A stretch of 51,269 nucleotides of DNA. It comes from Pirellulales bacterium. GTDB lineage: Bacteria > Planctomycetota > Planctomycetia > Pirellulales > Thermoguttaceae. The position numbers and the translations under genes are program-made. Below the pieces are notes generated by a model. The model saw only the letters and a program-made list of their open reading frames with translations. It was not told the origin of the DNA and did no database searches. Shown piece by piece: positions 1 to 51,269 of this stretch. The stretch is taken from assembly GCA_016931075.1 (NCBI GenBank), contig JAFGFF010000052.1:1-51269 (forward strand). Direction: 5' to 3'. Positions within the stretch are counted from its first letter, which is position 1. Each line of letters opens with the position of its first letter.

Positions 1-63
1 CGGCCCTTCGGGTGCTTCGCACAAAAGGTGACTGGCACCTTTTCCGCAAGCCGTGAACGGTTA
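1..63. repeat. Palindromic intergenic repeat, copy A (partial at window edge)
   Basis: Bases 1-47 match 21884-21930 at 46 of 47 positions. The core at 23-43 has arms AAAAGGTG and CACCTTTT; an A at base 31, where the other copy has C, breaks the otherwise perfect palindrome. Bases 51-63 (CCGTGAACGGTTA) are the reverse complement of 21836-21848. The element ends about 30 bases beyond the stop of the lipoprotein gene and may extend left of the window. It has no coding potential and resembles a REP/MITE-like dispersed repeat; no transposase is visible. Confidence 0.8.
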
Positions 64-92
64 CATTGTGCCGAGTCCTTTCCCGTGAATCG

Positions 93-2561
93 CTACCAGG
101 CAACCGACCAGGCCGTGACGCCTTCGCGAGTTGAAATGATCAGGACCGGGCGGCCATCCAGTCGCGTGGTCGCCAGGCCGTGGATGGGCGTCCCGCAGGC
201 GAACGAGTCCAGCGCCCGACCGTCGGCCCCGACCAGGTGGATCGAACCGTCGGTGCCAACCAGCAGCCATTGGTTGGAGTCGTCCGGCAGCAGCCGTCCG
301 CTCACGACGCGTTCGGTCGGCGTGTTCGAGATGCCAGGCGGAAGCTGGTAGCTCCAAAGCACGTCGCCGGTGGGGCTGATGCCAAGAGCCTCGTTCTGTC
401 CGATCTGCGGCGCCGACAGCCCGCACAATCCGGCCGTGTTGGCTTGTGGGGCATCTGGCAACGCGTCAATCCAATAGAGCAATTGCCCGTTGTCCAAGGC
501 GATCCGGCCGATGATCTGACCTTCCTGACCCAGTGCGATCAACGCGACCTGGGTATCCGTGCACAGCAGAGGCCGCCATCGGTCCTGGTCGGGCGGTCCA
601 GCCGCCATTTTCACCACGCCGTTCACGGCCCGTTGCGACCAGAGGATTTTGCCCTCCAACGAGACGGCTTTCACGCCGATCACGCCTTGGTATCCGACGG
701 CCAGCTCGAGCTTCCCGTCGCCGTCGAAGTCGGCCAGCTCGACGTCGCCGACTCCCGCATGAGGATTTTCATGAGTGTCGGGCGGAAAGCTCAGCAGGCG
801 TTTCCATCCGGCGTCGAACAAGTGGACCTGCTGCATCCCCCGGGCGGAACCGGCGAAATAGCGTTTGCCGTCGGCCCCGACGTTCGTGCGTAGGGAAAGG
901 ACGACCTCGCTCTCGGGCAAGTCCAGCGGGTAGCGCTTGACGAGTTTGCCCTGGTTGTCCAGTTCACACACGGCCCGACCGCCGTCGAGCACAAACAGAC
1001 GCGCCGAGCCGCCCTTTTGTTCGACCACCAGCAGATTGCCCGGGCTGGCCACCTCCTTGCACTCCCACAACAACGAGAGCCGCATCTTCTTCGGTTCCGA
1101 CTTGTCGGCGATGCCCGGCAGGGGGATCTCGTTGGCGATCGTCTCGGGGTCGATGAACAGGTCCCGCTGGAGCATCCGATCAAACATCCGCCGATAGTGC
1201 TCGCTTGTCGCCTGATACTGCACGAGTCCGCTCGTGTCGATGTCCTGGCCGGCCAGGAGTCGCTCGATCATCTTGGTCAACACGGCCGCGTAGTTCGGAC
1301 GCAAGCCCGGGTGGAAGTATTGGAGCCGTCCGTCCGGACCGAGCAGGACAATCGTCGGTACGCCCGGCACTTGGAACACACGTTGGAGAAACCGCCGGGG
1401 ATCGCCGTAGAGCGGCACATGGACGCCCAGTTCCTTCAACAGACTCTGCTGCTCGGCCACGGGCGTGTTCGGCGGATCGTAATTCACGGCCAGGATGGCC
1501 ACCTTGTCGTTGTCCTTGTACTTCTGATAGACCTTCTCCAACTCGGGAAAGAGCAGGCGGCACGGCTGGCAATTCAGGCTCCAGATGTCCATGAGCACGA
1601 CCTTGCCGTCCAGCGATCGTTTGGTCACCGATTTGTCATCCGGACCGGTGAGGAAGAAGTCGGGCACCGGCAATCCGGAGCCGATCGGCAAGAGGGTGTC
1701 CACCGTGCGCGCGCCGGGCGGCGGAGTGAACTCGAAGGCCGACGCCTCGATCGGCCCGTCGAGCCGTGCCCCGGACAACTCGGCCACCAACGAGGCTTCC
1801 TCCAGGGGCACGCCCTTGGCCCTCATCCTCTGCATCCACCCGTCCAAGGGAAACTCGAATCGTCGCAAGACGAACGTCTCCTGGTCGATCCAGAAAACGG
1901 CTTTGCCGTCGGAGCGAGTGACCTGGACACGATGGCACCGATGGTCGTCGACTTCTTTCGGCTCCAGGAGCACCACGTCGGACGCATCGAACAGCAGCGT
2001 CTTGAGCGGATCGTTCGCCATCAAGAGGATCGCCTGCAGCGGCAGCCATGAGAAATGCGCCGCGGGCGAATCGGCCATCGTCCTGGCCAGCATCAGGTCG
2101 GAAAAGACGGTGTTGATGCCGAGCTTCTCGCCGACGGGCCGGCGAAGCACTTGCCCAAAGGCCTCCTGAGCCTCGGCTTGAAACGTCTTCCCGTCCGAGA
2201 CGGCCGTCGCTCCGAGGACCTGCAGCCGCATTCGGCCGGGTCGCTCCAAGACCATTCGATAGTCGGCCTTCGGCTCGTCGAGCGGCTGGCCGTCGACCCG
2301 ACCGGTCATCACCAACCGCCCCCGGTCCTTGTAGCTGGACGCATCGCGATAGGCCTTGACCATCCTGTCGAGCACCGCCCGGCCGTCGAGTCCATCGCCG
2401 GAAGCCGACTTTCCCTTGGCGTTTGCTTTTTTGTCGGACGACGCTTCCTCTGAAGGCCGGCAGCCCGAATGGACTCCTAGGACGAGAACGGCCACAACGA
2501 GGCCAACCAACCGGGCCGTTGCACGGTTTGATGGACTGGATGGGGATTGAGCGTAAAGCAT
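93..2561 (-). CDS. Lipoprotein with LolA-like, TlpA/thioredoxin and propeller-like domains
   Basis: An exported 822-residue multidomain protein. Residues 15-34 are hydrophobic and end in HSGC, a plausible lipobox with Cys34, although His at -3 is atypical. Residues 57-290 resemble the DUF2092/LolA-like fold of outer-membrane lipoprotein sorting factors. Residues 295-440 are a TlpA/AhpC-type thioredoxin domain with CQPC at 331-334 and the cis-Pro motif VPT at 401-403. The rest is beta-rich with an FG-GAP-like FDGDG at 612-616, suggesting a propeller. AAGGAGG lies 10 bases before the ATG. It starts 55 bases after the TPR gene and is probably cotranscribed with it. A role in thiol redox chemistry outside the cytoplasm is inferred from the CXXC; the substrate is unknown. 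Confidence 0.8.
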   Translation of the reverse strand: MLYAQSPSSPSNRATARLVGLVVAVLVLGVHSGCRPSEEASSDKKANAKGKSASGDGLDGRAVLDRMVKAYRDASSYKDRGRLVMTGRVDGQPLDEPKADYRMVLERPGRMRLQVLGATAVSDGKTFQAEAQEAFGQVLRRPVGEKLGINTVFSDLMLARTMADSPAAHFSWLPLQAILLMANDPLKTLLFDASDVVLLEPKEVDDHRCHRVQVTRSDGKAVFWIDQETFVLRRFEFPLDGWMQRMRAKGVPLEEASLVAELSGARLDGPIEASAFEFTPPPGARTVDTLLPIGSGLPVPDFFLTGPDDKSVTKRSLDGKVVLMDIWSLNCQPCRLLFPELEKVYQKYKDNDKVAILAVNYDPPNTPVAEQQSLLKELGVHVPLYGDPRRFLQRVFQVPGVPTIVLLGPDGRLQYFHPGLRPNYAAVLTKMIERLLAGQDIDTSGLVQYQATSEHYRRMFDRMLQRDLFIDPETIANEIPLPGIADKSEPKKMRLSLLWECKEVASPGNLLVVEQKGGSARLFVLDGGRAVCELDNQGKLVKRYPLDLPESEVVLSLRTNVGADGKRYFAGSARGMQQVHLFDAGWKRLLSFPPDTHENPHAGVGDVELADFDGDGKLELAVGYQGVIGVKAVSLEGKILWSQRAVNGVVKMAAGPPDQDRWRPLLCTDTQVALIALGQEGQIIGRIALDNGQLLYWIDALPDAPQANTAGLCGLSAPQIGQNEALGISPTGDVLWSYQLPPGISNTPTERVVSGRLLPDDSNQWLLVGTDGSIHLVGADGRALDSFACGTPIHGLATTRLDGRPVLIISTREGVTAWSVAW

Positions 2562-2616
2562 TTTTGTTCCGCCTCCTTGGGATACTCCGGCCTGTTCCAG
2601 ACGCTCCGGCCGTGAG

Positions 2617-4686
2617 CTACTTTCTGGTTTTATTCTTGTTCTTTCGCCGCCGCATTCCCATGCGCCCCATCAACATCTGGATCGCGCCGCCGACGGAAAG
2701 CAACGGCTCGATTCTTTCGAGTTCCGGATGATCCGGATTGACGTCCGCCAGCATGTCGCCCCAACGCTTGGCCGCTTCGAGGTTGTCTTGCTGAATAAAC
2801 AAACGGATGTAGGCAAGGCACAGGGCCTCGTATTCCGTCTGGTGAAACCGTTTCCGCTGCCGCAACGAGGCGAGGTATTCTCCCGCTCGTTCGTAGTCCC
2901 CTTCCATCGTGGCAAGGTACGCCACGCCAATCCGACCGAAGAAATAGTCCGGCCAGCGCTGGTGGATCTCGCGAATGAGTTGGATTGCTTCGTCATCTCG
3001 CCTTTGCAAACGCCACGACATGGCCAGGTTGTGAAGCAGGCTGGGTTTTTCTCCGTCCACCTCGATGCACTTTCGCAGAAGACGTTCCGCGCGGGGGCCT
3101 TCGTTTTGGCGGATTGCTTCCGAGGCCTCGATGGCCCATTCCTCCACTTCCTCGGAGTATCCGGGCCCTGTCGGTTCGCAGGTGATCTCGAAGCCCAGCA
3201 CCTCGATCTCGTTCCACTCGCCACGGATCCACATGCGTTGTGGTTCGGAAGACAAGGCTCCCTTCTCGCTCAGGTAGCTGGCCGCCTCCATTCGCAGGGC
3301 GTCCGTGCCGCGCTGCGACAAGCAGAACTCCCTAATCACTTCGGTCAGTTCGGGGGTGTCCAAGCACCGCGCGAAGTTCCAGGCAAACTCCCGGCCGACT
3401 TCGCCTCCCCGGTCCAATAGGGCCGCGACGAGGTTGACGATTCCCGGATGCTCTCGAACGTATCGCCGCGCCGCCTCTGCGGCGGACTTCTCATCAGCTA
3501 TCTTTGCTATCTTCTCGACGTCTTTGGCCAACCGCATGGCGGCATTCTCCCCGAGCCAGTGACCGAGGTCGTAGTACCAAGGTCCGTGGCGTTCGGCCGG
3601 CGGTCGCTTCGCGTCTTCGAGGTTTTCCACTGTCAAGCTAAGCCCCGGCCAGATTTTCAACGCATCCCGCCACAACTGTTGTGCCTTTCTTGGATGGCCC
3701 AGTCTGGCGTTGGCGACGGCGGCCAGATGGTGCAGGACCGCCGCCTCGGGTATCTTCTTCTTCATGAAGCCGGCGCGTTTCGCCTCGGCGAACGTGTCGA
3801 GCACTCCCTGGTCGTCGCCGAAGAAACTGAGTGTCTCCGCCTTCTTGGCCCATGTGTCCGGCTCCTCCGCGCGCAAGCGGCGAAGTCGTTCGCACATCTG
3901 CTGCGCCTCGTCTTTCTGACCGTCGAACAGAAGAAATCGCGCCAGATTGCCGAGGGCATGTGGATTGTCGGGATCTCGCTGAATGACGCGTTGGGCCATC
4001 GCAATCGCCTCGCCGGGCCGCCCGCACATGAAATGCGCGAGACTCATGTTGTTCATCACGGGGATGAAATCCGGCGCGCGCGACAAGAGACGCTGCCCTG
4101 TTGAAATGAGTTTTTCGTATTCTCCCAAGCCGAGATAGCCCGTGGCTTCCTCGTGCATGGCTGCCAATTCGATCCGATCCTCCGCCGAGAACGGCATTTC
4201 CTCGGTCATTTCGGCGAAATCTGCTTCCAATTGAGCAACGCTGATTCGCACCTCGGCCGCCATGGGGTCGTTCGGCCATCGCCGCAAGTATTCACGGAAA
4301 GCCTGAATGGCGCTCGCGGGCCGCATCGCTTGCATACAGGCTCCGGCCAGCATCAATTGGATTGCCGGATCATTCGGCCATTCCTTCGACAACCGGCGGC
4401 AGATCTCGTAGAAAGCTTCATGATCACCCTGCTGAAAATGGACTTCCGCCAGCATTTGCAGGACGTCCGGTCGCCCCGGGTGAATATGATCGCACTCCTC
4501 CAGTACTTCCCTTGCGTCTGCCCATCGCTTGCGCATCATGTAGGATTCCGCCTCGCTTAGCAGTTCGCGCCATCGTCGCTGCCGCGTCCGCCGTGGTGCA
4601 ATGGCCGCTTCGCCCTTCGCATGAGAATTCGTGTGAACTCGTCTTTTCTGACGATTGTTGCGCCGGGTTTTGTTTTTCTTCGACAT
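2617..4686 (-). CDS. Tetratricopeptide-repeat protein with basic N-terminus
   Basis: A 689-residue protein starting with a very basic segment (MSKKNKTRRNNRQKRR) and ending in another basic tail (RRRKNKNKTRK). Between them are repeated helical hairpins of TPR type, for example around residues 45-150 (ADAREVLEECDHIHPGRPD, AIQAFREYLRRWPNDP) and again near residues 180-270 and 545-650. No catalytic domain is recognisable. An in-frame GTG lies 36 bases upstream, but the ATG at 4686 has GGGAGG seven bases ahead and a promoter candidate places transcription start near 4724, so the ATG is preferred. TPRs usually bind proteins; the basic ends may contact nucleic acid, which is inference. Confidence 0.8.
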   Translation of the reverse strand: MSKKNKTRRNNRQKRRVHTNSHAKGEAAIAPRRTRQRRWRELLSEAESYMMRKRWADAREVLEECDHIHPGRPDVLQMLAEVHFQQGDHEAFYEICRRLSKEWPNDPAIQLMLAGACMQAMRPASAIQAFREYLRRWPNDPMAAEVRISVAQLEADFAEMTEEMPFSAEDRIELAAMHEEATGYLGLGEYEKLISTGQRLLSRAPDFIPVMNNMSLAHFMCGRPGEAIAMAQRVIQRDPDNPHALGNLARFLLFDGQKDEAQQMCERLRRLRAEEPDTWAKKAETLSFFGDDQGVLDTFAEAKRAGFMKKKIPEAAVLHHLAAVANARLGHPRKAQQLWRDALKIWPGLSLTVENLEDAKRPPAERHGPWYYDLGHWLGENAAMRLAKDVEKIAKIADEKSAAEAARRYVREHPGIVNLVAALLDRGGEVGREFAWNFARCLDTPELTEVIREFCLSQRGTDALRMEAASYLSEKGALSSEPQRMWIRGEWNEIEVLGFEITCEPTGPGYSEEVEEWAIEASEAIRQNEGPRAERLLRKCIEVDGEKPSLLHNLAMSWRLQRRDDEAIQLIREIHQRWPDYFFGRIGVAYLATMEGDYERAGEYLASLRQRKRFHQTEYEALCLAYIRLFIQQDNLEAAKRWGDMLADVNPDHPELERIEPLLSVGGAIQMLMGRMGMRRRKNKNKTRK

Positions 4687-4730
4687 CTGCTTGCCTCCCT
4701 GCAATTCAAATGGAGCCACCACGATGCTTG

Positions 4731-4759
4731 ATTATGTGCCAGATCGCGTCTTGAGTCGA
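4731..4759 (-). promoter_or_regulatory. Candidate sigma-70-type promoter of the TPR gene
   Basis: On the minus strand TCGACT (4754-4759) and CATAAT (4731-4736) are separated by 17 bases, with 4/6 and 5/6 matches to consensus. The predicted start near 4724 leaves a leader of about 38 bases before the ATG at 4686. Confidence 0.5.
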
Positions 4760-4867
4760 GATCCCTTGCGGCAGGCCGCGATACCGAGTCGGCTTCTGAA
4801 AATACCCCCTAAGAATTGGTTGCCAAACGACTTCACGACATGGCTGATGGCTATCACCCCAGGCTTC

Positions 4868-4897
4868 TTGACCACCCAGGCCGGGGCCTGATAAGAT
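4868..4897 (+). promoter_or_regulatory. Candidate promoter of the larA-like/yggS/DUF167 operon
   Basis: TTGACC (4868-4873) and TAAGAT (4892-4897) are 18 bases apart on the plus strand in the 271-base divergent spacer. The predicted leader before the ATG at 4958 is about 54 bases. No strong ribosome binding site precedes that ATG. Confidence 0.5.
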
Positions 4898-4957
4898 CGG
4901 CAAGAGGCACTTTGCCCCGACATTACCCAACTCGCCCGGCTTCAGCAACTTCCGGCC

Positions 4958-6211
4958 ATGTCTCATAGCCTTCGTTTTGGAACCGACTCGGTGATCTGCC
5001 TGGACGGCTGTTCGGCCGAGATGATCGCGCGGTGTGGGGTGCCGGACGTGGAGCCGATCGACGATCCGACCCGGGCGGTGGTCGAGGCACTTCGCCAGCC
5101 ATTGGATTACCCGCCGCTGGCCGATATGACCACGCCAGGCGACCGGGTGGTGGTCGCAGTGGGCGAAGGCGTCCCGGCAGGGGCAACGATCGTCTCGGGC
5201 GTGGTGCGGACACTCGTTGACGGGGGCGTGGCGCCGGACGGGATTGTCCTCTTGCGGACGGCCGCCGATGCCCAGGGCCTCGAAAACGACCCACGAAGTT
5301 GGCTGCCGGAACCGCTCGGCGAGGCAGTCGGTCTCGTGATCCACGACCCGACCGATCGCGACAGCCTGGCCTATCTGGCCACGACGGAACAAGGCCAACC
5401 GGTCTTTTTAAATCGGACGATTGTCGACGCCGATCTCGTCTTGCCGATCGGGTGTTTTCGACACGCCACGGCCGCCGGCTGCTACGGGATCCACGCGCCG
5501 GTTTATCCGACCTTCTCCGACCGGGCCACACGGCGCCGATTCTTTTCGCCCGAGACGCTCGACGCCCGAGGGCGACGCTGCCGGCGGCTGGTCAAGGAGG
5601 CCGACGAAGTCGGCTGGCTCCTGGGCATTGATTTTTCGATCCAAGTCATCCCGGGGCCCGGCGACCGGGTGTTCCACATCCTGGCCGGCCAGGCAACGTC
5701 GGTTCGACACCGGGCGATGGAATTGGACGTGGCCATATGGCACACGCACGCGCCCCGCCGGGCCGAACTCGTCGTGGCAGCCGTTGAAGGCAGCCGGAAC
5801 CAGCAGACCTGGCTGCAAGTGGGCAGGGCCTTGGCCACAGGCGCGGCTCTGGTCGAGCCGGGAGGCGCATTGGCCGTCTGCTGCGAGCTGGCCGATCCGC
5901 CAGGCATGGCCCTGCGAGGACTCAGCGCGGCCGCCTCCCGGAACGAAGCGATCGACGAACTCCACCGGCTGTGCCACGACGCGCCGGACAGCGTGCCCGA
6001 GGATGCCCTGCCGGCCATCCAACTGGCTGCCGCCCTGGATCACTGCCGAGTGCTCCTATTGAGCCAGTTGGACGACTCCACCGTTGAAGAACTCGACATC
6101 ACACCTGTGGCCCGTGTCGACGAGATCGTGCGGCTGGCCGGTCGCTGTCAATCCTACGTGCTGTTGGGCAATGCGTCTCATGTCACCGTGAGCGTGGATG
6201 AAGAAGAGTAG
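4958..6211 (+). CDS. LarA-family (DUF2088) protein, divergent lactate racemase homologue
   Basis: A 417-residue cytoplasmic protein. The N-terminal half follows the LarA/DUF2088 pattern: GDRVVVAVGEG near 61-71, a VIHDP element with His129, and DADLVLPIGCFRH ending at His169. Known LarA enzymes carry a nickel-pincer cofactor fixed to a lysine in a GG(R/K)K-type segment after this point. Here the corresponding stretch reads AAGCYGIHAPVYPTFSD and has no lysine, so true lactate racemase chemistry is doubtful. The C-terminal half is poorly matched by memory. It is followed after 12 bases by yggS, implying an operon. The family call is fairly sure; substrate and activity are not. Confidence 0.75.
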   Translation: MSHSLRFGTDSVICLDGCSAEMIARCGVPDVEPIDDPTRAVVEALRQPLDYPPLADMTTPGDRVVVAVGEGVPAGATIVSGVVRTLVDGGVAPDGIVLLRTAADAQGLENDPRSWLPEPLGEAVGLVIHDPTDRDSLAYLATTEQGQPVFLNRTIVDADLVLPIGCFRHATAAGCYGIHAPVYPTFSDRATRRRFFSPETLDARGRRCRRLVKEADEVGWLLGIDFSIQVIPGPGDRVFHILAGQATSVRHRAMELDVAIWHTHAPRRAELVVAAVEGSRNQQTWLQVGRALATGAALVEPGGALAVCCELADPPGMALRGLSAAASRNEAIDELHRLCHDAPDSVPEDALPAIQLAAALDHCRVLLLSQLDDSTVEELDITPVARVDEIVRLAGRCQSYVLLGNASHVTVSVDEEE

Positions 6212-6223
6212 CCGGGGCCAGGC

Positions 6224-6940
6224 ATGACCACGAGAGAATTGGACGCGATCATCGCCGAAAACGTCGCCCGAGTGCGCCGGCAAATGGCCGACGCGGCCGT
6301 CCGAGCGGGACGCGACGCCGGCGACGTCCGCCTCGTGGCCGTGACCAAGTACGTCGGTACGGAAGAGATTCGTTCGCTGGTCCGTGCCGGCTGCACGCTC
6401 CTGGGCGAGAACCGGCCTCAGCAACTCGCCGCCAAGGCCGAGGCCCTGCGTGACGAACCGATCCGTTGGCACATGATCGGACCGGTGCAGCGAAACAAGA
6501 TCCGCCGCACGCTCCCCCTGGTCGAGATGATCGAATCGGCCGACAGCCTCCGGATGATTGAAGCGGTCGATCGTGTTGCTGGAGAGCTTTCCCTGCAGGT
6601 TCCGATCCTTCTCGAGGTGAACGTCTCGGGCGATGCATCGAAACATGGATTTTCGCCGGACCTGGTGGTGGAAACGTTGAAGAAGGTGGTGAAATTCCCC
6701 CATGTCCAAATAAAAGGTCTGATGTGCATGGCAGCGTTCGATGGGGGGCTGGACGTGGCTCGACGAGATTTCAGACGGCTGCGCATGCTGCGCGAGGAAA
6801 TACGCAAAGATGGTTTTCTTCTGCCAAAAATGGATTTATTCGAGCTTTCGATGGGCATGAGTCACGATTTCAAAGTAGCCATCGAAGAAGGGGCCACGAT
6901 TGTCCGCATCGGCTCAGCGCTATTCGAGGGAATCGGATGA
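6224..6940 (+). CDS. yggS: YggS-family pyridoxal-phosphate homeostasis protein
   Basis: A 238-residue member of the YggS/PROSC family, a cytoplasmic single-domain TIM-barrel protein that binds PLP and keeps vitamin B6 and some amino-acid pools balanced. The PLP lysine is Lys42 in VAVTKYV. Other family marks are GEN near residue 65 (GENRPQQL, slightly unlike the usual GENRVQE), VNVSGDASKHGF, GLMCMAAF, LSMGMSHDF and RIGSALFEG at the end. Length is normal. It overlaps the DUF167 gene by ATGA, a common translational coupling, and this pairing with a YggU-like gene is known in many bacteria. Confidence 0.93.
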   Translation: MTTRELDAIIAENVARVRRQMADAAVRAGRDAGDVRLVAVTKYVGTEEIRSLVRAGCTLLGENRPQQLAAKAEALRDEPIRWHMIGPVQRNKIRRTLPLVEMIESADSLRMIEAVDRVAGELSLQVPILLEVNVSGDASKHGFSPDLVVETLKKVVKFPHVQIKGLMCMAAFDGGLDVARRDFRRLRMLREEIRKDGFLLPKMDLFELSMGMSHDFKVAIEEGATIVRIGSALFEGIG

Positions 6941-7260
6941 CGGTTAATTTGGAGCCACACCCCGAGGGAACTCTTCTGCCCATTCGTGCCCATGCCGGTG
7001 CCCGGCGCAATGAGATTTTGCCCCCCCAAGACGGGGTTCTCCGAGTCTCGGTGACCCAGGCACCCGAGGGGGGAAAGGCCAACAAGGTTATCGCGGTCCT
7101 CTTGGCCAAGGCTCTTGGATTGCGAAAATCTGAAATCATGCTACATTCAGGGGAGACAGCCCGCCGCAAGAAGTTCCTCGTGCGGGGTCTTTCTTGCGAG
7201 GAGTTGGGGGTGAAAATCAGTGAGTTGGTGTCGACGGACGGCACCGGATTGCATCACTAG
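6937..7260 (+). CDS. DUF167 (YggU-family) protein
   Basis: A 107-residue small protein. The segment RAHAGARRNEILPPQDGVLRVSVTQAPEGGKANKV contains the DUF167 signature, a basic strand followed by PxxGKAN, and then a helix and the SGETARRKKFLV strand. The molecular role of the family is unknown. The start is the ATG of the ATGA overlap with yggS; a longer in-frame reading from 6724 lies inside yggS and is not credible. Confidence 0.85.
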   Translation: MTVNLEPHPEGTLLPIRAHAGARRNEILPPQDGVLRVSVTQAPEGGKANKVIAVLLAKALGLRKSEIMLHSGETARRKKFLVRGLSCEELGVKISELVSTDGTGLHH

Positions 7261-7288
7261 GGTCTGTTCGAAGGGCAAGGAGCACACC

Positions 7289-7966
7289 ATGAGCCTGGCT
7301 GCCTGGTTGCTCGTGTTGTTGCCACTGGTAGCAATCGTTGCGGGCGCTTACGGGGTGTTGCGTTACGTGCGTCGTGGCACCCGGGCGCTTCATCGAGCGG
7401 CTTCACGCGGCGACATTCCACGGTTGACTCGTCTGTTGCTGGCCACGCCCGGGTCGGCCAACGCGGAAGACCTCGTCGGCTTGCGGCCGTTACAGTACGC
7501 CGCCTCCTGGGGCCAGCGAGAAGCAGCCGAACTGCTCTTGGAACACGGTGCCGACATTGACGGCGGAACAGGCTGGACGCCCCTGCACTATGCTTGTGCC
7601 GAGGGACGGTCCGAAATGGTCTCTTTTCTGTTGGAGCGCGGCGCCGACATCAACGCGCTATGTCAGGGCGACGGTTCGACGCCCTTGCACTCCGCCGTGG
7701 CCAAGAACCAGGTGGACGTGATTCGTTTGCTCCTGGAACACGGGGCATCGGTCGACGCCACCACGAAGTCGGGCTGGACGCCGTGCCATCTGGCCGCCGC
7801 CGAGGGCCACGTCGAAGCGGTTGACCTGTTAATCAAGGCAGGCGCCGATTGGAAGGCCACCAACGCGGGGAAACAAACGCCCTTGGAAGTCGCCCTAGGT
7901 AACGGTCATCCGGAAATCGTCGACCTGGTCCGCCGCCGCGAGACGGCATCGCCCCCCGTTGCCTAG
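7289..7966 (+). CDS. Ankyrin-repeat protein with N-terminal membrane anchor
   Basis: A 225-residue protein. Residues 3-25 form one hydrophobic segment (AAWLLVLLPLVAIVAGAYGV), so it is probably anchored with its repeats outside the lipid. About six ankyrin repeats follow, marked by LHRAASRGD, LQYAASWGQ, TPLHYACAEGR, TPLHSAVAKNQ, TPCHLAAAEGH and TPLEVALGNGH, each with the LLLEHGAD-type second helix. Ankyrin repeats mediate protein contacts; the partner is unknown. The start is chosen for the AAGGAG element about 8 bases upstream and the hydrophobic N-terminus. Confidence 0.85.
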   Translation: MSLAAWLLVLLPLVAIVAGAYGVLRYVRRGTRALHRAASRGDIPRLTRLLLATPGSANAEDLVGLRPLQYAASWGQREAAELLLEHGADIDGGTGWTPLHYACAEGRSEMVSFLLERGADINALCQGDGSTPLHSAVAKNQVDVIRLLLEHGASVDATTKSGWTPCHLAAAEGHVEAVDLLIKAGADWKATNAGKQTPLEVALGNGHPEIVDLVRRRETASPPVA

Positions 7967-8132
7967 CGGTCGACATATTCGGGACAACCGGCGCATCCCT
8001 CACCCTTCTCCGGTCCCGACTCTTTCTCCCGGTCTTTCTGGCGGAAGATGCCCCTTTCCTGCTTGGCTGGCAAACCTTGCGGGATATGCTTTCGGTGCGC
8101 AGACCCCTCAGGGTGTTTCCAGGTCTAGAGGT

Positions 8133-9332
8133 ATGAGCGAAGTCTCCGGCAAGATCCTTGTAGTCGATGACGATCCGGCCATTCGGGCACTCCTGGCCGA
8201 AGTACTGGGCAACGAGTACTCGGTGTGGACGGCCTCGGGCGGAGAAGAAGCGCTCGCGATTGCGCAGCAGGTTCGTCCCGAGTTGGTCCTTCTGGACCTG
8301 ATGATGCCGGAAATGGACGGATACGACACCTGTCGGCTGCTCCGGTCCGAGCCGGGCGGCAAAAGCATACACGTGATCGTCGTCTCCGCCGCCTCGTCCT
8401 ACGTCGAGCAGTTGCGGGCCTTGAAGTGCGGCGCCGATGACTATATTGTCAAGCCGTTTGACCCGTACGTCCTCCGATCACGTGTCCGACTCCATTTCCG
8501 GCTCCGCCAGGCCGAGGAGCAGGTCTCCGCGGTCCGCTCGGAGATCGAAGCCCAATCGTCTCAAGCGCGCCGCGCCATCGAAGATCAGCGACGCGAGCTG
8601 ATGGCCACCCAGGACGTGGCCGTCTTCGTCCTGGCCAAGGTGGCCGAGTGCCGCGACCACGAGACGGGCAACCACCTGATGCGGATGCGGGGCTACTCGC
8701 AACTCCTGGCCGAGGAGCTTCAACGAAACAGCCCCTACGCCGACCAGATCGACCGCCAGTTTCTCGACGACCTCTACCGGTCCAGCCCGTTGCACGACGT
8801 CGGCAAGGTGGGCATCAGCGATCAGATTCTTCTCAAGCCGGGTCGCCTGACGCCGGACGAGTTCGAGAAGATGAAGGAACACACGACGCTCGGCGCGCAG
8901 ATCCTTGACGAGGCCGTGTGGCAGCAACACGGCGGCGCGTTTCTGGCCATGGCGGCCACGATCGCGCGCCATCACCACGAGCGTTTCGACGGGACGGGCT
9001 ACCCCAGCGGCCTGGCGGGAACTGACATCCCGCTGCCCGCCCGGATCGTCGCCGTCGCCGACGTCTACGACGCCCTGACCTCGCAGCGTCCGTACAAACC
9101 GGCCTATTCACCGTTGGATTCAAAGGAAATGATCTTGATCGAGTCGGGCCGGCATTTCGACCCGGTCGTTGTCGATGCCTTTGAAGCCCGGTTCGACGAC
9201 ATCCTGGAAATCCAGCGCCAGTTCAACGACCAGATCACCGGCCAACGCCCCAACCTGCCGGCCGACCTCGCCAAGGCTCCGCCCCTGGAGGTTTCACCAC
9301 CCGGGCAGACGCAGCCGTCCCCGTCCTCCTGA
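8133..9332 (+). CDS. Response regulator with HD-GYP phosphodiesterase output domain
   Basis: A 399-residue two-domain signalling protein. Residues 6-122 are a receiver domain with acidic cluster VVDDD, phosphoacceptor Asp55 in LLDLMMPEMDG and Lys107 in IVKPFD. A coiled-coil-like linker (125-160) leads to an HD-GYP domain with HDVGK at 221-225, HHHERFDGTGYPSG near 280-293 and VADVYDALTSQRPYK. HD-GYP domains hydrolyse cyclic di-GMP, here presumably under phosphorylation control. The tail is Pro-rich. No kinase gene is adjacent. The ATG has GAGG only two bases ahead, too close for a good ribosome site, but the receiver fold begins right after it. Confidence 0.9.
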   Translation: MSEVSGKILVVDDDPAIRALLAEVLGNEYSVWTASGGEEALAIAQQVRPELVLLDLMMPEMDGYDTCRLLRSEPGGKSIHVIVVSAASSYVEQLRALKCGADDYIVKPFDPYVLRSRVRLHFRLRQAEEQVSAVRSEIEAQSSQARRAIEDQRRELMATQDVAVFVLAKVAECRDHETGNHLMRMRGYSQLLAEELQRNSPYADQIDRQFLDDLYRSSPLHDVGKVGISDQILLKPGRLTPDEFEKMKEHTTLGAQILDEAVWQQHGGAFLAMAATIARHHHERFDGTGYPSGLAGTDIPLPARIVAVADVYDALTSQRPYKPAYSPLDSKEMILIESGRHFDPVVVDAFEARFDDILEIQRQFNDQITGQRPNLPADLAKAPPLEVSPPGQTQPSPSS

Positions 9333-9491
9333 GGGGGCGGCAAGCTTGGGCCCACTTTGTGGAGCGGGGAACGCTCTACATTGGGGCAGTTGTTTCTCCG
9401 CGGGTTTCCAGCTCGTGCCCCGGTCCGCCAGGCTACAATAGAAGTGTTCGTCTTTTTTATCCAACCGGCCGTGCTGCCGGGGAGGCAACTT

Positions 9492-10457
9492 GTGAAGGCA
9501 AGATCCACGATCCTTGGAGCGTTTGTCCTCATCCTCCTGTTGGCAGCGCCTGCGGTGGCCCAGTTCAAGAAGGCCGAACCGGGTATCGTCAAGACAGGCC
9601 GGTCGCAAACGCAACGTTGGAAGGCCGGTCTGACCATCACGGCAGTCGGCGGTCCCTGCCGAGGCATCGTCGGCTACGTGCCCGTCCCCGTGGAGTGGCC
9701 CGAGCAGCAGGTCACCATCCTGAATGAGGACGTGTCGCCGGCAGCCAAAATCCGCTACCAGACCATGGCGGGCAACCCGAAGCTGATGGTGGTTCGCATT
9801 CCGAACCTCCCTTCCGGCGCGGAAGCCAAAGCTATCGTGACGTTCGAGATCACACGCCAAGAGATTCTACTGCCAGACAAGAGCGTCACCGACAAGCTGA
9901 AGCTACCTGAAAAAGACAAACTCCCCCCCGACATCCGCCGCTATCTGAATCCCAGCATCAAGATCGAGAGCCGCCACCCGAAGATTCGCAAGCTGGCCAA
10001 GGAAATCGGAGTGGATCGCGAAAAGGCGTGGGAACACGTCGAGGCAGTCTACGACTGGGTCCGCGAGAATGTCGAGTATAAGAATGGCCCCCTCAAGGGC
10101 GCGTTGGCGGCGTTGAAGGACAAGACGGGCGATTGCGAGGAACTCACCTCGCTGTTCATCGCGATCCTCCGCGCCCAGGACATCCCCGCGCGAACCGTCT
10201 GGGTGCCCGGTCACTGCTATCCCGAGTTCTATCTGGTCGACGAAGAGGGCAACGGCCACTGGTTCCCCTGCCAGGCCGCCGGTACGCGCTCTTTCGGGGG
10301 CATCCCCGAGCTGCGTCCCATTCTGCAGAAAGGGGACGACTTCCGTCTGCCCGACCAACGCAACACCCGCGTCCGCTACCTGCCCGAACGCATCAGCGGC
10401 CAGCGCTCCCAAGGCAAACCCCGCGTCCGCTGGATCCGCGAACAGGTCGCGCACTGA
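9492..10457 (+). CDS. Exported transglutaminase-like (TGc) domain protein
   Basis: A 321-residue protein starting at GTG with GGGAGG about 7 bases upstream. Residues 1-23 form a signal peptide ending LLLAAPAVAQ. After a beta-rich region comes a TGc-like core: KDKTGDCEELTSLF with Cys215, then GHCYPEFYL with His241. The position where transglutaminase-like proteases carry the third catalytic Asp reads HWFPCQAAG, giving Gln261 instead. Activity as a peptidase or crosslinker is therefore uncertain; the periplasmic location is supported by the signal peptide. A -10-like TACAAT lies at 9434-9439 without a good -35. It converges on the giant PEP-CTERM gene with only 22 bases between stops. Confidence 0.8.
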   Translation: MKARSTILGAFVLILLLAAPAVAQFKKAEPGIVKTGRSQTQRWKAGLTITAVGGPCRGIVGYVPVPVEWPEQQVTILNEDVSPAAKIRYQTMAGNPKLMVVRIPNLPSGAEAKAIVTFEITRQEILLPDKSVTDKLKLPEKDKLPPDIRRYLNPSIKIESRHPKIRKLAKEIGVDREKAWEHVEAVYDWVRENVEYKNGPLKGALAALKDKTGDCEELTSLFIAILRAQDIPARTVWVPGHCYPEFYLVDEEGNGHWFPCQAAGTRSFGGIPELRPILQKGDDFRLPDQRNTRVRYLPERISGQRSQGKPRVRWIREQVAH

Positions 10458-10479
10458 CCCTGCGAATCCCAAGGCCTTC

Positions 10480-13400
10480 TTAATGCAAAACGTGACGCCA
10501 CGGACGCCACAAGGTCACGAGCAGGCCGAGCAGCAGGATAAACATCGAAGGTTCGGGCACGGCGGGATTTCCCTCGGTGCCGACCAGCCAGTGGGCGGCC
10601 AGGATCGACGCATCCAGATCGTCAACGCGGCCGTCCCCGTTGAAATCGCCGTCGTCCCACTCCGCACCGGTCTGGAGCCAATGGGCTGCCAGGGCCGCGG
10701 CATCGGCCGCATCGACCTGACCATCGCTGTTGGCGTCTCCAGGTCCCGGGAGCATCACTCCGGCGCCAACCGCGAAGCAAGAAAATCCATCAACCCCGTC
10801 GGCCTGCAGCCAATGATGGGTCGCATCGAGCGCTGAAGTCACATCGACCCACATTCCGCCGGTGTGCTGATAAATCCGCAGGTCCGCGTCGAGAATACCC
10901 AGCGAGGCGGCTAGGGCGTCGTCGTAGCGGAAAATCAGGTCGGCCGTGTCGAACGCCAGCCCGGCCGACGGGGTGATGTCCCAGACGGTCAGAAGCGAAC
11001 CGCTGGGCACCGAAGGCGCCTCGGTTCGATCCGTGGCCAACAAAGCGATCGAAAGCGTTCCGCCCGTCGTCACGTTGGCCAGCTTGATCTGGGCGCTGTT
11101 GACCAGGTCAATTTCCAAGTCGCCGGCCGTTTCGCCCCAGTTGACCGTCACGTCTCCCGTCGCCACGGGCACGGCCGGCAAGACCAACTTGCCTTGTTCG
11201 GTGGCGTACCACCCGGCCTGCGAACCGTCGCCTTGTATGATGCCCAGGCTATCGCTTTGGACGATCGAGGTGAAATGGGAGAGATCCAGCGTCCGCTGAC
11301 TCCCGTAGCCTTGGGCCACCACGCAGCCGTTGTTGCTCAGCTCGCCGGTGAGTTGGACATTTCCCCAGCCGCGGAACATGGCCGAGGCTCCGGTGGCGCC
11401 CAACGAGCGGACGATCAGATCGAGTCCCAGCCCGGGCGAGGCCTCTTGGAGGATGCCCGTTGCGCTTGCGTTGCCGAAATAGTACCGTCCGGTGCTTCCA
11501 GCCGCCTCGGCCAGCCAGAGGTCGCCCGAGAGGGAATGCGTGCCGCCGAGTTGGAAGAAGTATCCCGTTCCCTCCTGGCCGACGATGGTGGTCCCGGAGG
11601 CCAAGTTGCCGTTATGCAAGACGAACATGCCCTGGGAGCCACTGGATAACGCGATGCCCAGCGCGGCAGTGGCCGTGAGTTGCCCACCTTCCTGAATATA
11701 CTGGTTGTCCGTCGAATAGCAGCCGACGCACAGGCTGTTTGCCGTGACCGTCGTGCCGATCTTCTGGACAAACTCGTTCTGGTCGCCCAAATAGCCGATG
11801 GTCAAATTCGTGCTGACGGTAAGCGAACCTCCATCAAGGGCCACCTGACCGGTTCCTTGCGACTGGTAACCGACGTAGAGCATCGTGGCGTTCAAGTCGC
11901 CCGCCGTCTGGCGCAACGTCCCTTGTTGGTCGTCGCCGACGAGGATTCGGTTGGTTGCGGTGAAGGAGCCTCCGTTTTTCGTGAAGGTTCCCTGGCCCTC
12001 GCCGCCGACGGTCAGCGTGTTGACCGTACATGTTTTGCCGGTCAGTTCGAGTTGCCCGACGGTCCCATTGGACGAACCGACGGCCAGTTGTTCGACCTCT
12101 AGGGTGCTGCCGGTCAGACTGAGCGTTCCGCCGTCGACGTTCAAGATTCCCTGTCCTGGCCCGTTGGCAATCGTGTCGGCGTGCAACGTGCCGCCACGAA
12201 GATTGTACGTTCCTTCGCCGGAGGCCAGGACGCCGAATCGCAATTCACCGCCGATGTCGGCCAGGCCTTGGGACTGGTTGATCGTTGCGATTCCTTCGAC
12301 GCCCAATCGCAGGTGTTGTGCAAGGAGACTGCCTCCCTGGAACTCGTACTTGCCCGTGCTGCCTGGTTCAACTGCCAGCGAAAACCAATGTTCGGCGGTG
12401 ATTTGGCTTTGAATCTGATTAAGAGACCCGTCGCCAGCGCGACCGATTTCAAAATCGTGAGCATGGATTTCGCCGTGTTGGAGTCGATAAAGGCCCATGG
12501 ATTCAGAGTTGCGGCCGAGGATGACCGTGGGATAGATTGGATCGGGATTTTCACCGTCCGGATCGATACGCGTGATCACGCCGCCGTATTGCATGACCTG
12601 ACCGAAGCTATCGTAACCCACGACGACCGTGGGCGAGGCACCGCCGATTTTGATCTTGGGCCCATCGCCGGCGACCGCTTCAAGGCTCAAATATCCATTG
12701 GAACCACTGCCGTTGCCGACATGAAGGTATTGCGCGCTAAGGCTTCCGCCGCGAAGTATCAGCGAGGCGCCGCTTCCCTCGCCGACGGACACGAGGCTTC
12801 CCACGGAGAGCGTCGATTGCGTGGCGATCATCGTCGCATTGTCGGTGATCCCCAATTTCATTTGATTGGCGACGGAAACCATCGCGGCGGAAAGGTTGAG
12901 TTGGGCCGCGCCCGTTTGGCCGCCGTCGCCGGCGCGGAACATGTTGTCCACATGCAGAACAGTGCTGTCGGCCATGGTGATCGTCCCGTTGGCGACGAGA
13001 TCATACCCGACGGTAACCTGCGAGGACGTGTCTTCGATGTTCAATGTCGCGTTCGGGGCGAGATCGACATTGTCATAGCTGAGGAACAAACCGCCGTGAT
13101 GCACCCGTAGCGAGCCGGTAATCGACGTCTCGCCCGTGACATCGCATCGACCGGCCACTTCGACGGCGCCGACGTTCTCCAGTGTGCCCGTGTTGAGTCG
13201 TCCCGCGGGCCCGATCTCGATCACGGACGAGGGATCGTTGTTGAACAGGTCGGTTCCCACATTCATCGTGCCCTCGGCGATGAGAATTCGACCCGCGTTG
13301 TTTTCCACGTCCTCCGTGACATTGAGTTCTCCGCCGTTGGCCACGTACAGCTCGGTGCTTGGGCAGAGTTTCAGTTGGCGGATCGTGTCGGTCAGGCCGT

Positions 13401-14337
13401 CGACGGCTGGAGTGTTGGTGGTCCCGACGATCCGAACGTAACGATCCAGGTCGGGCTCGCGGCCGTCCGACCAGTTGTCCGGGTCGGTCCAACTGCCGTT
13501 CTGATAGCCCATCCATTGGGCCAGCGAAAGATCGAAATTGTCGCCTCGCATCCACGGGTGTTGAAATCCGTCCACGTACGGCGCGCCCTCGCCGCCGGTC
13601 AGGGCCTGCGGCGTGTTGTTCAACGCGTAGGTGAACAAATCGTCGGTGTCGGTCCCCCCGATGCTGATGCCTTGGGCAAACGCCATGCAAAAATCGCCGG
13701 GCGGAACAACCGGATTGTAGATGGCCGGTTCGTAATGGTTCGAGGCCGCGCACCCAAACCGGATTTCACCGGTCGGAAACGCAAGTTCTTCGAGGATCCC
13801 GCCCGAGTAGCAATTGCCGAAGATGTACGCCTGTCGTCCCGTCTGGACGCTGCCGAGGTAGGTGGCGGTGGGGAAATCCTCGTCGGGAATACTGGCTCCC
13901 CAGCCCCAGAACTCCTCCTCGCTGTGGTCAGCCAGGTTGCCTTCATCGCCGCTGCCGTGCGACAGGGCCCAAAAGATGAACGTATCGCGCGGGCCTGCCG
14001 GCAGGGATTGCAGCGTGGTCGCCAGGTTGGCGGGAGTGGACGAGAGGACCGTGCTGGCCGGGTCGAGCGAGCTCCAGTCGGAATTGGCCCCGTCGGCCCG
14101 GTCCACCGCCGGATCGAGCCCATCGGCGGCCAGGACGTAAACGTTCTCGGGCAGGTAGTTCCACTCATGTACCAGGACGTTGTACATGGCCAAGGTGTCA
14201 TAGTAGAAACTTGTCATGTTTTCGGCCGCGTTCGGTCCGCTGGCGAAGAGGACCGCGTAGTGTTCGGCCCTGGCTTGGGACGCAAACCCGCTGACCACCA
14301 GCAGCCCGATGACCATCGCACGCAAGAAGTGTCTCAT
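10480..14337 (-). CDS. Giant secreted protein: caspase/legumain-like head, repetitive beta body, dockerin, PEP-CTERM
   Basis: A 1285-residue secreted protein. Residues 1-24 are a signal peptide ending SQARA. Residues 25-250 resemble a C13/caspase-clan peptidase, with candidate catalytic His127 in FWALSHGSGDE and Cys176 in YIFGNCYSGG. From about 270 (NGSWTDPDNWSDG) to 1100 the protein is a long series of Gly/Thr-rich strands of the type LTVGGEGQGTFTKNGGS, fitting a beta-helix. Near 1195-1250 are two dockerin-like calcium motifs (GDANSDGQVD, GDFNGDGRVD). The last 26 residues form a PEP-CTERM signal: VPEP, a hydrophobic stretch and a basic end. Exosortase-dependent sorting and surface display are inferred. 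GAGGGGGGG precedes the ATG. Activity and substrate are unproven. Confidence 0.82.
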   Translation of the reverse strand: MRHFLRAMVIGLLVVSGFASQARAEHYAVLFASGPNAAENMTSFYYDTLAMYNVLVHEWNYLPENVYVLAADGLDPAVDRADGANSDWSSLDPASTVLSSTPANLATTLQSLPAGPRDTFIFWALSHGSGDEGNLADHSEEEFWGWGASIPDEDFPTATYLGSVQTGRQAYIFGNCYSGGILEELAFPTGEIRFGCAASNHYEPAIYNPVVPPGDFCMAFAQGISIGGTDTDDLFTYALNNTPQALTGGEGAPYVDGFQHPWMRGDNFDLSLAQWMGYQNGSWTDPDNWSDGREPDLDRYVRIVGTTNTPAVDGLTDTIRQLKLCPSTELYVANGGELNVTEDVENNAGRILIAEGTMNVGTDLFNNDPSSVIEIGPAGRLNTGTLENVGAVEVAGRCDVTGETSITGSLRVHHGGLFLSYDNVDLAPNATLNIEDTSSQVTVGYDLVANGTITMADSTVLHVDNMFRAGDGGQTGAAQLNLSAAMVSVANQMKLGITDNATMIATQSTLSVGSLVSVGEGSGASLILRGGSLSAQYLHVGNGSGSNGYLSLEAVAGDGPKIKIGGASPTVVVGYDSFGQVMQYGGVITRIDPDGENPDPIYPTVILGRNSESMGLYRLQHGEIHAHDFEIGRAGDGSLNQIQSQITAEHWFSLAVEPGSTGKYEFQGGSLLAQHLRLGVEGIATINQSQGLADIGGELRFGVLASGEGTYNLRGGTLHADTIANGPGQGILNVDGGTLSLTGSTLEVEQLAVGSSNGTVGQLELTGKTCTVNTLTVGGEGQGTFTKNGGSFTATNRILVGDDQQGTLRQTAGDLNATMLYVGYQSQGTGQVALDGGSLTVSTNLTIGYLGDQNEFVQKIGTTVTANSLCVGCYSTDNQYIQEGGQLTATAALGIALSSGSQGMFVLHNGNLASGTTIVGQEGTGYFFQLGGTHSLSGDLWLAEAAGSTGRYYFGNASATGILQEASPGLGLDLIVRSLGATGASAMFRGWGNVQLTGELSNNGCVVAQGYGSQRTLDLSHFTSIVQSDSLGIIQGDGSQAGWYATEQGKLVLPAVPVATGDVTVNWGETAGDLEIDLVNSAQIKLANVTTGGTLSIALLATDRTEAPSVPSGSLLTVWDITPSAGLAFDTADLIFRYDDALAASLGILDADLRIYQHTGGMWVDVTSALDATHHWLQADGVDGFSCFAVGAGVMLPGPGDANSDGQVDAADAAALAAHWLQTGAEWDDGDFNGDGRVDDLDASILAAHWLVGTEGNPAVPEPSMFILLLGLLVTLWRPWRHVLH

Positions 14338-14412
14338 GAGTCCCCCCCTCGACGCAAGCAGGTCGAATCCTCAGTGCAAACTGCCTGTGGCTGGTCGGTG
14401 CCACTTCTCAAG

Positions 14413-14440
14413 AAGATAACCAAGATCACGGGTGAATCAA
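14413..14440 (-). promoter_or_regulatory. Weak candidate promoter of the giant PEP-CTERM gene
   Basis: TTGATT (14435-14440) and TATCTT (14413-14418) on the minus strand are 16 bases apart, with four consensus matches each. The match is moderate and could be chance. Confidence 0.3.
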
Positions 14441-14495
14441 TACACCACCAGAGGGGAAAGATGTGGGGGAATCACCCCTGACACATGAAGTCCGC

Positions 14496-15119
14496 CTACT
14501 CAACCGGATACAGCTTCGGCGACGGGATCTTCCGGCCGAAGACACCGCCGTATCGGGCGTGGAGGCCGGCGAAGTCGTGGCGGAGGAAGTCGAAGACAAC
14601 CGAGGGAGGTCCCAGGGCAAGCCAACGTCGGGCAAGTCGGAGAGCCACCTCGTCGTGGTCGCCGCCCGAGCCGTGGGCGAAGTAGCGGCCCCCGTGACGC
14701 CGGATGTCGCCGTTGAACCGAGGGCTGATGTGCCAGAGTTCGTGGGTGACCGTGGCCAGCTTGTCTTCGAGGCTTTGCTGGAAGAATCGGGGGAGATAGA
14801 AGTTGAGAATGTAGAGCATCTCTTGGCCCGACGCGTCGGTCAGCCGTTGCACGCCCCACCGGCGTCCGTGGCGAACCGTGTGCTCCTTGCCACCGGCAAA
14901 ACGCATCGGCGTCAGCGTGGCGTAGAGCCCGTGTCGCGTGTTCTTGCGGGCCTGACAGAAACCGATGGCCACACGCGCCAGATCGATATGCTCGAACGCA
15001 TCGAGCCGGTCGACCATGTCCTGGCAGAGCCGGCGCATGTGGAAAGAGAAGTCGAGCCCTCTGGAGGCGGCTTGGTTCGGTCCTTGAGACCGGGCATCGT
15101 CTGGCCAAGCAAGTGACAC
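14496..15119 (-). CDS. Putative zinc metallopeptidase (HELWH)
   Basis: A 207-residue protein of unclear family. It has a zincin motif HELWH at 126-130 (ATVTHELWHISPRF), which supplies two zinc ligands and the catalytic Glu; His142 and His149 in RRHGGRYFAHG may offer the third ligand. It resembles the putative phage metallopeptidase domain also seen in planctomycete genomes, but I recall this only loosely. There is no signal peptide. The GTG start has GGAG eight bases upstream. It lies 71 bases beyond rplQ on the same strand and might be read through from the alpha operon. Confidence 0.65.
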   Translation of the reverse strand: MSLAWPDDARSQGPNQAASRGLDFSFHMRRLCQDMVDRLDAFEHIDLARVAIGFCQARKNTRHGLYATLTPMRFAGGKEHTVRHGRRWGVQRLTDASGQEMLYILNFYLPRFFQQSLEDKLATVTHELWHISPRFNGDIRRHGGRYFAHGSGGDHDEVALRLARRWLALGPPSVVFDFLRHDFAGLHARYGGVFGRKIPSPKLYPVE

Positions 15120-15190
15120 GGTCCCGTCTCCATCACAGGTCCGTCACGATAGGGCCCCGTAGCCAAGGCGGTCAAGCGGCCGGTAGAGTC

Positions 15191-15820
15191 CTACTCGTCC
15201 GTTTTCTCGGCTTCATCCGCCGTGTCGGCGCCAGCGGCGGTTTCTTCCGTCTCAGGCTCGTCTTCGAAGACGGGCTTCGGCGCCGCGCGTCGTTTCCGGT
15301 CGTTCGTGCCGACGAACTCCAGAATGGCTTGGGCGCCCGCGTCTCCCAGCCGGGGGTTGGCCAGGCGGAGAATCCGGGTGTAACCTCCAGCCCGTTCAAC
15401 GAAACGTGGGGCAATCTCTTCGAAGAGGACGCGAACCGCCTCTTTGTCCCCCAACAGTTTCAGGGCCCGTCGCCGGGCGGCCACCACTGGGGCAATCGCC
15501 TGATTCCACTGCTGCCACCGCTCGCTCTGACGCCAGGCTCGCCAGGCTTCGGTCCCACGCTCGGCATCCGTTTCGAGTCCATCGGCCTTCTCTTGATGCT
15601 CGATGGAACGCCGTGCGATGGTCACGCACCGCTCGACCAAGGGGCGCACCTCTTTGGCTTTGTGCAGCGTGGTGACGATCCGGCCTTTGACCTTCGGCGC
15701 GTTCTTTTCGTCTTCGGCGTCGCGCTCGGTCAGGATCAGCGCGCTGGCCAGATTGCGGAGCAAGGCCCGTTGGTGGTTGGGATTACGGCCGAGCTTGCGG
15801 CCTTTGTTGCGGTGTCGCAT
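15191..15820 (-). CDS. rplQ: 50S ribosomal protein L17, enlarged
   Basis: L17 lines the rim of the peptide exit tunnel. The start MRHRNKGRKLGRNPNHQRALLRNL and the block IAPRFVERAGGYTRIL plus GDAGAQAILEFV are diagnostic. At 209 residues it is far longer than the usual 115-130: about 60 extra residues split the core (an acidic/basic loop near 33-48 and a Trp-rich helix near 88-112) and an acidic tail rich in Glu, Thr and Ala follows residue 180. It ends the alpha operon, 57 bases after rpoA. Confidence 0.95.
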   Translation of the reverse strand: MRHRNKGRKLGRNPNHQRALLRNLASALILTERDAEDEKNAPKVKGRIVTTLHKAKEVRPLVERCVTIARRSIEHQEKADGLETDAERGTEAWRAWRQSERWQQWNQAIAPVVAARRRALKLLGDKEAVRVLFEEIAPRFVERAGGYTRILRLANPRLGDAGAQAILEFVGTNDRKRRAAPKPVFEDEPETEETAAGADTADEAEKTDE

Positions 15821-15877
15821 GGTTCTTCAGGTCTTGTCGTCAAAAAAGGGGGTCCGGACGTCGCAGCGCGAGAGCGA

Positions 15878-16876
15878 CTAGATCGGGCTGGCGGGCGTCG
15901 GCGGGAGTCGCATTCCCAGACGCAGCCCGATTTCGGCCAAACGGCCGCGGATTTCGATCAGCGTTGTCTCACCGAAATTACGGACCTCCAGGAGTTGGTC
16001 CTCGGTATGCGTGACCAGGTCACGGACCGTGTTAATGTTCTCCGATTCGAGGCAATTGGTCGCTCGAACCGACAGGTTCAGTTCGGCCAGGCTCATCGAA
16101 AGCTTCGCTTCCGTGGCCAGGTCCAACGTGCTGCCGTTGGCCGAACGAGGCTCGGCGAAAACGCGCGGACCCAATTCGTGGTACTGGACGAACGGGTTGA
16201 GGTGCTTGCGGAGAATCTTGGCTCCTTCAACCAGCGCCATCTCCGGCGAGATGGAGCCGTCGGTCCAGATCTCCAACGTCAATTTGTCGTAGTTGGTCTT
16301 TTGCCCGACCCGCGTTTCTTCGACTTCGTAGCGAACCCGGACGACGGGGCTGAAGGCGGCGTCCAGCGGGATCGTGCCGATCTCTTGGGTCGCGGCGGCG
16401 TGTTCGGTCGCGGGGACGTAGCCTCGGCCCTTCTCGATCACCAGTTCGAGCACGAACGGAACGTCGTCGGTCAAGGTGGCGATCACATGGCCGGGATTGA
16501 TGACCTCGATGACACCGTCGGTAATCACATCGGCGCCCGTCACGGGGCCTTGCGTGTTCTTCTCGATGCGAGCAACCCGAGTCTGCTCCGACGAGTTTTT
16601 CACGACCAACGACTTGACGTTGAGCATGATGTCGGTCACGTCCTCGACCACGCCGGGCAGAGTCGTGAATTCGTGCTGGGCGCCTTGCAGCTTAACCTGC
16701 GTGACGGCGCTTCCCTCCAGGCTGGAGAGAAGGATTCGCCGCAGGCTGTTCCCGATCGTCACACCGAAGCCGCGCTCGAACGGTTCCGCGATGAACTTGC
16801 CGTAAGTCTTAGTCAGTGAGGCTCCGTCGCAGGAGACTTGACTGGGCAGCTCAAGTCCTCGCCATCGAATTCGCAT
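15878..16876 (-). CDS. rpoA: DNA-directed RNA polymerase subunit alpha
   Basis: A 332-residue alpha subunit, normal length. The N-terminal dimerisation domain carries [28 protein letters not shown] at residues 31-58, which nucleates polymerase assembly. The C-terminal domain (about 255-320) keeps the helix-hairpin-helix features [23 protein letters not shown] and [15 protein letters not shown] used for UP-element and activator contacts. It lies between rpsD and rplQ as in most bacteria. Confidence 0.97.
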
Positions 16877-16944
16877 GAGATTTCTCCGATCCTCATATTT
16901 TCGGTCAATGGCCTAACAGCCCGGCTGGTCGACTCCCGGCGCCG

Positions 16945-17571
16945 TTACTTCGAGCAGAGCTCGACGATTAACTGCGCCTGGACCGGAATCGAGACGTCGT
17001 CCGGTTCCGGCAGCCGCACGACGTGGCCCTCTGGTTTTTCCCCGTCGATCAGTGTCAGGAAGTCTGGCACCTGGCGATGGTTCTCCGCCAAATTGTTCTT
17101 CACTTGTTCCAGGCTCTTTGGACGTGCTTTCACGCAGATGACGTCACCCGAGCGGACCAGGTAGCTCGGGATGTCGACCCGTTGCCCGTTGACGGTAATA
17201 TGCCCGTGGGCAACGATCTGCCTGGCTTGTGCCCGCGACTGCCCGAAGCCGAGCCGGTGGACGACGTTGTCCAACCGCCGCTCCAACAGGCTCATCAACT
17301 CCTCGCCCGTATTTCCCTTGGCGCGTTCGGCCCGGCGGAAGTACTTGCGGAATTGGGTTTCCAACACGCCGTAGTACCGCTTGACCTTCTGCTTTTCGCG
17401 CAGATGCACGGCGTAGTCGGTCATTTTGCCGTGCCGGAACGTCTGCGATCCGGGCGGATTCTCACGGCGCTCGGCAGCGCACTTCGGTGAATCGCACCGC
17501 GCCCCTCTGAGAAAGAGCTTGGTCCTCTCGCGGCGACACAAGCGGCATTTGGGTCCGGTATTGCGAGCCAT
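16945..17571 (-). CDS. rpsD: 30S ribosomal protein S4, zinc-finger type
   Basis: S4 is a primary 16S rRNA-binding protein that starts assembly of the small subunit body. The 208-residue form begins MARNTGPKCRLCRRE; an upstream in-frame start would add a tail unlike the family. Cys9, Cys12, Cys26 and Cys31 form the zinc site of the Cys-containing S4 type. The S4 RNA-binding domain is visible at RLDNVVHRLGFGQSRAQARQIVAHGHITVNG. It sits 105 bases after rpsK. Confidence 0.96.
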   Translation of the reverse strand: MARNTGPKCRLCRRERTKLFLRGARCDSPKCAAERRENPPGSQTFRHGKMTDYAVHLREKQKVKRYYGVLETQFRKYFRRAERAKGNTGEELMSLLERRLDNVVHRLGFGQSRAQARQIVAHGHITVNGQRVDIPSYLVRSGDVICVKARPKSLEQVKNNLAENHRQVPDFLTLIDGEKPEGHVVRLPEPDDVSIPVQAQLIVELCSK

Positions 17572-17676
17572 GCTCGAATTCACTCCACGCGGGAACAGGG
17601 TTTGTATAACAACGGGATCTTGCGGAATCGGGCGGATGTCCAACGGGCAGCCGGGCCACGGCCTCCCGGCCAGGGC

Positions 17677-18063
17677 CTAAACACGACGGCGTTTCTTCGG
17701 CCGACAGCCGTTATGGGGCAACGGCGTGACGTCCTCGATCGATTTGATCGTCAGGCCGGCCGCCTGCAACGACGTGATGGCGCTTTCGCGGCCGCTTCCC
17801 GGCCCGTTCACCTTGACGTCGACTTCTTTCATGCCGCACTTGATGGCCTTTTCGGCCGCCTGCTGCGCGGCCATCTGGCCGGCGAAGGGAGTGCTCTTTC
17901 GGCTCCCCTTGAACCCGCTCGTGCCGGAAGTCGCCCAGCAGAGCGTGTCCCCTTTGGTGTCGGTGATCGTGATCGTCGTGTTGTTGAAGCTCGTCTTGAT
18001 GTGCACGATTCCCACGGTCACGCTGCGACGAGTCTTGCGACGTTTCGGCTTCGATTTGGCCAC
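17677..18063 (-). CDS. rpsK: 30S ribosomal protein S11
   Basis: A 128-residue platform protein of the small subunit that contacts mRNA near the E site. Diagnostic segments are [38 protein letters not shown] and the C-terminal [18 protein letters not shown]. The N-terminal 16 residues are very basic. It is placed between rpsM and rpsD in the alpha operon. Confidence 0.97.
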
Positions 18064-18120
18064 CGCTCGGAGTACTCCTATTCTGTTCTAGACGCCACCG
18101 AAAGGCCCGGCGAACCAGGG

Positions 18121-18504
18121 CTACCTCAAGTCCTTCACGCCCTTCTTGCCGGCCACGGTTTTCTTCGGGCCCTTGCGGGTCCGCGCGTTGGTTCGGGTCC
18201 GTTGGCCGCGGACCGGCAGGCCGCGCCGGTGACGCAAGCCGCGGTAACAGCCAATGTCCCGCAACCGCACGATGTTCTGATTAATGGTTCGACGGAGTTG
18301 ACCTTCGACCGTGTAGTCTTTGTCCAGAAGTGTCGCCAGCCGAACCAATTCGTCCTCGCGTAGCTCGCGGGCACGGACTTGGGGGTCGATTCCCCCGTTG
18401 TGGCACAGCTCGCGAGCCGTCTTCGGCCCCACGCCGTACAAATAGGTCAAGGCAACGACCGTCGGTCGATCGTTCGGGATGTCCACACCCAGAAGACGCG
18501 GCAT
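18121..18504 (-). CDS. rpsM: 30S ribosomal protein S13
   Basis: A 127-residue head protein of the small subunit that touches tRNA and forms intersubunit bridges. The start MPRLLGVDIPNDRPTVVALTYLYGVG is typical; a longer reading from 18549 adds a non-family prefix. The C-terminus RGLRHRRGLPVRGQRTRTNART plus the Lys-rich tail is diagnostic. It follows rpmJ by 78 bases. Confidence 0.96.
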   Translation of the reverse strand: MPRLLGVDIPNDRPTVVALTYLYGVGPKTARELCHNGGIDPQVRARELREDELVRLATLLDKDYTVEGQLRRTINQNIVRLRDIGCYRGLRHRRGLPVRGQRTRTNARTRKGPKKTVAGKKGVKDLR

Positions 18505-18582
18505 ATTCTGCTTCTCCCAGCCAGGCCCAGGCTCCAAGGCCCGACCCATGCTAATATATCCACCGCCGCCCCAGCAGCGGTT

Positions 18583-18696
18583 TTATCCTTGCCTCTGCTT
18601 GTGACGCGGGTTCGTACAAACGACGTAAACCACCCCGCGACGCCGGACGATCTTGCAGTGTTCGCAGATTCGTTTGACGCTGGCTCGGACTTTCAT
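18583..18696 (-). CDS. rpmJ: 50S ribosomal protein L36
   Basis: A 37-residue protein translated by hand from the minus strand: it starts [17 protein letters not shown] and ends NPRHKQRQG before TAA. Cys11, Cys14, Cys27 and His32 form the zinc ribbon that sits near the peptidyl-transferase base of 23S rRNA. GGAGAGG lies about 9 bases before the ATG. It is the first gene after the promoter at 18737-18766. infA, often found just upstream, is absent. Confidence 0.95.
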
Positions 18697-18736
18697 CGCA
18701 ATGCGTTCCTAACCTCTCCAGAGTAGCAAAGCATTC

Positions 18737-18766
18737 CAGTATAAGCCTTCGTGGGCCGATCGCTCA
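18737..18766 (-). promoter_or_regulatory. Promoter of the rpmJ-rpsM-rpsK-rpsD-rpoA-rplQ operon
   Basis: On the minus strand TTGAGC (18761-18766) and TATACT (18737-18742) are 18 bases apart, with 4/6 and 5/6 matches to sigma-70 consensus. The predicted start near 18730 gives a leader of about 34 bases to rpmJ. It lies in the 287-base spacer after map; the rest of that spacer has no gene, only an 11-base match (18931-18941) to the palindromic repeat flank. Confidence 0.65.
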
Positions 18767-18983
18767 AGCCCCGCCAGGCCCGATTTTTCCCACTCCCGAT
18801 GGGCCTGGCACCGGATCTCCCTAGCCCCTTGTGGCCACCTAGCGATTTCCCCCATCCCCCCCAACTTCACGGGTTGGCAAGGTTGAAAACCATATCATTC
18901 GTGCTCGGTCACGCTGGGCAACGGTTAAACCGGCCCTTCGGTATATCAGACCGCTCTCATCCGCTTGGCTGAATCTCACCCTC

Positions 18984-19760
18984 CTACGGTGCGGCGGTCA
19001 GGACCAGGGGCCCCGACTCGGTCAGGGCGATCGTATGCTCAAAATGGGCGCTCGGTTGCCCGTCCGCCGTCACTTGGGTCCAATGGTCGGCCGCCGTGCG
19101 GACCCGTTTGGTCCCCATGTTCACCATGGGTTCCACCGCCACGACCAGCCCGGGTACTAAACGAAAATCCCCACTCCGGCGGAGTTGGGGGCTGGCAAAA
19201 TTAGGAACCTGGGGCTCCTCGTGCATCTTCCGCCCGATCCCGTGGCCGACAAATGCTTCGACCACCGAGAACCCGGCATCCTTGACGAACTTCTCCATTT
19301 GGGCAGCCACCTCGCTCCAAAGCGAGCACTTGCCCATCTGCTCGATCGCCAGATCGAGCACTCCCTTGGTCACGTCCAAGAGCCGTTGAACCTCGCGATC
19401 GATCTGGCCGATCGGGTAGGTTGCTGCCGCATCGCCGCACCAGCCGGCCAACCGGCAACCGGTGTCCAGGCTCAAAATGTCTCCCTCTCGAAGCACTCGG
19501 TCGCCGGGAATGCCGTGGACGACCTCCTCATTCACCGACGTGCAAGTCACCGCCGGAAAAGGGACGTGGCCAGGCACTCCCTTAAAAAGTGGCTCTGCTC
19601 CCTTCTCTTCGAAAAAGGCCTCGATCACCGCGTCGATCTGTCCAGTAGTCACGCCAGGCTTCAGCAGCGAGGCCGCCCGTTGGTGCGCTTCCCAGACGAG
19701 CAATCCCGCCTCGCGCATCAGGCCAATCTCGCGAGCCGACCTCAACACCTGGACATCCAC
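18984..19760 (-). CDS. map: Methionine aminopeptidase, type I
   Basis: A 258-residue cytoplasmic enzyme that removes the initiator Met from new proteins. All five metal ligands are present: Asp99 (LSLDTG), Asp110 (CGDAAAT), His173 (VGHGIG), Glu210 (VAVEPMV) and Glu241 (FEHTIAL). I chose the GTG at 19760 because AAGGGGGG lies about 9 bases upstream; a GTG at 19793 would add 11 residues but has no ribosome site. It follows adk by 44 bases, the common secY-adk-map order. Confidence 0.94.
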
Positions 19761-19804
19761 GTCTGGGATCCCCCCTTCGTTTACGTCCCGCACCGTGGGT
19801 CGGT

Positions 19805-20365
19805 CTAGCTGGCCACCTCGTCCAGCACAATGACGGTCCGTTCGAAGATCTCCTCGATCGTTCCCAGCCCATCGATGGACTTCAGGAGGCCCTTCTTGCC
19901 GTAGTACTCCAGCAGCGGCCGGGTCTGTTCCCGGTAGGCGACCAGACGTTGTCTGATCACCTCGGGCGTGTCGTCGGCGCGGCCGCGGCCGGCCAGACGC
20001 GTGAACAGTTCGTCCTCGGGCACCTGGAGTTCGAGCACCACATCCAGCGGTGTTTTCTTTTCCGCGAGCATCTGGTCGAGCGCCTCGGCCTGGGCAATGG
20101 TCCGGGGGAAACCGTCCAACAGGTAACCGCCCTCGCAGTCAGGCTGGGCCAATCGCTCGGCGATGATCGCCACGATGATTTCGTCCGGCACGAGTTGTCC
20201 GCTGGACATGTACTCGTCGGCCTTCTTGCCTACTTCGGTCTTGGCGTCCCGCGCCGCCCGGAGCATGTCGCCGGTGGACAGGTGGGCCAATTTGTATTTT
20301 TCAATCAGGCGTTCCGCCTGGGTTCCTTTGCCGGCGCCTGGAGGGCCGATAAAAACCATCCGCAT
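19805..20365 (-). CDS. adk: Adenylate kinase, short-LID type
   Basis: A 186-residue enzyme that interconverts 2 ADP with ATP and AMP. The P-loop is GPPGAGKGT at 7-15; AMP-site elements LSTGDMLR and [15 protein letters not shown] are present. The LID is the short form ([16 protein letters not shown]) with no zinc cysteines, which explains the length below the usual 210-220. It begins 24 bases after secY and is probably cotranscribed with it. Confidence 0.96.
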
Positions 20366-20389
20366 GATGGAGTCCTTCCGCTGTAAAAA

Positions 20390-21736
20390 TCAGGAGCGTT
20401 CGAGCAGGCCTTTGTAGTTTCGCATGACCAGGTGACTGTCGATCTTCTGCACCAGGTCGAACGCGACGCTCACGGCAATGAGCAAGCCCGTGCCGCCGTA
20501 GAAGCTGGCGATACCGTAACTTATTTGGGCCGAACCGGCCACGACAGTCGGCAGAATGGCAACTACCGCGAGGAAGCCGGCCCCGACGTAAGTGATTCGC
20601 GTCATGACCTTTTCGAGATAGTCGGCTGTCCGTTTTCCCGGTCGGTAGCCTGGAATAAAGGTGCCGTAGTTTTTCAGATTGTCGGACATGTCCTTCGGGT
20701 TGAAGGTGATGGCCGTCCAGAAGTAGCAGAAGAAGTAGATCAGTACGATGTAGAGGAAGTTGTAGACGAAGCCTTCGCCTCGCGAGAACACCTCTTGATA
20801 GTCTTTCCAGAAGAGGCTGAAGTTGGCCAGCCAGCCAAAAATGACCGAGGGGAACAAGAGCAAGCTGCTGGCGAAGATGATCGGCATGACGCCGGCCTGA
20901 TTGACTCGCAGGGGAAGGAACTGACGGGTTCCGCCGTAGACGCGTCGGCCCCGCACATGTTTGGCGCTTTGTGTCGGGATGCGCCGCTGCCCTTGGGTGA
21001 TCAACACGACGCCCACAATCACGCCGACGAACAACACCGCCAGGATGAGGAGCTTCTCCACGCCCATCTGGCCGCCCAACTCGAAACCGTTTTCAAAGAT
21101 CGGCTTGAGAAGTTGGAACCCGGCGCTGGGCATCCGGGCGAGAATACCGGCCATGATCAAGAGGCTGATGCCGTTGCCGATGCCGTATTCGTCGATCTGT
21201 TCGCCCAGCCACATCAGGAAGGCCGTGCCGGCGGTCATCGTGATGACCGCCGTGATCCACCACCCCAGGGTTTGGCAATCGTCCCGGATGAGTGATTGTC
21301 CGCCGACCTCTTGACTAGCATAGATCCTGAGCATCATCCAGCTTTGCCCCAAACAGATCACGATCGTGGCATACCGCGTGTATTCATTGATCTTCTTCCG
21401 CCCGCTTTCGCCCTCCTTCTGGAGCCTCTCCAGAGGTCCCCAGACGCTACCCAAGAGCTGGAAGATAATGGAGGCCGAAATGTAGGGCATGATGCCCAGG
21501 CCGAAGATGGTCACGTTGGTCAGGTCGGTGGCGCTGAAGATGGCCATCTGCTCGAACAGCGCGCCGAGGGCCCCGCCCTCGCCCATCTGCTGCCGATACT
21601 CGTGCATTCGCGTGGCGTCGATAATGGGCAGCGGGATCTGCCAGCCGATCCGATAGATCGCCAGCATGAACAAGGTCAAGAGGATCTTGTTCCGAAGTTC
21701 AGGGATCGTGAAGATGACGCGAATCTTTTCCCACAT
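20390..21736 (-). CDS. secY: Preprotein translocase subunit SecY
   Basis: A 448-residue channel subunit of the Sec translocon with about ten membrane helices. The plug and early helices are seen at LTLFMLAIYRIGWQIPLP and GIMPYISASIIFQLLGSVW; the loop QRRIPTQSAKHVRGRR and the cytoplasmic YRPGKRTADYLEKV are typical. It is separated from rplO by 248 bases holding a palindromic repeat, unusual in the middle of the spc cluster. The partner SecE is encoded at 48723-49127. Confidence 0.96.
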   Translation of the reverse strand: MWEKIRVIFTIPELRNKILLTLFMLAIYRIGWQIPLPIIDATRMHEYRQQMGEGGALGALFEQMAIFSATDLTNVTIFGLGIMPYISASIIFQLLGSVWGPLERLQKEGESGRKKINEYTRYATIVICLGQSWMMLRIYASQEVGGQSLIRDDCQTLGWWITAVITMTAGTAFLMWLGEQIDEYGIGNGISLLIMAGILARMPSAGFQLLKPIFENGFELGGQMGVEKLLILAVLFVGVIVGVVLITQGQRRIPTQSAKHVRGRRVYGGTRQFLPLRVNQAGVMPIIFASSLLLFPSVIFGWLANFSLFWKDYQEVFSRGEGFVYNFLYIVLIYFFCYFWTAITFNPKDMSDNLKNYGTFIPGYRPGKRTADYLEKVMTRITYVGAGFLAVVAILPTVVAGSAQISYGIASFYGGTGLLIAVSVAFDLVQKIDSHLVMRNYKGLLERS

Positions 21737-21835
21737 CGTCGGATCCGTTGCTCATGGAGGTGTGGCTGTCCCGCGCGACAAGGCGACCCCGCCAGCCAAG
21801 CTCAACGGATCACGATGCCTTTGTCACGCCTGGAT

Positions 21836-21930
21836 TAACCGTTCACGGCCCACGGAAAAGGTGCCAGGCACCTTTTGCCGGAACGGCCCTTCGGGTGCTT
21901 CGCACAAAAGGTGCCTGGCACCTTTTCCGC
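21836..21930. repeat. Double palindromic repeat in the rplO-secY spacer, copy B
   Basis: Two 21-base cores, 21856-21876 and 21906-21926, are reverse complements of each other; each is a palindrome with arms AAAAGGTGCC and GGCACCTTTT around one central base. The second core with its left flank (21884-21930) matches window bases 1-47 with one difference. The left end 21836-21848 is the inverse of bases 51-63. Transcribed RNA would form two stable hairpins between rplO and secY. The U-rich arm end could also aid termination. Confidence 0.85.
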
Positions 21931-21984
21931 CCGGCCCTCCCACGCAACCGGCCGGACCGGCCGATCGTGCGGTGGGCCGCTTTC

Positions 21985-22500
21985 TCACGATCCCTTCGTG
22001 GCCGATGCCTTGCGGGTTGCGCTCTTTTGTTTGTTCTTCACAACCGGAGCGACCCCGGGCAGGACCACCGTCTCGCCACCGGCCTGCTGGATCTTCTCCA
22101 GCGCCGATTTGCTAAATCGGTGCGCCGAAATCTTCAGCTTCTTCGTCAGTTGGCCGTCGCCGAGCACCTTCAGTACGTCGTAGCGATGCTTGGCGAGGTT
22201 CTTCACCTTCAGGGTTTCGGGGGTCACCTCAGCGCCGTCCTCGAAGAGGTTCTCCAGGTCGCCGACGTTGACCGTGGCCACCGTCAGGGCCCAACGGTTG
22301 TTGAATCCGCGTTTCGGCACCCGCCGAACCAGCGGCATCTGGCCGCCTTCAAACGTCGGGTGGACGCTGTAGCCGGCCCGGGCGCCTTGGCCCTTGTGAC
22401 CGCGCCCGCAGGTCTTTCCGTGCCCCGATCCGGGCCCCCGACCGATACGTTTACGCTTCTTATTTTTCGTAATGCCGCGATGGACATCGTTGAGATTCAT
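21985..22500 (-). CDS. rplO: 50S ribosomal protein L15
   Basis: A 171-residue late-assembly large-subunit protein. Diagnostic are [37 protein letters not shown] and [20 protein letters not shown] Lys/Ala-rich tail ([17 protein letters not shown]) adds about 20 residues over many homologues. Its start overlaps the end of rpsE by four bases, so no room exists for rpmD (L30), which usually sits here. Confidence 0.96.
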
Positions 22501-22982
22501 GACAGCGAGACTCCTCGCAGCCGCTCTACTTCACTCTGCGAGCGTAGGTTTTGCAGCGCTTCGATGGTGGCTTTGACCAGATTGACCGAGTTGCTCGAGC
22601 CGAAGCTCTTGGTCAGGATGTCGTTGATTCCGCAGGCTTCGCACACGGCGCGAACCGCCGCGCCGGCGATGATTCCCGTACCCGGCCTGGCCGGAACGAG
22701 CACCACGTGGGCGGCGCCGAAGCGCCCTTGGACTTCGTGCGGAATCGAGGATCCCTGCATGGGGACGGGAACCATCGATCGGGCGCCGTCCTTGACGGCC
22801 TTGTCGACGGCCGGCGGGACCTCGTTGGCCTTGCCGTAGCCCCAGCCCACCTTGCCGTGGCCGTCGCCGATGACGACCAGGGCGGCGAAGCTGAAACGCC
22901 GTCCGCCTTTGACCACGGCGGCACACCGTCGGATCTTGACGACCTTTTCGATCAGTTCCCCTTTTTGTGAATCTTCAGCCAT
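22497..22982 (-). CDS. rpsE: 30S ribosomal protein S5
   Basis: A 161-residue small-subunit protein near the mRNA entry and the decoding site, important for accuracy. The double-stranded RNA-binding N-domain is seen at [21 protein letters not shown], and the C-domain at [23 protein letters not shown] and [15 protein letters not shown]. It follows rplR by 60 bases and is coupled to rplO by ATGA overlap. Confidence 0.96.
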
Positions 22983-23019
22983 GGGTACGCGTGTTGGCTA
23001 GAGGATGTTGGCGGATGGA

Positions 23020-23034
23020 CCGGGCAGCGCCCGG
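23020..23034. other. Hairpin in the rplR-rpsE spacer
   Basis: CCGGGC and GCCCGG form a perfect 6-bp stem with a 3-base loop, midway between the rplR stop and the rpsE start. No U-tract follows on the transcribed strand, so a processing or pausing element is more likely than a terminator. Confidence 0.45.
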
Positions 23035-23042
23035 ACTGGCGG

Positions 23043-23537
23043 CTATTTCTTCTTCGCGGAGGCCTTTGGTTTCTTTTCGCCGGCTGGTTTCTTTTCAGAG
23101 GCCTTCTTGCCGGCGTCCCCCTTCTTGGCCTTGGGCTTCTCTTGTTTGACAGCCTCGGGAGCCTTGGCCCCGAGGTCGAGTCCAGCGTCGCGGGCCGCGT
23201 CGGCCAAGGCGGCCACCCGGCCGTGATACTTATATTCGCGGCGATCGAAGGCGACCTGCTTCACGCCCGCCTCGAGGGCCCGTTGGGCAATCACCTGACC
23301 GACGGCCTGGGCCGCTTCGACGTTGCCCCCGTGGGCAAGCTTCTCGCGAAGCTCTTTTTCCAGGCTGCTGGCCGTGGCGAGGGTCCGCCCTTGGGCGTCG
23401 TCGATCACCTGGGCGTAAACATGCCGAAGGCTGCGGAAGACGGCCAACCGGGGGCGGGTCGTGTTCCGCTTGATCCGGTTGCGGACTCGCCATCCGCGGC
23501 GTTTGCGTTGCTTGCCGATAGTTTTCTCGTGTTTCAC
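23043..23537 (-). CDS. rplR: 50S ribosomal protein L18 with long basic tail
   Basis: L18 binds 5S rRNA in the central protuberance. The core, residues 1-125, shows [45 protein letters not shown] and [24 protein letters not shown]. The protein is 164 residues, about 45 longer than usual, because of a Lys/Ala/Pro/Glu-rich low-complexity tail ending KASAKKK. It lies between rplF and rpsE. Confidence 0.96.
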
Positions 23538-23636
23538 GTTTCTCGTCTCGCTCGGTGGGCGAGCCTCGCCGCGGAACCGTCCCGATTCCGCCGGGCGACG
23601 ACCGGGTTGTCCCCTGCGCTACGCGCCCTGCCGTTC

Positions 23637-24182
23637 TTACTTCGTCATGGCCTTGCCCTGCTTGCGCCGCACCGCTTCGCCGTAGTAGCGGATTCCCTTC
23701 CCCTTATACGGCTCGGGCTTGCGCAGGGCTCGTGTCTCGGCGGCAAATTGGCCGACCAGTTGTTTGTCGATTCCCCGGACGATGATGTGTTGTTGATCAG
23801 GGCACGAAACCTGCAAACCCTCGGGAATCGGCTTGTGGAGTTCGTTGGCCAACCCGACGCGCAATTCCAGCCGGTTGTTCTGCACGGCCGCGATGTAGCC
23901 GACGCCGATCAGCTCCAGACGCCGCTCGTATCCTTCCGTCACGCCGACGACCATGTTGCGGATGAGCGCCCGGGTCAGTCCGTGCAACGCGCGGTTTTCC
24001 CGCTCGTCGTCCTGCCTGGTGCAGACGACTTGTTTCTTTTCTTCATCCAGCGTGACGGTGATCTCCGGCCGGTGCTCCCATTGGAGCTTGCCCAACGGAC
24101 CTTCCACGGTGACCGTTCGCTCGGCGATGGAGACCTTGACGCCGTTGGGCAGGTCGATCGGTTTCTTTCCAATCCGCGACAT
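23637..24182 (-). CDS. rplF: 50S ribosomal protein L6
   Basis: A 181-residue two-domain protein at the base of the L7/L12 stalk near the factor-binding site. The start MSRIGKKPIDLPNGVKVSI and the C-terminal block RKPEPYKGKGIRYYGEAVRRKQGKAM are diagnostic. Length is standard. It follows rpsH by 54 bases. Confidence 0.97.
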   Translation of the reverse strand: MSRIGKKPIDLPNGVKVSIAERTVTVEGPLGKLQWEHRPEITVTLDEEKKQVVCTRQDDERENRALHGLTRALIRNMVVGVTEGYERRLELIGVGYIAAVQNNRLELRVGLANELHKPIPEGLQVSCPDQQHIIVRGIDKQLVGQFAAETRALRKPEPYKGKGIRYYGEAVRRKQGKAMTK

Positions 24183-24236
24183 CGTGACTTCTCTCTTCGG
24201 GCGAGATTTCTCTTGCGTATCGAAAGCGGAGCCGGC

Positions 24237-24632
24237 CTACCAGATTTCGCAGAGCACTTCTCCGCCCAGCTTCCGCTGGCGTGCCTCGCGATCGCTGATG
24301 ACTCCGCGGCTGGTGCTAATGACGGTAATGCCCAGGCCTCCGAGGACCGGTTTGAGCTTCGCGGCGCCGCTGTAAACGCGTCGGCCGGGCCGGCTCACAC
24401 GGCGGACGTGCTGGATCACGCGTTCGCCGTTGGGGCCGTATTTCAGGTGCAAACGCAGGTGGTCCGACGGTTTGCCGGCCAACTCCTCCCAATCCCAGAT
24501 GTAGCCCTCGCGCTTGAGCACCTCGGCCAGACCTCGCTTGACCTTCGACATGGGAAGGTCGACATGAGGCTTTTCGACACGCACCGCGTTGCGGATACGG
24601 GTCAACATATCGGCGATGGGGTCAGTCATCAT
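24237..24632 (-). CDS. rpsH: 30S ribosomal protein S8
   Basis: A 131-residue primary 16S rRNA-binding protein. MTDPIADMLTRIRNA at the start and VISTSRGVISDREARQRKLGGEVLCEIW at the end are typical of the family. Two adjacent ATG codons compete; AAGGGA lies about 11 bases before the first. It follows rpsN by 16 bases. Confidence 0.97.
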   Translation of the reverse strand: MMTDPIADMLTRIRNAVRVEKPHVDLPMSKVKRGLAEVLKREGYIWDWEELAGKPSDHLRLHLKYGPNGERVIQHVRRVSRPGRRVYSGAAKLKPVLGGLGITVISTSRGVISDREARQRKLGGEVLCEIW

Positions 24633-24648
24633 GATAAATCGGGTCCCT

Positions 24649-24834
24649 TTACCAACTCGCCTTTTTCACGCCTGGAATCAATCCTTCATCCGCCAATTTG
24701 CGGAAACAGATCCGGCAAATTCCGAACTTCCGATAGACGGCCCGGGGCCGGCCACAGAGCCGACAACGCCTTTCGGCGCGGGTGGAAAACTTCGGCGTGC
24801 GGAGCGCCTTGGCGATCTTTGATTTGCTTGCCAT
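24649..24834 (-). CDS. rpsN: 30S ribosomal protein S14, zinc-binding short type
   Basis: A 61-residue S14 of the C+ type. Cys24 and Cys27 (CRLCGRP) with Cys40 and Cys43 (CRICFRKLA) form the zinc site, and the end [11 protein letters not shown] is diagnostic. It sits in the 30S head. Placement between rplE and rpsH is standard, with 14 bases after rplE. Confidence 0.97.
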
Positions 24835-24848
24835 CCCGCGTGGCTCCC

Positions 24849-25415
24849 TCAGTTCTTCGAGTCAGTCTGTCCGTCCGCCCGGAATGGCATGCCAAACCCT
24901 CGCAACAATTCTCGGGCTTCGTCATTGCTATCCGTGCTGGTGACGATCGTGACATTCATCCCTTGCGTTCGGGTGTATTTGTCCGGATTGAGTTCCGGGA
25001 AGACCAATTGCTCGGTCAGTCCCAGGCTGTAGTTGCCGCGACCGTCGAACGCCTTGGGGTTCAAGCCGCGGAAGTCGCGCACTCGAGGCAAGGCCAACGA
25101 GATCAGCCGGTCGAGAAACTCGTACATCCGCCGCCCTCGCAACGTCACCTTGCACCCGATCGCCATTTCCTCCCGAAGGCGGAAACCGGCGATCGATTTT
25201 CGCGCTTTAGTGATGATGGGCTGCTGGCCGGTGATCAAGCGCAGTGCGTCGACCGCTTCTTCCATGCACTTTTTGTCGTTCACAGCGGCGCCGACGCCCA
25301 TGTTCACCGAGATCTTCTTCAACCGCGGCAGCGAAAGCCGGTTCGTGCGACCCAGCGACTTGCTCAACGCGGGAAGGATCTCGTTTGTGTATCGATCTAG
25401 TAATCGAGGATTCAT
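24849..25415 (-). CDS. rplE: 50S ribosomal protein L5
   Basis: A 188-residue protein of the central protuberance that binds 5S rRNA and contacts P-site tRNA. Seen are [76 protein letters not shown] and the end [20 protein letters not shown]. Length is normal. It follows rplX by 27 bases. Confidence 0.97.
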
Positions 25416-25442
25416 CGTACGTCGCCGTCAAATGGGTTGGCG

Positions 25443-25790
25443 TTAGGATTTGGCGTATCGGGCTCGGGGCGGAGCAATCTGGCCGTTCTCGGCGCCGCAC
25501 TTCTTGCAGAAGCGCTCCTTGCTCCCGTCGGCCAAGTAACGCGCTCCAGTACGCGTCGCCGCGCCGCACTTCTGGCACACCAGGAGGATGTTGGACAATT
25601 GGATGGGAGCCTCGCGCGATAGACGCCCCCCCTGCGGGTTGCGCTGCGACTTGCGGACGTGCTTATAAACGCGGTTGACGCCCTCGACCGTCACTTTGCC
25701 GGTCACACGATCGACGTGGAGCACCTTGCCCCGGGCGCCCTGGTCGTCGCCGGTCGTCACTTCCACCATATCGTTGACTTTGATACGCAT
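25443..25790 (-). CDS. rplX: 50S ribosomal protein L24 with zinc-ribbon tail
   Basis: A 115-residue assembly initiator that binds 23S rRNA near the exit tunnel. The KOW core is [27 protein letters not shown], followed by VNRVYKHVRKSQRNPQGGRLSREAPI. Residues 72-102 carry CQKCG and CKKCG, a likely zinc ribbon found in some L24 proteins and lacking in E. coli. The ATG shares one base with the rplN stop (TGATG). Confidence 0.95.
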   Translation of the reverse strand: MRIKVNDMVEVTTGDDQGARGKVLHVDRVTGKVTVEGVNRVYKHVRKSQRNPQGGRLSREAPIQLSNILLVCQKCGAATRTGARYLADGSKERFCKKCGAENGQIAPPRARYAKS

Positions 25791-26158
25791 CAGACCACCT
25801 CGCTGGCGAGGCTGACGATCTTCATGAAGTTCCGCTCCCGCAGTTCGCGAGCCACGGCGCCGAAGATGCGCGTCCCCCGTGGATTCTTGTCGTTGTCGAT
25901 CACCACCGCCGCGTTGCTGTCGAATCGGACGTAACTGCCGTCGGAACGCCGGGTAGGCTGTTTGCACCGGACGATCACCGCGCGAACCACCGCCCCCTTT
26001 TTGAAGTCGCTGCCCGGGATCACGCTTTTGACGCTGCACACGACGATGTCGCCCACGCCGGCGAAACGCCGCCGCGATCCTCCCAACACCTTGATGCACA
26101 TCAACTCGCGGGCGCCGGTGTTGTCCGCCACGGCGAGCCTGGTCTGCATTTGAATCAT
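25790..26158 (-). CDS. rplN: 50S ribosomal protein L14
   Basis: A 122-residue intersubunit-bridge protein. [27 protein letters not shown] at the start, [32 protein letters not shown] in the middle and [28 protein letters not shown] at the end match the family exactly. It follows rpsQ by 112 bases and is coupled to rplX. Confidence 0.97.
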
Positions 26159-26270
26159 GGTTCACACTCGTCTGGCGAGCACGGTCATGTGCTCGGGTTT
26201 TCGATCGCCGCGTCACTCGGGCGATTCTATCGTTGGGTCGGTCGTCCTTCCGGGTCCATTCGAAACCCGT

Positions 26271-26573
26271 CTAGTTTTCCTCACCCTCCGCCGCCTTGTC
26301 CGCCGCCCGCATCGCCGCCAAGTCGATAACCTGACCCTTGCTCACGACGCGAACCAACTCCCAACGCTTCATTTTCGAACGAGGCCGGCACTCGACGATC
26401 TCGACCGTATCGCCCAGGTGCGACTCGTCTTTCTCGTCATGCACGTAGCAGACCGTCCGCCGACGGAGATACTTGCCGTATCTCGGGTGCCGCACCAGCC
26501 GTGGGATCTCCACCCGCCGGGTCTTGGCCGTCTTGTCGCTGGTCACTACGCCTTGGGCAACATGCTTCGACAT
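26271..26573 (-). CDS. rpsQ: 30S ribosomal protein S17
   Basis: A 100-residue primary 16S rRNA-binding protein. GVVTSDKTAKTRRVEIPRLVRHPRYGKYLRRR and HDEKDESHLGDTVEIVECRPRSKMKRWELVRVV are typical. An alanine/glutamate-rich tail of about 18 residues follows the core. It comes 56 bases after rpmC. Confidence 0.96.
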   Translation of the reverse strand: MSKHVAQGVVTSDKTAKTRRVEIPRLVRHPRYGKYLRRRTVCYVHDEKDESHLGDTVEIVECRPRSKMKRWELVRVVSKGQVIDLAAMRAADKAAEGEEN

Positions 26574-26629
26574 CGTCTGGTTTCCTTCGTCGCCGGTCAG
26601 GTCGTTCCCCCGGAGGCATTCCCTCGTGT

Positions 26630-26845
26630 TTACGCTTGGCCGTTTGCCTGCGCCGCTCGGGCACGTTCGTTCTGGATGGTCTTGATGCGGGCGATCAGGC
26701 GACGGCCCTTGCGCAGTTCGCTCGGGGCGTCCAACCGCTCGGTTTGCGCCTGCAAACGCCGACGGAAGAACTGTTCCTGCGTCTCCTTGAGCGTCAGAGC
26801 CAACTGCTCGTCGCTCATCTCGCGGAGTTCTTTTGCCTTGGCCAT
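26630..26845 (-). CDS. rpmC: 50S ribosomal protein L29
   Basis: A 71-residue helical protein beside the exit tunnel, which contributes to the docking surface for SRP and trigger factor. MAKAKELREMSDEQLALTLKETQEQFFRRRLQ and the second helix LRKGRRLIARIKTIQNER are diagnostic. It follows rplP by 43 bases. Confidence 0.95.
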   Translation of the reverse strand: MAKAKELREMSDEQLALTLKETQEQFFRRRLQAQTERLDAPSELRKGRRLIARIKTIQNERARAAQANGQA

Positions 26846-26888
26846 GGTTATCTGATTCCCTTGTGCGTGGGCAACTCGTCTTGCGCGA

Positions 26889-27305
26889 CTACATCGGCCT
26901 CCGGCGAATCATCCGGACCCGAACGGGCATCTTGTGCGCCAGTCGGGCGAAACAGATCTTCGCCGCTTCTTCGGTGACCCCGCCAATTTCGTACAACACG
27001 GTTCCCGGCCGGACCACGGCGGCCCAAAAGTCGGGTTCCCCTTTTCCCTTTCCCATTCGGGTTTCCAGCGGGATCGAAGTGACCGACTTGTGCGGGAAGA
27101 CACGAATATACAATCGTCCCTCGGTGCGCAGGTACTGCTGGGCTGCAATACGACCGGCTTCGATCGTCGCAGCACTCACCCAGCCACCCTGGGTCGATTG
27201 CAGTCCGAAATCGCCAAATACGACGTGGTTACCCCGCGTCGCGTCACCTTTTATACGACCTCTTTGGCTTTTTCGGTGCTTTACCCGCTTGGGCATCAGC
27301 GCCAT
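26889..27305 (-). CDS. rplP: 50S ribosomal protein L16, overlapping rpsC by 62 bases
   Basis: A 138-residue protein at the A-site tRNA elbow. The family start is MALMPKRVKHRKSQRGRIKG; the core has GDFGLQSTQGGWVSAATIEAGRIA and GKGKGEPDFWAAVVRPGTVLYEIGGV. The ATG at 27305 has GAGG 9 bases upstream; a second ATG at 27296 is also possible. The first 62 bases lie inside rpsC in another frame, so the S3 tail and the conserved L16 N-terminus share DNA. Confidence 0.95.
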   Translation of the reverse strand: MALMPKRVKHRKSQRGRIKGDATRGNHVVFGDFGLQSTQGGWVSAATIEAGRIAAQQYLRTEGRLYIRVFPHKSVTSIPLETRMGKGKGEPDFWAAVVRPGTVLYEIGGVTEEAAKICFARLAHKMPVRVRMIRRRPM

Positions 27306-27960
27306 CGATCTCGTCCTCGCTGTAAATTCCCTGGTTAATCCACACCTGCACGCCAATATGCCCTTGGGCGATCTTGGCCTCGGCGAATCCGTAGTCGATC
27401 TTCGCCCGCAAGGTGGACAGCGGGATGGACCCGCTGATTTGTTTCTCTCGTCTGGCCATTTCGGCCCCGCCCAGCCGGCCGGCCAGTTGGATCTTGATCC
27501 CCTTGGCGCCGGCGTCCATGGTTTGCTCCATGGCTCGCTTGATCGTCCGCCGGAACCCGGCCCGTTTGGCCAGTTGTTCGCAAACGTCCTCGGCGACCAG
27601 TTGGGCGACGATCTCCGGCCGATTGATTTCCTCGATCTTGATGTTGATCCGGCGACCGGTCAGGGCCTGCAATTCGTTCTGCAGTGCTTCGACACGCTCC
27701 CCCTTCGGACCGATCAGCACGCCTGGACGGGCCGAATGGAGAATCACCTTCACTTCATCGCGTGTACGCTCGATTTCGATCTTCGCAATGGTCGGATAGA
27801 GCGCTTTGCCAAACCGGTCTTTCCGCTTCTTGACGAAGTCGCGGATCTTTTTGTCCTCAACCAACAGGTCGGAGAACTCCTGTTTCGAGGCATACCACCG
27901 GCTCTTCCAGCCAGTCATGATGCCTGTGCGAAACCCGGTTGGATTGACCTTCTGACCCAT
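27244..27960 (-). CDS. rpsC: 30S ribosomal protein S3
   Basis: A 238-residue head protein at the mRNA entry tunnel with helicase activity. MGQKVNPTGFRTGIMTGWKSRWYA opens it; the KH domain has GVLIGPKGERVEAL; RRTIKRAMEQTMDAGAKGIKIQLAGRLGGAEMAR is typical. The last 20 residues (ending KKPKRSYKR) are encoded over the start of rplP. It follows rplV by 21 bases. Confidence 0.97.
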   Translation of the reverse strand: MGQKVNPTGFRTGIMTGWKSRWYASKQEFSDLLVEDKKIRDFVKKRKDRFGKALYPTIAKIEIERTRDEVKVILHSARPGVLIGPKGERVEALQNELQALTGRRINIKIEEINRPEIVAQLVAEDVCEQLAKRAGFRRTIKRAMEQTMDAGAKGIKIQLAGRLGGAEMARREKQISGSIPLSTLRAKIDYGFAEAKIAQGHIGVQVWINQGIYSEDEIDGADAQAGKAPKKPKRSYKR

Positions 27961-27981
27961 GCTTCTGTCTCTCTAAGGATT

Positions 27982-28308
27982 TTATCCCAGTTCAACTCGG
28001 ATATGCGACGTTCGTTTTTTGATCACCGCGGCCATGCCCCGGGCTTTCGGACGGATCCGGCGGAACATCGGGCCCACGTCCACCCGCACGTCGGAGACCG
28101 TCAACTGGCTCAAGTTCGCCTCGCGCCGGTCCTCGGCGTTGGCCAAGGCGCTTTGGACGACTTTCTCAAGCATCCGGGCCCCGCGGTGGGGTTGATACTT
28201 GAGAATCTCCAAGGCCTCGTCGGCATACCTTCCTCGGATCATGTCCGCCAACAGTCGCGCCTTGCGGGGGCTGATTCGGGCGAACCGGTGTACTGCTTCG
28301 TAGGCCAT
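27982..28308 (-). CDS. rplV: 50S ribosomal protein L22
   Basis: A 108-residue protein whose long hairpin lines the exit tunnel at the macrolide-binding constriction. AYEAVHRFARISPRKARLLADMIRGRYADEAL opens it and VGPMFRRIRPKARGMAAVIKKRTSHIRVEL closes it. The start is uncertain: ATG 28308 fits family length, ATG 28329 adds seven residues, and a reading from 28383 is possible; none has a strong ribosome site. It follows rpsS by 87 bases. Confidence 0.93.
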   Translation of the reverse strand: MAYEAVHRFARISPRKARLLADMIRGRYADEALEILKYQPHRGARMLEKVVQSALANAEDRREANLSQLTVSDVRVDVGPMFRRIRPKARGMAAVIKKRTSHIRVELG

Positions 28309-28395
28309 GGTTTCTATCCCGCTTGCCATGTGGCTTATCTCGTCGTCGCCGGAAGGAGCGGTGTGTCCCGCCGGCCCATTCACGCGTCGGCCCGC

Positions 28396-28665
28396 TTACC
28401 GTTTTCCCTTGCCGCCGTGACCGCGGAAAACCCGCGTCGGCGAGAACTCTCCCAACTTGTGACCGACCATCTCTTCGGTGACGAACACCTTAACGTGAGT
28501 TTTTCCGTTGTGGACCATGAACGTATGGCCGACGAACTCCGGAATGATCGTGCACGCACGCGCCCACGTCTTGATCGGTTCCTTCGTCCCGGCCTCGTTC
28601 TGTTTCTCGACCTTGCCGTAAAGCTTAGGATCGACGAAAGGGCCTTTTTTGAGCGATCTTCCCAT
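28396..28665 (-). CDS. rpsS: 30S ribosomal protein S19
   Basis: An 89-residue head protein forming a pair with S13. [64 protein letters not shown] and the final GHGGKGKR match the family. Length is normal. It follows rplB by 28 bases. Confidence 0.97.
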
Positions 28666-28693
28666 GAGGGCGACTTCCAGGATACCCGCGGTT

Positions 28694-29554
28694 TTACTTC
28701 ACTAGTTTCAACAACCCGTATCGCTTCGACCGGCGTCGCCGGACGATCGCGCGGTTGGACGCTTTCTTTCGATCTCGTGTCGACCCGCCCTTGGTCGGCT
28801 TGCCCGTCGGCGTAACGGGGTGACGTCCGCCCTTGGTTCGGCCTTCGCCGCCGCCGTGGGGATGGTCGATCGGGTTCATGGCCGTGCCGCGGACATGCGG
28901 ACGGCGACCCATCCACCGCTTGCGTCCGGCCTTGCCCAGCACGATATTCATGTGCTCGGAGTTGCCGATCTTGCCGATCGTCGCCCGGCAGCTCGCTGGC
29001 ACGCGGCGAATTTCACCGCTGGGCAACGTGATCTGGGCCCAACCGGCGTCCCGGGCAGCGAGCGTGGCGCTGGCGCCGGCGCTGCGGCACATCACGCCGC
29101 CCCGCCCCGGCTGCATCTCGATGCCGTGGATGCTCGTTCCCAACGGGATGGCCGAAAGGGGCATGCAGTTGCCGACCGACGGCGGTGCGTCGGGGCCACT
29201 GAGCAAACGGTCGCCTACCTTCAGACCGTCGGGAGCCAGGATGTATCGCTTTTCGCCGTCCACGTAGTGTAACAGGGCGATTCGGGCGGTGCGGTTCGGA
29301 TCGTACTGGATCGAATGGACCACGGCCGGCACGCCGTCCTTGTTCCGACGGAAGTCGATCTGACGATACCGCTTCTTGTGACCGCCGCCTCGATGCCGGG
29401 CGGTGATCTTGCCCTGGTTGTTCCGCCCGCCCTTGCGACGCTTGATCCGCGTTAGCTTTTTCTCCGGTTTGACGCCCGGCGTCAGATCGGTAAAATCGCT
29501 CACGCTGGCGTTGCGTCGGCCGGGCGTGGTCGGCTTGTACTTGCGAATACCCAT
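28694..29554 (-). CDS. rplB: 50S ribosomal protein L2
   Basis: A 286-residue core protein needed for subunit joining and peptidyl transfer. [45 protein letters not shown] and the highly conserved [15 protein letters not shown] (carrying the essential His) are present. Length is slightly above the usual 275. It follows rplW by 92 bases. Confidence 0.97.
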
Positions 29555-29646
29555 GGTTGACTCTCAATCGCCAGGCGGACTCGGCCGCCGGTGTCGCTTT
29601 GGTGGTTTATCTTTGGGCCGCGATTGCTCCGGCCCGCGGTCACATC

Positions 29647-29958
29647 CTAGAAGAAGTCGATCCGATGCTCGGGGTCGAGCGTCACGATCGCCTTCTTCCA
29701 GGCCTTGGTGTGCCCTTGGCGGAACCGGGTTCGCCGCGGCTTTCCCTTGCGATTCTGGGTGTTGACCCGGACCACCGTCACGTCGAACAACTCCTCGACC
29801 GCCTTGCGGATGTCGTCCTTGCCGGCCATTCGGTTCACTTCGAACGTATAGGAGTTGAGGCGTTCGGCCTTGTGATAACCCTTTTCGGTCACCAGCGGGC
29901 GCAACACGATTTGGTGCGGGTCCAGCGTCAGTTTGGTTTTGGTAATGTCTTTGGCCAT
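29647..29958 (-). CDS. rplW: 50S ribosomal protein L23
   Basis: A 103-residue protein at the exit-tunnel rim and docking site for trigger factor and SRP. Seen are IVLRPLVTEKGYHKAERLNSYTFEVNRMAGKDDIRKAVEELFDVTVVRVNTQN and the end VTLDPEHRIDFF. It follows rplD by 54 bases that contain a perfect 8-bp hairpin. Confidence 0.96.
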   Translation of the reverse strand: MAKDITKTKLTLDPHQIVLRPLVTEKGYHKAERLNSYTFEVNRMAGKDDIRKAVEELFDVTVVRVNTQNRKGKPRRTRFRQGHTKAWKKAIVTLDPEHRIDFF

Positions 29959-29979
29959 GGGCCTTCAGTTCCCTTGCGT

Positions 29980-30000
29980 CGTGAGGCTTTCCGCCTCACG
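29980..30000. other. Perfect 8-bp hairpin in the rplD-rplW spacer
   Basis: CGTGAGGC (29980-29987) and GCCTCACG (29993-30000) pair perfectly around a 5-base loop. It begins 12 bases after the rplD stop and ends 21 bases before the rplW start. There is no U-tract. A processing site or a small dispersed palindrome are the main options. Confidence 0.6.
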
Positions 30001-30012
30001 CGGCTACCTGTG

Positions 30013-30654
30013 TCACGAGGCTTGCTTCGAGGTCGCCTTCTCACAAAACGCGTCCAGCGCGGCCTTGGTCATCAGCACCCGACGCGGACGAAGCACGTCC
30101 AACGCATTGAGGTCCGAAACGGGCAGGACCGTCACGTCAGCCAGATTGCGAATGCTTTTATAGGTATTCACGTCGTACCCGGCCACTGTCACCAAGAGCG
30201 ACTGTCCGTCCACGCTCAGCGCTTTCAGGATCGACGCCATTTCCTTGGTCCGGGGAACCGAAAAGGCCAACTCGTCGATCAGCACAACTTCCTCGTCGGC
30301 GATCCGCGAGGCCACGGCCATCCGCGTGGCCAGCCGGACCGCCTTTTTCGGCAGCCGATACGACCAGTCTCGCGGCCGCTTGGCGAACGCGCGACCGCCG
30401 CCTCGCCGCACGTTGCTGCGTCGTGAGCCGGCCCGGGCGTTGCCCGTCCCCTTCTGGCGATACATCTTCTTGGTCGACCCCTTCACCTCTGCGCGGCTCT
30501 TGTTCTTGGCCGAACCCTGACGCTGATTCGCCTGGTACATCACCACGACGTCGTGCATCAACTGCTTGCTGATGCGCGGCGCCAGCTCAGCCGGGTCGAT
30601 CTTGTAGGTCCCGACCTTCGCTCCCGTTCGATCGTAGACAGGCAGGCTTACCAT
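30013..30654 (-). CDS. rplD: 50S ribosomal protein L4
   Basis: A 213-residue protein whose loop lines the exit tunnel. MVSLPVYDRTGAKVGTYKID is the family start; the tunnel loop reads KMYRQKGTGNARAGSRRSNVRRGGGRAFAKRPRDW. In E. coli L4 also represses its own operon; whether that holds here is unknown. It follows rplC by 73 bases. A longer reading from 30735 would overlap rplC and is not supported. Confidence 0.96.
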   Translation of the reverse strand: MVSLPVYDRTGAKVGTYKIDPAELAPRISKQLMHDVVVMYQANQRQGSAKNKSRAEVKGSTKKMYRQKGTGNARAGSRRSNVRRGGGRAFAKRPRDWSYRLPKKAVRLATRMAVASRIADEEVVLIDELAFSVPRTKEMASILKALSVDGQSLLVTVAGYDVNTYKSIRNLADVTVLPVSDLNALDVLRPRRVLMTKAALDAFCEKATSKQAS

Positions 30655-30727
30655 CGCTTTGACGTTCTGGGTATGAGGTAAAGGTGTCTTATATTGTTTG
30701 TTGCCGCTGTCTCTAGCCGAGCTTGCC

Positions 30728-31417
30728 CTAACCAAGCTTGTTCGTCTGGCGAATCAGCACATAACCGCCGTTCGGCCCGGGAATGGCTCCACGAACCAAC
30801 AGGAGGTTGTTCTCGGCGTCGATCTGGTGGACTTTCAAATTCCGGACAGTGCACTGTGCGGCGCCGTAGCGGCCGGGCATCCGCTTCCCCTTGAGCACTC
30901 GACTGGGATAGGCGCTGCAGCCGGTGCCGCCGAGATGCCGGTGGCACTTCTTGACGCCGTGGCTGGCCCGCTGCCCATGAAAGTTGTGTCGCTTCATCGC
31001 GCCGGCCGTGCCCCGGCCCTTGCTCGTGCCGACCACATCAACGGAAACGACGCCATCGAAGATGCCGACGCCGAACTCCTGCCCGACCTCGACCCCTTCG
31101 ACAGAACCTCGGATCTCGCGGACGAATCGCTTGGGCTCGCAGTCGGCCTTGGCCACTGCCGGCGCGCCGGCGGCCGTGCGCTGCTTCTGACGCTTGCTGT
31201 CCAGACTGGCGACGTGACCCCGCTCGGAACGGGGAGCAAGACGACGGGGCCTATCCTGATAGCCCAACTGAACCGCTTCGTAGCCGTCCCGCTCCACAGT
31301 CTTGACCTGCAGAACGTGACACGGCCCCGCCTGGATGACGGTGACCGGGACAACCTCGCCCGATTCGTTGTAGACTTGGGTCATCCCGACCTTGCGGCCG
31401 AGTAGTCCAGCGTTCAT
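30728..31417 (-). CDS. rplC: 50S ribosomal protein L3
   Basis: A 229-residue protein reaching towards the peptidyl-transferase centre. MNAGLLGRKVGMTQVYNESGEVVPVTVIQAGPC begins it; SKGRGTAGAMKRHNFHGQRASHG and HLGGTGCSAYPSRVLKGKRMPGRYG are diagnostic. Length is normal. It follows rpsJ by 169 bases, a long gap for this position, in which I see no gene. Confidence 0.97.
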   Translation of the reverse strand: MNAGLLGRKVGMTQVYNESGEVVPVTVIQAGPCHVLQVKTVERDGYEAVQLGYQDRPRRLAPRSERGHVASLDSKRQKQRTAAGAPAVAKADCEPKRFVREIRGSVEGVEVGQEFGVGIFDGVVSVDVVGTSKGRGTAGAMKRHNFHGQRASHGVKKCHRHLGGTGCSAYPSRVLKGKRMPGRYGAAQCTVRNLKVHQIDAENNLLLVRGAIPGPNGGYVLIRQTNKLG

Positions 31418-31586
31418 CGTTCTTGCCTTTATCGTGTCGCCTCGCGGGAATCACCGATTCGGTAATAAACCGGGTTTACCCACGCAGCTTCCGTCACATC
31501 GGAGAATCCTGATCGGAATTCGAAAGCCGGATGGCTATTGTACTTTCGTCGCTTCCTGGCCCCACCGGGCCGCATTCCTTCTCGTT

Positions 31587-31913
31587 CTACCTGCTGGTGG
31601 CCTTGATCTTGATGTCCACGCCCGCCGGCAGGCTGAGCTTGTTGAGCGCTTCGATCGTCTTGGCCGTCGCCTGCAGAATGTCAATCAGCCGCTTGTGCGT
31701 GCGGATCTCGAACTGCTGCCGGGCCTTCTTGTCGACATGGGGACTGGACAGGACGGTGTAGCGCTCGATGCGTGTCGGCAAGGGGATAGGCCCATGGACT
31801 ATCGACCCCGTCCGTTTGGCGGTGTCGGTAATCTCCGCGGCGCTCTGATCCAAAACCGCGTGATCGTAGGCCTCCATGCGGATGCGGATAATCTCGTTGT
31901 TTTGGTCGACCAC
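31587..31913 (-). CDS. rpsJ: 30S ribosomal protein S10
   Basis: A 108-residue head protein that also acts as NusE in antitermination complexes. [30 protein letters not shown] and [36 protein letters not shown] are diagnostic. The GTG at 31913 is chosen because GGGAGG lies six bases upstream; longer readings lack family similarity and cross the promoter. It is the first gene of the S10 cluster. Confidence 0.96.
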
Positions 31914-31957
31914 GGCGGCCCTCCCGGCGTCCCGGTTCCAGCTTTCCAAAGAAACGC

Positions 31958-31972
31958 CCACCGCAAGGGTGG
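31958..31972. other. Hairpin in the S10-operon leader
   Basis: CCACC and GGTGG pair around a 5-base loop in the predicted leader RNA about 45 bases before the rpsJ start; a flanking GGAAA/TTTCC pair allows an alternative fold. A role in autoregulation is only conjecture. Confidence 0.3.
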
Positions 31973-31982
31973 AAAACCTCAG

Positions 31983-32011
31983 ATCGTAACGCCAACGGCC
32001 GGGCGTGTCAA
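31983..32011 (-). promoter_or_regulatory. Promoter of the S10 operon
   Basis: Minus-strand TTGACA (32006-32011, perfect -35) and TACGAT (31983-31988, 4/6) are 17 bases apart. Transcription would start near 31976, giving a leader of about 60 bases before rpsJ. This lies in the 429-base spacer between rpsJ and the histidine kinase; the rest of the spacer (32012-32342) shows no gene or clear terminator. Confidence 0.7.
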
Positions 32012-32342
32012 CGCCCTCGCGCGAAAAATCGCGGCCCTGCGACCGTTCTGCCCTCGCCACCGGATACCGCGACCGCAAACTCGACGCTGGCAGCCCAGAT
32101 TCCGGACAAAATTAGGGTATTTGCGAGGGAAAACCTATTGATCGGCTCGGACCGGCTTCCCGATTGAGACGCTCCTGCCCGCGGACACGAACGACAAGGC
32201 AATGACAAGCTCGTAAGGCCTCCGACAGCGTCTTCCCCCACTCAAGAGACTTGCGGCTCCCCTGTGGTGGAATTCGAGACCCTGGTTGTCCCTCGATTTG
32301 CCACAATCGATGGCCCAACTGGCTTCTTCCAAGAAAACCAAT

Positions 32343-33470
32343 TCACGAATCGTCATCATCCAGCGGAAGATCAACACTCAGGTGCGTCCCTCGACCGGGG
32401 GCCGTGTCGAGTGAGAAGACACCGCCCAACAAGCGAACTCGCTCCCGGATCCCTCTGAGGCCAAACCGGTCAATCGGAACGGCGTTGGGATCAAAGCCCA
32501 CCCCCCAGTCGTGGATGTCGACATGGATTTGATCCTTATCCGTCTTCAGGCCCACGCGGATCCGATCGGACCGGGCGTGCCGGCAGGCGTTGGCCAGCGA
32601 TTCCTGAACGATCCGGAATACGGCCGTCTCCAGCAAGGCGGGTAGCCGCTCGGTGCGGACGTGGTGGAAGAACTCGATCTCCGACCGCTCGCGGCTCTGT
32701 GCCTCGTGGATCAGAAAATCCACCGCGGCCACGATGCCCGACTCATCCAGAATCGGCGGTCTCAACCCACTGATGAGGCGTCGCGCCTCGCCGATTCCCT
32801 CGCTCAACAGGCTCATTGCCTCGTCGAACGTCCTTTGGCCTTCAGGCGGCATGTCGGCGCCCAACTGGACCAGCGACTGGAACCGCATCTGTGCGCCGGC
32901 CAGTTGTTGGGCCAGGCCGTCGTGGATCTCATAAGCAAAGAACCTCCGCTCGCGTTCCTGAAGGTCGATCAAGCCGCGGAGGACTTTTTGTTCGCGGCGG
33001 AGGGATTCCTCGGCCGCCTTGCGCTGCGTGATGTCAATGCAAATGATCATCACCGTGGTGGGAGGACCGTCCTGCATGAGCGGAATCAGGCGGCAATTCC
33101 ACCAGTGTCCAAAGACCGTCAACGCTTCGACCACCTGGACTTCCTGGGTCGTGAACGCCTGCTCCAGGGCGTGACGACAGGCCGGGAGCGACTCCGGTGC
33201 GATGTGGGTGAAGCCGATCGTGTTGCACAGTTCCTCGGGCGAAACGTCGCCGTTTCCCCGATTGGCGAATTGGATCCTCGCCTCGCGATCCACGATGAGC
33301 ATGAAGTCAGGCAGATTGTCGATCAGGCTTCGCAGGGTCGTGCCCGACTCGTGCAACGCCCGATCCGCATCGCCGCGGTCGATTTCCGTGCGTCGGAGGT
33401 CCTCTACCTGCCGTCGGAGCGATTCGATTTCTCGTACCAGATCATCGTTGGATTTGGTTTGGTCTTGCAC
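32343..33470 (-). CDS. Sensor histidine kinase, PAS plus HisKA_3 (NarL-type)
   Basis: A 375-residue soluble kinase with no membrane segment. An N-terminal coiled coil (5-40) leads to a PAS domain (about 43-150: SLIDNLPDFMLIVDREARIQFAN ... VMIICIDITQRKAAE). The HisKA_3 dimerisation helix has the phospho-acceptor His183 in AYEIHDGLAQQL. The ATPase domain shows IVQESLANACRHA, DWGVGFDPN and FGLRGIRERVRLLGG. The GTG start has GGGGGAGG seven bases upstream. It sits between fusA and rpsJ on the same strand, with no response regulator beside it. Its partner is probably a LuxR/NarL-type regulator elsewhere; the signal is unknown. Confidence 0.9.
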   Translation of the reverse strand: MQDQTKSNDDLVREIESLRRQVEDLRRTEIDRGDADRALHESGTTLRSLIDNLPDFMLIVDREARIQFANRGNGDVSPEELCNTIGFTHIAPESLPACRHALEQAFTTQEVQVVEALTVFGHWWNCRLIPLMQDGPPTTVMIICIDITQRKAAEESLRREQKVLRGLIDLQERERRFFAYEIHDGLAQQLAGAQMRFQSLVQLGADMPPEGQRTFDEAMSLLSEGIGEARRLISGLRPPILDESGIVAAVDFLIHEAQSRERSEIEFFHHVRTERLPALLETAVFRIVQESLANACRHARSDRIRVGLKTDKDQIHVDIHDWGVGFDPNAVPIDRFGLRGIRERVRLLGGVFSLDTAPGRGTHLSVDLPLDDDDS

Positions 33471-33576
33471 TCGTCCACCTCCCCCGAGGTTTGTCGCACC
33501 AGTGCCCCTACAGACCTCCAACGCCCCGTAACTCTTCTCACGCTCCCTTCACGAAGTACTTCCGATTTCATAGTTA

Positions 33577-33601
33577 CATGCCTATTGATACTCCAGGCAT
33601 G
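33577..33601. repeat. Inverted repeat between fusA and the kinase
   Basis: CATGCCT (33577-33583) and AGGCATG (33595-33601) pair perfectly around 11 bases. On the transcribed (minus) strand a run of T (CATTTTTCTC) precedes rather than follows it, so it is not a standard terminator for fusA. It could be an operator for the kinase gene, which starts about 107 bases further on. Confidence 0.4.
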
Positions 33602-33717
33602 AGAAAAATGACTTGAATGCCGGTCTCCCATCCTTCACTGCCCACACCCCATGCGGCATCAAACCGTCCGGCAATCGGCAAGAACGGTCGACCATGCGCG
33701 CGTCGACGAACGAGACT

Positions 33718-35793
<2,076 letters not shown>

Positions 35794-35878
35794 GGTCACA
35801 GTGGTTGTCGACGCGATGCGCAGAACAACGCCGCAGCCGGTTCGCGGGACCGGCGCGGCGTTAAGGATCTTTCGGTTG

Positions 35879-36349
35879 TTACCAGGCGAAGTGGGCGAAC
35901 GCCTTGTTCGCATCGGCCATGCGGTGGACGTTTTCGCGTTTGGTGTAGGCGGTCCCTTCGCGGTTGTACGCAGCCAGGAGTTCGGCGGCCAGTTTCTCGG
36001 CGGTGGGGCGGCCCTTCTTCTCGCGAATGGCGGCCAGGATCCAGCGGATGGCCAACGACTGCTGCCGGGTGCGCCCGACCTGCATCGGCACCTGGTACGA
36101 CGCTCCACCGACCCGCTTCGAGCGGACTTCGATGTTCGGCTTGACGTTCTCGACCGCCTGGGTGAAGACTTCGATGGGCTCGACGTCGTGGATCTTCTTG
36201 CTGATCAAGTCCAACGAGTCGTAGAAGACGCGCTGGGCAACGCTCTTCTTGCCGTCCCACATCAGGCAGTTGATGAACTTGCTTGCCAGGAGCGATCCGC
36301 ACTTCGGATCGGGAACGAGTTGTTTTCTGCTGGCCGTGATTCGACCCAT
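35879..36349 (-). CDS. rpsG: 30S ribosomal protein S7
   Basis: A 156-residue primary binder of the 16S 3' domain near the E site. [35 protein letters not shown] starts it; [36 protein letters not shown] and the end [10 protein letters not shown] are typical. It follows rpsL by 26 bases and precedes fusA by 85. Confidence 0.97.
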
Positions 36350-36375
36350 GTCGCGATTCCTGTATTGGTCTGAGT

Positions 36376-36747
36376 CTAAGACGACATCTTGGCGCCGTAG
36401 CGGCTACGGGACTGCTTGCGTCCGTCCACGGCCAACGTGTCCAAAGTGCCCCGGATAACTTGGTATCGCACGCCCGGCAGGTCGCGGATACGCCCGCCGC
36501 GGACCAGGACGATCGAGTGTTCCTGGAGGCTGTGCCCCTCGCCCGGGATGTAGACCGTTACTTCCTTCCCGTTGGACAGCCGGACGCGCGTGATCTTTCG
36601 CAGCGCGGAGTTCGGTTTTTTCGGGGTCATCGTCTTGACCTGGAGGCAGACGCCACGTTTCTGAGGGCATCGCTCCAGGACGGGCGACTTGCTGAACTTG
36701 CGGGGCGGTCGGCGTCGCTTTCGGACGAGTTGGTTGGTCGTCGGCAT
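36376..36747 (-). CDS. rpsL: 30S ribosomal protein S12
   Basis: A 123-residue decoding-centre protein. [17 protein letters not shown] opens it; [11 protein letters not shown] (41-51) and [16 protein letters not shown] are conserved. Residue 88 is Arg (GGRIRDLPG, codon at 36484-36486) where E. coli has Lys88; Lys43 and Asp89 are kept. Replacement of this Lys by Arg is a known streptomycin-resistance change in other species. Longer frames reaching 36876 add a non-family prefix. It opens the rpsL-rpsG-fusA group. Confidence 0.97.
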
Positions 36748-36790
36748 GGTTGATATCGAGTTGGGGTTACTGGACTTATCAGAACCCTTC

Positions 36791-36818
36791 ATTTTGAAGG
36801 GTAGGCCGGAGATGTCAA
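36791..36818 (-). promoter_or_regulatory. Candidate str-operon promoter with overlapping inverted repeat
   Basis: Minus-strand TTGACA (36813-36818) is followed after 16 bases by CAAAAT (36791-36796). The -10 lies in the loop of an inverted repeat ACCCTTC/GAAGGGT spanning 36784-36802. This is in the 155-base rpoC-rpsL spacer and would give a leader of about 35 bases. Confidence 0.5.
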
Positions 36819-36902
36819 GCCCTGGCGGGACTTCCGGCCCTGTCATTTGCCCCAGACGACCTTGCCCCTCTTTCAAGGGAACAATCTAGCGTCTGGATGG
36901 CG

Positions 36903-41267
<4,365 letters not shown>

Positions 41268-41314
41268 TCCTTTATGTGGGAAAATGGTTCGCGATCAGAT
41301 AACCGCCGTCACGC

Positions 41315-44300
41315 TCACGCGCGGCCCTTTTCCAATTGCATGTTCAGTCCAAGTCCGCGGATTTCGTTAGTCAGCACGTCGAAGCTGGCGGGGGTGCCGG
41401 CTTCGAGCGTGTTCTCGCCTTTGACCATCGACTCGTAGATCTTGGTTCGCCCCTCGACGTCGTCGCTCTTGACCGTAAGCAATTCCTGGAGGATGTACGC
41501 GGCTCCGTACGCCTCCAACGCCCAGACTTCCATTTCGCCGAAACGCTGGCCGCCGAAACGCGCCTTACCTCCCAGCGGTTGCTGGGTGATGAGCGAGTAG
41601 GGGCCCGTGCTCCGGGCGTGGACCTTGTCGTCGACCAGGTGGTGGAGCTTCAACATGTAGATGTAGCCGACCGTCGACTCCTGCTCGAACGGCTCGCCCG
41701 TCCGCCCGTCACGCAATTTCGCTTTGCCGTGGACAGGCAGGCTTGCCTCTTCGAGACACTGCCGGATCGTATCCTCGTCCGCCCCGTCGAACACGGGCGT
41801 GAGCGCCTGGAACCCGAGCGCCGCCGCCGCCCAACCGAGGTGGGTCTCGAGAATCTGGCCGACGTTCATGCGGCTGGGAACGCCCAACGGATTCAGAAGG
41901 ATTTGGACCGGGGTGCCGTCGGGCAGATAGGGCATGTCTTCCTTGGGCAGGATCTTCGCGATCACGCCTTTGTTTCCGTGCCGCCCGGCCATTTTGTCAC
42001 CGACCGAAATCACCCGCTTCGCCGCGATGTAGACCTTGACCATCTGCAGCACGCCGCTACGGAGTTCGTCGCCTCGCTTCATCGAGTTGAGCCGGCGGTC
42101 CCGGGCGTCGATGGCTGCTTCGACGTCGGGCCAAAGGTTCTTATAGATCTTCTCAACTTCGCTCTTGCGTTGGGGACTGCGGATGTCGAGCGTGTCGATC
42201 CGGAACCGGTGCGCTTGCTCGGAGACGTAGCGGTGCTCCTGCCCTTCGACGAGCGAATTGCCGTCCTCGTCGGTCAGTTTTCGCCCCAACACGCCCTCGA
42301 TTTGTCCGACCAATTCGCCGAAGGTCGCCGCGATGCCGGCATTGCCCTCCGCCTCCGCTTCCTTGAGCGATTCCTCGAACGCCTTCCGCTCCGCTTCGGA
42401 AAGACTCATCCGCCGCGAGAATCGCTGGGTGTCGATGACGATGCCCTCGATGCCGGAGGGCACTTCGAGCGAGTCGTTCTTCACGTCCTCGCCAGCCCGG
42501 CCGAAGATCGCGTGAAGCAGTTTCTCTTCGGGGGTCAGTTCGGTTTTCGACTTGGGCGAGACCTTGCCGACCAGGATATCGCCCGGCCGGACATAGGTTC
42601 CGACTTGAACGATTCCGTTTTCGTCGAGATTGCGAAGAGCCTTCTCGCTGACGTTCGGGATGTCGCGCGTGAATTCCTCGCGTCCCAGCTTGGTCTCGCG
42701 AATCTCGATATCGAACTCTTCGATGTGGATTGAGGTGTATGTGTCGTTCTCGACCAGCTCTTCGCTGATGATGATTGCGTCCTCGAAGTTGAAGCCGTCC
42801 CACGCCATAAAGGCCACGAGGACGTTTCGTCCCAGGGCCAGTTCTCCCTGGAAGGTGCCGGCGCCGTCGGCGATGACGTCACCCTTTTCGACCTTCTGGC
42901 CGATCTGGACGATCGGCTTCTGGTTTTGGCAGGTCCGCTCGTTCAGCCCGACGAACTTCCTCATGCGATAGACGTCCTTGCCGATCTCGATTCGATCGGC
43001 GTCGACGTAGGAGACGGTTCCCTTGTTGCGGGCGCGGATCAACATGCTGGAGTTCGTGGCTGTATCACGTTCCATTCCGGTGCCGACAAGAGGCGGCTCC
43101 GTCACGAGGAGCGGGACGGCCTGACGCTGCATGTTCGAGCCCATCAACGCCCGGTTCGCGTCGTCATGTTCGAGGAAGGGGATCAGCCCGGCCGAGACGC
43201 CGATCATCTGACTTGGAGCGACGTCGATGTATTCGACCGTATTTGCCGGGACAATGCCGAAATCACCGTGATGCCGGGCGATGATGGTTTCGCCGGCGAG
43301 TTTGCCGCTTTCAAGCGGCGCGTCGGCCGGCGCCAGAAACGCTTCGTGTTCCTGGTCGGCGCGAAGCCATTCGATGTCGTCGGTCAGCTTGCCGTTCTTC
43401 ACCTTGCGATAGGGCGTCACCAGGAAACCGTATTCGTCCACACCGGCATAGATCGCCAAACTGGAAATCAGGCCGATGTTCGTGCCTTCCGGGGTTTCGA
43501 TCGGGCAAATGCGGCCGTAGTGCGAGATATGCACGTCGCGGACCTCGAAGCCGGCTCGCTTTCGGTTCAAACCACCGGGCCCCAACGCCGAAAGTCGACG
43601 TTCGTGCGTCAGCATCGACAGGGCGTTGGTCTGGTCGACGACCTGAGAGAGTTCGCCCCGGCCGAAGAAGTACTCGATGGCGGCCGAGATGCTCTTCGGG
43701 TTGACCAGGCTCCGCGGGGTCATCTCCTCGATGTCTTTCAGGCTCATCCGCTCCTGAACCGTTCGGCGGAGCTTCAAAAAGCCCTTGCGAAGCTCGTCGC
43801 AAGCCAACTCGTCGATGGTCCGCAGCCGCCGGTTGCCCAGGTGGTCGATGTCGTCGACCTCGACGTCCGGATCGTCCCCTCGCAACCGAAGCAGGTACTT
43901 CATCGCCGCGATGAGATCTTCGGCGCGGAGGGTCATTTCGTCTTCCGACACGTTCAGCCCGAGCTTCCGGTTGATCCGGAATCGCCCGACCCGGCCGAGG
44001 CGGTAGCGGTTGGTATCGTAGAACTTTTCATGGAAGAGGGCTTTGGCCTTTTCCAGTTGCGGCGGGTTGCCCGGGCGCAAACGCTGGTAGATCCGCAACA
44101 GGGCCTCTTCGTGACTGGCGGTGTTGTCGTCGGCCAAGGCGTTCAGCAACAGAGGGTTCTTCTGCGGCTCCATCACCTCGATTTTCTTCAGGCCCGACGT
44201 GCAGATCGCTTCGGCCATCGCCTTGCTGATCTTCTGACCGCATTCGGCAATCACCTCGCCGGCCCGTTCGCTCTCAGGGGGATAGACCACGTCGGCGACC

Positions 44301-45025
44301 GCGAGCTTGCCTTCGATCTTGCTGGCGCTACGTCCGTCGACGACCTTCTCGACCGAAGTCTCGTAGAAGACCCGCAAGAGGTCGGCGTCTTGGCCGAATT
44401 GTGGATCCATCGCCCGAAGGAGGGTCATCGCCGAAAACTTGCCGCTTTGATCGATCCGGACCGAGAGGCTTTCCTTTCGGGTGGTGTTCAACTCGATCCA
44501 GCTTCCCCGTTCAGGGATGATGCGGCAGCTATGCATCCGCCGTTCGCCGGCCTCCATATCGACGACGAAGTCGATGCCCGGGCTGCGGTGCAACTGACTG
44601 ACGACGACGCGTTCGGCTCCGTTGATGATGAACTCGCCGCCGCCGAGCATGATCGGGACGTCGCCCAGGTAGACTTCTTCCTCGACGGGCTGTTCCTTGG
44701 TCAGGCGGAGCCAGACCTTGAAGGGCCGGCCGTAGGTCAGGCGAAGTTGCCGGCATTCGTCCGGCTCGTAGCGCGGCTTGCCCAACTCGTAGCGAAGGTA
44801 CTCCAGCCGGAGCGACTTGTCGTAGCTCTCGATTGGGAAGATCTCGCGCAGGACGCTCTCGATGCCGATGTCCTTACGCTTGGCCGGGGGGATCTCATAC
44901 TGCAGGAACCGGTCGTAGCTGACGGTCTGGATCTCGGTCAAGTCGGGGGTGATATGGGGCGGTCGGAGGCTGCCGAACCGACGCACCTCTTTGGGCTCGA
45001 GACGTCGATGTGCTGTGGTGGCCAT
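41315..45025 (-). CDS. rpoB: DNA-directed RNA polymerase subunit beta
   Basis: A 1236-residue catalytic subunit. The rifampicin-region block reads [16 protein letters not shown] then [14 protein letters not shown]; Asp516, His526 and Ser531 (E. coli numbering) are kept, while 514-515 are Val-Val instead of Phe-Met and 520 is Ala instead of Pro. [30 protein letters not shown] and the end [14 protein letters not shown] are typical. GGAGGG lies nine bases before the ATG. The 223-base spacer from rplL contains a strong hairpin. Confidence 0.98.
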
Positions 45026-45066
45026 GAAGAGTCACCCTCCTGAAGCGAATCGTTTGGAATGCCAAT

Positions 45067-45109
45067 GCGCTGGACACGGCTGCCACGCCCTGCGCGCAGC
45101 CGCCAGCGC
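45067..45109. other. Strong bulged hairpin in the rplL-rpoB spacer
   Basis: GCGCTGG (45067-45073) pairs with CCAGCGC (45103-45109), and CGGCTGC (45077-45083) pairs with GCAGCCG (45096-45102), giving two 7-bp stems with a 3-base bulge and a 12-base loop. No U-tract follows. In E. coli this spacer holds an attenuator and an RNase III site; an analogous function here is inferred from position and shape. Confidence 0.65.
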
Positions 45110-45248
45110 CGTCGAGACCCGTCAGGATCCCACGGTTTCCTTCGGGTGGAGCAAATGCTGCGCGCGCACGATACTTGCTTGCCTCGGCGGAAGCGCAATG
45201 GGGAGATAGAGTCGCTGTGTGTCGTCCGTTACGTTGATTCGATCCGAA

Positions 45249-45662
45249 CTACTTGATCGAAACCGTCGCGCCGGCCTCTTCCAGTTCGGTCTTGAGTTTC
45301 TCGGCATCTTCCTTGCTGATGCCCTCCTTGACCTTGGAAGGAACGCCCTCGACCAGGTCCTTGGCTTCTTTCAGGCCCAGGCCGGTCGCCGAACGCACCA
45401 CCTTGATCACGCCAATCTTCTTGTCGCCGAATCCTTCCAGGACCACGTCGAACTCGGTCTTTTCCTCGGCCGCGGCCGCGCCGCCTCCGTCGGTGGGCAT
45501 GGCCATCATCGCCACGGCGCCGCCGGCGGCCGCCTTGATGCCGTACACGTCTTCCAGATAGTCGCTCAGTTCCTTGGCGTCCTTGAGCGTCAGGCCGGAG
45601 ATCTGGTCGCCGAGTGTCTTGGTTGCCGCGGAAAACTCGCGGACTGCTTCGTCAGTCGACAT
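45249..45662 (-). CDS. rplL: 50S ribosomal protein L7/L12
   Basis: A 137-residue stalk protein present in several copies per ribosome, which recruits translational GTPases. The N-domain ([17 protein letters not shown]) dimerises and binds L10; an Ala/Gly-rich hinge follows; the C-domain [50 protein letters not shown] is diagnostic. It follows rplJ by 190 bases, in which I see no gene. Confidence 0.97.
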
Positions 45663-45852
45663 CGCGTTACTCGTCCTTTCTCGTTACTCTGGAGTCCGCC
45701 GCCGGCATGTTCAACCCGCCGGCTTGACCCCGCAAAACCTGATTGTGGGAAATGGTTGTCTGTTTTTCCGGACGGATGCCCGGCTCTCCTGATTGTCCTC
45801 GCTGTAGAGCCCCTTGTCCTTGGGCTGAGGCGCCTTCGAGTCCGTCCTCGTT

Positions 45853-46386
45853 TTATGCCTCGGGCGCGTCCGTGTCCTCGGCTTTCTGCTTGATCTGGCT
45901 GGCCAACGCACCGCCCGGACCGTTCAACTGGCCCGCCAGCCTCGCTCCCGGACCGAGAATCTGGCCGACCAGCAGGCTCAACTGCTCTTCACGGCTGGGC
46001 CACTTGCTCACCTCGGTCACTTGCTTGGCCGACAGGGCCTCGCCGTCCATCACGCCGCCACGAGCGCGAAACGGTTCGTAGTCCTTGTCTTCCGCCAGTT
46101 TCGTGACCGTTTTGGCCAGGCTGACGATGTCCTCGCCACCCCAGCACACGGCCGCCGTGCCTGTCAGGCCCTCGAACATCGGCGCCAGCTTGGTTCCCTC
46201 GGTCGCCCGAGCGGCCAGACTGTTGCGGATGACCACCAACTCGATGCCCTTAGCCTCCAACACGCCGCGGAGCCGGTTGTTGGCGTTGGCGTTCAGGCCG
46301 ACCACGTCGACCAGCAGCGCGTCATCCACTCCCGACAATCGGTTCCGCAGATGATCGGTGAGAAGACTCTTGACGTATTTGCTCAT
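45853..46386 (-). CDS. rplJ: 50S ribosomal protein L10
   Basis: A 177-residue stalk base protein that anchors L7/L12 dimers. MSKYVKSLLTDHLRNRLSGVDDALLVDVVGLNANANNRLRGVLEAKGIELVVIRNSLAARA is typical, and the C-terminal helix that binds L7/L12 follows REEQLSLLVGQILGPGARLAGQLNGPGGALASQIKQKA. A hairpin in the leader may be part of its autoregulation. Confidence 0.96.
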   Translation of the reverse strand: MSKYVKSLLTDHLRNRLSGVDDALLVDVVGLNANANNRLRGVLEAKGIELVVIRNSLAARATEGTKLAPMFEGLTGTAAVCWGGEDIVSLAKTVTKLAEDKDYEPFRARGGVMDGEALSAKQVTEVSKWPSREEQLSLLVGQILGPGARLAGQLNGPGGALASQIKQKAEDTDAPEA

Positions 46387-46407
46387 GAAACCACTCTGAC
46401 TTCCAGC

Positions 46408-46434
46408 CGGCGTCGAGACCCAAGGCCGACGCCG
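46408..46434. other. Hairpin in the rplJ leader
   Basis: CGGCGTCG (46408-46415) and CGACGCCG (46427-46434) form an 8-bp stem with an 11-base loop about 22 bases before the rplJ ATG. Position suits an L10-binding leader or a stop-start control; no terminator U-tract is present. Confidence 0.45.
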
Positions 46435-46481
46435 AATGCCTGTGTTCTTTATCGTCCGCTATTCAAGATGCCGCAAACGAC

Positions 46482-47162
46482 CTAGGTCGCCAGTCGCACG
46501 CCGGGACTCATCGTCGCCGCGATCACCACGCCTCGCAGATACTGTCCTTTCACCGAAGCCGGCTTCAGGCCGACAACATGGTCGATGAACGCCTGGATGT
46601 TCTCGGTCAACTGCGACGCATCGAACCGCAGCCGCCCGACCACCGCATGGACGTTGCCGCCCGAATCGTTTCGGAACTCGACCTTGCCGGCCTTGTACTC
46701 CTTGACCGTGGCGCCGACGTCGGGGGTAACCGTTCCGGCCCTGGGCGAAGGCATCAGCCCCCGGGGTCCCAGGACTCGTCCCAGCGGCCCCACCACGCCC
46801 ATCATGTCGGGCGAAGCGATGCACACGTCGAAGTCGGTCCAGCCGCCTTGAATTTTCTCGGCCAGTTCCGGCCCGCCCACTTCATCGGCGCCGGCTTCCT
46901 GGGCCTCCGCAACCTTGTCCCCCTTGGCGAACACGATCACGCGCAGCGTCCGGCCGATGCCATGCGGTAAAACGATCGAGCCGCGGACCAACTGGTCGGC
47001 CTGCTTGCTGTCGATCCCTAATCTCATGTGGACCTCGACCGATTGGTCGAACTTGGCCGTGTCGAACTGCTTGAGAATCCCGACAGCTTCGTCCAGCGCC
47101 AACGGCCCTTGGTCCGCAACCTTTTCAGCCAACGCTCGGAATCGTTTTGACTTCTTCACCAT
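46482..47162 (-). CDS. rplA: 50S ribosomal protein L1
   Basis: A 226-residue protein of the mobile L1 stalk that helps release E-site t[30 protein letters not shown] begins it; [72 protein letters not shown] are diagnostic. The ATG at 47162 fits the family; a GTG at 47207 would prefix 15 residues containing ADSPI twice. Neither start has a strong ribosome site. Confidence 0.94.
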
Positions 47163-47163
47163 G

Positions 47164-47193
47164 ATTGGGCTATCCGCAATTGGGCTATCCGCT
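47164..47193. repeat. 15-base tandem duplication before rplA
   Basis: Two tandem units of ATTGGGCTATCCGC plus one base (A, then T) occupy 47164-47178 and 47179-47193. In the rplA frame they would encode [10 protein letters not shown]. Confidence 0.85.
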
Positions 47194-47271
47194 TCCGCCG
47201 TGGTCACATCTGGACGAAGAACCAGTCGATTGTCCCGTGTTTCGCGGCGGCACGCCTGCCAGTAAGTTCTC

Positions 47272-47697
47272 CTAAGAAATGACTTCCAGTCCCATGCTTC
47301 GGGCGGTTCCTTCGATCAGCCGCCGGGCGTGTTCGACGTTTCGTGCGTTCAGGTCTTGCATCTTCGTCTTAACGATCTCATCGATCTGCGCGATGGTGAC
47401 CTTGCCGACCTTCTCCTTGTTCGGAACGCCCGACCCCTTGGCAATCCCGGCCGCCTGCTTCAACAGCGCCGCGGCCGGCGGGCTCTTCGTCACGAACTCG
47501 AAGGACCGGTCGTTATACACACGGACCACCACCGGGATCGGAATCCCTCCGGCGTCCTTTGTCCGCTCGTTGAACTGTTGAACGAACTGCCCAAGGTTGA
47601 TCCCGAACCGTCCCAACGACGTTCCCACCGGCGGGGCCGGAGTCGCCTGGCCGCCGGGCACTTGGAACTTCACTTCGCCTGCGAGTTGTTTTGCCAT
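47272..47697 (-). CDS. rplK: 50S ribosomal protein L11
   Basis: A 141-residue protein of the GTPase-associated centre, target region of thiostrepton. [40 protein letters not shown] and [21 protein letters not shown] are diagnostic. It follows nusG by 48 bases and precedes rplA by 109. Confidence 0.97.
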
Positions 47698-47745
47698 GAT
47701 TTCTCAGTAGGAGTCGCGCCAACCGGTCCGTTTCGCACGGCCCGT

Positions 47746-48681
47746 TCAGAGCGCCTCGACTTGCCAGTATTCCAGTTCGACGGGCGTGCTGCGCCCGAAT
47801 ATATTGATCATCACGACCACCCGGCCGCTCTGCTGATCGATCGACTCGACCTCTCCCTCGAAGTTCTCGAAGGTCCCCTCGTTGATCTTCACCCGATCCC
47901 CCGACGCAAACGCAATCTGCAATTTCGGCGCCGCGTCGGTCCGCTCTTCCTGCGTCGAGACGATCCGTGCAACCTCGTGGGGCAACATGGGCGCGGGTCG
48001 CCCCGCCGCTCCCGTGAAGTCGCCGATGCCCGGCGTCTCGCGCACGAGGAACCACGTATCGTCGTTGATCTCCATTTGCACGACCAGGTAGCCTGGGTAA
48101 AGTTTCCGCTTAACGACCCGTTTTCGCCCTCCCTTGACCTCGGTGACCTTCTCGATCGGGATAATCACGTCGCCGAAAAACCGCTCGAGCCCCGCGATCT
48201 TCACCCGGCGCATCAAGGCATCGCGAATCGAATCCTCCCGGTTGCTTTGCACCTTGAGGATGTACCACTCCATCACCGGCGTTTCGTCGAGTTCCGGGTC
48301 CGGGTCGACCATGATCGGTTGCGCTGCACGCGGTTTGGGCTGCTCGCCGGGCTCGTTCTCCTCCGGTACGACTTCTTCTTGTGAAGGAACTTCTTCCCCA
48401 GGCTGGTCCCCGACGGATTCCCCTTCCTCGGGCTTCGGCGTTACCGGTTCCTCGCTGACAGGGACCGTCTCGCCGACACCCTCGTCCACGGGATTTTCAT
48501 CCACGGGACTTTCGTCGGTGATCTCCTTGGGCGAAGTGGTTTCCTCCCCGGTCGAAACCATCGTCTCTTCCGGCAATCCGAGCGGCTCGCCCTCGGGCGC
48601 GGCCAATTCGGCCGGCTCGATGTCGGACTCGACGACTCGATTCGGTTCGTCCGCCGGCTGGTTCAACGGCTCGTCGGTCAC
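47746..48681 (-). CDS. nusG: Transcription factor NusG with long acidic N-terminal extension
   Basis: A 311-residue protein. The canonical NusG part starts at residue 137 (MEWYILKVQSNREDSIRDALMRR), with NGN features KRKLYPGYLVVQMEIND, FTGAAGRPAPM and a KOW motif GDRVKINEGTFENFEGEV. NusG couples RNA polymerase to ribosomes and Rho. The first 136 residues are acidic, Pro/Glu-rich and low in complexity. The GTG at 48681 has GGGAGA nine bases upstream; the internal ATG (48273) has no ribosome site, so the extension is probably translated. It lies 41 bases after secE. Confidence 0.92.
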   Translation of the reverse strand: MTDEPLNQPADEPNRVVESDIEPAELAAPEGEPLGLPEETMVSTGEETTSPKEITDESPVDENPVDEGVGETVPVSEEPVTPKPEEGESVGDQPGEEVPSQEEVVPEENEPGEQPKPRAAQPIMVDPDPELDETPVMEWYILKVQSNREDSIRDALMRRVKIAGLERFFGDVIIPIEKVTEVKGGRKRVVKRKLYPGYLVVQMEINDDTWFLVRETPGIGDFTGAAGRPAPMLPHEVARIVSTQEERTDAAPKLQIAFASGDRVKINEGTFENFEGEVESIDQQSGRVVVMINIFGRSTPVELEYWQVEAL

Positions 48682-48722
48682 GCCTGTGGTTCTCCCATGC
48701 GCTCTCGCCAATTCGGCGGCAT

Positions 48723-49127
48723 TTACACAATGCCTAGCGTTTGGAACACGATTCCCCACAACAGGTCGAACACATACAATACCGCGGCCAGAGCAATGAT
48801 CATCACCAGCACCACGGCCGATCCGCGAAATAACTCCGCTCGGGTCGGCCAGGACACCTTGTTCATTTCCGCTTCAACGGCGATCAGGAAATCGGCGAAG
48901 GCGGGCAGGTTGACAATCCGGTAGGCGAACCACAGGCCCGCCAGGAACAGGACGCCAATCAAGCCGTAGCGCGCGCCCATCTCCATGGTGACCAGCCAGC
49001 CGTTCAGGGCGTACAATCCCCATCCAACGATAATCGCGATGACGGCGAAAGTCGCCTGGCGGCAAATACGGCCCTGGCTTCGCTTGTAGAGGCCGGTCCG
49101 CAACAGTTCCCGAACGAGTGCGCTCAC
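48723..49127 (-). CDS. secE: Preprotein translocase subunit SecE
   Basis: A 134-residue membrane protein with three hydrophobic segments (about 24-50, 54-74 and 108-130) and the conserved cytoplasmic EMNKVSWPTR motif just before the last helix. It clamps SecY. The GTG at 49127 is a best guess: GGGG lies about 11 bases upstream, while longer readings approach tRNA-Trp. Linkage to nusG and tRNA-Trp is the standard bacterial arrangement. Confidence 0.92.
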   Translation of the reverse strand: MSALVRELLRTGLYKRSQGRICRQATFAVIAIIVGWGLYALNGWLVTMEMGARYGLIGVLFLAGLWFAYRIVNLPAFADFLIAVEAEMNKVSWPTRAELFRGSAVVLVMIIALAAVLYVFDLLWGIVFQTLGIV

Positions 49128-49217
49128 CGCAGTGCATTCCCCGGGACTCCCCCGTTCTATCCGGCGGAGCCCCACGTTGTTTATGGTATGCTGTTTAATC
49201 CAGAGCGTGATGAAAAA

Positions 49218-49293
49218 TGGCAGGGGCGGAGGGACTTGAACTCTCAACCGCTGGTTTTGGAGACCAGTGCTCTACCAATTGAGCTACACCCCT
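49218..49293 (-). tRNA. tRNA-Trp (CCA anticodon)
   Basis: A 76-base cloverleaf on the minus strand. The acceptor is AGGGGTG with CGCCCCT, the anticodon stem CTGGT/ACCAG with loop CTCCAAA gives anticodon CCA, and the T-arm has GTTCAAG. The 3' CCA is encoded (49218-49220). It lies between tuf and secE. Confidence 0.95.
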
Positions 49294-49354
49294 GCGTGGA
49301 TTTTCCGTCACGCGACCGGGGCAAGGCTTTCTCCTCGCGCCCCACCTCAACGAC

Positions 49355-49370
49355 CTCGGCACGCGCCGAG
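49355..49370. other. Hairpin just after tuf
   Basis: CTCGGC and GCCGAG form a perfect 6-bp stem with a 4-base loop four bases after the tuf stop. No U-tract follows, so it may mark processing between the tuf mRNA and tRNA-Trp instead of termination. Confidence 0.45.
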
Positions 49371-49374
49371 ACGC

Positions 49375-50574
49375 CTACTTGAGGATCTTGGTCACCACGC
49401 CCGAACCCACGGTCCGGCCGCCTTCGCGGATGGCGAACCGGACGTTCTCGTCCATCGCGATCGGCGAAATCAGTTCGATACCCAGCTTGACATTGTCGCC
49501 AGGCATGCACATTTCGGCGTCGCCCAGCAAGTTGGCCGACCCGGTGACGTCGGTGGTGCGGAAATAAAACTGGGGCCGGTAGCCGCTGAAGAACGGCGTG
49601 TGGCGCCCGCCTTCGTCCTTCGACAGGACGTACACTTCCGCCTCGAACTGCGTGTGCGGTGTAATCGAACCGGGCTTGGCCAAGACCTGGCCGCGCTCGA
49701 TCTCATCCCGCTTGACGCCACGCAGCAAACATCCGACGTTGTCGCCGGCCTGTCCCGAATCCAACGTCTTGTTGAACATCTCGACACCGGTGCAGATGGT
49801 CTTGCGCGATTCGGCGGCCAATCCGATGATCTCGACTTCTTCGCCCGTCTTGACCACGCCGCGCTCGATACGCCCCGTGGCGACCGTGCCACGACCTTCG
49901 ATCGAGAAAACGTCCTCGATCGCCATCAGGAACGGCTTGTCGACCTCGCGAGTGGGCTCGGGGATGTAGCTGTCAATCGCATCCATCAGTTCCTGGATGC
50001 ACTTGTTCTTTTCTGGGTCCGTCGGGTTCTGATACGCGGAAAGCGAATCGCCGTGAACGACAGGAATCTCGTCCCCTGGGAAACCGTATTCCGTCAATAA
50101 GTCGCGGACTTCCAACTCGACCAGTTCGAGCAGTTCCGGGTCGTCGACCAGGTCAACCTTGTTCAAGAACACGCACAACCGTGGAACGTTCACCTGACGG
50201 GCAAGCAGGACGTGCTCGCGGGTCTGGGGCATCGGGCCGTCGGCGGCCGACACGACCAGGATCGCCCCGTCCATCTGGGCGGCGCCCGTGATCATGTTCT
50301 TGATGAAGTCCGCGTGCCCCGGACAGTCGATATGGGCGTAGTGACGGTTTTCCGTCTGGTACTCGACGTGGGCGACCGCAATGGTCACGGTCTTCGTCGA
50401 GTCACGCACCGTTCCACCCTTGGCGATGTCGGCGTACGACTTGGACTTGGCAAGCCCCTTCTTCTCCTGGACCGCCAAAATGGCCCCGGTCAAAGTGGTC
50501 TTGCCGTGGTCAATGTGGCCAATGGTGCCCACATTGACGTGGGGTTTGGTTCGCTGAAATACTTCCTTGGCCAT
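49375..50574 (-). CDS. tuf: Elongation factor Tu
   Basis: A 399-residue GTPase that delivers aminoacyl-tRNA. The start [20 protein letters not shown] is preceded by GGGAG. G1 is GHIDHGKT (19-26), with DCPGHADF and NKVDL for G3 and G4; the end [15 protein letters not shown] is typical. The only tuf copy in the window is here; none lies after fusA. It is placed between tRNA-Thr and tRNA-Trp, probably in one transcript. Confidence 0.97.
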
Positions 50575-50673
50575 GCTAACTCCCTGCGATAGACAATTAA
50601 CGGGTAGGTTGTAGTTGGATGGAAAACGATCGGGGAACACTCCCCACTCACAAGACCCCGGATGCCCTAAGAG

Positions 50674-50746
<73 letters not shown>

Positions 50747-50830
50747 CAACTCTCGCCACACCTGGGGGCGAAACGCCGCCGGTGACTCCACTCGGCGACC
50801 GCCACCCAAGGGTCGCAAATTCACAAGCGC

Positions 50831-50857
50831 ATCCTATCTGGTGGCATCAGTGGTCAA
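50831..50857 (-). promoter_or_regulatory. Weak candidate promoter for tRNA-Thr-tuf
   Basis: Minus-strand TTGACC (50852-50857) and TAGGAT (50831-50836) are only 15 bases apart. This is in the 329-base spacer 50747-51075, in which I otherwise see no gene or repeat. The short spacing makes the call doubtful; TTGACG near 50979 is another -35 candidate. Confidence 0.25.
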
Positions 50858-51075
50858 ACAAAAAAGTCACACGACCCGACACGCCGCTCTCCTGCCCGAA
50901 AGCGTCCGGCCTGTTCTTCCCAATAACAAAACCTCTCAATGTCCTCTTTGACTCTATCACCTCGAGACAGCTCTAACGTCAACACCCACTCCTAAACCAA
51001 GGACGTCTATTCCAATTCACATTGCCTCGATCCAGGACGCGTCTTACCTCCGGCACCGCCTGCTTGCCCGAACAA

Positions 51076-51146
51076 AGCGGGTGAAGGGAATCGAACCCTC
51101 GTCTTCAGCTTGGAAGGCTGTGGCTCTACCATTGAGCTACACCCGC
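51076..51146 (-). tRNA. tRNA-Gly (TCC anticodon)
   Basis: A 71-base cloverleaf on the minus strand: acceptor GCGGGTG/CACCCGC, D-arm TAGCTCAATGGTAGAGC, anticodon loop CTTCCAA giving TCC, and T-arm with GTTCGATTC. CCA is not encoded. Confidence 0.94.
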
Positions 51147-51203
51147 AATCCACTCCTCGCACAATCAAGAATTCAAGACCCCTGCCGGCACCGGTTGAGT
51201 GAA

Positions 51204-51269
51204 TGGGGGGTGCAGGATTCGAACCTGCGAAGGCACTGCCATCAGATTTACAGTCTGACCCCTTTGACC
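51204..51269 (-). tRNA. tRNA-Tyr (GTA anticodon), 5' end cut by the window
   Basis: The 3' part of a class II tRNA on the minus strand. The anticodon stem CAGA/TCTG with loop CTGTAAA gives GTA; a long variable arm (TGGCAGTGCCTTC) and T-arm GCAGG/CCTGC with TTCGAAT follow, then ACCCCCC and discriminator A. CCA is not encoded. The 5' acceptor and part of the D-arm lie beyond the window. Confidence 0.92.

Follow-up and report, generated by a model that had tools for sequence, protein, structure and literature searches.

Comparison with described systems

Judging from a predicted structure, the described proteins nearest in fold to the N-terminal domain (head) of the protein reported here are legumain, or asparaginyl endopeptidase (MEROPS C13, PF01650), and the metacaspases (MEROPS C14B). 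The residue roles described for legumain include those of Asn42 and of the S1-pocket residues Arg44, His45, Ser216, and Asp231 (PMC9604545, PMC4357240). Extracellular clan CD proteins are already known in bacteria (PMC3501461), and a cohesin-dockerin peptidase complex, the 'planctosome', was proposed in 2019 for freshwater planctomycetes (PMC6461901). The planctosome of Nemodlikiaceae resembles the present protein in being planctomycete and extracellular and in linking dockerins to peptidases, but it comprises M12B and M14 metallopeptidases, cohesin adaptors, and a lamin-tail anchor (PMC6461901), whereas the present protein combines a predicted clan CD head with a PEP-CTERM tail, and no cohesin is recognised in its genome. 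A putative cysteine-peptidase module is also carried by a dockerin protein of Ruminococcus flavefaciens, the NlpC/P60-like RflaF_05439; however, that module has a papain-like fold and its host possesses a true cellulosome (PMC3573020). The PEP-CTERM/exosortase (EpsH) system (PMC1569441) shares with this locus a PEP motif, a hydrophobic segment, a basic C-terminal end, and exosortases in the genome, and apart from the subthreshold HMM score of the tail, nothing special sets the locus apart from it. The initial annotation suggested 'a new type of extracellular system in planctomycetes', which was overstated given the described planctomycete complex and the known bacterial clan CD proteins; the protein joins known parts in an unusual way and represents no new kind of system.

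Gene and domain organization

The window, i.e. the whole stretch of 51,269 nucleotides analysed from a Pirellulales bacterium, contains the gene at positions 10480..14337 on the minus strand (stop codon 10480-10482 included), and all features described below lie on the same strand. The ORF specifies 1285 amino acids from an ATG start with no internal stop, and homologues of the head are present in other genomes. Its G+C content at codon positions 1, 2, and 3 (0.62, 0.48, and 0.76, respectively) fits a real gene in GC-rich DNA. The gene follows rpoA and rplQ, which were identified by their translations, and a small metallopeptidase-like ORF; promoter and terminator signals around it did not exceed chance, and the operon context provided no functional hint, with no operon partner or substrate evident.

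The modules that had been read from the translation were confirmed: a secretion signal, a globular head, all-beta repeats, a dockerin, and a PEP-CTERM-like tail are all present. A Sec-type signal peptide was read from the sequence at residues 1-24 (MRHFLRAMVIGLLVVSGFASQARA/EH; 14266..14337), and homology to other heads starts at residue 25. The head extends from residue 25 to approximately residue 275 (13513..14265), is supported by the AlphaFold model, Foldseek, VIA-align, and profile comparisons, and is followed by a repeat body from residue 276 to approximately residue 1190 (10768..13512). The model of the body is all-beta, with pLDDT values mostly of 70-92 for residues from about 315 to 955 and low confidence beyond, and the body of a paralogue encoded in the same genome is 31% identical. 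This model is consistent with the beta-helix suggested earlier, but a fold match does not prove it; Foldseek returned weak matches, none better than E 0.15 and most of them to autotransporter passengers and S-layers, and we make no claim of a beta-helix from them. A beta-solenoid stalk is the probable form of the body according to the model.

The two dockerin-like motifs recognised earlier are the two calcium loops of one Dockerin_1 domain (PF00404; residues 1199-1247; 10597..10743), which matched with an E-value of 1.1e-10 and 42 bits against a cut-off of 22.9, and which contains the two tandem Ca2+-binding loop-helix repeats of a type I dockerin. Eleven residues further on lies the PEP-CTERM-like sorting tail (residues 1259-1285, PEPSMFILLLGLLVTLWRPWRHVLH after V; 10483..10563). 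Its VPEP motif, hydrophobic stretch, and basic end are recognisable by eye, but its score against PF07589 was 14.4 bits, below the cut-off of 20.7. The genome encodes two exosortases (E 6.1e-57 and 1.9e-54), whose presence the initial annotation had proposed to check, together with at least 142 PEP-CTERM tails and at least 99 dockerin domains. A further 47 proteins encoded there also end in a dockerin and a PEP-CTERM tail separated by 9-14 residues, so this arrangement is a standard C-terminal tail in the genome. The paralogue mentioned above has the same head and body and a PEP-CTERM tail scoring above the cut-off, without a dockerin.

Fold and family placement of the head

The AlphaFold model of the head (pLDDT 77, pTM 0.82) has the caspase-like alpha/beta/alpha fold of clan CD. 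The best Foldseek match was legumain 4n6o (E 9.5e-9), and 47 of the best 50 matches were legumains or plant asparaginyl endopeptidases/ligases, the other three being GPI transamidase. In VIA-align, human legumain gave a Z-score of 18.2 over 211 residues and metacaspase-4 one of 18.1. The earlier idea of a clan CD protease thus survived a comparison of the predicted fold with C13 and C14 peptidases, and the head is very probably a clan CD cysteine peptidase domain related to legumain and the metacaspases, i.e. a cutting enzyme, on the evidence of this model.

Searches using the single sequence of the head were blank: no match was obtained in Pfam and NCBIfam, nothing better than E 0.14 among PDB sequences, and no loci in a scan of genome contigs. 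These searches alone would have pointed to an unknown domain, a reading that was overturned by the family alignment, which resolved the identity of the head. The alignment, in which relatives are mostly 24-39% identical to this protein, detected 22 loci in genome contigs, and its profile matched metacaspase-4 in the PDB at E 6.1e-6 with His and Cys aligned (E 9.2e-11 with a wider family profile); metacaspases were the best PDB profile matches. Peptidase_C13 (PF01650) was matched by 2 of 22 family members (best E 4.4e-6) and, just short of the cut-off, by a relative from Verrucomicrobia (E 8.7e-5), whereas the head of this protein gave no match to it at E 1 or better. No match to Peptidase_C14 of Pfam at E 1 or better was found for this protein or any of these 22 family members. 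The branch of this head in the tree is long.

The likeness to legumain comprises the best fold match, a His-Gly followed by a Cys, and the two relatives matching PF01650, while the differences, besides the missing PF01650 match of this head, are the fusion to bacterial surface modules and the beta-repeat body in place of the C-terminal death-domain-like prodomain, of which there is no sign. From the metacaspases, the protein differs in the lack of Peptidase_C14 matches in its family and in its predicted secreted, surface-tethered architecture. A firm placing in C13 or C14B was not adopted, as the structure scores are tied and the sequence evidence splits both ways.

Candidate catalytic residues

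His127 (SHGSG; codon 13957..13959) and Cys176 (GNCYSGG; codon 13810..13812) are located at the residues originally named as the catalytic candidates. The former follows the model strand at local residues 96-103 and aligns with the HG of legumain and metacaspases; the latter follows the strand at local residues 146-152 and aligns with the metacaspase nucleophile and the legumain Cys position. Neither varies across the 28 aligned sequences, this protein included, and the same holds for Gly128, Gly179, and Gly180. In the model and the alignment, the head thus has the dyad arrangement of clan CD, an HG and then a Cys, each directly after a core strand; the topology of the model suggests that the two side chains face one cleft. 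In a shuffling control, HG...C..G at similar spacing appeared in 386 of 20,000 shuffled heads (approximately 2%), which makes the motifs alone weak; the evidence comes from their conservation. Asn40 (14218..14220), conserved in 27 of 28 sequences, may be the counterpart of legumain Asn42, with a register uncertain by one residue. The profile-profile alignment with a plant legumain, which is local, spans both catalytic positions and none of the S1-pocket residues, and these could not be placed with certainty.

Proposed function

Taken together, we consider it reasonably probable that the protein is an exosortase-sorted, surface-tethered clan CD cysteine peptidase that uses Cys176 and His127 to cut extracellular substrates from a stalk. 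The signal peptide would direct the protein into the Sec pathway for export, and one of the two exosortases would recognise and process the PEP-CTERM tail, after which the processed protein would stay, through a presumed anchoring chemistry, on the outer surface or in the matrix. The beta-strand body of approximately 900 residues would hold the head away from the cell. We infer a peptidase activity in which Cys176 would act as the nucleophile and His127 as the general base, with extracellular peptides or surface proteins as the likely targets. The dockerin beside the tail may be a folded calcium clamp or linker, or may bind an undetected partner.

Relatives of the head and the cohesin question

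Head relatives have an unexpected spread, occurring in ANME-2/Methanosarcinales archaea, Spirochaetes, Verrucomicrobia, and Phycisphaerales.

Alternatively, the protein could be a subunit of a planctosome, its dockerin plugging the peptidase into a cell-surface cohesin scaffold, as in the published proposal for freshwater planctomycetes (PMC6461901). Two relatives, from a Methanosarcinales archaeon (L061) and a Phycisphaerales MAG (L081), carry a cohesin and a dockerin in one chain with the head; a rumen planctomycete encodes a head-body-dockerin protein whose gene is immediately preceded, on the same strand, by one for a cohesin-fn3-dockerin protein; and of the 101 genomes in the family, 13 have cohesins. 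The genome of this bacterium (94% complete, 491 contigs), however, gave no match to the PF00963 cohesin, and a cohesin profile built from the relatives had one weak match in it (E 3.6e-5), which Pfam does not call a cohesin. At least 99 dockerins facing no recognisable cohesin is not a cellulosome-like stoichiometry, and the protein has its own PEP-CTERM anchor, with a same-head paralogue lacking the dockerin. We therefore regard membership in such a complex as unlikely, and the cohesin-binding role given to the dockerin in the initial annotation is not upheld by these searches, the same tail being common to the 47 other proteins.

Alternative roles of the head

Slightly less likely again is that the head has a clan CD fold with little or no catalytic activity and serves for binding, in which case the protein would be an adhesin or matrix protein. 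Residues beside the dyad depart from the family consensus (Ser126, against Asp in 25 of 28 sequences; Asn175, against Gln in 24 of 28; and Thr119, against His in 25 of 28), and these departures could reflect altered or lost activity. In addition, many head relatives are embedded in giant adhesin-like chains that also contain fn3, cadherin, CARDB, or Ig domains, and a published survey found that only 64% of the caspase homologues of planctomycetes retain the Cys-His dyad (PMC3501461). The invariance of the dyad and its glycines in all 28 aligned sequences would nevertheless be unexpected were catalysis not selected. A transpeptidase/ligase or autoprocessing domain that joins or trims surface proteins, comparable to the ligase activity of legumain or to the GPI transamidase subunit, is very improbable: the top structural matches include the GPI transamidase subunit and plant peptide ligases (Z about 16-17.6) and the family is located at the cell surface beside sorting signals, but hydrolase and ligase are not separable by fold alone, and the exosortases of the genome already supply a putative transpeptidase.

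Implications

For the single gene, with the surface-tethered peptidase as the preferred reading, the point is a modest one, that of a known fold joined to known sorting parts. A wider possibility, speculative and doubtful at present, is that the head defines an undescribed cell-surface clan CD peptidase family that has been transferred between planctomycetes and methane-oxidising archaea and that has repeatedly formed cohesin-dockerin extracellular peptidase complexes in hosts without a cellulosome. If true, this would be a surface-tethered family of the legumain/metacaspase type, missed by standard libraries, that is present in bacteria and ANME-type archaea and repeatedly joined to dockerins or cohesins, and it would offer a testable starting point for studying the role of non-cellulosomal dockerins and the way planctomycetes deal with extracellular protein.

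Gene structure and surface-protein ending

The ORF at 10480-14337 (-) begins with ATG and runs uninterrupted through 1285 codons, and its G+C content by codon position is 0.62, 0.48, and 0.76. A signal peptide (residues 1-24, read by eye) precedes a head (residues 25 to ~275) and a repeat body (residues 276 to ~1190), which are followed by a Dockerin_1 domain (residues 1199-1247; Pfam, E 1.1e-10) and a PEP-CTERM stretch (residues 1259-1278; Pfam, 14.4 bits, below the curated cut-off of 20.7). Re-reading of the sequence placed His127 and Cys176 where the initial annotation had them; the two dockerin-like motifs that it described are present, but they are the two calcium loops of one Dockerin_1 domain. 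Upstream, between an rplQ-like gene and this gene, lies a small ORF (14496-15119, -) whose product is similar to a phage metallopeptidase model (E 4.9e-6). A gene for a transglutaminase-core protein (9357-10457, +; E 3.6e-17) is convergent with the peptidase gene.

The window's genome encodes two exosortases. PEP-CTERM tails number at least 142 there, and dockerin domains at least 99 (150 of 228 candidates scored). In 47 cases, a dockerin is followed 9-14 residues later by an in-frame PEP-CTERM, the same layout as in the protein under study (11 residues between). The combination is thus a standard way for surface proteins of this organism to end, and it is not informative about the peptidase in particular. 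A paralogue in the same genome contains the head, the body, and a PEP-CTERM tail above the cut-off, and no dockerin match was found in it.

The bodies of the two proteins share 31% identity. The body model, built on the alignment of these two sequences, is all-beta and confident over residues ~315-955. In Foldseek it matches mainly autotransporter passengers and S-layer proteins, all with E values of 0.15 or worse. The body is likely a beta-solenoid stalk, as predicted from this model.

Fold and family of the head

The head alone had no match in Pfam or NCBIfam, nor in PDB when used as a single sequence. A search of 101 same-family genomes identified head matches in 12 genomes; one match is the head of the paralogue in the window's genome (38% identity). 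The His and Cys are invariant across 22 aligned heads, in which Gly and Trp positions and a Tyr-Glu pair are also conserved. When six sequences of other phyla were added, His127, Gly128, Cys176, Gly179, Gly180, Trp146, and Glu203 were kept in all 28 sequences and Asn40 in 27. The dyad motif pattern arises in ~2% of shuffled heads and is not rare by itself; the evidence lies in the conservation, not in the pattern.

An AlphaFold model built on the 22-sequence alignment (pLDDT 77, pTM 0.82) gave legumain as the top Foldseek match (E 9.5e-9), followed by many legumains, plant asparaginyl endopeptidases, and a GPI-transamidase subunit. VIA-align yielded Z scores of 18.2 for human legumain and 18.1 for Arabidopsis metacaspase-4 over ~210 residues. 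As in clan CD, each candidate catalytic residue of the model directly follows a core strand: His104 after strand 96-103 and Cys153 after strand 146-152 (local numbers). The head-family profile matched metacaspase-4 in PDB at E 6.1e-6 with both His and Cys aligned, and a wider profile did so at E 9.2e-11. Peptidase_C13 was matched by two family members (best E 4.4e-6) and by a more distant planctomycete lipoprotein-like relative (E 1.2e-8). Based on these fold and profile matches, the head is assigned to clan CD. A fold unlike clan CD would have refuted the protease proposal of the initial annotation, and the comparison did not refute it. The window's head itself fails Pfam membership for both C13 and C14B; a firm placing in either was rejected, as the data do not separate the two families.

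Legumain has a Cys189-His148-Asn42 triad and an S1 pocket formed by Arg44, His45, Ser216, and Asp231 (PMC9604545, PMC4357240). The near-invariant Asn40 lies in the loop corresponding to legumain Asn42 with a register uncertain by one residue, and the pocket residues have no confident alignment to the head family; no Asn/Asp specificity is predicted. Beside the dyad, the window's copy has Ser126 for Asp and Asn175 for Gln, departures that call for caution regarding its putative activity. Some planctomycete caspase homologues have lost the dyad (PMC3501461).

Cohesins and distribution of the head

The initial annotation had proposed a cohesin-binding module. No match to PF00963 was found in the window's genome (94% complete, 491 contigs). 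When 17 cohesins from relatives were made into a profile, it gave one weak match there (E 3.6e-5). The match lies in an open frame of 1232 residues (L101; G000:C393, 3023-6721, -), and Pfam does not class it as cohesin. This frame contains a dockerin-like repeat towards its end, without a Pfam match; a hydrolase-like GHSGGG motif is also present. Cohesins occur in 13 of the 101 family genomes. In a rumen planctomycete (L024; G090:C159), a cohesin-fn3-dockerin gene (2-1087, +) ends ~400 bases upstream of a same-strand gene (1485-17639, +) encoding 5384 residues with head, beta-helix, and dockerin. The two products have similar acidic C-termini (LDVDLDIF, LGVDFDVF), which may be another sorting signal. 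Head, cohesin, and dockerin are found in one chain in a Phycisphaerales MAG and in a Methanosarcinales archaeon, whose 3,002-aa protein (L061; DTYY01000196.1, ORF 4588-13593, +) comprises a clan CD head, DUF7901, GEVED, FG-GAP, cohesin, and dockerin. The cohesin link thus exists in relatives, but for the window's protein itself it is an unproven candidate.

Relatives of the head were found in ANME-2/Methanosarcinales archaea, one Spirochaetes, one Verrucomicrobia, and one Phycisphaerales MAG, where they form part of giant adhesin-like proteins that also contain Ig, cadherin, GEVED, CARDB, or fn3 modules. In a phylum-scale search, 10 of 392 genomes had a head match at 1e-8. The head family has expanded in the gut planctomycetes G081 and G093, whose genomes have 9 and 6 copies, respectively (loci L006, L014-L020, L025, L026, L028, and L035-L040), at least one copy being in an fn3-rich giant protein. 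In the head tree, the window's head and its paralogue group with archaeal and Spirochaetes heads, not with gut planctomycetes, though with a support of only 91/76 and on long branches. These relatives are MAGs, so a binning error is possible for any single one; three separate archaeal bins agree.

In the literature searched, no paper treated dockerin together with PEP-CTERM, and only one, a cystatin phylogeny, mentioned both legumain and planctomycetes. Cohesin and dockerin are abundant, with unknown function, in ANME-1 and ANME-2a (PMC5244752), and a dockerin-borne putative cysteine peptidase of Ruminococcus has a fold other than that of the head (PMC3573020). The suggestion of a new type of extracellular system goes too far, as a cohesin-dockerin peptidase complex was proposed in 2019 for freshwater planctomycetes (PMC6461901) and extracellular caspase homologues are known in prokaryotes (PMC3501461). 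The best reading of the gene product, from sequence and model, is a predicted surface-tethered clan CD peptidase, whose modular arrangement is unusual yet understandable.
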